Source: Chloranthus sessilifolius
Taxonomy: Eukaryota; Streptophyta; Magnoliopsida; Chloranthales; Chloranthaceae
Direction: 5' to 3'
NCBI GenBank assembly: GCA_021018995.1
Contig: CM037595.1
Span: forward strand, 90,649,491 to 90,713,490
Length of the DNA: 64,000 nucleotides
Shown: positions 1-64,000 of the stretch, one piece after another
Position numbering within the stretch: the first letter of the stretch is position 1
How the letters are laid out: each line of letters begins with the position of its first letter
Notes under the pieces: generated by a model
Told to the model about the DNA's origin: nothing
What the model saw: the letters and a program-made list of their open reading frames with translations, nothing else
The model's database searches: none
Program-made: the position numbers and the translations under genes

Positions 1-218
1 AGAAACATCAGGGAAAAAAAGAACAGTACAATTGCTCAATTTGCAAACTAAAATTAGAAGAAAACATTACTCAGGCTTCTAGGTAAAGAACTATTGATAT
101 CTCCATAAGATTTTCACCTTTGGAAAGGAAACGAAGAGTTAATATCATAAGAGCTGGACCGTACGATCGGTCAGACCAAGGCCCTATTCAAATTGTGATC
201 TGGACATCTTCCAATCGG

Positions 219-1854
219 GTCCAAGACTGCTACTTTATCAATTCTTTCTCTCATACTTGTAGTATTACCCTCTTTTAGACCTAACACAGGTTTATTTTCC
301 ACAGATCAAGAGTTGTTGCAGATATGATAGTAAATGGAGCAATTTTGGGCTAAAGTATATGGAGTACAAAAGAAGTATTTACATGAGAATGGAGGGTGTG
401 TGCACATTTTTTGAGGTTGTAAATATACACTCATATTTGCCACCAACATTACTTCTTATCTCCCATCTTTTCATCTATCTCCTCATTAAAGGATCTATCA
501 TCCATCACCTCATCCCATCACACCAAGCATTTAATGGTTACACTTTCTCTCACTCTTCCATCATTTCATCATTAAATATTTTTCTTACTTTTTTGTCTCT
601 CTATTTTATAATTTCTTTTATTTGCCTCCTTTCACAAGGCATGAGCTTCATAGACTTTTAAGTTTTTGGAATATCTTTTGAATAAGGACAAGAACATTTT
701 TCTCATGATGGTGACTTTTTCAAAGAGATGTGAAAGAAAAGGATATGAGCCCATTTCCCAATATGGTAAACCATCATAGATATAGAAGAAAATTTGGGTT
801 AACCCAAAAACTCAAGCAATGAAAAATGATTTCTTTAAGGAGAGTCTTGGTGTTATAGTCTCTATCTTGGGGAATGAAGGGGGGGGGGAGAGTTCTTTCG
901 ATTGGAGAAGGCTAGGAGGAAGTTCTAGGATTTTCTTTCAAATGTTATTTTATTTTTTTGTGTAATGTGTTTTGTTGAAGAATGAAGGATCTAAAGTGCT
1001 ACAATTTTTGTAATGTATTATTGCTCTTTTTTTTTTTTTTTTTTTGACCATGTATTTCATTAGAGGCTAGCGTAGTAGTGTTAGGGTTCTGACGAAGCCT
1101 CTTTGCTATAATATTTTCTTGTATACATGAACTCTTAAGCTTTTGTTGGATTTATGTTAAGGAATTTAACTGAAAATTATTCTTGCCTATCTTTGATTGA
1201 AAAACATATTTCTTGGATATGAGTACAATCATGTTTTCTCATGATTTAAGATAATATATGTTAATCATTTTCTTGGTGGGCTATTGTGATTTAACATCAT
1301 TGGATACATCAGATGATTTGGTTTCAATTTTTAGAAGCATGGAAAACATATATTTTGCATGATAAAATGGAGCTTTGATGATGGTAATTTTCCATAGCAT
1401 GATTGATTTCTAGACTATTATGTGCATTTTTTTCCAACAAATTTTTAGGGTTTACATTGCTAAAAATATTATGTTAAAGAGTGGATTCTAAACTCTACTG
1501 GACATCTCATTCGTGTTTCTTCTCTACCCCTAGTCTTAGAAAGATTACATTTTTATAAAAGTTAGCATCTAGTTTAGTTTAATATTCATTTTTGCATATT
1601 TAACTTAGTTTTACTTGTAATAGTTTGTTTAGTCTTGTTTTTAATCTCTCATTTAATTTTATGCAAACCCTCTTAGTTTAGTGTTAAGTTATACCTTCTT
1701 TATACCTCTTTTCTTGATTAGATTAAATAACCTTACTCTTAAATTTCCTCTCTATTTTAAAGTTCTTTTGGTTCGACCTCGTTCTTGCACAAGCCACACT
1801 ACAATCCGATTCATGCACTTGTGAATAAAACAAATTAGAAACAATTTGAAAACA
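219..1854 (+). mobile_element. Left LTR of an Athila-like Ty3/gypsy element
   Basis: This segment has a partner copy in reverse orientation at 12431-14236. Shared stretches run from the tract near 240-340 to the tract near 1800-1850. It ends just before a primer binding site, which identifies it as the 5' LTR. The expected TG start is degenerate, so the left edge near 219 is estimated from the start of the partner copy. It is AT-rich, with a G tract near 880 and a T tract near 1028. The 100-codon frame at 359-661 is chance reading of LTR sequence and is not a gene. Confidence 0.75.
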
Positions 1855-1860
1855 AGTTTT

Positions 1861-1878
1861 TGGCGCCGTTGCCGGGGA
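1861..1878 (+). promoter_or_regulatory. Primer binding site (tRNA-Asp type)
   Basis: The motif TGGCGCCGTTGCCGGGGA lies six bases after the probable LTR end (AACA at 1851-1854). It is complementary to the 3' end of plant tRNA-Asp, the primer that Athila-type elements are known to use for minus-strand DNA synthesis. It fixes the element as forward-oriented and places its 5' LTR at 219-1854. Confidence 0.85.
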
Positions 1879-2109
1879 CTTTGTTTAGAAAACAAAAGAA
1901 GAGTTAGATTAAGTTTTATCCTTCTACTAATCTCACTTTAAAAAAAAAATTCAAAAAAAAAAAAAAAGTCAAGAGCAAGTCAAGGTTTTAAGGCAGTGGG
2001 GCATGAGCACGTGGGGAAGTGATCAAGCACGTCGATTAGTTCGTGTTGACTCTTTTTCACCCGTTAATCTATGGGTTGAATTTGAGGTTGAACAAGAAAT
2101 TTATTCCAT

Positions 2110-3384
2110 CATGTCGGAGGGTGTCAAGATCCAAAAACTCTCAGGGAGTTGTTCTCACCCATAACCACCAACCCGCCTTCTTGTATAGTGTTGCCTGCGA
2201 CTACCGCAACACACTTTGAACTGAAACTCCGCATAATCCAATTGTTGTCAATCTTTCATGGCCTTGAAAGAGAAGCTTCACATGCATTCGAAGGATTTTC
2301 CTTAAATGTGTGCAACCTTCAGATTTCAAAAAACAATTTGATGACTCAACGTTTGCGCCTTTTTCCTTTCACTATAAAGGACAAGGTCAAAGCTTGGTTA
2401 AATTCTTTCTCACCTGCTTCTATTACATCATGGGATCAGTTGGTAGGAAATTTTCTTTCTAAATTTTTTCTGATGGAAAAAAAACGCTTTGAGAATAGAA
2501 ATTTCAGATTTTAGCCAAGAAAATGAAAGTGTTTTGAAAGTTGGGAAAGGTTTAACGATTTGCTTTTGAAATACAATCACCACGGTTTTGAGACGTGGGA
2601 ACTTGTTCAATATTTTTACAAAGGGTTAACCCAAACCCATTGTAATATGACGAGTCCATGAATAGTGGTTAATTTTTAAGTTTGAGTGATGAGGAGGCGC
2701 ATATAGGTTTTAAGAGGAATTGTCTGAGAGTTCCCAGCAGTGAGACTTTTCTAGTCGTCGTGATAGATCCCCTCAGTCGTCTAAAAAGGGAGGTTTATAT
2801 GAAGTGGGTGAAGCCCTTGACATCAGGACAAAAAGATAGTTTAACATGTAAAGTGGAGGCCTTAGCTTTAAGTAAAGCCGTAAATGTTGTCAAACCTGTG
2901 TAAAATGAAGTTTGCTGTATTAGTGCTAGCCCCATACATATGGCACTATCATGTCCATCTAATATTTCAGAATGTTATACTGACCAAGCAAAGGCAATGA
3001 ACAACCTTGGGGAACCACTTGGTGATTTATTTTCTGAGACGTATAATCCTAATTGGAGGAATCACCCAAATTTCTAATGGAGACAACCTCAACCTCCCAT
3101 GAATGTAGGAGGGCAACAAATGCCACATTCAAGTCAACTTCACCCTCCTCAATCAAATCCTCCTGGATTTTCATCAACACCCTCAGTTTGTGGCACCAGT
3201 TCCATTGTCATCATCTTCATCATCTTTAGAGAACGCATTAAAAGCATTCATGCAATCCGCAACCCAAGCCATTTCAAAGGTAAATCAGATTGGCCAATGG
3301 GTGAGAGGGAAAGAGGAAAATTTCCTAGCCAACCCATCCCAAATCCGAAAGGGCAGTATACAGTAAATAATCCCACCAATTCTA
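2110..3384 (+). pseudogene. gag: Decayed Athila-type gag
   Basis: Frames between 2149 and 3395 read as retrotransposon gag in pieces. The piece at 2149-2514 contains SCIVLPATTATHFELK and IKDKVKAWLNSF, typical of the capsid part of Athila gag, and the frame extends upstream to about 2110 through a leucine-rich stretch. After a frameshift near 2515, recognisable words such as HHGFETWELVQYFYKG follow, and then a region near 2840-2890 that matches the usual linker. The zinc-knuckle region near 2900-2960 has lost its regular cysteine spacing. Multiple stops and frameshifts exclude a working capsid protein. Confidence 0.8.
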
Positions 3385-3387
3385 CGC

Positions 3388-3967
3388 ATGAGTAATAGCA
3401 TGTGCAGTCAATTACTACCCTTAAGTTTGGGCGAAAAATTGATAACCATGTTAGGTTGCCTGAAGTTTAAGAAAAAGAAATTGAGAAATCTGAAGATGAG
3501 GGGAATAAAAACTCTCATGAGAAGATGGAAAACAAAAAAAATGAGTGAAATCATGGGTCTTGTGTTTGAACAGAAACCAACGGTTCAAAAGTTTATTCCC
3601 AAGGCCCCATTTCTCAAAGATTGTGCTAAGAAGAATAACCAGCTAGGTGATATTCTTTAGGTGTTTAAGCAAGTTCGTATAAATATCCCATTCCTAAATG
3701 CTATCCAACAGGTTCCTTCTTACGTCCTGTGTTTAAACAGAAACCAACGGTTCAAAAGTTTATTCCCAAGGCCCAATTTCTCAAAGATTGTGCTAAGAAG
3801 AATAACCAGCTAGGTGATAATCTTCAGGTGTTTAAGCAAGTTCGTATAAATATCCCATTCCTAAATGCTATCCAACAGGTTCCTTCTTACACTAAATTTT
3901 TGAAAGACTTAGTTACGATCAAGAGAAAGACCAATGTTCCAAAGATCTTTTTAGCTGAGCACGTGAC
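3388..3967 (+). pseudogene. gag-protease linker remnant
   Basis: Frames at 3388-3660 and 3729-4025 carry the stretch IPFLNAIQQVP followed by a lysine-rich segment. In Athila elements this stretch precedes the aspartic protease. The protease itself, with its usual DSG-type active site, is missing because foreign sequence begins at about 3968. Part of this region is directly duplicated, which also breaks the frame. Confidence 0.65.
3557..3890 (+). repeat. 167-bp direct tandem duplication in the gag-protease linker
   Basis: Unit one (3557-3723) and unit two (3724-3890) are nearly identical. For example, the tract starting CAGAAACCAACGGTTC occurs at 3571 and again at 3738. The offset of 167 is not a multiple of three, so the duplication alone shifts the reading frame. 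High identity between the units suggests it arose late, after the element was already dead. Confidence 0.9.
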
Positions 3968-4744
3968 GCGGGACAAAACCCTAAATTGCGTGAATGCTTA
4001 TGAGGTAATGATTTGTCGAAATTAAATTAGATTAATTAAACAATAAACCTGAAAATAAAGTGGATACCTTAGGGTTTCACAATTTTTCATTGGAGAATCG
4101 CGCTTGATTCGAGTAGGGTCCGGTCCGTGCGCTAGATCCGTTAGCCTTGCAGTGTAGATCGATTCTAGAGGTAGAACACTGGCTATTCCAGATTAGGGCG
4201 TCGCTCAGGATTCAATGATGGAATCGCGAGTGTTCTAAGGGTTCTGATTCGGTTTGGTTTAATGGTTTGGATGAGATATGGGCTTGAATCGGATTGATTC
4301 GAGGACTCAAATGGGAACTAGGGTTTATAAACTTCGGGGTATTTGAAGGTTGGATAGCTGGATTTAGGATTTTGATATTGGTTCGAATCAATAGTTCGGA
4401 GTTGAAAATTTTGGGAAAAGATAATGGCTGGATTTAAGGTTTATGGGATCAAAACAAAGCAGAGAAAGAAAATAAAAGATAAAGAGAGAGAGAGATAGAA
4501 GATAGATTTTTGGCTTCACACCAAACTCTTCTCGGGAAGTGAAGAACCACTCTTCAATCATGGCTCATCTCAAGCACACAAGCAATAGCTTTCATTCATA
4601 ATCAATAACTAATTACATTGTTTTTTAAAAAGACCTTATATAGGAACTCTTAAAATGAAACCCTAAAACAAAATAAGAAAAAAGAAAGACAAGTTTGCCC
4701 CTTAAAACTCAAATTCGAATTCTGGTGGATCCCATTCTCGCGAC

Positions 4745-4749
4745 AGTCG

Positions 4750-4784
<35 letters not shown>

Positions 4785-4837
4785 CTCTGGTCACAATTCA
4801 GTCGATCAATCGACACCTAGTACTCGATCGATCGACT

Positions 4838-4881
<44 letters not shown>

Positions 4882-4950
4882 GTCAGAATTGAAGCCCTCA
4901 CTAGGCATAGTCAATCGATCGAATCCGGGTGTCGATCGATCGACTATGCA
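4745..4950. repeat. AT and GT microsatellites between TCGATCGA palindromes
   Basis: An AT tract (about 4755-4780) and a GT tract (about 4850-4880) are separated by several copies of palindromic words built on TCGATCGA. An example is GTCGATCGATCGAC near 4934. The predicted frames on both strands here (a run of VCVCVC or THTHTH) are microsatellite artefacts. Confidence 0.85.
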
Positions 4951-5089
4951 TTTGCTCCAGCAAGCTGATTCTTTAAATCCAGTTCTGGTTTTCGTTCCGC
5001 TTCTTCCAACGCAAAACGGTCTGTATCCGATGTCTACAATGTCAGCGTCCCCGTCAATTCTCTCGGGCCGAACAGGCTTCATCACCGAT

Positions 5090-5641
5090 GAAGCAGCGTG
5101 GTGATAGCGATCGAGCATGTCGGGATTCAGGCATCGCACCTCGTCTTTAGTTAACCATGTATTCTTGGAGTCCAGCTGTCCCATCTACTTAACCAAGTAT
5201 TTCTGAAATCCTCCACCATGGGTGGATACCGCAAAATCATCAAGTATCCCTTCGATCTCATCTCTCCTCTGCCTGCGTGGGAAAGGGAATGGTAGAGGTT
5301 GTAGGGTGGGGCTGGAATTTGGACCCAGGTCTGCTTGGAAGGGGTTGGTGGGGGTGGGGTTGACCCCAAAGAAGAGACTAGGTCCTCCACATTAAACGTA
5401 GAGCTGACCACAATATCCGACAAAAGTTCGAGAACATACGCATTAGGCCCGCTCCTTAGCACAATTCTAAAAGGCCCAGCGCTGCGGGCTTCTTTGTGAC
5501 TCCCGATGGAAGTCGTTCAGGCCTAACCCGAACCATTGCATGATCATTTAATTGGAATTCCATAAAAGCCTTAGGTAACTGCATCGATATTTTGAGAGTT
5601 TCATTGCATAAATTAATTTTAAGCTTAATTTCGGCATGCAA
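5090..5641 (-). pseudogene. Chromovirus integrase C-terminus and chromodomain remnant
   Basis: Reading on the minus strand from 5641, the frame contains DHAMVRVRPERLPSG, then NAYVLELLSDIVVSSTFNVE, then after a break KWMGQLDSKNTWLTKDE. In plant chromoviruses this is the order of the integrase C-terminal GPF/Y region, the polyprotein end, and a chromodomain-like tail that directs integration to heterochromatin. Frameshifts near 5456 and 5180 split it into three frames. The match to the family is from memory, but all three words are characteristic. Confidence 0.7.
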
Positions 5642-5662
5642 TGCGAAATGAGACTCAAAAGC

Positions 5663-6204
5663 TTAATTCCAACACGGGTTCAGACCAGTTGGAGAGTTTG
5701 CATTGACTACAAAAAGTTAAATTTAATGACGAGGAATGACCATTTTCCTCTTCCATTCATTGATCAAATGCTAGAAAGGTTGGTTGGTTGGCCATATTAT
5801 TCTTTCCTTAACGGTTTTTCCGGCTATAACCAGATTCCCATAGTGTCAAAGGATCAAAAGAACACTACTTTCACCTGTACTTTTGGGTTCGCTTATCAAC
5901 GCATGCCTTTTGGATTATCCAATACACCTGCTACTTTTCAAAGGTGCACGATTATCATTTTTCTGACATGATTAAGCGTTTCTTAAAGGTGTTTATAAAT
6001 GATTTCTCCGTCTTTGGATCTAGCTTTGATACATGTTTACACCATTTATCTCCCATCTTAGAGCGGTGCAAAGAAATGAATCTTGTTTTGAACTAGGAAA
6101 AATGTCATTTTATAGTGAAGAACGGGAATGTTTTAGGGCATGTAATATCTGAAAAGGGAATTGAGGTGGATAAGTCAAAAGTTGAGTTAATTTCTAATTT
6201 ATCA
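5663..6204 (+). pseudogene. pol: Athila reverse transcriptase remnant, catalytic motif damaged
   Basis: The frame at 5636-5971 enters the RT core at GWRVCIDYKKLN-like residues (here SWRVCIDYKKLN) and runs through FPLPFIDQML and FSGYNQIPI to RMPFGLSNTPATFQRC. Past a frameshift near 5965 it continues with FINDFSVFG at about 5995-6020 and a GHVISEKGIEVD stretch near 6140. Active relatives read FMDDFSVFG here, so the first catalytic aspartate of the DD pair is replaced by asparagine. The N-terminal part of RT is gone with the nested fragment. A MITE interrupts the domain at 6213. Confidence 0.85.
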
Positions 6205-6212
6205 CCTCCAAC

Positions 6213-6376
6213 CAAGGATCAAAATTTCGGCCGAAATTATTGGTTTCGGTCCCCACCGAAATGATAATTTGGACCGAAATTTCAGTCCAAATTTGTATGG
6301 GACTCAAAATTTCGGTTCAAATTATCGGTTTCAGTCAAGTCTGAAATCGATATTTTACCCGAAATTTTGATCCTTG
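6213..6376. mobile_element. MITE with perfect 18-bp TIRs and 8-bp TSD
   Basis: The 164-bp insert begins CAAGGATCAAAATTTCGG and ends with its exact reverse complement. It is flanked by the direct repeat CCTCCAAC at 6205-6212 and 6377-6384. Removing the insert and one TSD copy restores the retrotransposon frame, which confirms the borders. The 8-bp TSD fits a hAT-type origin, although the TIR is not a classic hAT sequence. The interior holds more copies of the words CCGAAATT and TTCGGT. A second copy is at 13937-14184. Confidence 0.93.
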
Positions 6377-6384
6377 CCTCCAAC

Positions 6385-6990
6385 AACTGTGAAAGAAGTT
6401 AGATCATTTTTTGGACATGTAGGCTTTTACCACAAATTCATAAAAGATTTCAGCAAGATTGCAAAACCCTTATGCAGTTTGCGGGCTATGGATGCCCCAT
6501 TTATACTTTATTGTAAGTGTTTAGCGACCTTTGAGAGAATAAAATCAAAGTTAACATCAGCAATCATGATCCGACCGCCAAAATGGAGCATGCCTTTTGA
6601 GATTATGTGTGATGCATCTGATTATGCGATTGGTATTGTGTTGGGGCAGAGAATCGGTAAACTTCCTCATATGATCTTTTACACTAGCATGACTCTAAAT
6701 GATACACAATTGAACTATTTCACGACAGAGAGAGTTGCTGACAGTGGTGTTTACTTTCGACAAATTTAAATCATACTTGTTGGGATCAAAGGTCATCGTC
6801 TAATCGGATCATGCAGCTCTTAGGTACCTTTTTGCTAAAAGGGATGTTAAAGCACAACTGATCAGATGAGTATTGTTGCTCTAGGAGTTTGATATTGAAA
6901 GTTTGGACCAGGGATCCGAGAATGTTGTAGCTGACTATTTGTCCTGTTTAGTTGTTGAATTTTCTGAGAATTTCGTGCCCACCACAGAAA
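6385..6990 (+). pseudogene. pol: Athila RT connection and RNase H remnant
   Basis: The frame at 6374-6769 contains VRSFFGHVGFYHKFIKDFSK (the connection domain after RT) and then FEIMCDASDYAIGIVLGQR, the usual start of the Ty3/gypsy RNase H with its first catalytic aspartate. Downstream, frames near 6780-6960 keep fragments of the rest of the domain with stops. This segment belongs to the same polyprotein as the RT before the MITE. Confidence 0.8.
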
Positions 6991-7099
6991 CTTTCCCTAA
7001 TGAACAATTGTTATATAGCTCCTAGTTGCCTTAGTTCGCAGATATTGTCAATTATCTTGTAACGAATCAAATGCCCTTGCATTGGTCTAAACAAGATCG

Positions 7100-8332
7100 A
7101 TCAAAAAGTTTAGCTTAGGTGAAACATTTCTTTTGGGATGATCCGTACTTATTGAAGTATTGTCTCCATCAAATAATAAGGAGATGCATCCCTGAAAGTG
7201 AGCATCAAAATATCATCTCTTTTTTTCATGATCAAGCATGTGGAGGCCACTTTAGTTCTAGGAAAACTGCTGCAAAGATTTTATAATGTGATTTTTATTG
7301 GCCTACCATTTTTTAAGATTGTCAGGCATTTTGTGTTAGCTTGTGAGCATTGTCAAAGATTCAGAAGCATTTCAAAACATAATATGATACCACTAAACCC
7401 CATTTGATTGTTGAGATATTTGATGTTCGGGGCATTGATTTTATGGTCAAATTCTTTTGGCAATTTGTACATCCTTGTCGCAATCGATTATGTGTCAAAG
7501 GGGGTAGATTATGTCTAAGTGGGTAGAGGCTCTTGCTTGAAAAAACAATGACCACAAGGTGGTGGTCAAATTTGTGAATGATAACATTTTTGCTCATTTT
7601 GGTAAACCATGTGCTATTATTAGTGAGGGTGGAAATCATTTTTGCACTAGAGTTTTTGAGCAATTGTTTAAGAAATATGGCATAAGCCACAAGGTTGCGA
7701 CTCCTTAGCACTCACAAACAAGTGGTTAAGTTGAGATATCCAATAGGGGACTCAAGCGCATTTTGGAGAAAAAGGTAAACCCCAACAGGAAAGATTGGGC
7801 ATTGAGACTAAACGATGCATTGTAGGCTTACCAAAGTGCATTCAAGACTCCCATCGGAATGTCTCATTACCGAATGGTGTATAGCAAGGCATGTCACCTC
7901 CTTGTTGAGATAGAACATAGTACATATTGGGCCATCAAAAGACTGAATTTCGATCTCAACAATGTAGGTACTCACATAAAGCTACAATTAAATAAGTCAG
8001 AGGAAATTTGGGTTGATGCCTACGAGTGTGTTAAATCGTACAAGAACCAAATGAAACAGGTCTATGATCAAAAAATTTTGATAAAATCTTTTGCATCTGG
8101 TCAGAAAGTTCTTTACAATTCTCGTTTGCATTTATTTCCTAAAAAGTTGAGATCTCGATGGACAAGTCCTTTTGTTGTTCGTACTTTCTACTCATTTGGA
8201 GTTGTTGAACTTGAGAATCCTTAGATTGGTGATGTGTTTAAAGTTAATGGTCAGCGATTGAAACCATTTTTAGAATTGAAAAATGCAGAAATTGAAGAAA
8301 TGCTCTTGGAGGATCCTGTTTATCAGGATTAG
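7100..8332 (+). pseudogene. pol: Athila integrase remnant
   Basis: A zinc-binding N-terminal part (CGGHFSSRKTAAKIL-like) lies near 7240-7280. The DDE core follows at about 7425-7870, with the words GIDFM, a degenerate ISEGGNHFC and KYGISHKVATP. The C-terminal region follows at 7859-8332 and ends EDPVYQD with a TAG stop. Several in-frame stops and at least two frameshifts are visible, so it cannot encode an integrase. The order RT, RNase H, integrase confirms Ty3/gypsy rather than Copia. Confidence 0.85.
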
Positions 8333-9089
8333 TTTTTGTAATCTGATGGACATACTTTAATTAATTTATAGTAGTTCTGTTTTGTTTCATTTATCTAGTC
8401 TTGCAGTATTTGATTTCTTTTGGCAACGGTGTTCATGGTGTTAAAATATTCAAGTGTGTTTTACCATTTTCCTTATCTTCAGTTTATTTTCTCAATGATA
8501 ATTATCATTTTGCTCTCCATGCATTCATGTGTATCATTTTTTTAGGACGCTTGTAAACAACAAATTTGCGTGGGATATAAATCTAACACAAATCAATCAT
8601 AACAAATTTTCCCTCGCTAGGAGAGGGTTTTATTAAAATGGCGGACCTTACACTTCCGGATATCGCAATCGATTCCCTGTTAATGACATCAAGATTGAAT
8701 ACCTCTGATTAAAAGCTACTAAATAAAATAACGTAATTACATCTCTGAAATAAACAAAACTAAAATCCTAATTTTAAGTCTTCATCGACAACTTCAATCT
8801 GTCATGAGATAAATGCATAACAGACTATCTTTATCGGAGATTTGAGAAATATGAAATAGGGGACGACGGATGGGAGAACCCCTCCTCCAAAAGTCGGTTC
8901 CATTTGATCGAAAGTACGAGTCATTACTGGAGCAAGAAACTCGTGGATGAGTCTTAAAACGAATTCTTGTTCTCTAGTCTTAAAGATGAGTTCGAATACC
9001 AAATTCATTCTTCGGGGAACTGGTTATCAAAGGAGTTATCACTTTCAGTGATAGAGTGTCTAATCATGAGTTAGATATCGCCAAATTCC

Positions 9090-9680
9090 TTAAAATTTGA
9101 TGATCATAAATGATTTTATAATGATTTTACCGTTGGATTTGACCAATATCCTCATATTTGGTTAATGTATAGTAAATCCACCGTTGGATCTTGTTACGAT
9201 CTCGCAGTATGATCATTTGACCAAAAATCAACGATTCCACCGTTGGATTTTATCAAATTCATAAGATCTGGTCAATACGTAATAAATCTACCATTGGATT
9301 TCGTTACGATCTCATATTATGATCATTTGACCAAAAGTCAATGAGTTCACTGTTAGATTTGGCCAGAATCACAAGATCTGATCAATACATAATAAATCTA
9401 TTGTTGGATCTCGTTATGATATCACATTATGATCATTTGACTAAAAGTCAATAAGTCCATCGTTAGATTTGACCAGAATCACAAGATTTGATCAATATGT
9501 AATAAATCCACCATTAGATCTCATTACGATCTCCCATTATGATCATTTGACCAAAAGTCAATAATTCTACCGTTGAATTTGACCAAAATAATAAGATCTG
9601 GTCAATATGCAATAAATCCACCGTTGGATCTTGTTACGATCTCACATTTATGATCGTTTGACCAAAAGTTAACAAGTACA
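9090..9680. repeat. 110-bp tandem array, about five copies
   Basis: The word GATCATTTGACC(A) recurs at 9211, 9321, 9431, 9541 and (variant) 9652, giving a steady 110-bp period. Each unit also contains two CCACCGTTGGAT-type words. The units are diverged by point changes but keep their length. It lies inside the LTR unit 8552-11437. Confidence 0.92.
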
Positions 9681-10367
9681 CCGTGAAAGAATTTTCAATC
9701 TCGAAGTTGAGGTCCAAACCCTCATTTGAGAGAGTGAAGATCCGAACCACAAGGGAAACTCTAATTATCATAGATGAATATTTCAGGTATCATAGTCCGG
9801 AATCATTCTTTGGGTTCGTGATTGCAACCCGTATGAGTATCGAATTTGTGGTTGCAATCCGAGTGTACTAGGAGTTATGCCTAGGGTCGTACCCACGTGG
9901 CTTAACTATTTCTAAGTACGCAAGAGATTGGATACGAGTCGTAACGCGTAATCCCAAATTATAACCATAAATCCTACTTAGGAGGAGCCGTAGCTCTTAT
10001 CCTAAGCGTATCCCTTTTAGGTAAGGGTCGTAACCCTTATCCTAAATATCTTAACCCTAACTTATTCCTCCCGTTCACTTTTAAAAATAGAAAATAAAAA
10101 AAAAAATAGTCAGAATCTCGGAGATACCCTAAAGTCTTTTATCAAAAGAGTCGGAGATATTTTCGACAGAGGTCTCGTGTTAGAATTTTCGGATCCCTTG
10201 CAATGAGGACAGGTCTGCTATTTATAGATTTATAGTAGCGGTTATAGAAGTTATGATCCTACAGTTCCAGTAAGGTTTTCATGAAATGAACAGTTGAAAG
10301 AGCTGCGTAAGATTTCGTCTTCACGCGGATTGAGAAAAGATTCTTCTCGCATACGCCATTCTTTTCT

Positions 10368-11275
10368 CATAACCACCTAGGTGGCTAAGTATTTTTTCTA
10401 GTCACCTAGGTGGCTAAGTATTTTTTCTATCCACGTAGGTGGCTAAGTATATTTTTCTAGCCACCTAGATGGTTAAGTATTTTTCTAGCCACCTAAGTGG
10501 CTAAGTATTTTTTCTAGCCACCAAGGAGGCTAAATATTTTCCCTAGCCACCTAGGTGACTACATATATTTTTCTAGCCACTTAGGTGGCTACGTATATTT
10601 TTCTAGCCACGTAGGTGGCTAAGTATGTTTTCTAGCCACCTAGACGACTAAATATTTTTTCTAGCCACCTACGTGACTAAGTATTTTTCTTAGCCACCTG
10701 GGTAGCTAAGTATATTTTATAACCACCTAGGTAACTAAATATATTTTCTAGCCACCTAGGTGGCTAAGTATATTTTCTAGCCACCTAGGTGACTAATATA
10801 TTTTCTAGCCACCTAGGTGGCTACGTATATTTTCTAGTCACCTAGGTGGCTACGTATTTTTCTAGCCACCTAGGTGGCTACGTATATTTTTCTAGTCACC
10901 TAGGTGACTAAGTGTATTTTCTAGCCACCTAGGTGGCTAAGTATATTTCTCTAGCCACCTAGGTGGCTAAATATGTTTTCTAGTCACCTAGGTAACTAAA
11001 TATATTTTCTAGCCACCTAGGTGGCTAAGTATGTTTTGACTAAATATATTTTCTCGGCACCTAGATGGCTACGTATATTTTTCTAGCCACCTAAGTGGCT
11101 AAGTATATTTTCTAGTCACCTAGGTGGCTAAGTATGTTTCTTAGTCACCTAGGTGACTAAATATATTTTTTAGCCACCTAGGTAGCTACATATATTTTCT
11201 AGTCACCTAGGTGGCTAAGTATATTTTCTAGCCACCTACGAGGCTAAATATATTTTTCTAGCCACCTAGGTGTCT
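10368..11275. repeat. Palindromic minisatellite, about 31 copies
   Basis: About thirty-one units of roughly 29-31 bp follow one another. The consensus core is TAGCCACCTAGGTGGCTA, a perfect 18-bp palindrome centred on CCTAGG, followed by a T-rich spacer such as AGTATATTTTC. Many point variants keep the symmetry by pairing, while others break one arm. One deletion near 11035-11045 removes part of a unit. The array fills most of one half of the LTR unit 8552-11437. Confidence 0.95.
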
Positions 11276-11328
11276 GACATAACTTAAGAATTTAAATCCT
11301 ATTTAGAGTAGGATTTGCTAAAAAAAAC

Positions 11329-11340
11329 TATAAATAGTGT
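11329..11340 (+). promoter_or_regulatory. Candidate LTR TATA box
   Basis: AACTATAAATAG lies about 100 bp before the right end of the LTR unit 8552-11437, a plausible distance for a plant LTR promoter with a short R/U5. A competing TATA word on the minus strand near 10220 keeps this uncertain. Confidence 0.4.
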
Positions 11341-11437
11341 TTCTTTTCCTAATTCCTTCTATTAATTTATTCTATATGATTTTTAAGGTTAAGTGGAAGA
11401 AGAAAGAGTTCCTAATTCCAAAATTTCCAAGTCAACA

Positions 11438-12430
11438 ACGCTTTTCCCTTCTATCATTGAGGACAATGCTAGATTTAGGTTTGGGGGTGTAGAATGCATT
11501 TTTTCTTGTAATCCAAAAAGAAAAGAGTAAAAAATACTTTGAAGCCTCATTTTGTATGATCATGAGCTCCTTACAATGATAAATTTATGTTCCTAATTAG
11601 TTGGATAAGATACGAGTTGCATTAAATGTTTTCATTCTTTAATGAGACATTCAATTTGGTGATCTATATACATATGGCAAGCAATCAAGTCTTAGTCATT
11701 ATTTAAGCTATTATAAATGATACAAGAAAGGTTGTACTTGATCCATTGCACTTTACGATAGCCACATGGTAGAGTCTAGGTTGGATAAGTAGATATATAC
11801 TGATGTATCTGGAAAAAAACATGCAAAAATTGTACATAATGAAACAAACTATAATGTCTCTTTTGTTTAATGAAAGCAAGAAATTTTTATATGCAGTTGT
11901 TGTAAATGTGAAAAAAAGAACGAATAAAAAAAATGAAAGGCGGTCAATGAATCGTGAAAAAAAAAGTGAAAGGCAGTCAATGAATCGTGAAAAAAAAACA
12001 AAAAAACTTTAAAAAGAAAAAAAAAATGAAAAATAACGTGAAATTGATTCCAAGAGTAACATTTTGAAAGTTTCGAGCCCTGATGCCACATCATGTGGAA
12101 ATGTAATGTAGAGCAAAGTTGTATGTATCTTCCAAAAAGTTGTCAAGTCCAAATATATGGCAAGGTGCATTATTTTATAGTTTAACCATGAATTCTAGAA
12201 AGATATATAGTTTATAGTTGTTTTGGTAGACCAAAAATTTTATCTATGTAGCTATACTTGCACTTACACTCAAGGACTTCTTATTATTGTAGCTTTGTTA
12301 ATTGTTGGAATAATGGCTTTGACTTCATGTTTGATTTGCATATGGATAATTAAACTTAAGTGCTAAGGGTTGAATGAAGAGATTTTGTTATCTCCATGTT
12401 GAGTTCAATGGATGAGCACCAAAAACTTCT
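11438..12430 (+). mobile_element. Athila 3' non-coding region with G-rich tract
   Basis: After the LTR unit, Athila sequence resumes. The motif ATTTAGGTTTGGGGGTG at about 11472-11488 is a purine-rich tract typical of the region downstream of Athila integrase. It is followed by an A-rich stretch with GTGAAAAAAA words (11900-12030), also usual before the 3' LTR in this family. No forward 3' LTR follows; an inverted LTR begins at 12431 instead. The frames at 11803-12094 are chance reading of the A-rich tract. Confidence 0.65.
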
Positions 12431-14236
12431 TGTTGTTTTCAATTTGTTTTACTCGTAAGTGCATGAATCGGATTGTAGTATAGCTTGTGTAAGAACAAGG
12501 TCAAACAAACATGGACTTTAAAATAGAGAGAGAAAACTAAGAAATGTCATAAGAAAAACTAAGTTAGATATGCAAAGATGAATATTAAACTAAACTAGAT
12601 GTTAAAAACGTAATCTAACTAAGAATATGGGTAGAGAAGAAACACGAATGAGATGTACACTAAGGTTTAGAATTCACTCTTTAACATAATATTTTTGGCA
12701 ACATAAAACCTAAAAATTTGTTAGAAAAGCAATAACATAATAATTTAGAAATCAATCATGCTATTATGGAAAATACCATCATCAAAGTTCCATTTAACCA
12801 TGCAAAAATAGATGTTATTCCATGTTTCTAAAAATTGAAACCAAATCATCTATTGTATCCAACAATATTGAATCATAATAGATATCTGATTTTAAGATCA
12901 AGGATAGACCACCAAGCAAATGATTAACAAAAATTATCTTAAATCGTGACGAAAAACATGATTGAACTCATATCCAAAAAATATTTTTATCAATCAAAGA
13001 TAGGCAAGAACAATTTTCATTTAAATTTCTTAACATAAATTCAATAAAAGCTTAAGAGTTAATTTACACAAGAAAATATTAGATGAAAGAGGCTTCATCA
13101 AAACCCTAGCACTACTCAGCAAGCCTCTAATGAAATACATGGTCAAAATAAAATAAAAAGATGAACAATATACATTACGAAAATTGTAGCGCTTAGATCC
13201 TTCCTTCTTCAAAACACATTACACACTGAAACAAAATAACATTTGAAAGAAAATCCACTTCCTTCTAGCCTTCTCCAATCGAAAGAATTCTAAGACCATC
13301 GCCCATCTTCAAACTCCAAGATGAAGGCTCTATCTATAGCACCAAGGCTTTCCTTAAATAATTCATTTTTCATTGCTTGAGACTTTGGGTTAACCTAAAT
13401 TTTCTTCCATATCTCTATGAAGAGTCACCATCATGAGAAATGGGTTCATATCCTTTTCTTCCATATCTCTTTGAAAAGTCATTATCATGAGAAAAGTGCT
13501 CTTGTCCTTATCCAAAAGATATTCCAAAATCTAAAGAGTGTATGAAAAAAGGCAAGTAAAAGAAATTATAAAATAAAGAGAGAAAAACAAAAAGGTAGGA
13601 AAAGCATTTAATGATGAAATGATGGAAGAGTGAGAGAAAGCGTGACCATTAAATGTTTAGTGTGATGGGATGAGGTGATGGATGATAGAACATTTAATGA
13701 GGAGATAGATAAAAAGATGGGAGATACAAAGTAGTGTTTGTGGCAAATATGAATGTATATTTGCACCCCCAAAAAGCGTGCACACACCCTCCTCCATTCT
13801 CGTGTAAATATTTCTTTTGCACTCTATCATAAACTTTAGCTCAAAATTGCTCCATTAACTATCATATCTACAACAACTCCTCTTGATCTGTGAAAACAAA
13901 AAATAAACCTGTGTTAGGTCTAAAAGAAGGTAAAACTATGGATCAAAATTTCGGCCGATAATTGTAGTTATCGGCCGAAACGCATCAGTTTCAGTCCAGA
14001 CCGAAACGAAACCGAAAACTCAAATCATCGGTTTCAGAATGTATGAAAATGAAGATTTCAGCCGAAATTTTGAATTATCAGTTTCAGAATGTATGAAAAT
14101 GAAGATTTCAGCCGAAATTTCGGTTCAAATTTTTAGTTTCAGTCCAGCCCGAAACTGAAACGAAGTCCAAAATTTTTATCCTTGGGTAAAACTATAAGTA
14201 TGAGAGTAAAATATTTGATAAATTCTATGCCCAACA
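12431..14236 (-). mobile_element. Inverted Athila LTR copy
   Basis: On the minus strand this copy begins TGTTGGGCATAG at 14236 and ends AAAACAACA at 12431, giving proper TG...CA borders. It matches the left LTR at 219-1854 over most of its length but in opposite orientation. The five bases outside it differ (CTTCT on one side, TACTA on the other), so it shows no TSD as a separate insertion. A MITE at 13937-14184 is nested near its start. Confidence 0.8.
13937..14184. mobile_element. Second copy of the CAAGGATC MITE family, 8-bp TSD
   Basis: The insert runs from TATGGATCAAAATTTCGG to AAAATTTTTATCCTTG and is flanked by GGTAAAAC at 13929-13936 and 14185-14192. The ends match the TIR of the copy at 6213-6376 with a few changes. 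The inside has two direct copies of a roughly 50-bp segment around GAATGTATGAAAATGAAG, making it longer (248 bp) than the first copy. Both copies have 8-bp TSDs. Confidence 0.88.
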
Positions 14237-15343
14237 TACTACATAACCCAATCCCTTCTAAAATGTCAACTTAAGCCAACCCAACCTAGAAATATGTTCT
14301 TCAAAACCCTAAAATATTTATTCAAATATTTTTAATGTTCAAAATATATTATTAAAAGGTTGTCCTACGTCCTACCTCCTAAACTAGAGAGAGGCTTGTA
14401 GTGAATGAAATCTTTACACTAGCATTGTACTATTACATGGAGTTCACAAAAAAACACACAAAATGGCTTGGAACCTCTCATTTCAGCCAGAACTGCCCAC
14501 GCCAATAGTCAGACTGATGATCCGACGGTTTGCCGCAGTACCTAGTCCATGTAGCATTCTAGTAACAGATCAGAGCAGCAGATATCCAAAACCTGCTTGA
14601 ACTGGGTCCAACTGCCATTCAGACAGTTCTTGCAATATTGGTTAGAAATCAAATCACCAAGTGACAACATCTGATTACAACTCAAGAGTTTCAAATTCAA
14701 AGGACAGAAAGAATCTCGAGAATCGTTACTAAAGGATACGTTGGAATTAAGAAGCCACTTTTACATGGTAGTTGTCGTTAATCCAAGAGTTGAGACCTAT
14801 GGAGTTTATAGAAAAATCAGCTAATGGGCTCCTCCTACAAGATGCACTGGATTAACATACTTATTCAAACATGCATGTCATATAAGAGGGTATAACCTAA
14901 ATCTCCATTTCTAAACTTTGCAAAATGCAACCATGTCACTGGAGCGGCAGGGGGAGATAGACAAGCTTACGATGTTTATCCAAGGCAAGGAACAACAGAG
15001 AAATTGCACATGTATCGGCAGTCTTTAAATACTTTTGCTTTCGTAATAACGGGAGATTCCTAAGTTTGACACTCAATAATAGGAACACTATCCCAAAGAG
15101 GGGCCACAATAGATACCCAATTTTTCCTCGAATTTTAAAGGTTCACTAACAAAGATTCAACAGAGAATCAATCTCTTTATATTGTTGTACGCGGTGGGCT
15201 TAATGCAAAACACTTACTAGAATAGAAATGAATCTGGCCAAACTCGACTTTTTTTTTTTTTTTTTTGATCGGCCAAACTCAACTTTAAGAGCAACAACCC
15301 GACATTTAGCTACAATGCTGGAAAATACCATCAACTTCCCTAC
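14237..15343. other. Low-copy-looking spacer, no firm gene
   Basis: Around 14460-15030 the composition rises in GC and has no obvious repeat. A 31-codon frame begins MSLERQGEIDKLT at 14933 and stops at 15028. A comparable short open stretch lies on the minus strand at about 14510-14620. Neither has splice sites or family words that I recognise. It could be an untranslated region of a lost or distant gene. No function is assigned. Confidence 0.3.
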
Positions 15344-16677
15344 GGCTCTGTTTGGATATTTCCTAGGAAACAAGTGGAAATGGATTTATGTATCCCATGG
15401 ATTCCAACCCACTTGGAATTCAGAAGAAACCGGAGAATCTCATGTTTAGACACCACAATAACACATGGGAAATGAGTAGCATCATCTTCAGTGCTCCCAC
15501 CCAATAACCTAGCATAGCAAAGGATCACTTGTGAACCGATGGGGGGCACAGTGGCCAGGATCATGCCTCGAGAAGCAGAGGTTCTGAGTCCAAATCACAC
15601 CCCTTGTTGGCCACTCGCAATGATTTATCCCTACTGACTGGTATGTGTGATGTGTGGGTGTTGCACGTACCTAGGGACTTAGTCGGGTGCTTTAAGAGGC
15701 CAAATACCCCTTTATCAAAAAACAAAGGATCACTTGGAAACGCATAGATAATACAAATAGGATTGGAGAACCACTTTCCATTTAGAACCCCAAAAAAAAA
15801 TTAAAAAACAAAAACAAATGTCATCAAGCAAACCACTTAAAATCTTCATTACTGAACCACCATCTACAAATCGAAAATTACCTACAAACAAATTTCACAC
15901 ACAAGAAAAAATAAATCAAAATTTGAACAAAAATCGTGTATCTATCCTCTCAGATCGGATCTACAGAGAAAAAGAAAAAAAACGGAAGAGAGAGAGAGAC
16001 CCCATGATTCTCATTATAACAGACAAACTTTTTTACACTTTTTTACTCTGTAAAAAATGACAATCTACTCACCTACATCTATATATAATGAAGAAAATTT
16101 CTTATAAACCTGTCTTCCATCTTGATCTCTCTAAACCCATTTCTCTCTGGTGTTCAAAAACCCATAATCACAGGAGACCCATCAAAATAAATGAGCTAAG
16201 AAAGACACAAAGTAGCGGTAGATTCACTGCAATACTCTTCTTCATCACCACCCATCAAAATCAGTTTACCTCAAGGATGCTATGTAGATATGGCCTACAT
16301 GATGGATGCTTCAAATTGTACTTGTCATTCGCCATCATCAACTGAGCAAGAACTTGCTCGATCGATTATTAGAACCCCTCTCTCGGATCGGATCTATGGA
16401 TAAAACAAAAAAAATGAACAAGAGAATGAGAGAGAGAGAGAGAAGAGGCCTCTAATGTATAGAGAGACAAGAGAGAGGAAGTAAGAGTCTAGGACTCGTC
16501 TCCCCCAGAAAAGATAGTCTCATCTAAAAGGTAGGATTTTGCCATTTCCCGAGGCAGGAAACAGGCATGTTTTCCAATGTAATTTCTAACACAAATGTTT
16601 AACCAAAGACAGGAAATGAATGAAATTTTGTTTGGTTTCCATCCATTTCTTTTCCTTTCCCCATATCCAAACAAAGC
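15344..16677. mobile_element. Possible DNA transposon with GCTCTGTTTGGATAT-type TIRs
   Basis: GCTCTGTTTGGATAT at the left and ATATCCAAACAAAGC at the right are inverted copies with one mismatch. Similarity continues inward for about 40 bp through an AAATGGAT-type stretch. No TSD could be fixed and no transposase is present, so this would be a non-autonomous element. A SINE sits inside it. Confidence 0.5.
15532..15722 (+). mobile_element. SINE (family A), tRNA-derived, 14-bp TSD
   Basis: The head resembles a tRNA gene: an A-box region around GGCACAGTGGCCAGGA and a B-box-like GGTTCTGAGTCCAAATC. It is followed by a tRNA-unrelated body and an A-rich tail. The direct repeat CAAAGGATCACTTG flanks it at 15518-15531 and 15723-15736, which fixes the borders. 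The layout is like the Au-type plant SINEs known from many angiosperms. It was copied by LINE enzymes and has no protein of its own. Confidence 0.92.
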
Positions 16678-17045
16678 TTAAGGGAAGGCTCAAGAGGGAT
16701 TCCGGGACCATTTATGACCTTGAGATCCACTATTTTTTCATTCATCCTATTGTCCACTTTTTGGGTACTTAGGAGAAGTTAATGAGTGTAATGACACAAC
16801 ACTGCAAGAACCCCAAGATAGGACTCAGTGGCGGAATCAGGATTCTCATCTAGGCAGGGCGCAAAATGAATTTAAGATAAATTTCGTACAATTAATATAA
16901 ATTTAAACTAATTTATATTATAAAATATATTTTTCATTAAAATTACATTAAAAAAAAATTAACAATAAGACATTGACAATTGTATATCATTCATCTACAA
17001 AAAAATAAATTTTGAATCCATTGCCAACTGTAAAGAAAATTTCTT

Positions 17046-19496
17046 TTAAGGCAATTGCCCTCGACGATTTGTCATCTTCTGAAAGTAATTAGCAATTGTA
17101 TCATTATCGAGGCTATCAAATATATCTTTCTCAATGTATGTAATCAAACAGTCACTCATCAATCCATCTCCCATTTTATTACGAAACCTATTTTTCAAAA
17201 TATGCATAGCAGAAAATGTTCTCTCAACAGTAGCAGTGGCGACTGGAAGAACTAATGTCAGAGTTATGAGCAAATAAACCAAATCATACATAACGTGTTT
17301 TTTCGTCCCTACCAACGTCTTCGCAAGGTCACTAATACCCTTCAAATCAAAAAACTTTTCGTTTGAACGCATGTCCATAACAAACGACTTAAGCTGACCT
17401 CTAAGAACCAACCGATCTACTTCTAAAAATTCAAGTGGATAAAATTGTGCGAGACGCATTAACTTTTGCTCCTCAAAAGCTAAACATGATTCTGAAGGAT
17501 TGAAGCAAGTCATACAAAGTAGCAATTCACTATTTACTTCAGTAAAACAGTGATTAAGCTCTTGAAGTTGCATATCAATAACAGTATAGAAGAACTCAAC
17601 CCGATAGGGGTGTGGAATTGTGATTTCTTCAGCCCTACAACGTGGTCATCCATGCACTACAAACTTCTCATTCATATTTGGAACAATAATATTTTGCTTA
17701 TTACAGAATATAGAAACCTGAATGGGGATAAAATCTCATTCATTACCCTTAATTTCTTGTAATCTTCACTTTGTTAATTCAATCAAACGCATGGCATTCA
17801 CAATGTCCTGATCTTTTCGTTGCAACGCCTTTGATAGATCACAAGTGACTAGCAAAATCTCCTTCATTACATATAGAGTGAATACAAAGTCAAAAGTGTA
17901 CATGGTACCCAATAGAGAACTTGCTTTAGCTCTTTGTTGTATAAGCTCACTATCTTCATCGATAAACTCAAGTACTTTAATCACGGCAGGGTACATGACA
18001 ATTAAGTTTATCAAGGTATCTAAATATGTGCTCTAACGTATTTCACTCGCCCTTTTAAGACTGGTTTCTTGATTACGGCCTTTTCCAGTCGAGGTTTTGC
18101 TACTCTCAAGTGCTTTCTTCACATTTTTAGTTTGTTTCTCTCGAAGAAGATCCTTCCGTTTGCATGAGCCACCCACCATATTCACTATAAGAGCGACCAA
18201 TTCGAAGAAGGTTGCAACCGGTTTGTGACTTTTTGCAACACTGACAATTGTTAACTAAAGTTGATGTGCAAAACAATGGATATAAAATACAGATTCATTT
18301 TCTTTCAAAAAAAACGCTTTGAGTCCATTGAATTCACCTTACATGTTACTTGCATCATCATATCCTTAACCACGCATTCTTGTAATATTCAAGTTATGCT
18401 TGGAAAGTAGTTCTTCAATTCCTTTCTTAAGTGATATAGCAGAGGTTTCAAGAACATGTACAAATCCTATTACACGCTTAACCACAAAACCTCGCCTATC
18501 TACATATCGTACTGCAACAACCATCTGCTCTTTGATGGATATATCACGAAACTCATCAACTAACAGTGAGAAGAAAGCGTCTCCAAGAACATCAACGATT
18601 GCTGTTATAGTTTGAATTGCACATGCTTGAACAATCTCTTTCTGAATCTTAGGTGATGTTAACTGTAAATTTCCGGGAGCATTGCTCAGCACAACTCTCT
18701 TAATCTCTTCGCTATGAATGGAAAGAAAATTCAACAGTTGACGAAAGTTTCCTTTATTTATAGAATCCTCTTATTCATCGTGACCACGAAAAGTCAACCC
18801 TTGACGAAGGAGAAATCGTATGCAATCAATCGATACATACAAACAAGCTTTATAACTTAATTTTTCTTGTTCAGTATGCTTCTCGAAAACAGTCTCTATG
18901 TGTTGCATCTGATTTAAAAGATTTTCACACATCACATAAGATTGATGATGAGCACTATTAGGTCCTCCAACAGAAGTGTTTAATCTCTCTTTTCTCTTTC
19001 AACTTCTAAAGTCTTCACTAACAAATTGCTCACCACCCCCTTATCCTCTTCTATCAAATTTAAATAGATAGCAACACAAGCAATATGCAACATCTTTCTC
19101 TATGTTATATTCTAACTAACCACTGAAGTCGTCAACCCACTCAAGATTAAACCGAAGAAACTCATTTGAAAATTTCGTTCGAGGAAAATTATGTCCTTTG
19201 GGTTGAAAAGGACCCTTCTGTAAATAAGCTCTTCTTATCTTTTCTTATACATTAGGATGGTAACTTGAAATCTTAGGACGCACACATGGATCTGCTGGAA
19301 GATTTGTCAAGTCAATATCTATATATGCTTGCACTGGCGCACATGTAGTTCCACCACTTTCAGCATTTCTACATTGTGCATGAGGTTGTACTCCATCACA
19401 AACTTAACTTTCTCTCGCAGCAGACGACACTTGTTCAGATGTTCTCTCTCGATGAAGGCGACGCTAGTTCAGATGCTTTCTTAAAATATTTGTGCA
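17046..19496 (-). pseudogene. Decayed hAT transposase (TTF zinc finger / DUF4371 / hAT C-terminal)
   Basis: Reading on the minus strand, it starts with MHKYFKK at 19496. It then passes DIDLTNLPADPCVRPKISSY and NFPRTKF (about 19140-19320), the region before the TTF zinc finger. A DUF4371-like core follows at 18366-18734 with FFSLLVDEFRDISIKEQ, where the aspartate after LV is a likely catalytic residue. The frame at 17046-17573 carries the hAT dimerisation motif VATATVERTFSAM. At least three stops (for example after YHPNV near 19250) and several frameshifts make it non-functional. The pieces match the order and size (about 800 residues) of plant ZMYM1-like hAT proteins. Confidence 0.9.
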
Positions 19497-19727
19497 TTAC
19501 TGGGTCAATAAACAAAATATGCAAATCAGTCCTTCATATCCTCATTGTATATAGCATATCTATATTTCAAGCCTCAACTTACCTCAAAATATCAAATTTG
19601 TCTCTTTAGAGCTTTAAGTTTAGGGATTTCTGAATTAAGGAATTAGGATTTAGGACTTAGGCATGCGAGGTTGAGAAAGGGCTCTCGAAATTAGGGGATT
19701 TTAACTTTTTAAGTAAAGGGGCCAACT

Positions 19728-20140
19728 CTCCTGACAGTCATGTAAGCACTAAAATAGTGTTTAAATGATCTTACCCCATCAATAGTTTAAGATGTAGGTG
19801 ATCCGAACCATTAGGCATTTAACACGTGAAATCTAGGTCCTAGGTCCTAGGATCCTAGAGACATCCAGACATCTAAAATAATTCCAATATTATTGCAACT
19901 CAAAGACAAAAATGAAACTAAACAAACAAATTGGTACACTTTAACTTTAACCATTGAAAAAAGGAACAATGGTTTAAGATGTGGGTGATCCGTACCATCA
20001 AAGTGATAGATCATAGAATGAAGTGCAACAGGCCCAAAAATGGTGTTTTATGGAGAGATTTAGACCATTGGATCTGTGGACTATGACACTCACAGATCCG
20101 ATGGTCAAAATGCAATTAGCACTTGCAAAAAGAAAGCAAT
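19728..20140. mobile_element. MITE-like insertion related to the one at 63645
   Basis: Stretches such as TTAAGATGTGGGTGATCCG and GCAACAGGCCCAAAAATGG recur at 63716-63785. The left part has a hairpin around ACTAAAATAGTGTTTAAATG. Borders are approximate, because the right TIR is not clear here. It lies in the 5' part of the hAT element, so it is nested. Confidence 0.6.
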
Positions 20141-20799
20141 AAAAAAAAAACTCTTGCTCAAATTCAGCTGGTAAACAAAACACAGGTTCCAATTGCACAG
20201 TTAATGGATATAATCTCTAATATAAAAACAAAACCCTAATCAAATTCATTCAAGGCTATAACAAAAAACCTATAACAAAACTCATATCAGATTCATTCAA
20301 GCTTATAATAAAACCCATATCAGATTCATTCAAGCCTATAACAAAAAACCACAGTCCAATTTGAGCTCAACTGATTATATATAACAACAAAAAATAAAAA
20401 AACTAAGCTGCACAATTCGTCAATTAAAATCAAACAAAAAAGTAAAATTTTCAAACCCAGACCAGATTCACTCTCTTCAAACAAAACCCAGATTTTATCT
20501 TAAGCAGTTAAGCTCATTCATCTAAACAGCAGACAGCAGAGGAGAGAAAATGAATATCCTAACTAAAACAAAAAACAAAACAAAAAAATAAGTATTTACA
20601 TAATCCGAATTCGGTCAAAAGAAATCGATTCAACCCCATATAGTCATCAATCAACATTATAGAAAATTTCAAACTTAATATTGAATTATTTAAGAAAAAT
20701 CTATATAAATAAATAATAATAAAGCAAAGGCATTGAATGAAAAAAATAATAAATTAATAATAATTAGGAAAGAGAAAGAAGAATTACTGATTACTCACT

Positions 20800-21000
20800 T
20801 ACTTGCAAGTTGCAAATGGCTTGGAGTTGGAGACTTGGAGAGTTGGAGACTTGGAGAGTTGGAGTGGGAGACTTGGAGTCTTGCAGAGGATGCCTAATAG
20901 ACTTGGAGTTGGTGTTGGAGTCGTAGACTTGGAGTTGCAGTCGGAGACTTGGAGAGTTGGAGTTGCAGACTTGCAATCTTGCAAAGGATGCCTAATCTAC
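20800..21000. repeat. TTGGAGAGTTGGAGAC-type short tandem repeats
   Basis: Units built from TTGGAGACTTGGAGAG are repeated, and the pair GACTTGGAGTTG...TTGCAGAGGATGCCTAAT occurs twice (about 20870-20900 and 20960-21000). The frames predicted on both strands here are repeat artefacts. The repeats lie upstream of the hAT transposase, in the element's own 5' region. Confidence 0.85.
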
Positions 21001-21322
21001 TGCCTGGTTTGGAGTGAGGAAGAAGACGAAGCCGAGGATATCATATGGGCCAGAGAGGCAGAGAGAAAAGAGGGAGGGCGCAGATTTAGAGAGGGTGACG
21101 AGAGGTTTAGAGAGAGAAAAGAGGGAGGGAGGGCGTGGGTTTAGGTTTAGAGAGGGCATGGGTTTAGGTTTAGAGAGGGGCGTATTGGGGAAGTTAACTA
21201 CTTAAGTAGTTAAGTTTTAAAAAAATAAATAAATAATAAATTTTTAAAAAAAGGAGTTTTGGGTTTTGAGTGAGGGCGCTCGCCCGCACTAGCGTGTACA
21301 TAATTCTGCCACTGATAGGACT

Positions 21323-22951
21323 GGAAATGCATTAATAGCATCCGAGGAACATAGGAGATACCAAGCAGGAGGTATCTTTGTTCCAAGTTAGATATTGAAG
21401 GAAACTTTCTCCGGTCAAATGTTGATCCAACAGACGTTGCTACCAAGCAGAAGGTACATTCATGCTTGAAAACACACTTTTTATGTGCTTAAATGCTTGA
21501 AACACGTAAAACATTGAAAACCCTCTCCTTGATGTCTCTTCATACTTGCATAACCGCAATGGTGATTTGGACGAAAATTTGATACAGGCCAGAGGCATAG
21601 GTGGCACGAGCGCATTTAATTTTCTGCCTAAGGATTCGCTTTTAAAGTAATTGTATCCCTAATTTTCATCAATCATGATTTGAGCTTTTTTCTTTCGGGG
21701 AACTGTGTGCAACACAACAAATTAGTATTTTTTGGAAAGTCTGCCTAGTTATTTATGCAACCAGCCCAAGGATAAGAGATATGGAAAAGTATTGAGTGAG
21801 TTCGAACCAAAATATGGACAGGGTGAAGTGCCAAATGAATTTTAGGTTTGATCATTTACTTACTGATTATTGTTTTTTTCGATGCTTAATTTAGTTTATC
21901 CGTTTGTGAACAATTTCTTTTCATTAGTTGACACAGAAGTATCTTAGATTACTTTTAGTAGGATTAAGAGAAAGTAATATTAAGAAGAATTTCTATCCAC
22001 TGCAATTAGTAGCTAGAATTTATTGTAATAGGTCTCTTTGAATCGGTTGTTTGACATGGGCCGTAAGGCTAGGTCTTTTTCTCCCTTATTCTTTCTTAAT
22101 AAAGTGTAACATCTGTTTTGCTTTTACACATTTAGTTAGGAATTAGAGGAGGAGATTAAAAGTTTATAAACAAATAAAGGGCTGAGATTGGAGTCAAGGG
22201 ATTCAGGTACAGAGACAATGTAAAGCAGATCACACATTAACAGTATTTTATCGTCTGAAGCTGAAGGTATCTCTCTGTCCTTGGATTTGGTGATACTATG
22301 ATCACAAACACCTGTTTTCTACTATAACATTTCTTGCAGACACTTCTTTCTTGCTTCTTTTGAAAATTGATATGGAATCCTAGTTGTTATTGTTGACTTA
22401 TGTGTGCAAAACTTTGCCTTCACCAAACCATTTAAAAGGGGAGAGATTTTCCATCTGGTCGGGCATTTTCCTATTGAGCAACAAAAATTATCCCCCGACC
22501 CATTGACAGCCCTTACTTAGATTTGAATCACTAATCTAAACTTCGTTAATATAATCATATATACAGTTTTAATAGAGACTACAAACAATAACATGTCTAA
22601 ATCCTACAAATTGCATTTCCTTTTATGTATGCCAACAAAATTAATAGTATCAATAAATAAATAAAATCCAAGTACATAATTTACTGCAACTAACATGAAG
22701 GATTCCTCCAATTTTTCAAAAGCCCACTAAATTACAAAAATGACATGTTTAATTCCTAAAAACTGCTTTTTTTTAGTATGTAAACCAAAGTTAATATATA
22801 AAAATCGAAGTCGAAAGATTTATACCCATTGAATTTCCAAAGCAAATGGGTTTCCCAATAACACATTTTCATATTGTTAATTATTAATTAAACATCAACA
22901 CAATAAACACTTGGTAATTCTTTCAACTCAAGAGCCAAATTCGGATTTCAA
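21323..22951. other. Spacer or intron sequence downstream of the 22954 exon
   Basis: If the minus-strand gene at 22954-23305 is alive, this stretch is its first intron. I found no second exon in it. A block at about 21950-22130, with AATAAAG near 22101 after CTTTTTCTCCC, looks like the transcribed end of an LTR element, but no partner LTR is visible. Confidence 0.35.
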
Positions 22952-22953
22952 AC

Positions 22954-23305
22954 CTGTGACGAAATACGACCGTTGGAAATCCTCCTTGATGGTTTCCACA
23001 ACTTGGGCCCGATCAATGACTCCGGACCCATCTCCGGCGAGCCCAAGCTCTAGGTCGGGAGCTCCGGCAGCGGACTGAGACGGACGGAAAATGGAGGCGG
23101 CGATCCCAAGCAGCTCGGAGCCGTACCAAGCCAGCTTGAGCAACGCGTTGTCTGATTTTGAGTCTCCTTCGCTTGATGAACTACTAGGGTTCTTCGCATA
23201 AAGCCGAAAATTTCTGATTTTCCGACGGGATTCCGCCCGGAAAATGGCCATTTGGCGGGTGGAGTCGAGGGGAAGAATGCTAGCGAGCGGTAGAACGGTG
23301 GCCAT
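22954..23305 (-). CDS. First exon of a plastid-type NTF2-like/DUF2358-type protein
   Basis: The exon encodes MATVLPLASILPLDSTRQ at the start and YFVTG at the end, about 117 codons. The first 35-40 residues are rich in Ser, Arg and Ala and poor in acidic residues, as in a chloroplast transit peptide. The words ALLKLAWYGSELLGIAAS and ETIKEDFQRSYFVTG are strongly reminiscent of plant NTF2-like proteins of the At2g46100 type (from memory). The splice donor is CACAG|GTTTGA, with GT at 22953-22952, leaving phase 1. Reading past it gives only seven more codons to a stop, so splicing is expected. No following exon was found to the left. Biochemical role unknown. Confidence 0.7.
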
Positions 23306-23497
23306 TTTTTTTTTCTTTTTTTTAATTCATTTATGTTTTGTTTTGAGAAGTTGAAATTGGATTTTCTATAACCATTCCTTTTTCATTCATCACCCACCCA
23401 CTGCGCTGACGGCCTTTAAAATGATTACATCAGTGTTACTGCCACACCCTTTCTGTTACTAACACACCACTTAAGCAAAGCAACAACTACTTTGATT

Positions 23498-24675
23498 GTG
23501 GAGATTTATTTTGGGAAAATTTATCAGCCCGACCCTATTAGATGTATCTTTTACTGCAAAGACCCTATAGTTTCACCTTTACCCAAATCGCCGAGTTGGA
23601 AGTCTAGCCGACCCTAAGAACAACAAAAAGTCCAAATTACCCTCTTTCTTTAACTCACAAAAATATTATCTTCTTCCTTATTTTAATCTGCTACAGTTTC
23701 TAAAAATCAAAGGTGGTGAAAGAGACGACGCCTTCTCCTCAATCCAATCTATTCCGATCTGCTATTTGGATCGACCCAAATATACCTTTGTAAGGCGATA
23801 TCGCCTCTTAAAAAAAATAAATAAATAAATAAATTTTAACAGTCGATGCCGACTCTTAACACAGTCGATGCTGACTCTTAAAATAGTCGATGACGACTGT
23901 ATAAAAAAAAAAAAAAAATTATACAATCGATGGATTGTGTAAACAGTCGATGCCGACTGTAAAAAAAAAAAAAAAAAAAATTTATATAGTCGATCGCCAT
24001 CGATTGTGTAAGCGATGCCATCATTATTATTTTTATTTTTTATTTTATTTTTTTTACAGCATCATCGATTATTAAAGATCGATGTCATTATTAAAACGAT
24101 CGGCACCGATTGTATTAAAAGTCGTCATCGACTATTTTAAGAGTCGGCATCGACTGTGTTAAGAGTCGGCATCGATTGTATACACAGTTGTTATCGATTG
24201 TGTAAGCGATCGATCTTGCATTGATAAAAAATTAAAAAAATTATCGATCGATGATGGCAAGTATACACGATGCCATTGCCATTTTTTATACGATCGATGG
24301 CGTGTCATCGATCATATAATTTTTTATTTTTTTTTTAACAGTCGCGCCATCGATTGTGTTAAGAGTCTATATCGACTGTTTAAATTTTATTTTATTTTAT
24401 TTTTTTCAAGAAGCGATATCGTCTTACAAAGGTGTATTTGAGTCGATCCAAATAACAGATCGAAATAGATTGGATTAAGGAGAAGGCGTCGTCACCTTCG
24501 TCACCTTTGATTTTTAGAAACTGTAGCAGATTAAAATAAGGAAGAAGATGATGTTTTTGTGCGTTAAAGAAAGGGAGTAATTTGGACTTTTTGCAATTCT
24601 TAGGGTCGGCTGAAACTAGCTTCAAATTTGATGATTTTTTGGTCCATCTTACATATAAAATAAATCTTAAAATGA
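23498..24675. mobile_element. 1.2-kb foldback element upstream of the 23305 gene
   Basis: The left arm (about 23600-23810) and the right arm (24407-24615) are long inverted repeats. CCGACCCTAAGAA at 23608 pairs with the stretch ending at 24612, and GGCGATATCGCC near 23793 pairs with a diverged copy near 24412. Weaker pairing continues outward to AGATTTATTTT near 23502 and its inverse near 24660. The middle is an array of short palindromes. It has no coding capacity; the frame at 24392-24625 reads arm sequence. Its near edge is about 190 bp upstream of the start codon at 23305. Confidence 0.8.
23828..24400. repeat. Degenerate array of AGTCGATGCCGACT palindromes
   Basis: Words such as AGTCGATGCCGACT, AGTCGGCATCGACT and ATCGATTGTGT recur about every 20-35 bp, separated by A/T tracts. 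Most are imperfect palindromes of 12-16 bp. Units are in both orientations, which follows from their symmetry. The array forms the loop of the foldback element. Confidence 0.85.
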
Positions 24676-24825
24676 TCCATCAAATCATATATGTCAGATG
24701 TTGATTCCACATAGAACCTCCCAAAAAGTGAATGTGATCAATAGCGTACCATGAAACATAGTTCATATGCTAACTTTTTTAAATGTATGTTAAGAGAAAT
24801 CAACATACATCTATTATATAAAATA

Positions 24826-25216
24826 GGGAGTCATTACTTGTACATATTTTTTAAGTGATTACAACGAATTTAATGAAAGACTTGACATTTTAGGGACATG
24901 TGATATGTAAACACACAATATGTGTCGTCTGATTAGAAGTTCATGATCAATAAATCTCTGGTACATAAAATTGAAGCAAAATACCATACTTGTTATATAA
25001 TCTATTATAGTCAACTGTTGAATTATATAATAACTATTAACTCTATTAAATCAAAAGATGTAAGTTATATTTTATTATATATTTAAATCATGACTTTTAA
25101 ATCAAATAGCTTAGATGCTATTTTCATATAGTAAACGTCACCAAACTTACGAGTCTTTCTTTTAAATCTTTGCAATCCGGTACACTCACTTCAAAAGCGT
25201 CTGCAAGTACTGGCTT
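24826..25216 (-). mobile_element. MITE, family GGGAGYCATTACTTG, copy 1
   Basis: The left end GGGAGTCATTACTTG and the right end CAAGTACTGGCTTACC are inverted copies with mismatches. The interior, read on the minus strand, matches the copy at 30720-31117 in stretches around TATTGATCATGA and TGTCCCTAAAATGTCAAG. No TSD was identified. No coding capacity. Confidence 0.7.
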
Positions 25217-26247
25217 ACCATAAAAATATTGGGAGGTAAATATATCTTTTATCCTCTAATTCGTAAAAGTCAACGGTGTTTTCCTCTTAACTTAAAAAAA
25301 CGTGTGCAAGTAACGGGTGAGGCAGTAACCTTCCCAGAGAATATCCCCCACCTTCCACTTGTTGGCCACGTAGCACACATGTTTGACCAACCTAAGTAAG
25401 CCAAGTGGTCAACTAACCAAAGAGGTCAAATGGTCAACTAGCAGCCGTCATTAACAAATGTGACAACTACACTTTTAACAACTTATGAAGGTAGATCTTC
25501 TAAATCTTAGATAATAGTAAATGTTGGTCAACAAAAGTGGTCGACATATACTGAGATGCTAGAAATTCCATGTCTACATTTTAGATGGTCTAGATTTCAC
25601 CCAAGGATGATAATATATTCGTTTATAACATTCAAATCTTACGTATTAACTTGGGCCATGTATAACATTCTAGTTTTTCGTGCGGACTACTAACACTTAA
25701 CCCTAGTGTTAGCCCATCCATTTGGGCCATCAAGCTTTGACGAAAACAAAAAAATTCGAGTGCTACTTTGCATTGTTATTGTTGATTAAGGATTATTATT
25801 TGAAATCGCACAATATATCTTTCAGGTAATACTTTTATGCTTAATTATTTTTGTTTTTGAATTATGATTGCAAGTTTACTAATTTTTAAAATTTTATATA
25901 ATGCCCCTTCAAGTTCTCTCTAAATTGCAATAAAGGCATGATTGGATAAAAACACGAGAAATATGAAAAAGTAAAATAATATTCTTATATTTTCTCATGA
26001 ATAAGTTGTAGGAATGTGATGATCGAGACTCACATGCTATAATATTGTACGATTCTGGGCTTAGATCCCCGCCCCAATTTTATTACTGGCATGAGCATTA
26101 TATTTCGTCGTCCCCATCCAAAACGCGTCATGACATGTAGCGTCCACAATCACATATAGTCCAAAGTCAGGACTTTTTCTCATCCGATGTGAGACTATTA
26201 CAATCCCCCCACCTTATAAAAGAGTCATCATCGGCTTTAATATCATT
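25217..26247. other. Intergenic sequence
   Basis: This is AT-rich spacer. A block at 25320-25460 repeats the words AAGTGGTCAAC and GGTCAACTAGC. A block at 26010-26220 contains GATGTGAGACTATTACAATC, a phrase common in plant repeats. It shares TATCCGATTCTGG-type words with the hairpin that follows at 26248. No gene seen. Confidence 0.4.
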
Positions 26248-26461
26248 TTGTGATGACCCAAACCCACAGGCCACAATATTATCCGATTCTGGACTTAGGT
26301 AGCCCCGATTTTGTTTCTGACATGAGCGTAACGCTACATGTCATGACGCATTTTGGGTGGGAACGATGAAACGTAACGCTCATGTCAAAAACAAAATCAG
26401 GGCATGGACCTAAGCTAAGAACCAGACAATATTGTGGCATGTAGGTGTGGGTCGTCACAAG
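26248..26461. repeat. About 210-bp hairpin (inverted repeat)
   Basis: The left half starts TTGTGATGACCCAAACCCAC and the right half ends with the near-inverse GTGTGGGTCGTCACAAGG. Pairing extends through CACAATATT, GATTTTGTTT and GACATGAGCGTAACG. The two halves meet around 26345. It looks like a foldback MITE or a pair of inverted LTR ends. Confidence 0.8.
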
Positions 26462-28159
26462 GAAACCATGGGATTCCTTTATTTCCCTTTATTTTTCATT
26501 GTTTGGATAACCACATTGCTAATTGGGAAAAAGTAGGATTAATCAAATCCTGTGTTTGGATACATATGCAGGAAATTGTAAGAAAATAACATATCCTAAC
26601 AAAAAAATAACTATAATACCACAAAAGATCATCCAAAAAATACCAAAAAATTATATATGTATTAAGTTTTTGTTTTCTCTTTATATATCTTAGTGAATTG
26701 CTCTAGTGGTTGACTTAATGCTTTGTGAAGGTTAGGTTCAAAGTTCAAAAATTTATTATGTGTAATAAATTATTTTATTTTTTTAATTAGTTATATTAGA
26801 GCATACACACCATATATATGAGTATATAGCTCTACAACATAGTAAAGCCCCTTGTGTGAGAATTCTCTCTAAATATAAGTCTGTGCAACACTTAAATAGA
26901 TAGAGAGGTGCTTAAAAATAGGTTTGTGGGATTTTGTTTAAAAAAATGAAAGAAGAAATATTTGTTACGAAAACAAATACCATAAAAAAAATTGTTTGAA
27001 GATTTTTGATAATTTTGGGTGATCAAGATAATTTTGGATGGATGAGAATCCATAAATTAGGACCCCTAAAGCTTAATAACAAATTTTTAACCGTTTGATA
27101 GGGGCATCATGATCTTAAGATCTATCATGACGAAGATTGAAAAAAAATAATAACCTCCATCGTCTGATTCAAATCAGTCAATGATTTTCGTTCGTAAAAA
27201 AATTGTGTGGTATTACTAAACGGGTGAGAACAGTCGTACGGATGCGACGTCCAAATGGTCGGATGATAGAAAATCGAGGAACCCCCTCGCATTTGTTCTC
27301 GGATTTTGACGAAAAATACGAAAATAATTTCCGACCTTCGGATGTCATCCAAACAATTGGAATCTCGGCAATTCATTTGACACATGAGTTTTGACCCTAA
27401 ATGTCATTATTCTATACCAAGCCCATATACTTAACGAAGCGTATGTGTTCTTTTTGCTCCATTGGATCACAAGGTCCAAGTTTGACTAGTTTTTTAATGG
27501 CCAATCTATTTGAGAAAGTTAAATCACAACTATGGATGATGATCTAGAGATCATCACCATGATTGGGTCCTAGCTTGTGTGAAAATTATAGGTATATCTT
27601 TTAAAAGGTTTGAATCATGCTCTCCGGTGGGTCAACTTCAGTTTAAGTTTCCGTTCCAGTGGAGACCGAAATTGATATTTCGGCCCATAATTTGAATTAT
27701 AAATTATAAGCCGAAATTTTGAATCATGACTAGTACAAAATTAATGGCTCCTCTCTCTCAACCATATTGCAACTCATCCCTTTGTACAATGACTGTCATA
27801 ATTGCACCATTTTGACCGTTGTCTTGTTCCATCCATTTGAAGTCAATTGTACAGATCTTGACTTTTATGTACTTAGATTACTTGTATATATATTACGGAA
27901 AATCTACAGATGTGATCTATCTCCTTTGAAGGTGTGATTGAAAAAGTCAAAATTTTGTTAGGAGCTGATGTCAGATGTTGGATAGATTGTGAACTAAAAA
28001 ATTAGTCAAATAGCTGACTTTCACATATTTAGAAGCCTTTAAACTTCTCCAACTCTATGAGGGTTGACCGGTTTAACGGTGCACCAATCGACCCTGTGCA
28101 AGGCCAACGAACTTGACCCAACTATTTTGTTACACATAATAATAAAATGTCCTTTTTAG
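26462..28159. other. Intergenic sequence with a MITE-like fragment
   Basis: Mostly AT-rich spacer. At 27605-27740, words such as CCGAAATTTTGAATCATGAC and TTTCGGCCCATAAT resemble the interior of the CAAGGATC MITE family, but no matching left end is present. No gene, promoter or RNA gene seen. Confidence 0.4.
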
Positions 28160-28179
28160 ACCCACCCTTATATTGATAA

Positions 28180-28510
28180 GAGAAGACTACATGCGATATG
28201 AAATATAAATTAAATCTTCTCTTACGCAAGAACTAAGAAAAGGGGGAAGGCCAGATCCTAGCCAACGAACAACAAATGACTCATCCATGCCGATTCTAGC
28301 AAGAAGATCAGCACCACATGTGATTAAAAGTGCAGCATGGAAATTACCTCCAATCATGTATCTTCAACCACTTTAGAAGCATCGCTGTAAAGTTTTATAT
28401 TGCCAACCGGTGAAGGTAACCATTGACATGCCACTAGAACATTGGGAATAGGAGCTGAATTCCAATTAGTATCTATATTGCCATCCCGAGAGCCCTTGAT
28501 GGTAACTTCC
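28180..28510 (-). pseudogene. LINE RNase H-like domain remnant
   Basis: On the minus strand, past the zinc-binding domain, a stretch reads WLPSPVGNIKLYSDAS, which is the start of the RNase H domain found at the end of many plant L1 ORF2 proteins (usually KLNFDGS). Its first catalytic aspartate is present in SDAS. Stops follow soon after. Confidence 0.6.
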
Positions 28511-28532
28511 TCGATAATTCTTTTAAAAATTA

Positions 28533-28922
28533 TTATTTTTTATGAGTGCACATATTTTCAAAAATACAAACATTCCGCTCCTTCCAAAGATGCCAAATAG
28601 TGGCGCTGAAAGCCAACTTAATGAGAGTTCTTCCAAAATGTTTTCCTTTAGCCTTATCAATGCAATGAGAGATCTCGTCTGAAAGATTTTCAATAGAAGA
28701 TTTGCCAATGTGGAGTCTATGAAGAATAGAACGCGAGATCCAGCTTGAGTACGAGCATCCAAAGAACAAATGCTTGTGATCTTCCGAATCCGACCAACAC
28801 AAAACACACCGAGAAGGGATGAAGATACATATTTTACATACATTATCCATTGTTAAAAGCTTTTCTCGGATGGCGAGCCAGGCACAAAATGTATGTTTAG
28901 GAATGCGATTTGGGTGCCACAA
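28533..28922 (-). pseudogene. LINE zf-RVT domain
   Basis: The frame contains WHPNRIPKHTFCAWLAIREK, then CKICIFIPSRCVLCWSDSEDHKHLFFGC and AFSATIWHLWKERN. The C-x2-C...C-x2-C...H-x3-H...C pattern and the closing IWHLWKERN are characteristic of the zinc-binding domain that follows RT in plant LINEs. It is uninterrupted over about 125 codons, better preserved than the neighbouring parts. Confidence 0.85.
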
Positions 28923-29282
28923 GAATGAATGTCAGACCTTTTTTGAAAAGTAGTTTGAAGCAATTCCAAGCCAACTTAATGAGAAAAGCCCAGTAGTGGA
29001 AGGCTTCCAAATGATTCTGAAGAGGGGCGTGGAGGAGGATGGTTATGAATTTTGCTCCAAGTCTCTTCCATTCTTCTCGTAGAGGGGGGTGGAAGATTCC
29101 ATGTTCCATTGAGAACAAGATCAGCTACATGCGAAACCTCGTTGATACCCGACTGAAGCTTCGCTCAACGACCATAGCTGGCGATCAAAGCACCTTCATC
29201 AAGCCACGGTTGGTCCAAAATTTTGTAGTGGTGCCATCTCCAATAATGAATCTAAGTTGAGATTTGATAGTATCACGAACCC

Positions 29283-29960
29283 TCATGACCCCTTTCCAAT
29301 CCCAAGAGCAACTTCTAGGAAGATCACAAGCCCAAACATTGGAAGGAAGAATATATTTAGAGGTACACCAATTAGCTCATAGAGATTTGTTTGAAACATT
29401 GTTCCAAAACAATTTTGAAAGTCCAAGGCCACCTGCATCAGTAGGTCTACAAGTGTGGGTCCAACAAATAGGGTGCAAAGATTGAGCCAAAGACAGCCCC
29501 CTCCAGAGAAATCTACAAAATGTAGATTCAATTTCTCTTTATGATATTTCTGGGAAGATGAAAGACTCCAGTCCAATAGATTTGAAAGCTGTTGACAACT
29601 GTTTTAAAAAGGAGAAACTTTCCCCTTCAGTATAATGGTGAGAAACTTTATCAATATGAGTCCTTTTTTTGAAAAGTGCCCTAAAAAGTTCAACTCTACC
29701 CGCGTGCGAGAGAAGATTGTTTTTCCATCCTTCTAAGCGGCCCTGAATTTTTTCCAAATGAGGGCTGCAAAGAGAGAAAGTGAGTCTGGTAGAAAACAAT
29801 GAGAGCCCCAGGTATTTGATTGGGAGATCACCTTCAGTAAATCGGGGTTCTGAAATTATCTGATTATTTAAGGAGCAAGCTTCACTGCACAAGATAATAC
29901 TTTTTGAATCATTGACCTTGAGACCCGAAATCTTATGAAAATCATCAAGAAGACTTCTCG
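29283..29960 (-). pseudogene. LINE reverse transcriptase C-terminal remnant
   Basis: The stretch DFHKISGLKVNDSKS (about 29900-29945) is followed by LPIKYLGLSLFSTRL and LEGWKNNLLSHAGRVELFRALF, the thumb region of plant L1 RT. A frameshift near 29580 leads into the frame at 29283-29576. The YADD core upstream is lost. Confidence 0.8.
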
Positions 29961-30050
29961 GTTAAGGATTTACTCTCCTCACCAATAACACAATATAATT
30001 AGCCTGGTGCATGGATAACCTTTTAGCTCTACCCAATCTGTTAAAACCTT

Positions 30051-30719
30051 ATTTTCTTAAATTTTTAAAAGCATTTCATCAACAACTGTGGCAGTTAGTT
30101 TTTTGTAAGATTATTATTGTAAAATGATATCCATAAGCTAGCGGTATCTATCACTCCTGTTAATCTAATTTTCAATCACCTAGAATTATTGAGCTTTCAA
30201 AGAAAAAACAAACTAACTAAGCCCATTAGCCTATGGCACAATGAATAGTATTCCATCCAAGGTGTCAAACTTGATATGGGTATCAGGTGTCGGTCCATAG
30301 AGGACCAATACCTATGGATCCATATAGAGTTGTATCAGTACCTTTAAAAAAAATTAAGAAAATAGAGATATCGGCTGATATTGATACAACGGGCCTATAT
30401 CAGCCCATACCGATGCCCGAATTGATATCCGATATGTATCAATTCTCAACAACTAGTCGAACTTTTAAATTGTCACGGGAACTAGTCAATAATGCCCTAA
30501 GGGAGATGAACGAAGGCTCACATTAACTTGTTTTTGTCCCCATTATAATTGCCTTCTTATTCAATGTAAAGGCATTTATCAATTTGGCATCTTCTAGAAT
30601 CTAGTGAGCGTCTGATGTGATGATGTCATAATGGTAGTATAATTCAACTGGTGGATCGCGAGTGCGATACATCGTACGGAGCTCCGGGTTAGTGGTATCA
30701 TAAACATTAGGTAATTTGT
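30051..30719. other. Spacer with a TATCAG-rich repeat fragment
   Basis: At 30255-30450, words such as ATATCGGCTGATATTGATA and TATCAGCCCATACCGAT recur as imperfect palindromes. A similar set is at 62090-62250, so both are likely fragments of one MITE family. The 79-codon frame at 30287 is chance. Nothing else seen. Confidence 0.45.
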
Positions 30720-31117
30720 AAAGGGAGCCATTACTTATACGCGGAAACTTAGCATTTAAAATAAAGACTTGAAAGTTTGGCCACTTCTACTATATAAAAA
30801 CACTATCTAAACATTTTGATTTGAAAGTTATGATTTAAAGATACTAACTCTAAAAGATTAGCAAGAAATATAATATTTATCATGTGATTAATTATAGTCA
30901 AAGGCTATTATTTTATTCAACAATTGACTCTGATGGATTATACGAAAAGTATTGCATTTTGCTCCAATCTTATGTATTAATGATCTATTGATCGTGAGCT
31001 TCAAATTAGACGGCTAAAATTGCATTTTTACATGTCACGTGTCTCTAAAATATCAAGCCTTTCTTTAACTCCAGTACAATAGCCAAGTTTTCGAGTGCAA
31101 GTAATGGCTCCCTTTCT
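30720..31117 (+). mobile_element. MITE, family GGGAGYCATTACTTG, copy 2
   Basis: The left end AAAGGGAGCCATTACTT (30720) is matched by the inverted right end AAGTAATGGCTCCCTTT (about 31101-31117). The interior matches copy 1 (24826-25216) in reverse orientation. No clear TSD. No coding capacity. Confidence 0.85.
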
Positions 31118-33694
31118 AAATTAAGGACAGTTTAAACATATTAATAAAAAGGGCATAAAGAAAAATAGATTATTTTATTAATTTATTTTGAAGGAAGAGG
31201 ATTGACCCATACACAGCCATGATCTATGGTGTTAATATTTAATATCTACTTTTACCATAAAGTAAAATGCTGATATCTGCAATCTCATTATTTTTCATCT
31301 AAATATGAACGTAGCATATTGGACAGAGAGAGAGAGAGATTATAAAAACTAACAGACCAAAGAAAGAGGACTAACCGAGTCATTTTGTTTTATTTATTCA
31401 ACGGAAAAACTTAATACTTTTATCATGTTTTCTCAACCTCTCCCCTCACTTTATATGTAAGTAAAGGTATGTTCTTTAATTTATTCTTTAATATGTTAAT
31501 GAGAATTCAAACAATTAGATCGTTTGAAATATTCTTTATGCCTATTTAACTCATCATCGAGTTATTGTCAGGTACTGACGGTCACAATCCAAAATTCTAT
31601 CCTATTTCGAGTGCCTAAAATTTTAAGTTATGATCTCGCATGCATACCAAATACGCTAAGCAGACATATATATAATCAGAGTTCTCGCACTAATACAGTT
31701 TCACAAAATCCGTAAACTCAATAATAAAATTTGATAAAAATCAATGAGATATCTAGTAATCGATGAGAAAATAAAGATCAGACATAAATAAAAAATACGC
31801 GACTATAAATAAACAATAACCGTACGAAACTAATCTCAGTACCAAAACTACTAATAATAATAGTCGGCACTAGGATCAAGGTCAGCACCAATATCCTCCT
31901 GATAACCTACCACGTCGCCCTCATAAGGCTCCTGGTACTCTGTGTATGTCGGGTCAACGAAGTCGATGCCAATAGGATCAGAATAGTCAGCGTCCACTCC
32001 GTCGATATAATTACCTACAACAGTTAGTTTTTCATGGAATGAGTTCACTCAGTCATATAAACTCAGTGGATATACCACAAATCCACCTTACACTACTCAG
32101 ATGCATTGGGAGTGCATCTCGTGAGTCATAATAATAGTATGACAGCATAATTTGAAAGAAGAAATAACACATTTCTATATATATTGTAGAGTTTGTATCA
32201 TATCATAAATGAAAGATTATGATCTAAACATACTTCAGTCCTAACGTACCTCATCATACCTCATAATATAACATATTTTATTTTTATCGTCACATGTGTC
32301 CGTACATCAAATCAGCGTACCTACATACTCATAAATCCTAATATAACTAGTGTCAAAGTCGTTGTTCGAGTCTATCATGTGAGGGTCACCATAATAGTTT
32401 ACCACCATAACAAAATGTCCTTCATAACATACTCATTGAAATACCTGCCCCTCAAATTTCATGTCAGTCAAATAGTTGAGTAAGGCCTTATGAGACCTGA
32501 CTGTATCAGGTGACTGCTTGAAGCTAGGTCCATCCAAAAATGTTAAGCACTCACCTTAGATTGATGGGATATTGTCCATTTCTAGTAGCACCCATAGGGC
32601 ACCCTTTTTATTTGAATGAGTGAGTTAGCAATTAAGTAAAATACACGCTATATGAGAAGCCCAGATTGATTTTTGATGGACTTTGACCCAAGATTTAACC
32701 CGAATAGGGTCTGAGCCTTGGTATTGATGAGGAGATCATCACCAACAGGTCAAATTTTGATGATGATCATGGTATTGGTCAATAATTTGGGTCAAACCTA
32801 GACCCAAAAATTAAAGAGAGCCTAATACACAAACATCTTTAGCTATGTTTGTGAGCCTTGCATGGAGCAATAACATTTCTTGTAAATTTAAATTAAGTCC
32901 AAGGGCTATTCTAATTTTTTTAATTAAAAATTATAATTTTATAAAGTTCTAGCACATCCTAGCTACACACTTGCTTGACCAACTTTGACCCCATCTTAGA
33001 CCTTAGGATTTACCTAGGGGGAATCTAAGGTGTTAGATTGTAGTGAGTGCATGCAACCACAAGCTTAAAAATAATCTGGACTTTGGAATAAAATTTTGGG
33101 CATAAAGAACAATAAAAGTCCACTAGAGGACTAAATGAGGGATGAGGGATGAAAGAGAGAGAGAGAGCATAACTTAAGGTTGAAGGCAAGGGACACATGG
33201 GGCTCTTGTTCCCCAAAAGCAACTCAAGCATATATTCTCCTTCTCAAAAAATTTCAAAATCTTCTCCCTCTCCATTCTCTTCTTCTTCTTTGCTCCAGCC
33301 ACCATTAGAGACCTTTAAAATTCTGAAACTCAAAATCTAGCCATTAAAATTTTAATCTAAAATCACAGATCAAACCCCCTTAGCCTCTAGTACGACATAG
33401 TGTGAGATTGTGCAAATCTCGGCTCTTTTCACCATAAAGATTTGCAAATACCAGCATTGATGCTCAAGTTAAGCTAAGGTAAAGTATTAGTTCAGTTTGT
33501 TCATACCAATTTCTAGTATAGATTTAATTTAAGCAAGTTTTGATAGTGTTATATCATGATTAGTGGTGATTAGAAGCTTGATTTTGTATGGATTGGATGT
33601 TATTTAAAGTTCGTAAATTATAGAATATTGATGATTTTTTCATGATTGATTTGAATAAAGTTTGATCTAGAATTAATTTTGATTGATTAATTTC

Positions 33695-33765
<71 letters not shown>

Positions 33766-34304
33766 GTGTTTTGACTGATTTTATGGTCACAATTTGACTA
33801 TTGTCTAGGCATAGGAAAATTCTAAGACAATTCATCAACATGTATACATGAGTGTATACCATTTCTATTAAATTTAAGCCTCTAATTCATCATGATTTAA
33901 TCAGCACAAATTCTGAGGTGAAACTGTGTAGATCTGCCTGGTATAGTATACCTGAAATATGGTTGAGATTGAGCATGTGAATCCCTTGATGTAAGTTGGC
34001 CTAAAAACTCTATAAAAATTCTGAGATGGAGATATAACAGTGTATTATCATTGTATAAAATTTTAAATCTTAATTCGATGTCATTTGACCGGTAGAAAAT
34101 CCAGAACCCGAGAACGCAGAAATTCGTTCTATGTGACACATCTAGGGTCACTAAAATATCGGGTCTAAAATTTAACATAAAGAAATGCCTCAATGCAGAA
34201 GGACCTTGATGCAGTCACATCTCATTTGACGAAGGTACTAAACCATTTCTTTTTAAATTTGAAAAAATTATATGTTTTTAAATATTAATTCCAAATACGC
34301 TTGT
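31118..34304. other. Repeat-like region, probably LTR-element remnants
   Basis: No intact gene is present. The minus-strand frame at 31851-32048 (acidic, ending SADYYY) has no recognised family. A CT-rich stretch at 33230-33300 runs into TGCTCCAGCCACCATTAGAG, resembling the leader of plant gypsy LTRs. Around 32550-32600 a phrase on a GATGGGATATTGTCC stretch also looks like LTR sequence. No paired LTRs or TSD could be defined. An AT microsatellite is at 33700-33760. Confidence 0.4.
33698..33760. repeat. (AT)n microsatellite
   Basis: About 31 uninterrupted AT dinucleotides. Similar long AT tracts lie near 39772-39820, 43936-44010, 44125-44171, 44479-44540, 61133-61178 and 61483-61512. All are length-variable candidates and sources of false IYIYIY frames. 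Confidence 0.98.
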
Positions 34305-34478
34305 CGACCGATAATGTAAATTATCGTCCGACAACTTACATTATCGACCGATAATATAAGTTATCGGCCGATAAGTTACATTATCGATCGATAATGTAAA
34401 TTATCGACCGCTTATTTAGATTAGCAGACGATAAGTTACATTATCGACCGATAACTTATATTATCGGTCGTTAATTTG
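34305..34478. repeat. Array A: nine 20-bp palindromic units
   Basis: A six-base near-palindrome (CGACCG, CGGCCG, CGATCG and variants) begins at 34305, 34325, 34345, 34365, 34385, 34405, 34425, 34445 and 34465, exactly every 20 bp. Between them lie 14-base cores such as ATAATGTAAATTAT and ATAAGTTACATTAT with inverted ends. The array lies about 60 bp upstream of the Ulp1 start codon. Confidence 0.97.
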
Positions 34479-34535
34479 ATCCCAAATAAAAAAAAAAATT
34501 ATAAATAATGACAGTTTTTAATATATTTTGTAATT

Positions 34536-35344
34536 ATGCAGGATAATATTCTTTCGTCTGTTTTATTTGAAACCTTCGTTCCTCCTGCCACTCAGCCTAC
34601 AGCTTCTAAACCCACTGCTCCTCCACCAAGCCGTCAATCCACTGCCCCTAAACCCTCTGGCCTAAAACCCACTGCTCCCCAACCTACCCATCAATCTACT
34701 GCCCCCAAAACTTCTTCCCCTAAACCCTCTGGCCCAAAACCCACTGCTCCCCAACCTATCCATCAGTCAACTGCCCCCAAAACTTCTTCCCCTAAACCCT
34801 CTGACCCTAAACCCACTGCTCCTCAACCAAGCCAAAAACCCACTGCTCCTCGACCTACCCATCAAATCACGACCCTCAAAACTTCTGGAGCTCCTCCACC
34901 TCCTACTAAACAACCCTTTGTGGAAGTCGGTGATGAGGGTGTTCCTCTTACCCAGCCTTCTCATGAGTCACAACCGACATCCCTCAAATCAATTTTTATT
35001 AAACTATCAACTGAAAAAAGTAAAGCCGAGGGATATGACTTGCATGCTCGGAAGAAGAGAAAGACTCCGACAAGTAAAGTCATTATAAAAAAACCAAGAT
35101 TGGTTCTGGAGGAGGAGGAGGATGAGCGAAAATCGATGGAGCACAAATATATGCTCAGTTTTTAGAATCGGCCGGAGGGAGAGGACAATGTGATTGTCAA
35201 TACTGTCATGGGTGTTGACATCACAGTTGGCCTTTTAAAGGTTCTCAAAGGACGCTCGTGGCTTGACAATGAAGTCATCGACGCATACTTGAGAGTCCTT
35301 GAAGTTATCAACGATCAAACGTTCACGGCAAATGCCGAACGTTG
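34536..35344 (+). pseudogene. Ulp1-type protein, proline-rich N-terminus and start of protease domain
   Basis: From ATG at 34536 the frame encodes about 115 residues of Pro/Ala/Lys/Thr-rich repeats (period near 24 residues, with words KTSSPKPS and KPTAPQP). A basic stretch, ARKKRKTP, and an acidic stretch, EEEEDE, follow. A TAG at 35163 interrupts it, but the same frame stays open to 35344 and contains GRSWLDNEVIDAYLRVL, the opening of Ulp1/C48 proteases (substrate-binding W-L-x-D). The nonsense codon is thus probably a single late mutation. The basic stretch could be a nuclear localisation signal. It faces array A. Confidence 0.75.
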
Positions 35345-35444
35345 ACTTAAGTTATTATTTCGTTTCTTTTATTTTTTTGTTTTTTCATTCACACTTCTTT
35401 TAATTTATTTACTTATTACATAATTCTGTTTCAAACCATGTTTA

Positions 35445-36107
35445 TAGTGGACGAGAAAAAATATGAAAAATTTATCAATGATGAAGGTCTAGCTGCACTT
35501 AGCGATTTCGATAAATGGCAGGCCTACTGAAATGAGTGGAAGGTTCGTAACAATATAAAGCCGCTTGAACCATTACTCACAAATGATAAACGCGAAATTC
35601 ACGCGGTAGACTGTGGAACAGTATATTTTTTAATACTACACTTCGCTTTATTTAATGTTAACGGCTTTTAAATAAAATAAAATTAATTATTTAAAATTCC
35701 GTTTCCGTTTTTATGCGGATTTATCTTCCGATGCATAGCCAAAAATATAGCCACTGGGCGTTGGCTATAATTTCATTAGTTGATCATGAAATTAAATTAA
35801 TAGATCCAGCAGACTGAGAGTGCTCAAAGAGATTCGAAGAGCATAAAGGGTGTCTATTGCATCACCTTCCGCGTCTTTTTTACGCTATCGGTTTAAAGTC
35901 AGCTTTCGATCAACAGTGGAAGGTATCGGCGTTCAACAGTGTCATTCTACCGATCCAAACCAACGGTTGGGACTACGGTGGTGTATATGTTTTGAAGTAC
36001 ATGGAATACTTCTCTCAACGGCGGAATATTGATTTCGAAGAAAAACAAATGCAACAATTTAGAGCCAAAATCGGGCATTTAATGTGCACGATTGGGAAGA
36101 AGAGTTA
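35445..36107 (+). pseudogene. Ulp1-type protease domain, catalytic part
   Basis: After a T-rich stretch that looks like an intron (ends TTTATAG before 35449), coding words resume. SHWALAI at about 35749 holds the catalytic His (codon 35752), followed by LIDP, which is a likely Asp position. ILPIQTNGW near 35945 holds the oxyanion Gln. The next residues are DYGGVYVLKYMEY, whereas active family members have DCG. So the nucleophile Cys is replaced by Tyr (codon 35974) with an extra Gly. In-frame stops are at about 35528 and 35816. C48 proteases release SUMO-like modifiers; this copy should be inactive. Confidence 0.75.
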
Positions 36108-36295
36108 AACTACTTTATTTCATATCTTTGTAAAATTTTATAGATTATTTTTATATATAGATTTTTGTAACAATAACAACTTGTGTAATTTTCGTTGTAT
36201 CAATTTATCCTAATTATCTAACAATTCTTTATAAACATTATAAAAAGACTTGTATTTAATCTTCAGATTTCACAATGGCCGCTGACTTAAGTTAG

Positions 36296-36421
36296 CATTC
36301 GATAACTTAAGTTAGCGTCCGATGACTTAAGTCATCGGCCAATAACTTATGTTAGTGGCCGATGACTTATTTTAGCGGCAGATGACTTAAGTCATCGGTC
36401 GATGACTTATGTCATCGGCCA
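36296..36421. repeat. Array B: seven 20-bp palindromic units
   Basis: Hexamers CATTCG, CGTCCG, CGGCCA, TGGCCG, CGGCAG, CGGTCG and CGGCCA begin at 36296, 36316, 36336, 36356, 36376, 36396 and 36416, every 20 bp. The 14-base core is ATGACTTAAGTCAT (a perfect palindrome) at 36322 and 36382, with near variants elsewhere. The array sits between the 3' ends of the Ulp1 and mudrA genes. Confidence 0.97.
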
Positions 36422-36685
36422 ATAGATGATTAATGGTCTCCTTGTGACATGGCCGCCATTAAGTCATCGGCAGCTGATTATTCGCTAAAAATTAGCTTAT
36501 GATACTAAGGCCATGTTCTCAAAAGTCTATTTGGATGATGAATGATGATTAATGATCTCCTTCATCTGATCCAAAGCAGTTTATTTTGAATCGTGAAATG
36601 TAGCCCAAAGAAATCTGTCAAGTAATATAAGTTAATTTCACGTGAATTTATAAACTATACAGTCCACTTGTGCTCCATGTGGCAC

Positions 36686-39363
36686 TCAAATTCTAACAAA
36701 TTTACACGAGCGACGGTTATGACCGTATTTGTTACAATTTTTACATCGCAGTGGTCGAACTTCGCCTTTAAATCTTATTCTCCGTTTCTTCGGACGACCG
36801 GCTTGACGTATTTTGTGCGGAGGCAAAACTTGAATGTCATCTCTTTGCGAAGTCCATTGACGTTTGTCAACGGTCGGGACAAAGTATTCTTTATAAGTTT
36901 CCCTAAATAAGTTACTAGTAAACCAGTGCTCACAAAATTGGGGGATCTCTCTTTCTCTGTTTCGGCCCGATAATGTGACGATCGCATGTGAACATGATAA
37001 TCCAAGAATAGCCTTAACGTCTACATGTACATGTTCGCTTATCTAGATCGACACTGTGAGTGTAATCACCATGTTTAACTTGAAATATATCGCGACCGTA
37101 TGGTATAACATTTTTTCGACGGGCCCATCCTGAATTTCGTGTTATGTGTTTTTCGGCCATCGGTGTTAACACGTGTGTCATTTTATTTTCTTCCTCCTAA
37201 CAGCGAAGATAAAATTCGACTACCTTTGTGCAAATAGTTTCTAACATGCTCACGATCGATTCTTCCCTTGTTATTTTCAACACACTATTTATGCTTTCAG
37301 CTATATTAGTTGTCAATATATCATAACGCCTCCCTTGAAAATAAACATGCGCCCAGAAATGATCACCAATTTCTTTAATCCATTTTGTACATTTCGGGGG
37401 GGGCGTCGTCTTCGATTTTTTATATAATTCTTTTAAATTTTGCTTCCGAAAATGCACGGGCAGCAACCCAGAAAAGCGGTCTAGAGATTGTATCCCTATA
37501 TGTATCAAACAGATTTAGAGCTAGGTGTCGCATACAGTAGCTGTGAAAGGCATTAGGAAAAACTTTTTCCACAGCTTCTATCAAACCTTTCTGTTTGTCT
37601 GATATCAATACAAATTTCTCTTCAAAGTCACCGATTACACGTCTCCTTAATAGATCAAGGAACCATATCCAATGATCTTCATTTTCTTTCGGTACAACGT
37701 CGAACGCTATAGGGAATAAATGTCTATTCCCGTCTATTCACATAGCTATTAACAACACTCCATTGTATCGTCCACGCAAATGCGTTTCATCTACGGATAT
37801 TATTCTTCGTAAAGTATTACGAAAGCTTCGAATACAAGGTCCGAAAGTCACGAAGAATCTCTAAAATGCATATCAGGCTCGAGACACAATTCGGTCTGTA
37901 CGTCTGGATCGACCCGCTGTAATTCGACGACATATGATGGTAACATCTTAAATTGCTCCTTCCAGCTACCTCGGATGTCAATCAACGCCATTTCTTTTCC
38001 TCTCCATGCTTTCCAGTAACCTACTGTTATACCGTATTTTTTTTCAATATAAAAAATTATTGAAGCAAGAGTCTCGTCAAAGCCCTTTAATAGCTTATCT
38101 CTCACGAATGAAGCTATCCACGATGTCGTACATTGGCGATGTCCGCTTCCGAAAGCTGGCATTTCGCATGTATGTTCCGGGTGGAAAGTTTTCACAGCAA
38201 ATGTGTCCACACCTACTAATTTCGATGCATGTATTCGTCAAGCATATCCTACTTCAACACACCTCGCCGTAACTCGAAGAGGACTGGTTTTTATTAGTTT
38301 AATCTGAAAATTATTTGCCATTGCAAATTCTTTAAAAAAAATTTGAAAGGATTCTTATTTCTAAACGCCTGACCAATGGTAATTGGTCCCCCTTCATATA
38401 TTTCCTCATCATCTGAATCCATATACTCTCCTTCCGAGTCATTAAGCTGATAGTCTTCATCTACCAGAGGTTGATCAATTCCCCTATTAGTATGAACATG
38501 CGAAGTGGGAGACGGCGGTGCTTCATTATTTTCAGGATCACTATCACAGTCATTGACTGGATGGTTATTACATGATTGGGATTGAGCCCGTCTACGTTTG
38601 GTTAATGTGCAGTTGTTTGGATTGATGTTGGTCGATGCAGGAATGTTTGATGTACGAGAGGCTGTTGTGTTGAAAGCTCGATTATCGTTGGCTCCGAAGC
38701 TATTAGTTCGAAAGGCCATTGATATGGACTAAGGCCGACTAAAAACATTTCCCACTAATTTATCGAATCGAGGTTGAACTGAAATGTATTATGCATCGGA
38801 TTCATTTGATGACAATATCCTTGATCTTCATCTCCTTTACTCATTGGAATGTCTAAAGAGGGTTGCTCCAGAAGCCTACTGTAGGGGTAAAATCCTACAT
38901 TCAAATTTCTATCATCGTCGACTATCATCGGTGCAGCGATGCTCTCCTCTTCAAACTGTATTTCTTGATTTCCAATCAAATGTTCTGTTCTCATACCACC
39001 ATCATCTTCGTTTGTTTCCTGGAACGGTTGAAATGCTTCTAAAGACGGTATATTTTCTGCGGCGGTAGTGACTAATGATTTTTCGATATAAATATTTATC
39101 ACACCATCACCAATACGATATGCTCTGAATAAGTTTGTAAGATCATCAAACTCAGACAATTCAGCAAACACAAGCTCATTCACTATGCGTAATGAAACCG
39201 TTAGTGTAATAGAATGTTCTTCCGGTCGTGTCCTACTGACCTTATACATTTTCTCCATAAACTCATCAAATGACAGTGATAATCCTCCGATGTCCTCCGT
39301 TGTAAGTATTATCTCCCACACGGACGAAATCAAAATGGTAAAGAAGTGGAACATCCATTTCAA
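36686..39363 (-). pseudogene. mudrA-type transposase, lightly damaged
   Basis: On the minus strand the order is an acidic N-terminal region (39363-38294), then ITIGQAFRNKNPFKFFLK. A MuDR DNA-binding part follows with VKTFHPEHTCEM (38180). The DDE core contains ISVDETHLRGRYNGVLLIA (first Asp codon about 37790), VLISDKQKGLIEAV (second Asp about 37599), HSYCMRHLALNL and ARAFSEAKF (likely Glu). A SWIM zinc finger starts at CTC (about 37030). A C-terminal zinc knuckle, CKNCNKYGHNRRSCK, lies near 36705-36755. Stops occur near 38255, 37740 and 37200, and frameshifts near 37430 and 37020. The protein would be about 850 residues, normal for the family. It cuts and joins element ends in active relatives. 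Confidence 0.88.
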
Positions 39364-39475
39364 CCTACAATATTTTATAAAATGAAAATTGATTGGTTAA
39401 AAGGGTAATACTTGACTTAGCGCTATAATATTAAAAAATAAAAAATTGGTTGGTTAAAAGGTTATCTTAATATAT

Positions 39476-39589
39476 CGGTTGATATCATAGGATATCGGCC
39501 GCTATCTTAAGATATCGATCGATATCTTAGGATATCAGCCGCTATCTTAAGTTAGCAGCCGAGATCCTAAGATATCGACCGATATCTTA
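39476..39589. repeat. Array C: six 20-bp palindromic units
   Basis: Hexamers CGGTTG, CGGCCG, CGATCG, CAGCCG, CAGCCG and CGACCG begin at 39476, 39496, 39516, 39536, 39556 and 39576, every 20 bp. Cores are built on TATCTTAAGATA, a perfect 12-bp palindrome at 39503. The array lies about 110 bp upstream of the mudrA start at 39363. Confidence 0.97.
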
Positions 39590-39768
39590 CCTAGCTTGGT
39601 CTACCTAGTATATGTTAAAAACGAAGGGAAAGTAATATTTTACAAAGATAATGAGAAAATATCTTACCTAACTTGTTGTAGTTCTTTGAGTTATACCAAC
39701 TGTAGTCGAATCTCCAAATCGCAATCCAAGAAAAAGTATTTTAAATGGGCAAATAAGCATAGAGAAGC

Positions 39769-39827
<59 letters not shown>

Positions 39828-41395
39828 TAAAAGGCGGTTTTGCTGATGTGGAACCAATTAAGCTTGGAGTTGGCCTGTTATGCAAGTGATAAAACTATAG
39901 GGTCATTTCTGCAAATACGCAAACTTATAGGGCCGAAAGTACAAAATTTTCAAATATATATGCCACTTGGCTAACAAGTGTTATAATAGAGTGAGTGGTC
40001 AAAATTTAAGTGCACCAATTGAATGAGTTAACTCCTCTAATAAACATAAATTCTAAGGCAACTGATTTTTATATATATGTGCCGCTTGCCTCAAATGTGT
40101 CAAAACACAAAGATTTGGTCACATTACTGAAAGGGTTGGTATTAGTTGGTATTGTGCGTTCACCGGTAAATCTCTCCTTCTAGAGACAGATATGTATTTA
40201 TTTCATTTTATTTTTAAGTACATTTATAGATTAATTGTGTCTTTATTTGCTAGCTAGGATAAAGTATTATAGCCATACAAACTTTGTGGGTAACTCTGTT
40301 GGCACCTACCAACTTAATTAAAGCACCTATGATCAAAATTATTGATTAATTTAAATTAAATGATGAAGATTATTTTTTATTCTAATTATATGTGCATTGG
40401 ATCTTGAGTTCATAAGCTTACTATTCGACAGTCAATTTTCTCATTCCACATAACACACATCCTAAAAGTGACCTATAAATCAAAGGGTAACTTCAAACTC
40501 ACCCACTGAATCTTGAGGGGTATCTACCCCTAAAAAATTGATTATTTTAAATCAAATGATAAAGATTGTGTTTAGTTCCAATCTTCCACAAAAGGGATCT
40601 TGAGATCATGATGCACCTATCATACGGTCAATTTTTTATTTCACATGTCACATATCTCAAAAACTTAATCCTAAAGTCACATTTTTTCAAACTTGATGTT
40701 AGGGCTACTTTTTTTATAAATTTGTGATGTGTGGAATAAAAAGTGATCATTTGACGGTACGTTCATAGTTTCTAAATCCTTGTAGAAGATCAGAGCGAAA
40801 AATAATCTTCATCATCCAATCTAAAGCAATTAATGATATTAAGCGTAAGATTCGATGGGTGCGTTCAAGGCTACCCAATATCAAATTGGAGCATGATATC
40901 ATACAAAATTTATATCTACTTAGAGCACCCTCCAGCAGAGAAAATAAAGTGACGAAGGAAGAAGGTTGCTGGCACTAGGCTTTCCATTAATTGCTCAAAA
41001 CATACAACCAGGCTCATAACTCATAAGTCAAAGACACGAGGGAATCCATCCCCAGGGTTCACACTAGGCTAACTTCATTTGCCATCTTTCTATGATTCTA
41101 TTTGACTTCTCTAGATAACGACAATTATCCAATGGGCAATAATAAAATAGGAATTTGATTCCAAACTGCTATTAACTAGATGGGACTTGGGGTGACATTA
41201 TTTGACACTAGGCATGCATTCACAAATCTAATTGCTCAGCTTTTGTTCTATCATCTAGAAACAGCCCAAATATCATGTTGACCGGACGATTCAAACCATC
41301 AGATTTATTTAATCAGGACCATTATTTATTTAGTCTTAGAAGCTCTTAATGAGATGGTGGATATTTGGACTAAATCTCATCTAAGAACAAATACT
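39590..41395. other. Intergenic region with a foldback-repeat copy
   Basis: It contains the AT microsatellite 39772-39820, and at 40530-40900 a roughly symmetrical repeat. The left half has GATCTTGAGATCATGATGCACC and TTTCACATGTCACATATCTC. The right half carries these words inverted. A further half-copy is at 40310-40480. The same family recurs at 52660-54130 and 57610-58560. No gene seen. Confidence 0.6.
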
Positions 41396-41625
41396 ATAGG
41401 CTGCCTTTGGGTTAGCTTTTTTTGTAGCAAAGAGCAGCTCTTTTATTTTTTGACTCAGATAGAAAACTGTTTTAGTGTACACAGCTCCTCCCACTATTCG
41501 CTCCGGTGGAAAATTATTTTAAGTGATAATTGCTCTCTATAAGAGCAGAAAAATTTGCTCTTACGTAGAGCAGGCAGGGAGCTCCTTGTGTTCTTATAAA
41601 AGCTAATCCAAACACAGATGGTATT
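41396..41625. mobile_element. MITE with TTTGGGTTAGCTTTT-type TIRs
   Basis: The left end GCCTTTGGGTTAGCTTTTTT and the right end AAAAGCTAATCCAAACACAG form an inverted pair with a few mismatches. An internal hairpin around AAGAGCAG...CTGCTC-type words is present. TSD not clear. Confidence 0.65.
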
Positions 41626-42310
41626 AATATATGTTTGCTAGCGAAATTATCTTACTATTTGACTAAACTGACCCAATGGATGTGCGCACACCATCTAGAA
41701 GTATATGTACATGTGGGACCCGTTGGATCATGTGTGGGGCATATATTATTTGTCTAATGGGAGTCCATTGTTGTTTATATACTTTTAAGGTTTGGTCAAC
41801 ATTTCAATAGTACCAGATAGCAATCCTCTCTTTAACGGAGAGCTGGTATAGGTAGCCACTAACCAACACGTTCTCATTGTTGACAGTTGTCATTAGCTTG
41901 ATTCTTGATGCAAAGGACCCGATTAGGGTCTCAATGGACCGGGCTTGATCCCGGTGTGACCAACCTGGCCCGCACGGGCTAAAGTAAGAGGGGCCAAGCC
42001 AAAATTAGGGTGGCCCAGCTTGCCGAATTAGTGATTTGGTCAAGTTTGAGCTAGCTCCAAGAGGTCCAATTATAAACAGCCTATTTAAGGCTCGACTCAG
42101 ACCCATACCCGGCTCATTAAGACCTCTATACCAAATGTAAATATATAGTGGGTTAAGATTGCATTAATTTATCCTCACCATATAATTCAAAGCCGCCAAA
42201 CACTTTAAAATGAAAGGCTATTTTGAATCATATATAATAGAAATATATGTTTGTATGCAATCTTTAACTTGCCAGATGTTTATATTGGGGCACACTTCAT
42301 GAGCATGGTG
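41626..42310. other. Intergenic sequence
   Basis: At 41920-42120 the sequence is rich in GGCCC words (GGACCGGGCTTG, CCTGGCCCGC), like the interior of the 42958 MITE family, but I see no intact ends. No gene seen. Confidence 0.35.
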
Positions 42311-42622
42311 ACAAATTTCGCCATAATTCGCAGCAAAAGGAGGGTCAAACAAAAATTTCAGGGAAATTTTGGTATTTTTTGGTAATTTCAATCATTTCAG
42401 CTTTTTTTTTTTATGTTTAATTTCTTCTTTTTTTTTTTAATATATTAGTAATTTAGTATATATTGTAGTAATATTTAAAAAAATATTAAATATATATTTT
42501 TTATATTTTTAATCTCCGGAACTTTTCCGAATTTTTTCCAAAAGGTATTAAAATTAATATGAAATGTACCGAAAGAACCTATCATCGAAAAATTATCGAA
42601 AACGAAATTTGTCAATATATGT
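42311..42622. mobile_element. MITE with TGACAAATTTCG TIRs
   Basis: TGACAAATTTCGCCATAA at the left and CGAAAACGAAATTTGTCA at the right form inverted ends of about 12 bp, with looser pairing further in. The inside is A/T tracts with TTCCGAATTTTTTCC-type words. No TSD was fixed. Confidence 0.65.
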
Positions 42623-42957
42623 TTATGAGAAATAATTTTTTATATACCAAATCAGCAATTCATTCCAATCTAAATTTTGGAACAGGTTAGTTACACTCTG
42701 CCAGTTCATTTTTTTTTTTTTTTTTTTAAAACGTTGGGATTATATAAAATTTGGGCATTTGAAGTCAGCAAAATTACTTTGGGAAAGTGAGATTGACCTG
42801 TAGCGAACTGCCACTTTATATATGAAGGTGATGATGATGATGATGTTGATGATCTTTATCATCACCGCTTCATTTCATCTATATATGAATGGACAACTGG
42901 CCATTTGAAAAGTGACAATATAATGTATAACATTTAAATTATCTTGACAACAATATC

Positions 42958-43356
42958 TAAAAGTGTCAACGGGCCAAATTGGCCTGTAGCCTTGCCTGGC
43001 CCAGCTCAGTTTGGTCCGGATTTAGGCTGAGGTGTTAGCCCAATTAATAATTTGGCATAGGGTCATCCTGGCCCAATTATTTAACAGGATGGGCCAGGCT
43101 AGGCTTTTGGCCCGATTATGAATTGGACATTTCAAGCCCGACTGGCGGACTTGGCCCGCCTAAAGGGAGATGGTTGACCTAGCAGTGGCACAACTCGACC
43201 GATTCGGGGTCGATGTCGAGGCATTAAGCATAATAATAATCTGACTTACGCCTGGCCCAATTCAATTATTAAATTGCTAGATTGGAACCAATATTTTAGC
43301 CTGATTATGAACCAAGCCATTCAAAGCCTGACCTGACCCGGCCCATGACACTCCTA
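42958..43356. mobile_element. hAT-type MITE, 8-bp TSD
   Basis: The element starts TAAAAGTGTC and ends GACACTCCTA, whose inverse is TAGGAGTGTC. It is flanked by ACAATATC at 42950-42957 and 43357-43364. TAGGRGTG-type ends with an 8-bp TSD are standard for plant hAT MITEs. The inside is rich in GGCCC and GGGCC words. Length 399 bp, non-coding. Confidence 0.9.
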
Positions 43357-43748
43357 ACAATATCATAAGTAAACATCTTATTTTGATATTTTTTGGTAGA
43401 AACGAGTTGTTTGATCCCAACTTCTATAACAGCATGAGACATGAGGAGCCATTTCATAAATTATCGTTCAATTATCATTGTCATTGGTCTAACCCATAGT
43501 TAATGGGTGCGTCCTGAATTCTCGGGAGTCCAGACCCAAACCTGAAATGGGTCATAGTTTATGATAGTATCTGATTCCAACCCGATTTTCAAAATGGGTA
43601 GAACTCGGTCCATAATACACATCCCAATTCATTAATGGGTGCATAGTGAAATCTCGGACCCAAGCCCAGTCCAACCACAAACATCCTTATCATACTAGTG
43701 ATAATTTTATATTCCGTTATATACAAGTAATATAAAATGTTATCTTTA

Positions 43749-43931
43749 GAGCATCTCCAATAAGGAGAGTTAAATTTGGATAGCTAAACACCACTTTAGC
43801 TATTGTAACAGTAAAAATCACACCAGCAAATACTCTATTTTAGTTACTCTTTGTTTTAAATATTATTTTTCATTCTTATTTTATTATATTTTACTACTCA
43901 CACTCAATTTTTAAATATTTTATTTTTCTAT

Positions 43932-44014
<83 letters not shown>

Positions 44015-44122
44015 AGAGAAGAGAGAAAGAGTTTTATATCCAAAAATAATATTTTATTATTTTAACTCTTGCTATAATTTGAGGAGTTTGGAGAGCTATA
44101 ATAGATTCGGAGAGGTTTTTAG

Positions 44123-44176
<54 letters not shown>

Positions 44177-44308
44177 TAAACACAGAAGAGAGAAAGAGTT
44201 TTATACCCAAAAATAATATTTTATTATTTTAGCTCTTACTACAATTTAGAGAGTTTGGACAGCTATAATAGATTCCGAGAGGTTTTTAGCTTCCTAGTGG
44301 AGATGCTC
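43749..44308. mobile_element. GAGCATCTCC MITE with AT tracts and a duplicated half
   Basis: The ends are GAGCATCTCC and GGAGATGCTC, a perfect inverted pair, flanked by TTA and TAA. The right half (44010-44120) is repeated at 44174-44295, starting from GAAGAGAGAAAGAGTTTTAT. The two copies are separated by a second AT tract. Long AT tracts lie at 43936-44010 and 44125-44171. Confidence 0.88.
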
Positions 44309-44474
44309 TAAAGTAATATATAACTCTTTAATATTTAAATGAAAAATGAGAAAATGAGTTCAAATGGACATCGTGAATGCACAAAAGGAGAATGAGTTCA
44401 AATGCACAACGTGAACTCTTCCTAAGTTATGCGTCCTCTAAAAGGTCATCTGCCCTGTGGACTTTAAGAAAACA

Positions 44475-44545
<71 letters not shown>

Positions 44546-47396
44546 TATAAACGTTTTGCCTTCAAAATATTAAGAAGCAGTTGCTAATATAATCTATAAA
44601 CATCCCTCTGTAGACATATGTGGTTTACAAGGGATACTAATCCAGTTCAAAAAATTTAAGTGACAGCTCTAGAGTACCGTCATTATAAACTTTTCTAAGA
44701 TTGTATTACTTTACGAAAAAGCTAGTGGCTGTGAGAGTTAGGATGACAGATATGTCATCCAACGGTTTCACGATTGCCCGCTTTGGCAAAGTCGAATCTC
44801 CGCCGTTAAAAGGTCAAACGCACTCTTGATGACGTAAGCTGATTCATTATGAAAACGTCAGACGTGGGGGGACATCATGTTTTAGGATGGTTTTGACTAG
44901 GTCGTAGAATTTTTACATCTATCCTCGAGATCTGGTACGGTAAAAGATGAAGCTGTCATAGGCACTCAAATATGCGCCCTAGCTTGTCGCAAATAAATAC
45001 CATAATGCCATTCCATCAGAGATTTGTATCAACTAGTGAGGCGAGGGTACCAATGATGGTGCCCAGATCATCTACTTCATATGTGATATGCTGACAAGTG
45101 TGATCCTCATCATCCAAGCCATGTGGATCGAATGCATCCCAAATTTGAGATATATGATGAACTCTAATCATGTATTCTAAATTTTGGATAAGTTTTCTTT
45201 ATTTAGCCTATGGGATACTAATTGGAGAAAGAAAATTAAGGAAGGCAATATCTCAAATATAGCTATTAGAGTCTTCATTAGATTTGAGATATCTCATTAA
45301 AATTATTCTTGGTAAGAAATAAAAAATTTATAAAAGCTCGACCAAAACCTGACTCAATCCCTTACGTTAGGGTTAAGGATAAGCATATCAAGCTCGGCTA
45401 AGTTAGGGCTGCTGGGCCCCTGAGCACTAAGGCCGAACTAGATTTTAGACAGGCAGGGGCATATTGAAAACTACAAATAAAAAATTAAAAAAAATCTAAC
45501 GAAACTCTAATCAACGACGTCAAAACGTCATCAAGCTATGCAAGTCCGCAATAGTGCTCTTCTGCTGCCGACTCTGCAAGCTGACTTCCACATATTTTAA
45601 TAAGCCTTGACAACTACATACGTCCAACAACATTTGAAATGACATATACTTCCTATTATATACAAGCATGAGTGATATCATTTGTTTGTTAATTTTAGTG
45701 TTTTTATATTTTAAAAATAAAGTACTTCTAAACTACTTTATTTACCCTCATATTATTTTTTATGTATTTCTATATTTTCTAATTTTTTATAACTACACTT
45801 TTAATTAAATTAGGACTTTTCAAGCTAATTAAACAAATAAATCTTTTAAACAGTACAAAAAATATAGCTATTAGCAACAATTTTTTGCAGTGAAAAATTA
45901 TCGCTATTAATAAAATAGTTGTTAAAAATTATTATAACTATTAGCAGCAAAGGTATTATCGGTAATTTTTTTGTTAATAACATTAAACTAGGACTTTTTG
46001 CGCTAATTAAACGCTCTACTCTCTTAAACTAGGACTCTTCGAACTAATTAAACGCTCCGGCCAATCTCTTTGCGAAATCTAACTGCAAGTCAAGAGGGTA
46101 GATATGGAAAGGGACGTTCGGAATTCATAGTGAAGAATGAAACGAAATTCATAACAAATAAGTACTCATTTTATTGTTTTGATTAAAATAGATTTCAATT
46201 AATCGTGCCCGGTCGAGCATCACATAGTCCAATTTAAATAAAAATGACTTTAAAATCCTCATTAGTAAATATTTGATTTGATTTCTCATACCTTTGAAGT
46301 TAGAAAAGGAATGTCTTAGTTTTTTTTAGTGGTAAAAGGTAATAATGATAATCAATAAACAAAGGGTAATCATTTTGCCACCGAAGACTATTTGGGAGCC
46401 CGTGAGAGTTCCACCATTGGAGTTGTTGACTACCTTCAATCAAGTGATTTAGATCATTTTTATTCCCAAAATTTTGCATTTTAGATCTTCAAATCATGAC
46501 CCACATATTAGATGGTCAAAATTTGCATCCTCAAACCTTATTTAGCAAGCTTAGCTCTATTAAACGCATATATCTTGATAAAATTCATCCTACTATACTC
46601 CTCAGGTTTATACATTTGATTCTAATTTTTTCAGTGTATGCCTTTTTCAAACCTAACTCAGTTCAATTTGTATAATTCCCCTTATCTCTATATATTTTGC
46701 ATACGAAAAATTTGTCAACCTATCCTTCAAATGATTCATACTCAAACTTGATTCGAGGAGTCAAGTTCATGTACTCAACCTGATTAAAAAATTAAGTCAA
46801 GCAATAAAATTAAATTAGCCTGATAATATTTTGGTTGGTGTTACTAATATGTCACTTTATGTTATAACCACTGCATTCAATGAATAAAAATTGTTGAAAA
46901 AGATTGGACATCTACGATTTAAAAAATTCAATACGTTATAATGTGTGAAGCAATACCCAAACTTTGACTGAAGTGTAGATTATAATTTTTTTTTTTTTTT
47001 TTAATAGATGACATATAATATTGCATATTATCCCAAAAAAGATACTATCTTAAAATCGGGTGATATATGATCTAAAATTTGAATGTATAAGGTCATCTAT
47101 ATATTGGAACTCATAGGCTTGTTCCATTTTATAAATTTATTATTGTTTTTTATAATTTTATAGTTGAAAGGAAGCATGTGCACGTTTACCCGCTAATTCA
47201 GCGGCTTATCAACTTTGCCCTCCCACATTAAAAAAGAGCAAAAAATAACTCTTATAAAATCTAGACCTATCTAACTAGTCAAAAGGTGACATTTATAAAC
47301 TTCGGTGACTCTGCATGCTCCCATAAATTTTGGCGGTAAGAGATACATCTACTTAAATCGATGACAGCGGTTTTCACTTGTTAGCGACAAAAAAAA
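44309..47396. other. Intergenic region
   Basis: It contains the AT tract 44479-44540. Around 45840-46060, words ATTAGCAACAAT and TTAAACTAGGACT are repeated, and these could be subterminal repeats of a degraded DNA element. The GC-richer part 44760-45140 holds no open frame and no recognisable domain. No gene or RNA gene seen up to the ROH1-like promoter. Confidence 0.35.
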
Positions 47397-47398
47397 GT

Positions 47399-47405
47399 TA
47401 TAAAT
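47399..47405 (+). promoter_or_regulatory. TATA box of the ROH1-like gene
   Basis: TATAAAT lies 42-48 bp upstream of the chosen start codon. A CT microsatellite (about 47421-47446) lies between them, where transcription would start; CT tracts are common in plant 5' leaders. The in-frame ATG at 47378 is upstream of this TATA box, which argues against it as the start. Confidence 0.6.
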
Positions 47406-47446
47406 CCCCAGCCCAGGCGTCGCTCTCTCTCTCTCTCTCTCTCTCC

Positions 47447-49530
47447 ATGATGCGCTCCACGGAGTATCCAACCTACTCTGCAACCCGAGCCTTCCTCGGC
47501 CGTTCGATCCTCAGCATCCGCCGTAACCAAGTAGTCTCCATGGAACCCAACGAAGACCAAGTGTTCGAACAACTCCAACTCTTTCAAAACCAGGTAGCCG
47601 TCCGATTACTCGACCTCTCCCCGTCATCATCATCAGACCGTCTACTCTCAATCTCGTGGCTCCAGAAGCTCCTCGACGCCTTCCTCTGCTGCGAAGAAGA
47701 ATTCAAAGCCATCGTCTTCTGTAAAGCCAAGCCGCCGATCGATCGGCTCCTAGCCGACTTCCTCGACCGCGCCCTCAAGTCCCTCGACATCTGCAATGCC
47801 GTTACTCACGGCGTGGACTCCCTTCAACGCCGTTACAAGCAAGCTGAGATCGCCGTCGCTGCACTCAATCAGACGCCGCTCGGCCAAGCGCAGATTCGCC
47901 GGGCAATCCGCGCGTTGAATTCGATTCCAGCTGGTGCTGATGCGGGCGACGGGTACGGCACGGGGGAGCGTGCGTGGTCGTTTGGGCGGAAGGGGAGCAG
48001 CAGTAGAGGCGGCGCCGGCGCAGTTGTCACTGACGGGGGCAGCGCACATTCGCGGTCTCCTTCGGGGACGTGGTCGGCCGCCAAGCAGGTGCAGTCACAA
48101 AAAAATCGTTTTTTTTGGTCTTTTTCCCGAAAAAATCGTATAAAATGCGTCTTTTTATGTTTTCTCAAAAAAATTCAGTTGATTTCCTTTTATTTCTTCT
48201 TTTTTGTTTGCATTTTTTTCAGAACGTCTTTACTGCCGTTCTTACCACTATGCTCCGATATTTCCCCCTTTATTCTCATATTTTCGATTTTGATTTTCCT
48301 TATAAAAACTTCAAAAAAAAAAATTATACTTTCTCCATTTTCCTGTGAATTTTCTCAAATTTTCATAACTTGATGTATTTTCTCAAATTTTCCCCAATTT
48401 TCCTGTAGATTACGCATTTTCCCCTGCCGTCGTCTTATTTGCGTACTCCGTCTTCGTGAGTCGATGAGCAGATGCAGGCGATGGCGGCGAATTTAGCTCC
48501 GTCACAACGGGTGGCGGAGATCGGAGAGCTAGATCTTTTCCACCCAAAAAAATCGTATAAAAAGCTTATAAAATGTGTCTTTTTCCATGATTTATTATTT
48601 ATGTTTAATTTTTATAATTTCTCGAAAATAATCTTGGTTTTTTCCATGCACTTCATTTTTTTTTTTTACAAAAATTTTCATTGCCGTACTTACTCGTGCA
48701 CTCCGATTTGTCCCTTTTATTCTCGTACTTTCAATTTTTTTTGTCCGTATAAAAACTCATAAAATGCGTCTTTTTCATAGTTTATTCATAAATTTTATAA
48801 TTTCTCGATTTTCCCGATTTTTCATGTACATTCCGTTCTTTTCGAATTTTCTGAGTTTTTCCTTTGCCGAAATTTTCATAATTTAATATATTTTTCAACT
48901 TTCCCCAATTTTCCCTTACATAAGTTTTTCGGAGTTTTTCCCTTGCCGAAATTTTTATAATTTAATATATTTTTTAACTTTTCCCAAATTTCCAATGAGC
49001 AGGTGCAGGCAATAGCGGCGAATTTAGCTCCGCCACCGCGTGTGGCGGAGATCGGAGGGCTAGGATTGCCCGTGTACACTATGAACCTGGTTCTGGTTTT
49101 CGTGATGTGGGCGCTCGTAGTAGCGATACCGTGCCAGGACGGCGGCAGTATAACGATGCATTTTCCGGTAGTGGCACGACACTTGGCGTGGGCAGCCCCC
49201 ATGAGTAGATTGCATGACGGAATTGTGGAGGAATGGAAGAAGGAGAAAAAGGGGTGGGCTGGATTGTTGGAGGAGCTGCAGAGGTTGGAGAGTTGCAGGC
49301 AGGAATTGATGGAAGTGGGAGATTCTGCGAGGTTTCCAATGGCAGAAGAGCGAGCGGCGGAGATCCGGCGGATTGCTGCTGATCTAACGGAGATCTGTAG
49401 GAATATGGAGGATGGGTTGGGTCCTTTGCGGTGCAGAGTCAGGGAGGTTTTCCATCGGATCGTAAGAAGTAGAGCAGAGGTTCTTGATTGCTTGGATCAA
49501 GCGAATCGATCTTCAGCGGTGTCGTTTTAG
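47447..49530 (+). CDS. ROH1-family protein, two exons
   Basis: Exon 1 is 47447-48088 and exon 2 is 49003-49530; the intron has GT at 48089 and AG at 49001-49002. Phase is 0 on both sides, giving 389 residues. Exon 1 encodes FLGRSILSIRRNQVVSME, SWLQKLLDAFLCCEEEFKA and LDICNAVTHGVDSLQR. Exon 2 has a hydrophobic segment around VYTMNLVLVFVMWALVVAI and ends with REVFHRIVRSRAEVLDCLDQA. These are hallmarks of the ROH1/BYPASS1-related (DUF793-type) family. Arabidopsis ROH1 binds Exo70 exocyst subunits and affects secretion (known from the family). ATG at 47450 is also possible; family members start shortly before the TEY word, as here. No break is seen, so the gene looks functional. Confidence 0.92.
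48089..49002 (+). other. ROH1-like intron with internal duplications and a decoy exon copy
   Basis: The intron is built from repeated segments. A block from about 48110 to 48320 recurs at about 48540-48760 (shared words AAATCGTATAAAA and CCGTTCTTACCAC-like). The segment 48472-48534 is a close copy of the first 63 bases of exon 2, including its AG acceptor. A third duplication of about 85 bp lies at 48840-48920 and 48925-48992 (TTGCCGAAATTTTCATAATT). See findings. Confidence 0.85.
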
Positions 49531-49707
49531 TAACACAAATTTGAATTCTTCAAATTTGGGAGGTAGGATGTAAGAATGTGATTATCATCCTTACCAGATT
49601 TCAGTTCAGGTTTTGGTCGTAATGGTATTTAGCTAAAATTACCTATAAATTGACTGAATTTATTGGTTTTCATTGGTCATCACCCTGATGGTGATGATGA
49701 TGATAAT

Positions 49708-50180
49708 AATGATGCATAATTGATTAATTGTATATGGTTTTGGCGTCCATGAACTAGATTTCAAACAGAAAAGAAAAAAAGAAAAAGAAAAGAACATGAA
49801 GAATGAATTAAGGGTGAAAGATTCAAGGGCTTGTGTAGATGATTGTAGCTTTTGTGGACTTTGTGAATTGTAATCCGGTGTGTTGGGTCATACTTGGTTG
49901 GGGCTAGAGTGAATTTGGTGACTGGTGTTTGATGTATAATTGACTTAATTGTTTATGATTTTGGTGTCCATGAACTGGAGTTAAACAGAAAGAAAAAGAG
50001 GAATGATTCAAGGGGTTGTGTAGATAATTGTAGCTTTTGTGAACTTTGTGAATTGTAATCCAGTGTGTTGGAAGAAGTAGGAGAAGAGGAAATTAGGGGT
50101 GAATGATTCAAGGGCGTTTTTGTCGATGGTTGTAGCTTTTGTGAATTGTAATACAGTGTGTTGGGTCATACTTGTACCAA
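49708..50180 (+). repeat. Tandem repeats downstream of the ROH1-like gene
   Basis: Three diverged copies share GGTGTCCATGAACT-like words, then GAATGATTCAAGGG, then TGTAGCTTTTGTG, then GTGAATTGTAAT and CAGTGTGTTGG. They begin at about 49708, 49930 and 50095, with the last one shortened. They lie in or just past the 3' untranslated region, so transcript ends could differ between alleles. Confidence 0.85.
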
Positions 50181-52117
50181 ATCTAGAATATGTAAATTTT
50201 ACATACACTTGTTTAATATATATAATATTCCTCTGGGTTATGAATTTTTGAGTTTATGTTCAATGTAAGGCTTAGTGATCACTAGAACATAATAATTTGT
50301 GACTTCCCATATTCTTCTCTAATTCTACCATATATGCCTCCTACAAACAAAACAGGAATTAATGGCAATCAAAAGACCAATTTCATGAGAAATGTAAGAT
50401 GCAATAGGAAGCCATTTGACAATATAGTTTCAAACCTGAGCAGGGGAAAAGGGGCTGCAAACGACTTGGGTCCTGTCCGGGTCAACCCAATTACGTTCTA
50501 CCTCAACCTGACCCGGCCCTAATACCAAAAACTTGGGTCAGGTCAGATTGAGTTAGGATATGAGGCAAAGAGTGAGGTCAGGTTGGATTCTGGTCAAGAA
50601 TCCAGGACCTGAACCTGACCTGTTCAATAAATTAATTGAGATGTCCAACTCCACCTGACCTAACGGGTCCGGATTTGGGACCCGAACCTAACCCATGGCC
50701 GGCTGGGTCACTCGGCCAGTCAGGTAAACTTGACGGTCCTGATCCATTGCAGCCCTAGGAGAACTTATGGGTTAACAGGCGTGATATATCATATGAAATT
50801 GTTGCCTTATTACCAAAAAAATTGGTCCAGCATGTAATGTAACAGATCCAGGTAATAGAAAGATGTTGTGAAGCCCACTGGACAGAGAAAGCATCTAATC
50901 TTATTATACTAACTGTAATGAGTCTTTTATGCAAGGGTTGCTAGGAAGAATGCCATTTCTCTTCAATGGTTTGTGATTCTTTTGTGTGATGGAATCTAAA
51001 TGGATCTGACGATCCGACCATCCAAAATTAAGCCTAAAGATCTAGGAGCACGATCAATCAAAAATAATAAATTTATAACTTATAAATATGTGCACCTTGA
51101 GCGTTAGCCATCGATGGTTGGTTGCCGATCTTCAACGATGTTCTCGCGTTCAATGTCTCCTAGCACAATGGGGATGCTCTCGCCAATAGGGAGGATTGAA
51201 TTCTGTCGAGCTATCGTTGGGACCAGGCACCCCTTATATTTATAGCTAAAGAGTCCTATCCCATTAAGGACTGAAATTGCTAATTATAGTGTGATTAGAA
51301 ATCACAATCATACCTTAACTGAAAGACTCAACAATCAGTTGCCTATTCTTTTCAAACTCACCAGAATAGCAATTGTACATCTTAAGGTTGATCTTATACC
51401 ATTCATCGGTCAACGGATTTGACCATAGTGATGGCCACCAAAATAGGAACTTCTAACAGTCTGTACTTGGTTTTCGACTCTAAGAAACGGGCAATTTTAT
51501 TTAGAGCTTACGATTCTAGTTGTAACTGGGGTTTTCTCAACTACAAAATTGGTAGGATGGTTCAAACTGATCTAAACTCTTGCAATATTTGATTCTTCTC
51601 TCTTAACTAACTTTTGTTTTAATTGTAATTTCAGGTGCCGGAATCAATGTACAAGATGCATGATTGATTTTATCAAGAACTTTCGCGATAGTCCGGATAG
51701 TGTTTTTTTGGAGATAGTGGATGAAAAAGACGATTTTTTTTTTGGCATTTTAGGTGAGCCTCTAAACTAGTAAAATTTTGGCCCGACTCGATATTTGACA
51801 TCCCTAATTCCTATGACTGACTCTATTTCAAATGTACGTATCGATATCAGTTGATACTTGATACCATGATAACAATAAATATGAGTAACATTCGTGATAG
51901 TAATCACACCATACATCTTTAGATTATGGTCTCTAATTTGCATTTTACACTTACGAAAAATGTGAAATGTGTCATGTATCGATAAAAAAACAGGGTTATT
52001 GTGAAATATCATACTTGCCCCCTACATACCTGAGTAGTTGAAAGGTAAAAAATGACTGACATAGTCAATAGTTGAATAAAAAGGAGAAAACTGGATGATG
52101 ATTCTACACTTGGTAAC
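50181..52117. other. Intergenic region with a hAT-type MITE
   Basis: At 50450-50757 the ends AGGGGCTGCAAACG and CATTGCAGCCCTA form an inverted pair. The inside is rich in GACCTGAC and GGGTC words. The left flank GGGGAAA and right flank GGAGAACT do not make a clean TSD. The part 51000-51470 has no open frame and no recognised family; 51620-51760 likewise. No gene seen. Confidence 0.55.
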
Positions 52118-52236
52118 CAAGTGTGTTGGCGCAGTGGTCAGGACCGAACCTCAAGAAGCGGAGGTTCTGAGTTCGAATCCCACCCCTTGTTGACCACTTG
52201 CAGAGATTTATCCCTACTGACTGGTGCAAGAGTATA
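52118..52236 (+). mobile_element. SINE (family A), shorter copy
   Basis: The head GTTGGCGCAGTGGTCAGGAC and the B-box region GGTTCTGAGTTCGAATCCCA match the copy at 15532-15722. The two then share TTTATCCCTACTGACTGGT. The copy is cut soon after that, so it is 3'-truncated or diverged. The intact GTTCGAATCC B-box is closer to a tRNA than in the first copy. No TSD was fixed. It is not a tRNA gene, because no tRNA-like 5' half with an anticodon stem can be read. Confidence 0.85.
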
Positions 52237-52639
52237 GCTCAAGGGTATTAACATGACCTGCTTCTGATGATACATCTAATTCATTATCCTCATCAAATCA
52301 CCCTCTCCACCGAATCCTTATATATATATATGGGCTGATTGCATTCCAAACTGTAGAAGTCCAAATCTACATAGCTTCCTCTCCATTCATGCCTTTCTAT
52401 AGTCTTATCTAAGCTCCTAAACTTGAAACCCACGAAACATGCTCTCTCAACTATTTCAGAATTTTTTTATGAATTTGTTCCCTGTCTTCCCCAAGATTCA
52501 ATCACCCTATCCTCCAGGGTAGACCTCATTATTTTTTTCCTCATTCTTTCCATAGAATGAAATTTGTCTCCCTCTATGAAACTATTTACACTTGAGTTTC
52601 TTTGAGCGTTGTTTTTGTCTCATCATATCTGGAATTTGC

Positions 52640-52985
52640 TTTGTATTGTTTTACATAATTGATCTTTAAGGGGAACACTATTTAGACATTTATAATTAAT
52701 TAGTGGCAGTGCATGTGATAACAAATTAAACTTTGATTCCATATTACACATATCTCGAAAAGTGGTCCAAGAATCATGTTGATGTGCGCTCATGATTATG
52801 TTAACTTTTTGGGATATGTGTCATCTGAAATAAAAATTCGATTGTTCGATGATAGACTCATGATCTCAAGATCAATTGTGTGGAAGATTCAAAAGAAAAA
52901 TGATATTCATCATCTGATTTAAAGCAGCCAACAATTAAAGCAGATAAAACTCAAGTTAAGAAGGAAAAATCTTGGGTTGTAAATA
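52640..52985. mobile_element. Foldback repeat family copy (52.7 kb)
   Basis: It contains TCTCGAAAAGTGGTCCAAG and, inverted, TTTTTGGGATATGTGTCATC, then CATGATCTCAAGATCAATTG and AATGATATTCATCATCTGAT. The words follow the same order as the copies at 40530, 53380 and 58000. Borders are approximate. Confidence 0.65.
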
Positions 52986-53029
52986 GAGTTGTCATTTGAT
53001 AACAAGACTATTTCGTCTTCTGTCACAAG

Positions 53030-53349
53030 CATAGCGACCAAGTATAGACATGAGAATAAAGCGGCTCCGAAAATATACGAAAAAAAATAATAAATTTGTG
53101 TAATTTTGGAAAAAAGCGAGAAAATTATGAAAATAAAAAATATATTAATAATTATAAAAAATAAAAAATATACATGTTTTGACCAAACAAGGGTTTTAAC
53201 ATGAAAAAAGGGATTTAAAACGTATTTAAAAAAAAAACGGGTTTAAAACACGTTTTTTTTTTTTTCAAAACAGGAATTTTTCGAATAAAACGTTTTTTTC
53301 GGAGTTTTTTTTCGTTTTTTCCAAAAAAAACGTGGGTTTGGTCACTATG
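53030..53349. mobile_element. MITE with CATAGYGACCAA ends, imperfect 8-bp TSD
   Basis: It starts CATAGCGACCAA and ends TTTGGTCACTATG. It is flanked by GTCACAAG at 53022-53029 and GTCCCAAG at 53350-53357 (one mismatch). The interior is A/T tracts with repeated AAAAAACG words. The TSD length fits a hAT-type origin. Confidence 0.8.
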
Positions 53350-53369
53350 GTCCCAAGGGTACCCTTTAT

Positions 53370-54140
53370 TTTTGCGACTACCAAATCTTGGAGGGCACCT
53401 ACGCTTAAAATTATTGGGTGATTTGAATCATACGTTGGAGATCATTTTCATTCCAATCTTAGACACAAATGATCTGAATATCATGGGCGTACCATTAGAC
53501 AGTCTATTTATTGATACTACAAAATGAACCCAAAAATCACGTGTCACACATCGTGCTCAAACGTGATGTCCGAATCACTTTTTGGGATTTGTGTCACACA
53601 AAAAAAAATTGACCGTTTGATGCTAGTGGAAGATTAATGGGGCGAAAAACTCTAGCGTCCAATCCATTTAATGATTTTCAGTGCAGGGAGCCCCTTTACA
53701 AATAAAGGTTCCCTTGTCATAAATGCATTGTGATCGGCATGCGGTAATTAGAGTATCTTTATTTACAACTAATGATTCTTTCTTTCGACTTGGGTTTCAC
53801 GTACTTTAAGCCATTGACTGCTTTTTGACTGCTTTGAATCCTACGATGAAGAAATCTTTCTTCCCAAAATTTAACACGATAAATCTTGAGATTATAGGTA
53901 TACCATTAAATAGAGAGATTTTGATTTCACAAGGTAAACATTCTAAAAAATAACAAGATCATGGCATACATGATGAGTGGTTCTCTTATCACTTTTTTGG
54001 GATGTGTTCCTTATGAATGCAAAATTTAGTCGTCTAACGATAGAAAATTAATCTCAAAATATATTATAAAGAAAATGGAGATGAAAAATGATCTCCTATC
54101 ATTTGATAGAAAGGTTGCGTATGACATAGCTCTTTGATGG
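53370..54140. mobile_element. Foldback repeat family, two adjacent copies
   Basis: The first (53380-53720) pairs CACGTGTCACACATCGTGC with GTGTCACACA words around a centre near 53560. The second (53770-54130) has the same order with CACTTTTTTGGGATGTGTTCC. Both include GATCATTTTCATTCCAATC-type ends. They lie head to tail after the 53030 MITE. Confidence 0.65.
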
Positions 54141-54529
54141 TCCCTCCCACAGCAGAGTTCACATGATTTAGTTGGTTCATGTTCTCTTTTCTAACTCCCT
54201 ACAAAGGAGGATTTACATGTTCTAGCAGTGCTCTCTACTAACTCCCTACCATAGCAAATAAAATCTGCTCCGGCAAAGAGTGAGTAGAGAGGAGGGTAGA
54301 ACTGGTGAACATCTAAATCTTGTTATGCAAAGAGTTATCAATGAGAAGGGGTACCTGTTAAAGCAGGTAGCATGAAATTAGCAAAGATGATGGGAACTCT
54401 ACTATGGCAGGGGCTACCATAGAGCTATGCCATACACAACCAAAGTACTCATAGTTTGTAGCATGTGAAACTTCGATTGAAAAAGAACTTTGGATTAAAA
54501 ATAAAGGCACCTTAGTCATTTTTTCTTGC

Positions 54530-54860
54530 AGTAAATGTATTCATACCTACTATTGTCATTTAAAGACTTTGGAGGGGCAAAATTAGAAAGAAAATCATTT
54601 ATGGCTATTGATATAAGAGAGATTATTGGGAATATGAAAATCTCAATAAATGCATTCGCACCTACTTTTATCATTTAAAAGACATATGAAAATCGTATGT
54701 GGCTATTGATATGTGGGGGCATTATTGAAAATATGAAAATCGCAATAAATGCATTCACACCTACTGTTGTCATTTAAAAGACTTTAGAGGGACAAAATTA
54801 GAAGAAAATTTGTATATGGCTATTGATATGAGGGGTATTATTAGGAATATGAAAAGCAGA
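54530..54860. repeat. Tandem repeat of about 100-115 bp, three copies
   Basis: The words AATGTATTCATACCTAC, AATGCATTCGCACCTAC and AATGCATTCACACCTAC begin at about 54533, 54647 and 54748. Each is followed by CATTTAAA and GGCTATTGATAT. The middle copy is shorter. Non-coding. Confidence 0.88.
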
Positions 54861-55439
54861 CCATACTAACTATGCAACGAAATTTTTTAAGAATTATATT
54901 ATCTTTTTATATATAGGGTATAGATATATTTTTAAGGCGTTGGGGAATACGTATAAGCGAACAAGATGACTTGTGTGTCCAGTGGCCAGATCACATGCCA
55001 CGTGGCATGATCAACCTAAAACAAATCCTGTTTTGGGTTGATCAGTCATAGGACATGTGATTTTAAAAAATATATACTATTATTTTGACTTTTTCCCCTC
55101 CATTTGATGGTCATAAATAAGGTAATTACCAAGACTTTGGTGCATTTTCTCAACTTTGACCACATTTTTAACGGTGGAAAAGTCATACAAATAAATTTTT
55201 TTTAAGGGGATCTGATCAACCTTGCCTAAGTTGCCATGGCACCCAAACCTCATGATGGACGCCACATGATTGCCAAATGTTGGTGGGTGTAGAGATTTCT
55301 CTACACCCAGGCGCATATTCCCGAGCCTCTATTTTTAATTGTTGATTTTTAAATAATATCTTTTAAAAGTTTTCTAATTATAGTAGAAATTATATTCTAT
55401 TTTTTTTCTAAACTGCTTAAGTAAATTATATAAATTTAC

Positions 55440-56115
55440 AAATGGTTATCTTCTCCAACACTCATCTTGTCAAACTTGCATCTTCTCCAACGCTCACTTT
55501 CTCGAGCTTTTCTCTTCTCCAACCCTTTTCTAGCTGGTACAGGTGTTTGTTTTTCGGTGAATCGCAAAATCAACTCCAATGCTCATTTTCTCAAGTTTTT
55601 CTATTCTCTAGTCCTTTTATGGCCAGCACCAGTATTCGTTTTCCGGCGACTTGCAAAAGCGACTCCCAAAAGCCCCTCCTATGACTTTTTCTCAAGTTTT
55701 TTTGTCTTTTCTTCACGCAAAAGCGACTCCAACGCTCATCTTCTTCAACTCTTTTCCATTTGGTGTCGGTGTTCGTTCTTTGGCGACTCGTAAAAGCCCC
55801 TTCTCAAGCTTTGTTGCATTTTTTGGTCACTCGTGAAAGCCCCTTCTCAAGCTTTGTTGTATTTTTTGGTCACTCGTGAAAGGTGCTCCAATGCTCATCT
55901 TCGTAAGTGTTCCTCATCTTCAATCCATTATTGGCTGGCAACGGTGTTTATTTGTCAACGACTCACAAAAGCCTCTTCTGTAGCCTTTTCTCAAACTTTG
56001 TTGTATTTTTCGGCGACTTGCAAAAGTGACTCCAATGCTCATCTTTTCAAGCTTTTTTCTTCTCCAACCCCTTTTCGGTTGACACTGGTATTAATTTTTC
56101 GACGAAAAGTAGTCA
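55440..56115. repeat. Complex tandem array, about 110-bp units
   Basis: Diverged units share CTCATCTTCTCCAA-like, GGCTGGCA-CCGGTGTT-like and GGCGACTCGCAAAAGCGACTCC-like words in the same order. At least six units or half units are visible. Weakly open frames on the plus strand come from a common unit length, not from a gene. Confidence 0.8.
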
Positions 56116-56124
56116 TTAAAATAT

Positions 56125-56587
56125 AGAACAAAGATTTGAAGTGCATTTTTTGTGCATATTGTAGTGAAATGCTAAAAGCAGTATATTTTATTGCAAGGAT
56201 TGTCGAGTATATTTCTATGCACCGCAAAAGGTCTATGATGCGGTACAATGTATTTTACTAGATGTAGTACATTTCATGCATTGTAAAAGGCCTTTGGTGC
56301 ATTACAATGCATTCCAATAGATGTAGTGCATTTTAATTCACTTTTAATGGTCTCAAATGCATTATCATTGCATTAGAGGCATAGATAATCGATCTTTGAA
56401 GTGTAAAATCCTAAGATGCATTACCATTACACTAGATATACTGCACAATCGACTTTGAAGTGCATAATCTTAAGGTGCATTATCATTGCAATAGATATAA
56501 TACATAATTGATCTTTGAAGTATAAAATTTTCAGCTATATTACCATTGCACTAGATACAGTGCATAATCAAGTTTTGTAGTGCAAAA

Positions 56588-56618
<31 letters not shown>

Positions 56619-57005
56619 TTTTTATAATCTGAGTATTCAGGCCTCTCAGAGCACCCACCTAATTTCAGGGACACATGTGCACCCCAAATTCAACATATCT
56701 TTGAGTCGTAGGGATATAAATCCTAGGGTGGCCTCGGGGAGGGGAGATTGAACTTAGGTCTCACCTTTGGCGGGAACACAGCCATTCAACAACCCCTTGA
56801 GACATAATTATTGCAGTAGATTTAAATTGCAATACAATTGCATTAGAAACAATGTATAATCAAGCTTTGAAGTGAAAAATCTTAAAGGGCATTACCTTTC
56901 AAGTAGATAATGTGATAATTTGGGCATCCAACTCAAAATTAGTTGGCAATGGATTTTATAAGAGGAGAGATGAGACTGTGAATAATCGAGCTTTGAAGTG
57001 CATGC
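56125..57005. repeat. Array of about 62-bp units around GCATTACCATTGCA, split by a SINE
   Basis: Units contain TTTGAAGTGCAAAATC, then AAGGTGCATTACCATTGCA, then CTAGATACAGTGCATAATC, in variant form. They run from about 56230 to 56590 and resume at 56805-57000 on the far side of the SINE. The words are rich in ATGCA/TGCAT palindromes. Confidence 0.85.
56622..56803 (-). mobile_element. SINE (family B), minus strand
   Basis: On the minus strand it reads CAAGGGGTTGTTGAATGGC at the head, then GAGGCCACCCTAGGATTTAT, then GAATTTGGGGTGCACATG, and ends GATTATAAAAATATA. The same order occurs at 63067-63270. The B-box region (GACCTAAGTTCAATCTC) is damaged. It interrupts the 62-bp array. Confidence 0.88.
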
Positions 57006-57599
57006 AAGGGTAACTTTGGTATTTTCTAGAGCCTTAAAGTCACTAAGCCCTCTATTGGAACTCAATTATTTCATGTCTTATTGGGAAATTTCTCTTTAAA
57101 ATTTTAAATAAAAAATAGATATGAATATATGAATCGGCTCAATTTTTTTTTTTAATTTGGGGAACCAAGAAGGAAGAGGCTTTGTGATTTACATCGATGC
57201 CCAGGGAATATTATTCTTCATAATTATAGTATAAACCACGATTTCGACATTTATTCATCTCCGATTGGGTTAGGCATTTGATCGGAATAATGATGTGGGT
57301 AATTTGTGGCGACATCAAGTGTGCATGAATGGAGATTTCAAGGGGATCACCGATATCGTGAGATTGTTGATCATAATTGTTGTCAAGCTGGAGCTAAGGA
57401 AGAAGAAGTAGCCTTCCTCGCGACTTGTTGGATCTAAGGAAGAAAAAGTCATCATTGTCATTATCACCGCAACTTGTCGGAACTAAGAAAGAAAAATAAG
57501 TTGTCATCATCTTCATGGTGTCATTGCGACTTGCTAGACGTAAAGGAAGAAGAAGATGAAAAATAATAAAAAGAGGGTGCTAAGTGGGGACTTTAAAAA

Positions 57600-58570
57600 A
57601 AAAGTGGTTGTTTTCAAGATTGGACACTCTATTTGTACCTACCGAATTAATGAGAGTACCTATGATGAAAACCATTGACTTCTTTGAAGTAGACTATGGA
57701 GATCATTTTTCATCCCAATCTTTCATATAATGGATCCTTAGATGAAGGGCATACCATTAGACGACAATTTTTTCATTCCACGTGGTATACATCTCAAAAA
57801 GTGATATGAAAATCATTCGCCTATGGTCTCATGATCCATTATTTGGAAGATTAGGGACGAAAAATGATATCTATTGTCATATTCAAAGCAATTAACGATT
57901 TTCAACTTTTCCAAAATTTTAGTAGGTGCAAATAGAGCTACTCTCAAGGTGGGTACTTTTCAAGATTCTATACGTATGTACCCAATACTTTTTGGTAATA
58001 AAATTAGGGTCGCTTTAGTAATACGCACAAAATCTTACTAGGCATCCACGCTAAAACTATTGATTGCTTTTGAATCAGACAATGGAGATCGTTTTTTATC
58101 CCAATCTTCCACACAAGGGATCTAAAGACCATACCAGGCGACCAATTATGATTCTAAGTGGCACAGATCTAAAAAAAAATCATTGATTATTTTGAATCAG
58201 ACGATAAAGATCTTGTTTCACCCCAATCTTCAATACAAGGGATCTAGAGACCAGGTGACCAATTTTGATTCTACCGGCATGGATCTATAAAAAGTGGCCC
58301 TAAAATTACAAGCCACACATCACGCTCAAACGTGATTTTAGGGCTTTTCTTTGGACATGTGTCACGTGAAATAAAAAATTGACCATCTAATGGTACACCC
58401 ATGATCTCAATATCCCTTGCGTACAAGATCTCAATATCCTTGGGTAAAAAAAGATCTTCGTCGCCTAACTCAAAGAAATTGATGATTTTTTATGTAGGTG
58501 CCCTCTAAGATTCCGTAGGTGCTAATAAAGCTACCCATAAAATTATGGGCTTTATAGAAAAGGCACTTTG
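57600..58570. mobile_element. Foldback repeat family, two further copies
   Basis: Copy one (57610-57960) and copy two (57990-58560) carry the same words (TCATCCCAATCTT, GGATC, TCAATTAACGATTTTCAAC and inverses). Copy two has the left part repeated (58060-58160 and 58180-58280) before the centre near 58330. This family is the most frequent one in the window. Confidence 0.7.
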
Positions 58571-59124
58571 GAAAATGGGGGTCCATTTAAAAAAGTTTCA
58601 GTGCCATATACTCTTATGAAAAGTTCCGAGTTTTAGGGATTCTCACAATAATTCGAGTCCAAGATATTTCTTGATAAATATGATTTTACTTTATTATCCT
58701 TGTATAATATTACGCTTTTGCCCTTCATCCCAATACACACCCTAGTCCAACAAAGAACAGAGAAAAAACAAATCGCCTAGGGTAAGCGAAAGCGATCTTC
58801 CATTCGAACATTTGAAGCTATTGATCATCAAAGTTGTTTCGCTCAAAGAAATCTTGTAAGTGCAAATGTGCAATATTTCTTGACATCATTACTCACTTGG
58901 ATTCCATGATCATCCCTTTCATTGGATTCCTCTGGTTCATTCTTATTATCAGCTTTGCCATCTCCTCCATAAAATCCATCTGAAAATCTAAATCTGCAAT
59001 AACCTATTTGAATTCAAATCCATTTTTTTGGAATTCAATCTACTGTTGCTATTATTTTTACCTAAATCTTTCAAATAGCCCACTTGAAACTGATTCCATT
59101 TTATAAAAAAAAAATATATCTTTT
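58571..59124. other. Spacer
   Basis: AT-rich sequence without a gene. A GC-richer piece at 58735-58860 (AAATCGCCTAGGGTAAGCG) has no open frame of note. The frame at 58988-59260 on the minus strand overlaps a LINE end. Confidence 0.35.
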
Positions 59125-59292
59125 TTTTTGAGAGAATGTTAATATTAAAAAACAAAGAAGAAGGTAAGAGAGAGGAGATTTGTGAGGGACAAATCAACCT
59201 CAAAACAGAACAAAGACACAGAGCAGCCCTGAGGAAACCCAAGGCCCATACAAAATCCATACAAGCCCAGAAAAACCTCCTATAGCAAAAGA
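59120..59292 (-). mobile_element. LINE 3' end, minus strand
   Basis: On the minus strand it reads through GGGCCTTGGGTTTCCTCAGG and TTTTTTAATATTAACATTC to a terminal A tract (T tract at 59120-59129 on the plus strand). This is the usual short 3' tail of a plant L1 copy truncated at its 5' side. It does not match the LINE at 28160 over this part. Confidence 0.55.
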
Positions 59293-59934
59293 GGGAGTTA
59301 GGGTTGTTTAATTGGAAGATGGAAGGGGATTTTCGTTCATTTGAAAATTTTCTATGTTTAAGTGAAAGGGCAACATGGTACTTTCACCCTTGCACCACCA
59401 TAGTCACTTCCTTTATACCCCATTTGGTCATTTCACATATTCTGACCACAATATCTATGTTATTCCACTCTGAAATCCGTGTCAATCCTCTTTTGTTGGC
59501 AGAAGCTTTTTTTTTTTTTGGAGATGAGCTGGCTGAAACTTTTGAAAAAGGTTATAAGAGCTTAAAACGATTCTCCACAGATCTTGTTTTGCTAAATTTC
59601 CCTTAAGCTGCGTTTGGGAATGTGAATTTGGATTTGGATCTCCTAAATCCAAATCTACCGTTTGGTTCCACATTTTTGTGTTTGGATTTGAATTTGGTAA
59701 ATTCATGAGAATTTAGAAATCCATATCTACATGTAAAAATGTGGATTTATAAATAACACCTCCCAGGCGTTATTTGAAAATCCAAATTTTATACCATCAT
59801 ATGATTGACTATGTTTTGTAAATAAAAAGTTATTATCCAGTACTATCATAAGTATGGTTCGACTTGATACTTGAGCCGCATGAGCCAAGTATTTTTAAGC
59901 TTAACTAATCTGATTGGGTTAGGCATGAGGCATC

Positions 59935-61070
59935 CCAAGGGTCAAAGGTTGACTTTAAGGTCAAACTTTGTTTTTTAATTAAAATTTTACTTGTTCTTAA
60001 ATTAACTCCTACAATTTGATAGCAAAAAAATCCATGTTGATCTATAATGTGATACTAGAGTCTCAATTTTATTAGTCAATAGTTTGACCTCTAGTTAAAC
60101 TTTGACTTTTGATCACTTTTGGTCAAACTTTGACTTTTACACCAAATTTATTTTTAGTCAAACTCAAAACCTGCTTATAGATAAAGTCTACTATTACATA
60201 AATTTATACCGTATCAGTGCAATTTTTCCTTAGTCAAAGTTTGACTCCTTGTCAAAGTACGATTTTTTATAAAAAGTTATAAATTTTAATTAGTGGACTA
60301 CTATAATTAAAAATATCTCGTATTGTTTAATTTATAACTTTAAAATACAATGCCTTATTTTTAGTGGTCAAAGTTTGACTTTTACACAATTTATTTTTAG
60401 TCAAACTCGAAACCTGCTTATAGATAGAGTCTACTACTACAAAAATTTATACCGTATTAGTGCAATTTCTTCGTGATCAAAGTTTCACTTCTTGTCAAAG
60501 TTTGATTTTCTATAAAAAAATTATAAATTTTAATTAGTGGAATAATATAATTTAAAATATCTATTATTGTTTAATTTTTAACTTTAAAATATATTGCCCT
60601 ATTTTTATTGGTCAAAGTTTGACTAAAAGGTCGAACTTTGACTTTTACATAAAATTTATTTTTAGTTAAACTCGAAACCTACTTATAGATAGAGCCTACT
60701 ACTATATAAATTTATATTGTATCAGTGCAAATTTTCCTTGGTCAAAATTTGACTTTTTTCAAAGTTCGATTTCCTATAAAAAATTATAAATTGTAATTAG
60801 TGGAATGCTATAATTAAAAATATCTATCATTGTTTAATTTATAATTTAAAAATACATTGTCTCATTTTTATTGATCAAAGTTTTACTTTTAGTCAAAATT
60901 TGGCTTTAGTTCAAATTTGAGAAGTGTATCTTGATGGTAGATAATGCTTATTACTGTATTATTTGTATTTTGGTAGTAAATTTTTTTATCTGTGATCAAA
61001 GTTTGATATTTGGTCAAACTTTGATTTTATAACATAATTTTTATTCCACTTATGTAATTACACTTCTATG
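59935..61070. repeat. GTCAAA-rich tandem array, period about 243-265 bp
   Basis: The word CTGCTTATAGATA (or CTACTTATAGATA) recurs at about 60171, 60414 and 60679. Each unit has GTCAAAGTTTGACTTTT words, a ACCGTATCAGTGCAATTT-like stretch and ATTATAAATTTTAATTAGTGG. A partial fourth copy reaches 61070. TTGACT (the W-box core) is present several times per unit. Confidence 0.9.
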
Positions 61071-61130
61071 TTATCAAATAAGATAAATCAATTTTCAATA
61101 AAAGGAAAACCGACCCTAAGTTGAAAACCG

Positions 61131-61180
<50 letters not shown>

Positions 61181-61184
61181 AAAA

Positions 61185-61475
61185 GGTGTCCGTCCTCCAA
61201 GCTTCCACGTGGCACCTAAAATATTGCTTCGATGCCACGTGGAGCTCGGGTGCATTGCTTAGATCATCTTTGAAAAAAATAATAATTGAAAGCTCATCTC
61301 CACCGTATGTTTTTTGAACCGTGAAATGTAGACTAATGAAACTTGTCAAACTTTGACTTATAGGTTTAAAAAGTTTTTTTCAAAATTTCTTTTTTTTAAT
61401 ATTGATCTAAATCGTCCACTTGTGCTCCATGTGTATCTTGGAGGAACGTTACCGTCCTCCATTGGAGGACCTAAC
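61185..61475. mobile_element. MITE-like insert with CCTCCAAG and CACGTGG words
   Basis: The left part GTCCGTCCTCCAAG and CCACGTGGCACC, and the right part GTGCTCCATGTG and CTTGGAGGAAC, are inverted with mismatches. The TTTTTTGAACCGTGAAATGTAG word recurs in diverged form near 36585. Borders approximate. Confidence 0.55.
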
Positions 61476-61480
61476 TGGCT

Positions 61481-61517
<37 letters not shown>

Positions 61518-61902
61518 AAAAATTCCAAAATAAATTGGTTCTATTTCGGTTCAAGGGGTGGGGAGTTCGGTTAACCGAACTCAAAGCATTTCGATTATGG
61601 TTCAATTTTAGGTGAACTGACACCAAAATCGAAATTTTCAGTTTCGATTTTGGTTCGGCTCTTCGAACTTGCACCCCTATATAGAATAAAGAAAATCAAT
61701 GAAATATAAATTATTTTAAAAAAATAAATATAGCCAAATGAAGTATCTATAAATCCTTAGGTTAAATCCTAATGCAATCCTTAAACATCCAAATAAGAGA
61801 TTTGCAAATCCAAATATTTCAAATTCTGAATTTAAAACACCTAAATTTGAAATGCTTAGATTTGAAATTCTCAAATGCAAATGCTTGTTCCCAAACGCAA
61901 CC

Positions 61903-62415
61903 TAGTAGAAAACAAGGGCTACTTTCAAAAATTATTGTGGTTAGACATTTTGATTAAAAATATTAACAAACAATCTCTCCATCATTTAATTCAAATAAAT
62001 CCCATATATTATTAATTTTTAATTCCTTTGAATTAGATGATAGAAATTAAACCCAATTTTCTTTTTGCGTACCATAGATCTTCAAATCAAGGTATCAAAT
62101 ATCGGCTGATACCAATACGTATCGGTATCAATATCGACTGATATGTATCGAGTATCGGCTGATACGTATCTAGTATTGGCTGATACTTATATTTTTAATT
62201 TTAATAATTATTTTTTAAATAGGCACGTATCTGTATCGATCGATTCATTTTTATTTTATTTTATATAAAATAAAATAAAAATGACCCGACTACGAAGAGC
62301 ATCGATGCTCGGGTCGGCTGCCTAGTACCAACTCTTTGCCCTTATCCGCACAGCACGTACACAGCATAAACGCAGCAGCTTTAAGACTTCGAGCAAACGT
62401 TCGCAGAAGACCGAC
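61903..62415. other. Spacer with a TATCGG-rich repeat fragment
   Basis: At 62090-62250, words such as TATCGGCTGATACC, TATCGACTGATATG and GTATCTGTATCGATCG recur; they match the fragment at 30255-30450. The GC content then rises (62285-62400) towards the promoter of the 62514 exon. Confidence 0.5.
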
Positions 62416-62424
62416 CTATAAATC
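62416..62424 (+). promoter_or_regulatory. TATA box upstream of the 62514 exon
   Basis: CTATAAATC lies about 90 bp upstream of the ATG, followed by a pyrimidine-rich leader (CTCCTTCCCCCC and TTTCATCTTCCCC) typical of plant transcription starts. Confidence 0.55.
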
Positions 62425-62513
62425 GATCTCCTTCCCCCCTTTCATCTTCCCCTTTTTCCCGCTCTACGATCAAAGCTCCAGAATCTGCCATATAGATTTA
62501 TAAGGGGTTTCTA

Positions 62514-62544
62514 ATGGAGTTTCCTTACTTGGAAACCGTTTTAG
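62514..62544 (+). CDS. Candidate short first exon of an unidentified gene
   Basis: The ATG is followed by ten codons (MEFPYLETVL) and a strong splice donor TTTTAG|GTAAAT, leaving phase 1. The TATA box, the leader and the T-rich sequence after the donor all look like a real gene start. I do not recognise the protein. The exon is far too short for a domain call. A possible acceptor near 62840 leads quickly to a stop, so the next exon may lie past a transposon or beyond the window. Confidence 0.45.
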
Positions 62545-63066
62545 GTAAATGAAGTTTTAATGTTTTGTTCTTAATCTCTGCTTTGTTTGATTTAATTTCC
62601 ATATCTTTTTCAGTGAACTTTAAATCATATTTTGGAATTCCTTGTTTATTTTTCTCTGCTATTTTATTTTTTTGTCTGTTCTCTTTGTAATGTTTGTGTT
62701 GCTGTTTCATTTTGTTGCTGATATTATGTTTTTGTTGCTAAAGAGGCATTCTTTATTTATTTATTTGCTTTGGGTTTGTTGAATGTGCTCATTTTTTAAC
62801 CTTGCTTCCATTTTATAAAAAAATTTAAAATTTTATTTTAGGGAGAGACTTCTGAATGCTTTTAAACGGATAGGGGAATGACCGCCCACTTTTACGCCCA
62901 CTTTTACGACAAGGGACACACATATTTGATCAATCCAAATAGTCCAAGTGACAGTCCATTATTGGCACATGTATCAGGAAAAGAATCATTCCTATAGGAA
63001 GATGAGAACCATCCAATTGGCGTGCATTAATATCAACAACTGTCCATATTAGAGTCACAGAAAGTT
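62545..63066 (+). other. Probable intron of the 62514 gene
   Basis: T-rich sequence (62545-62840) typical of a plant intron, followed at about 62870 by sequence without splice or coding signals. The minus-strand frame 62525-62710 is chance. The SINE at 63067 and the MITE at 63645 would lie in the same intron if the gene continues. Confidence 0.35.
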
Positions 63067-63270
63067 AACCTCAAGGGGTTAGGTGAGCTGGCCAGGTACC
63101 TGCTTCCAAAAGCAGGAGACCTGAGTTCGAATCCCCTCCCCCCTTTGAGGCCACCCTAGGGATTTATATCCTGTGCTGACCCGACATGTGCTGAATTTGG
63201 GGTGTGCATGTGCCCCTGGGATTAGGCGGGTGCTCTAAGAGGCCCGGATTCCCAGGTTATAAAAAAAAAG
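63067..63270 (+). mobile_element. SINE (family B) with 16-bp TSD
   Basis: The head has AGGTGAGCTGGCCAGGTA (A-box area) and AGACCTGAGTTCGAATCC (B-box). The body holds GAGGCCACCCTAGGGATTTA and TGCTGAATTTGGGGTGTGC, and an A tract ends it. AGAGTCACAGAAAGTT (63051-63066) and AGAGTCATAGAAAGTT (63271-63286) flank it with one mismatch. It is the best-preserved copy of this family here. Confidence 0.93.
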
Positions 63271-63644
63271 AGAGTCATAGAAAGTTCCGATTTGTGAATT
63301 ATTCGGGAATGAGTCAAGTTGGTTCAATTTGGGAAAATTCGGAAAACATTTTGGAATGCTTTTATCCCATTTCTTTTTTCCATTACAGTAACAATGATAG
63401 CCAATATTTAATGTCAAACGAACCTGGAATCTCCCCAATTTTACGACTAGAAGTAAAAATCTTGAGATCAAATTAGAATCATAGCCCCTAACTTACTAAC
63501 TACTATTATATCCACGAAAACTAGCTGATACTTGAAAGCAAAGACCTTCAAATCTCAACAAAGCAGAACAAATTACTTTGCTGCTAAATATAACTTCAAT
63601 TGGGAAAGCAAAACTAAAGATCAAAAGAGAAATAAAATTAGGGA

Positions 63645-63990
63645 CCAGACTGACTCTCATGATGGTCATTTAAACACCAAAATGGTGTTTAAACAGTCTT
63701 GCACCATCAATGGGTTAAGATGTGGGTGATCCGAACATCAAAGTGACAGATCATACATTGAGGTGCAACAGGCCCAAAAATGGTGTTGTAGGGAGATTTA
63801 TACTATCCGATCTATTTACTATAATATCAACTGCCATTTTTATTTTTAATGGCTGATATTAAAGTTTGTCAATCAGAGGGTGCCACATGGCATAATCATA
63901 AATTACCCTTCAATGGTGGGAGATAAAAAGTGACATTTTAATGGTGTAAGCTCATTTAAACATCATTTTGTGTTTAAATGTCGGCCAGGA
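63645..63990. mobile_element. MITE with long TIRs, at the window edge
   Basis: The left end GGTCATTTAAACACCAAAAT (63664) pairs with the inverse of CATTTAAACATCATTTTGTG (about 63954). The outermost bases CTCTCATGAT and CGGCCAGGAACC are less alike. Each TIR itself contains a short palindrome (ACACCAAAATGGTGT). The relative at 19728-20140 shares the interior. The TSD may lie past the window. Confidence 0.7.
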
Positions 63991-64000
63991 ACCATTATCC

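Follow-up and report, generated by a model that had tools for sequence, protein, structure and literature searches.

Arrays of alternating half-sites in a Mutator-like element

Which protein might recognize the short palindromic arrays that interrupt a Mutator-like element in the 64-kb stretch of DNA analyzed here (the window), and what would the element gain from it? The initial annotation had described three such arrays (A, B and C) of exact palindromic units, repeated every 20 bp without a slip, and had proposed that they are binding sites for the transposase or another element protein. The period is 20 bp, with no slip in any of the three arrays (Table 1). The units are less regular than "exact" implied: self-complementarity ranges from 10 to 20 of 20 positions per 20-bp unit, and each array contains one perfectly palindromic unit. 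Chains of dyads spaced by exactly 10 bp have 8 (A), 7 (B) and 7 (C) links. Such chains never exceeded 3 links in 30 first-order Markov simulations of 64 kb, and apart from the arrays only TA microsatellites form chains of at least 4 links in the window. The three arrays are real and far beyond chance. Another palindromic minisatellite, with ~29-bp units with GCCACCTAGGTGGC, is present in the window at 10373-11272.

Table 1. Positions in the window of the arrays, gene pieces and element ends
Feature	Coordinates	Strand	Remarks
Array A	34304-34477	.	17 half-sites in register; consensus CCGATAATTT
Array B	36277-36420	.	15 half-sites scored; consensus CCGATGACTT; between converging 3' ends
Array C	39463-39589	.	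12 half-sites scored; consensus CCGATATCTT; end abuts splice donor
PMD/DUF1985 exon remnant, coiled-coil end	34143..34234	+	Ends at GT donor; frame as upstream exon in L003
Predicted intron 2 of VANC-like gene, holds array A	34235..34541	+	Phase 0
Pro-rich and Ulp1 (Peptidase_C48) exons, short introns	34542..36108	+	Broken in window copy; PF02902
mudrA transposase (DBD_Tnp_Mut, MULE)	36686..39364	-	Stops and frameshifts in window copy
Predicted first intron of mudrA, holds array C	39365..39590	-	GT donor in 20/20 copies
Right terminal inverted repeat	39781..39955	.	177-column match, 80%, to left end of copy L051
Family I PMD/DUF1985-Ulp1 Mutator-like element, left-truncated copy	34143..39955	.	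Right end approximate

All three arrays are built of one 10-bp half-site, YCGAT-NN-CTT, in alternating orientation. Its middle bases are array-specific (AA in A, GA in B and AT in C), and to this extent each array has a core of its own, as had been claimed; the remainder of the half-site is common to all. A motif trained on two arrays and applied to the third (threshold at the 99th background percentile) recovered, in the right register and on the right strand, 12 of 17 half-sites in A, 14 of 15 in B and 9 of 12 in C, in the last case together with 3 out-of-register positions. Half-site identity on the same strand and on opposite strands was 0.755 and 0.758 (A), 0.718 and 0.698 (B), and 0.753 and 0.778 (C), with no clear same-strand excess; these figures are compatible with both selection on the half-site and a perfect palindromic ancestor. 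We also considered CpG retention as a possible sign of hypomethylation. It was 0.88, 0.85 and 0.73 in the half-sites of A, B and C, which were chosen by a motif that itself favors CG, and 0.78-0.88 elsewhere in the copies; since the half-sites are no different from their surroundings in this respect, there is no trace of local hypomethylation.

Recurrence in other copies and boundaries of the element

The arrays recur in further family I copies within the host genome and so pass the check set by the initial annotation, which would have been refuted by copies lacking them. Array B was found in 20 of 20 further copies and array C in 15 (not detected in 5), whereas array A was the search query and hence its 20 of 20 is by construction. 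The middle bases are AA in all 20 copies of array A and AT in all 15 detected copies of array C, in agreement with the idea that each array was homogenized alone; this applies less to B, in which GA occurs in 16 copies and AA in 4. Array lengths vary between copies mostly in 20-bp steps, and, taken modulo 20, the lengths of the intron that holds array A deviate by no more than 2 bp from a single residue in all 20 copies. The three non-coding positions described initially hold for A, B and C but are incomplete, as a fourth array (array 0) lies to the left of A in all four other copies that were read leftward, L051 among these; in L051 it starts in 11-bp steps.

In a comparison of L003 with 28 other loci, all 29 extend at least ~1.2 kb further left than the window copy, which is therefore truncated at position 34143. 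The one copy whose left end was reached continues ~1.9 kb beyond this cut and includes array 0. Homology ends on the right between 39938 and 39958, where readable. In one complete copy (left end in L051, right end in L032) we found terminal inverted repeats (TIRs) of ~146 bp, 86% identical and with no array inside, and a candidate 9-bp target site duplication (AAGAAATTA/AAAAAATTA, 8/9), the ends having been set by eye in an A-rich stretch. Owing to the truncation, a search for both features in the window alone gave nothing convincing. The flanking TA tracts had first suggested a MuTAnT-like, TA-targeting element (PMC4486113, as described in the accessible part of that paper), but this reading was dropped once the right end and the truncation had become apparent from other copies. 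P0001 had no match among viral contigs.

Two converging genes

Mutator-type coding pieces (MULE, PF10551) confirmed the assignment of the element. An open mudrA frame of 670 aa is preserved in copy L041 (PF10551, 76 bits; PF03108, 44 bits), and by this mudrA with its MULE catalytic domain the element belongs to the MULEs. Where the match was usable (18 copies), the predicted first intron of mudrA has an AG acceptor in 14.

The Ulp1 call was confirmed as well (PF02902, E 4e-10 in the window), and the window piece matches SENP2/Ulp1 structures. The position of the catalytic Cys is occupied by Tyr in the window copy and by Cys in 13 of the 14 readable among 20 other copies. The gene is longer than its Ulp1 part: other copies have upstream exons for a PMD/DUF1985 domain and a coiled coil, a combination resembling the VANC anti-silencing proteins of Arabidopsis VANDAL elements. 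In a Pfam scan of this upstream frame, which covered two copies, PMD and DUF1985 scored 40.4 and 33.7 bits (the latter with E 4e-8) in L008 and 35.9 and 23.6 bits in L009, the cut-offs being 34.9 and 35.1; the two matches span the same residues, and PMD is above its cut-off in both copies. DUF287 was not among the Pfam matches of the gene pieces scanned. For the PMD/DUF1985 piece, no protein relative scored in a search restricted to proteins not much longer than the query, and no relative was found in the PDB.

The description of array A as lying 5' of Ulp1 was misleading, as it is inside a predicted intron of this longer gene, intron 2, which has a GT donor in 20 of 20 copies and an AG acceptor in 17 of 20. 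Judging from open frames and splice sites, arrays 0 and A would both reside in introns of the VANC-like gene, with C in the predicted mudrA intron and B between the converging 3' ends. Tandem motif arrays in the non-coding parts of the very element that encodes the protein, a feature of VANC systems, are thus present here, non-coding being defined by predicted introns and open frames.

A second family with 21-bp units

A second family (family II) is 65% identical to family I in the PMD/DUF1985 region, and its frames give a weak PMD match (19.3 bits). Three copies, two of which were found by their array itself, carry 21-bp palindromic units with the half-site CCGCTATC in the same intron as array A. 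This half-site is related to YCGAT.., and C at its fourth base is a minority variant also in family I. The family I motif scored at 10 positions in the family II array, at 1 in the preceding 280 bases and at 0 in the following 85. Blastn gave no match between this intron and that of the window, and the family II intergenic stretch has no array like B. A motif that differs between related families, another feature of VANC systems, is therefore seen in these two, with 20-bp versus 21-bp units.

Candidate function of the arrays

The reading we favor, with a probability of roughly 0.58, is that the arrays serve as binding sites for a VANC-like protein encoded by the element itself, and that this protein keeps host silencing off. 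This protein would consist of a PMD/DUF1985 domain, an acidic and coiled-coil stretch, a Pro-rich linker and an Ulp1 domain. In family members it would bind the 10-bp half-sites of the introns and of the intergenic stretch; since adjacent half-sites face each other at one-turn spacing, it would probably do so as a dimer. By removing or blocking the marks of host silencing, the bound protein would maintain expression of both genes, and unequal exchange or slippage by whole units would allow the arrays to gain or lose units and to coevolve with the protein. We infer binding, dimerization, anti-silencing and the introns indirectly, from the sequence. The initial proposal of sites for an element protein on one face of the helix is supported in kind, including its helical-phase design, with the binding itself still putative. 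As the binder, the neighboring VANC-like gene appears a better candidate than the transposase because its domain make-up resembles that of VANC anti-silencing proteins.

A role of the arrays as subterminal or internal binding sites of the mudrA protein, serving synapsis or the control of its own expression, is unlikely. The dyad symmetry would suit a dimeric transposase, array C adjoins the mudrA 5' end, and arrays 0 and C are each roughly 350 bases from the two ends of the element; however, the TIRs are separate and free of arrays, B is central, A lies well inside and C escaped detection in a quarter of the copies. Somewhat less probable still is that a plant transcription factor binds the arrays as host-factor or autoregulatory cis elements, with roles as enhancers within introns, as insulators or, in the case of B, as a bidirectional terminator or antisense block. 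Their location in predicted introns and between converging genes would fit, and array RNA (one strand folded for each) is far more stable than shuffles (z of -11.5, -12.0 and -10.0), but such folding is expected of any palindromic array, and it would be unusual for a promoter or terminator signal to use one half-site both within introns and at 3' ends. Just as improbable are neutral minisatellites, palindromic DNA that spreads by slippage and is carried by the element without function: unit number varies between copies, the arrays show no sign of extra conservation and the window has the other palindromic minisatellite, but four positions have a common half-site and 10-bp register (bar the start of array 0) with differing middles, and family II, which diverges by 35% in the protein region tested, has retained a related half-site, spaced by 21 bp, in an intron that blastn does not match to that of the window.

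Relation to known systems

Our binding-site reading has precedents, and the initial statement that no such three-array layout had been described was too strong. In VANDAL21, the tandem-repeat motif arrays bound by VANC21 occupy introns as well as non-coding DNA between the genes and at the termini (PMC5735166), the kinds of location in which arrays 0, A, B and C are found. According to the accessible parts of the reports, our element resembles VANDAL21 and VANDAL6 in being Mutator-like, in encoding a probable DUF1985-type protein, in the short tandem motif in introns, between genes and at ends, whose arrays contract and expand, and in a motif that differs between related families (PMC5735166, PMC10398659). 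VANC21 motifs have one orientation, whereas here the half-sites alternate at 10-bp spacing and the motif is different (PMC5735166). The published VANCs have DUF1985 and DUF287 (PMC5735166), and some carry Ulp1 (PMC13317346); the present element departs from VANDAL21 and VANDAL6 in that PMD scores above DUF1985, DUF287 was not seen, TIRs of ~146 bp exist and the host is probably not a eudicot. In contrast to non-TIR VANDALs, the TIRs are neither absent nor degenerate in the complete copy; among the MULEs of one survey, some VANDAL-clade members have TIRs of 46-174 bp. The published VANC core motifs AGTATTAY and AGTTGTMC are absent from arrays A, B and C. A likeness between the half-site and VANC6 AGTTGTCC was also noted: written as AGTNNTC, it occurs 3 times in A, 7 times in B and 0 times in C. 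It was set aside as a lead because it is post hoc and is not upheld by array C.

As in Ulp1-carrying VANC genes and KAONASHI MULEs, the Ulp1 domain belongs to a MULE gene that runs opposite to mudrA (PMC13317346, PMC2528002); KAONASHI elements, however, are described as non-TIR. Ulp1 capture has been placed at the monocot-eudicot split, with conservation in eudicots (PMC13317346, accessible part). The transposase-bound THAP sites of Galileo (excerpts of PMC3688188) are likewise multiple repeated binding sites per element, but are located in its long TIRs.

The alternating geometry, the four-array layout and the probably non-eudicot host were not met in the literature searched, although the principle is already known. 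In eudicots, the choice of targets is reportedly determined by gain and loss of DUF1985, DUF287 and Ulp1, together with motif sequence, density and helical periodicity (Sasaki et al. 2022). The present family has numerous copies, elements with as many as four arrays, a ladder of units and a respaced sister family, which makes the roles of motif, density and helical phase testable. In the literature searched, the lifting of silencing from an element's own copies only is treated in Arabidopsis; the family described here would be a probable example of an element lifting its own silencing in a VANC-like manner in a plant lineage outside eudicots. If the host lies there, as a one-gene tree suggests, the anti-silencing strategy would be dated earlier. 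More tentatively, this may be a self-targeted system of the VANC kind outside eudicots, in which dimers occupy alternating 10-bp half-sites in four arrays with middles of their own, and sequence and 20 versus 21 bp spacing separate sister families. If so, VANC-type systems would have originated before eudicots, and spacing would serve as a specificity code.

Array structure in the window

The initial annotation had described arrays A, B and C as exact palindromic units, each array with its own core. One perfect unit was indeed found in each array, but exactness did not hold as a rule (10 to 20 of the 20 bases were self-complementary). Viewed as half-sites (10 bp, read outward from the CG dyad), all three arrays are runs in alternating orientation, with the consensus CCGATAATTT in A, CCGATGACTT in B and CCGATATCTT in C. 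Dyads followed each other at 10-bp steps in chains of 8 (A), 7 (B) and 7 (C) links; sequences simulated 30 times from a Markov model of the window never exceeded 3 links in this dyad chain test. A motif trained on two arrays and scored on the third (threshold, 99th background percentile) recovered 12/17 (A), 14/15 (B) and 9/12 (C) held-out half-sites in register and strand, and marked three additional, out-of-register positions in array C. Mean half-site identity was 0.70–0.78 within arrays versus 0.63–0.65 between them. This leave-one-array-out recovery shows that the arrays have a common site with a different middle. Thus, the idea of separate cores applies to the middle of the site, but not to the site itself.

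Features of the window
Feature	Position	Strand	Description
Array A	34304–34477		20-bp period; Tandem Repeats Finder and repeat search
Array B	36277–36420		20-bp period; Tandem Repeats Finder and repeat search
Array C	39463–39589		20-bp period; Tandem Repeats Finder and repeat search
mudrA, broken		-	PF10551, PF00872, PF03108
Pro-rich/Ulp1 gene, broken		+	PF02902
Minisatellite	10373–11272		Palindromic ~29-bp units, GCCACCTAGGTGGC plus CTAAGTAT...TTTTCTAG; not within a recognised part of a MULE
Host gene, ROH1/BYPASS-related	47449–49530		Relatives carry PF05633

Further copies and the complete element

The host genome (2.17 Gb, 32 contigs) was searched with array A, and among 40 scored of 1722 first-look candidates the element surrounds this array in 29 further loci. 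With array B as the only query, there were 1033 first-look candidates, of which 40 were scored. Looking for the arrays in other copies had been proposed at the outset, and these do carry them: in the 20 of the 29 loci extended to 10 kb, array A is present by construction (20/20, as the search query), and, when five or more half-sites were counted as presence, B was found in 20/20 and C in 15/20, array C being undetected at this threshold in L031, L032, L034, L045 and L047. Runs contained 15–32 (A), 5–28 (B) and 5–13 (C) scored half-sites across copies, and the middle of the B consensus was GA in 16 copies and AA in four (L033, L035, L045, L048). Pairwise identity over three coding segments was ~93% (18–21 copies, window included). 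The mudrA read-through had 25 relatives at 25–38% identity in a protein search, those named being mostly from flowering plants. The Ulp1 catalytic Cys is replaced by Tyr in the window copy and L041; Cys is present in 13 of 14 readable copies (6/20 were unreadable at this site).

With locus L003 as query, 28/28 other loci extended at least ~1.2 kb to the left of the equivalent of 34143, where the window copy begins; therefore, the window copy is truncated at its left. In other copies, this upstream part contains an open frame with PMD and DUF1985, together with acidic and coiled-coil segments. PMD scored 40.4 bits in L008 and 35.9 in L009 (cut-off 34.9), and DUF1985 scored 33.7 and 23.6, respectively, both below its cut-off of 35.1. 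In L003, the frame enters the equivalent of 34143–34234 in phase and stops at a GT donor; TTATGCAG precedes the Pro-rich exon, which opens in phase 0. As array A is flanked by a GT donor in 20/20 copies and an AG acceptor in 17/20, it appears to lie inside an intron. Read on the strand of mudrA, array C starts directly at an AG/GTAAGA-like donor, with GT in 20/20 copies. On its far side follows an ATTGTAG-like acceptor; of the 18 copies that could be matched there, 14 have AG. All introns are predictions from sequence alone.

The one copy traced to its left end, L051, has a 146-bp TIR there that matches the right end at 86% identity, and a candidate 9-bp target duplication in which one base differs. 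Inside its predicted first intron is a fourth array, built from the half-site of the other three; the array opens with a few half-sites spaced 11 bp apart instead of 10. The fourth array was also seen in 3/3 other copies inspected.

Intron A lengths in the 20 copies were 297, 316–320, 337–339, 438–440, 458–459 and 479; modulo 20, every one of them falls no more than 2 bp from a single residue. For intron C, the lengths obtained by fuzzy matching in 18/20 copies agree on one residue modulo 20 in 12 copies and depart from it in six. Unit number changes while helical register is preserved.

To the right of array B, 36540–36690 has short pieces in common with 61190–61440 (84–100%). Only 10/20 copies passed the length filter for segment 36440–36690, part of which may thus be a later insertion.

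A sister family

Locus L035 also holds a relative belonging to a sister family (family II), with 65–78% DNA identity to parts of the window element (family I). Its PMD/DUF1985 region is 65% identical in protein to that of family I, although the region itself scores low against Pfam (PMD, 19.3 bits). Just before its Pro-rich exon lie seven palindromic units, each of 21 bp and built on the half-site CCGCTATC, flanked by a donor and acceptor equivalent to those of family I (assigned by eye). Searching with this array gave 327 first-look candidates (40 scored); two of the matches were fetched and are 92% identical to the L035 relative across alignments of 799 and 867 columns. The family I motif made 10 marks in the L035 array, at spacings of 10 and 11 or multiples, compared with 1 in the preceding 280 bases and 0 in the following 85. 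Five scattered marks fell in the intergenic stretch (495 bases, read in one copy), where no B-like array was found. C at the fourth half-site base is a minority variant in family I. The half-sites of the two families are related, and the sister families thus keep a related half-site at different spacing (20- versus 21-bp units). A family I derivative without most of mudrA (L035, 844–3625) adjoins the family II element (~3700–9500).

Other features of the window

Given the unrelated minisatellite, a palindromic array is in itself nothing unusual in this window. At 23838–24360, interrupted 22-bp repeats (TCGGCATCGACT-like) occur on both strands, flanked by A-rich tracts, and resemble the inverted arms of a MITE-like element; a short array of TATCGGCTGATAC-like words with ~21-bp period lies at 62090–62190. 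An element at 43750–44310 that looks non-autonomous has inverted ends resembling GAGCATCTCCA and, around TA tracts, an internal duplication of 167 bp.

The ROH1-related gene had its best match in Magnolia (54%) and was placed by FastTree as sister of magnoliids (support 0.97, long branch). The tree contained 22 chosen relatives of 120 listed (465 found), without monocots and early-diverging angiosperms, and the placement is thus limited to the statement that the host is probably not a eudicot.

Relation to VANC systems

The nearest known system is VANC. VANC21 binds YAGTATTAY, whose dense arrays of one orientation occupy introns, intergenic stretches and non-coding ends of VANDAL21, and it brings about a loss of methylation; VANC6 has different motifs (PMC5735166). 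RdDM targets the same regions as VANC21 (PMC10398659), and some VANC genes carry Ulp1, such genes acting on their own kind (2026 review, PMC13317346). In the literature searched, partly in excerpt and without the key 2022 and 2013 papers, no VANC-type array was palindromic or came from outside the eudicots. Sasaki et al. (2022), on whose work the review's statement about Ulp1 rests, reportedly found that the sequence, density and helical periodicity of the motif are determinants.

The window element is similar to VANC systems in domain make-up, array positions and motif turnover. It differs in its alternating half-sites, its TIRs and, in its family, a better match to PMD than to DUF1985. The published VANC motif cores were absent from arrays A, B and C, and DUF287 was not found in the pieces scanned. 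CpG retention in half-sites was not clearly above that in the rest of the copies and thus gives no mutational trace of hypomethylation. These three results count against targeting by the element's own protein, as do the non-detection of array C in 5/20 copies, the unrelated palindromic minisatellite in the window and the lack of a B-like array in the family II copy read there. The initial annotation had proposed that the arrays are protein-binding sites. It is somewhat probable (a little under 60%), judging from the VANC-like domains, positions and motif turnover, that they are targets of the element's own protein, whose binding we infer.
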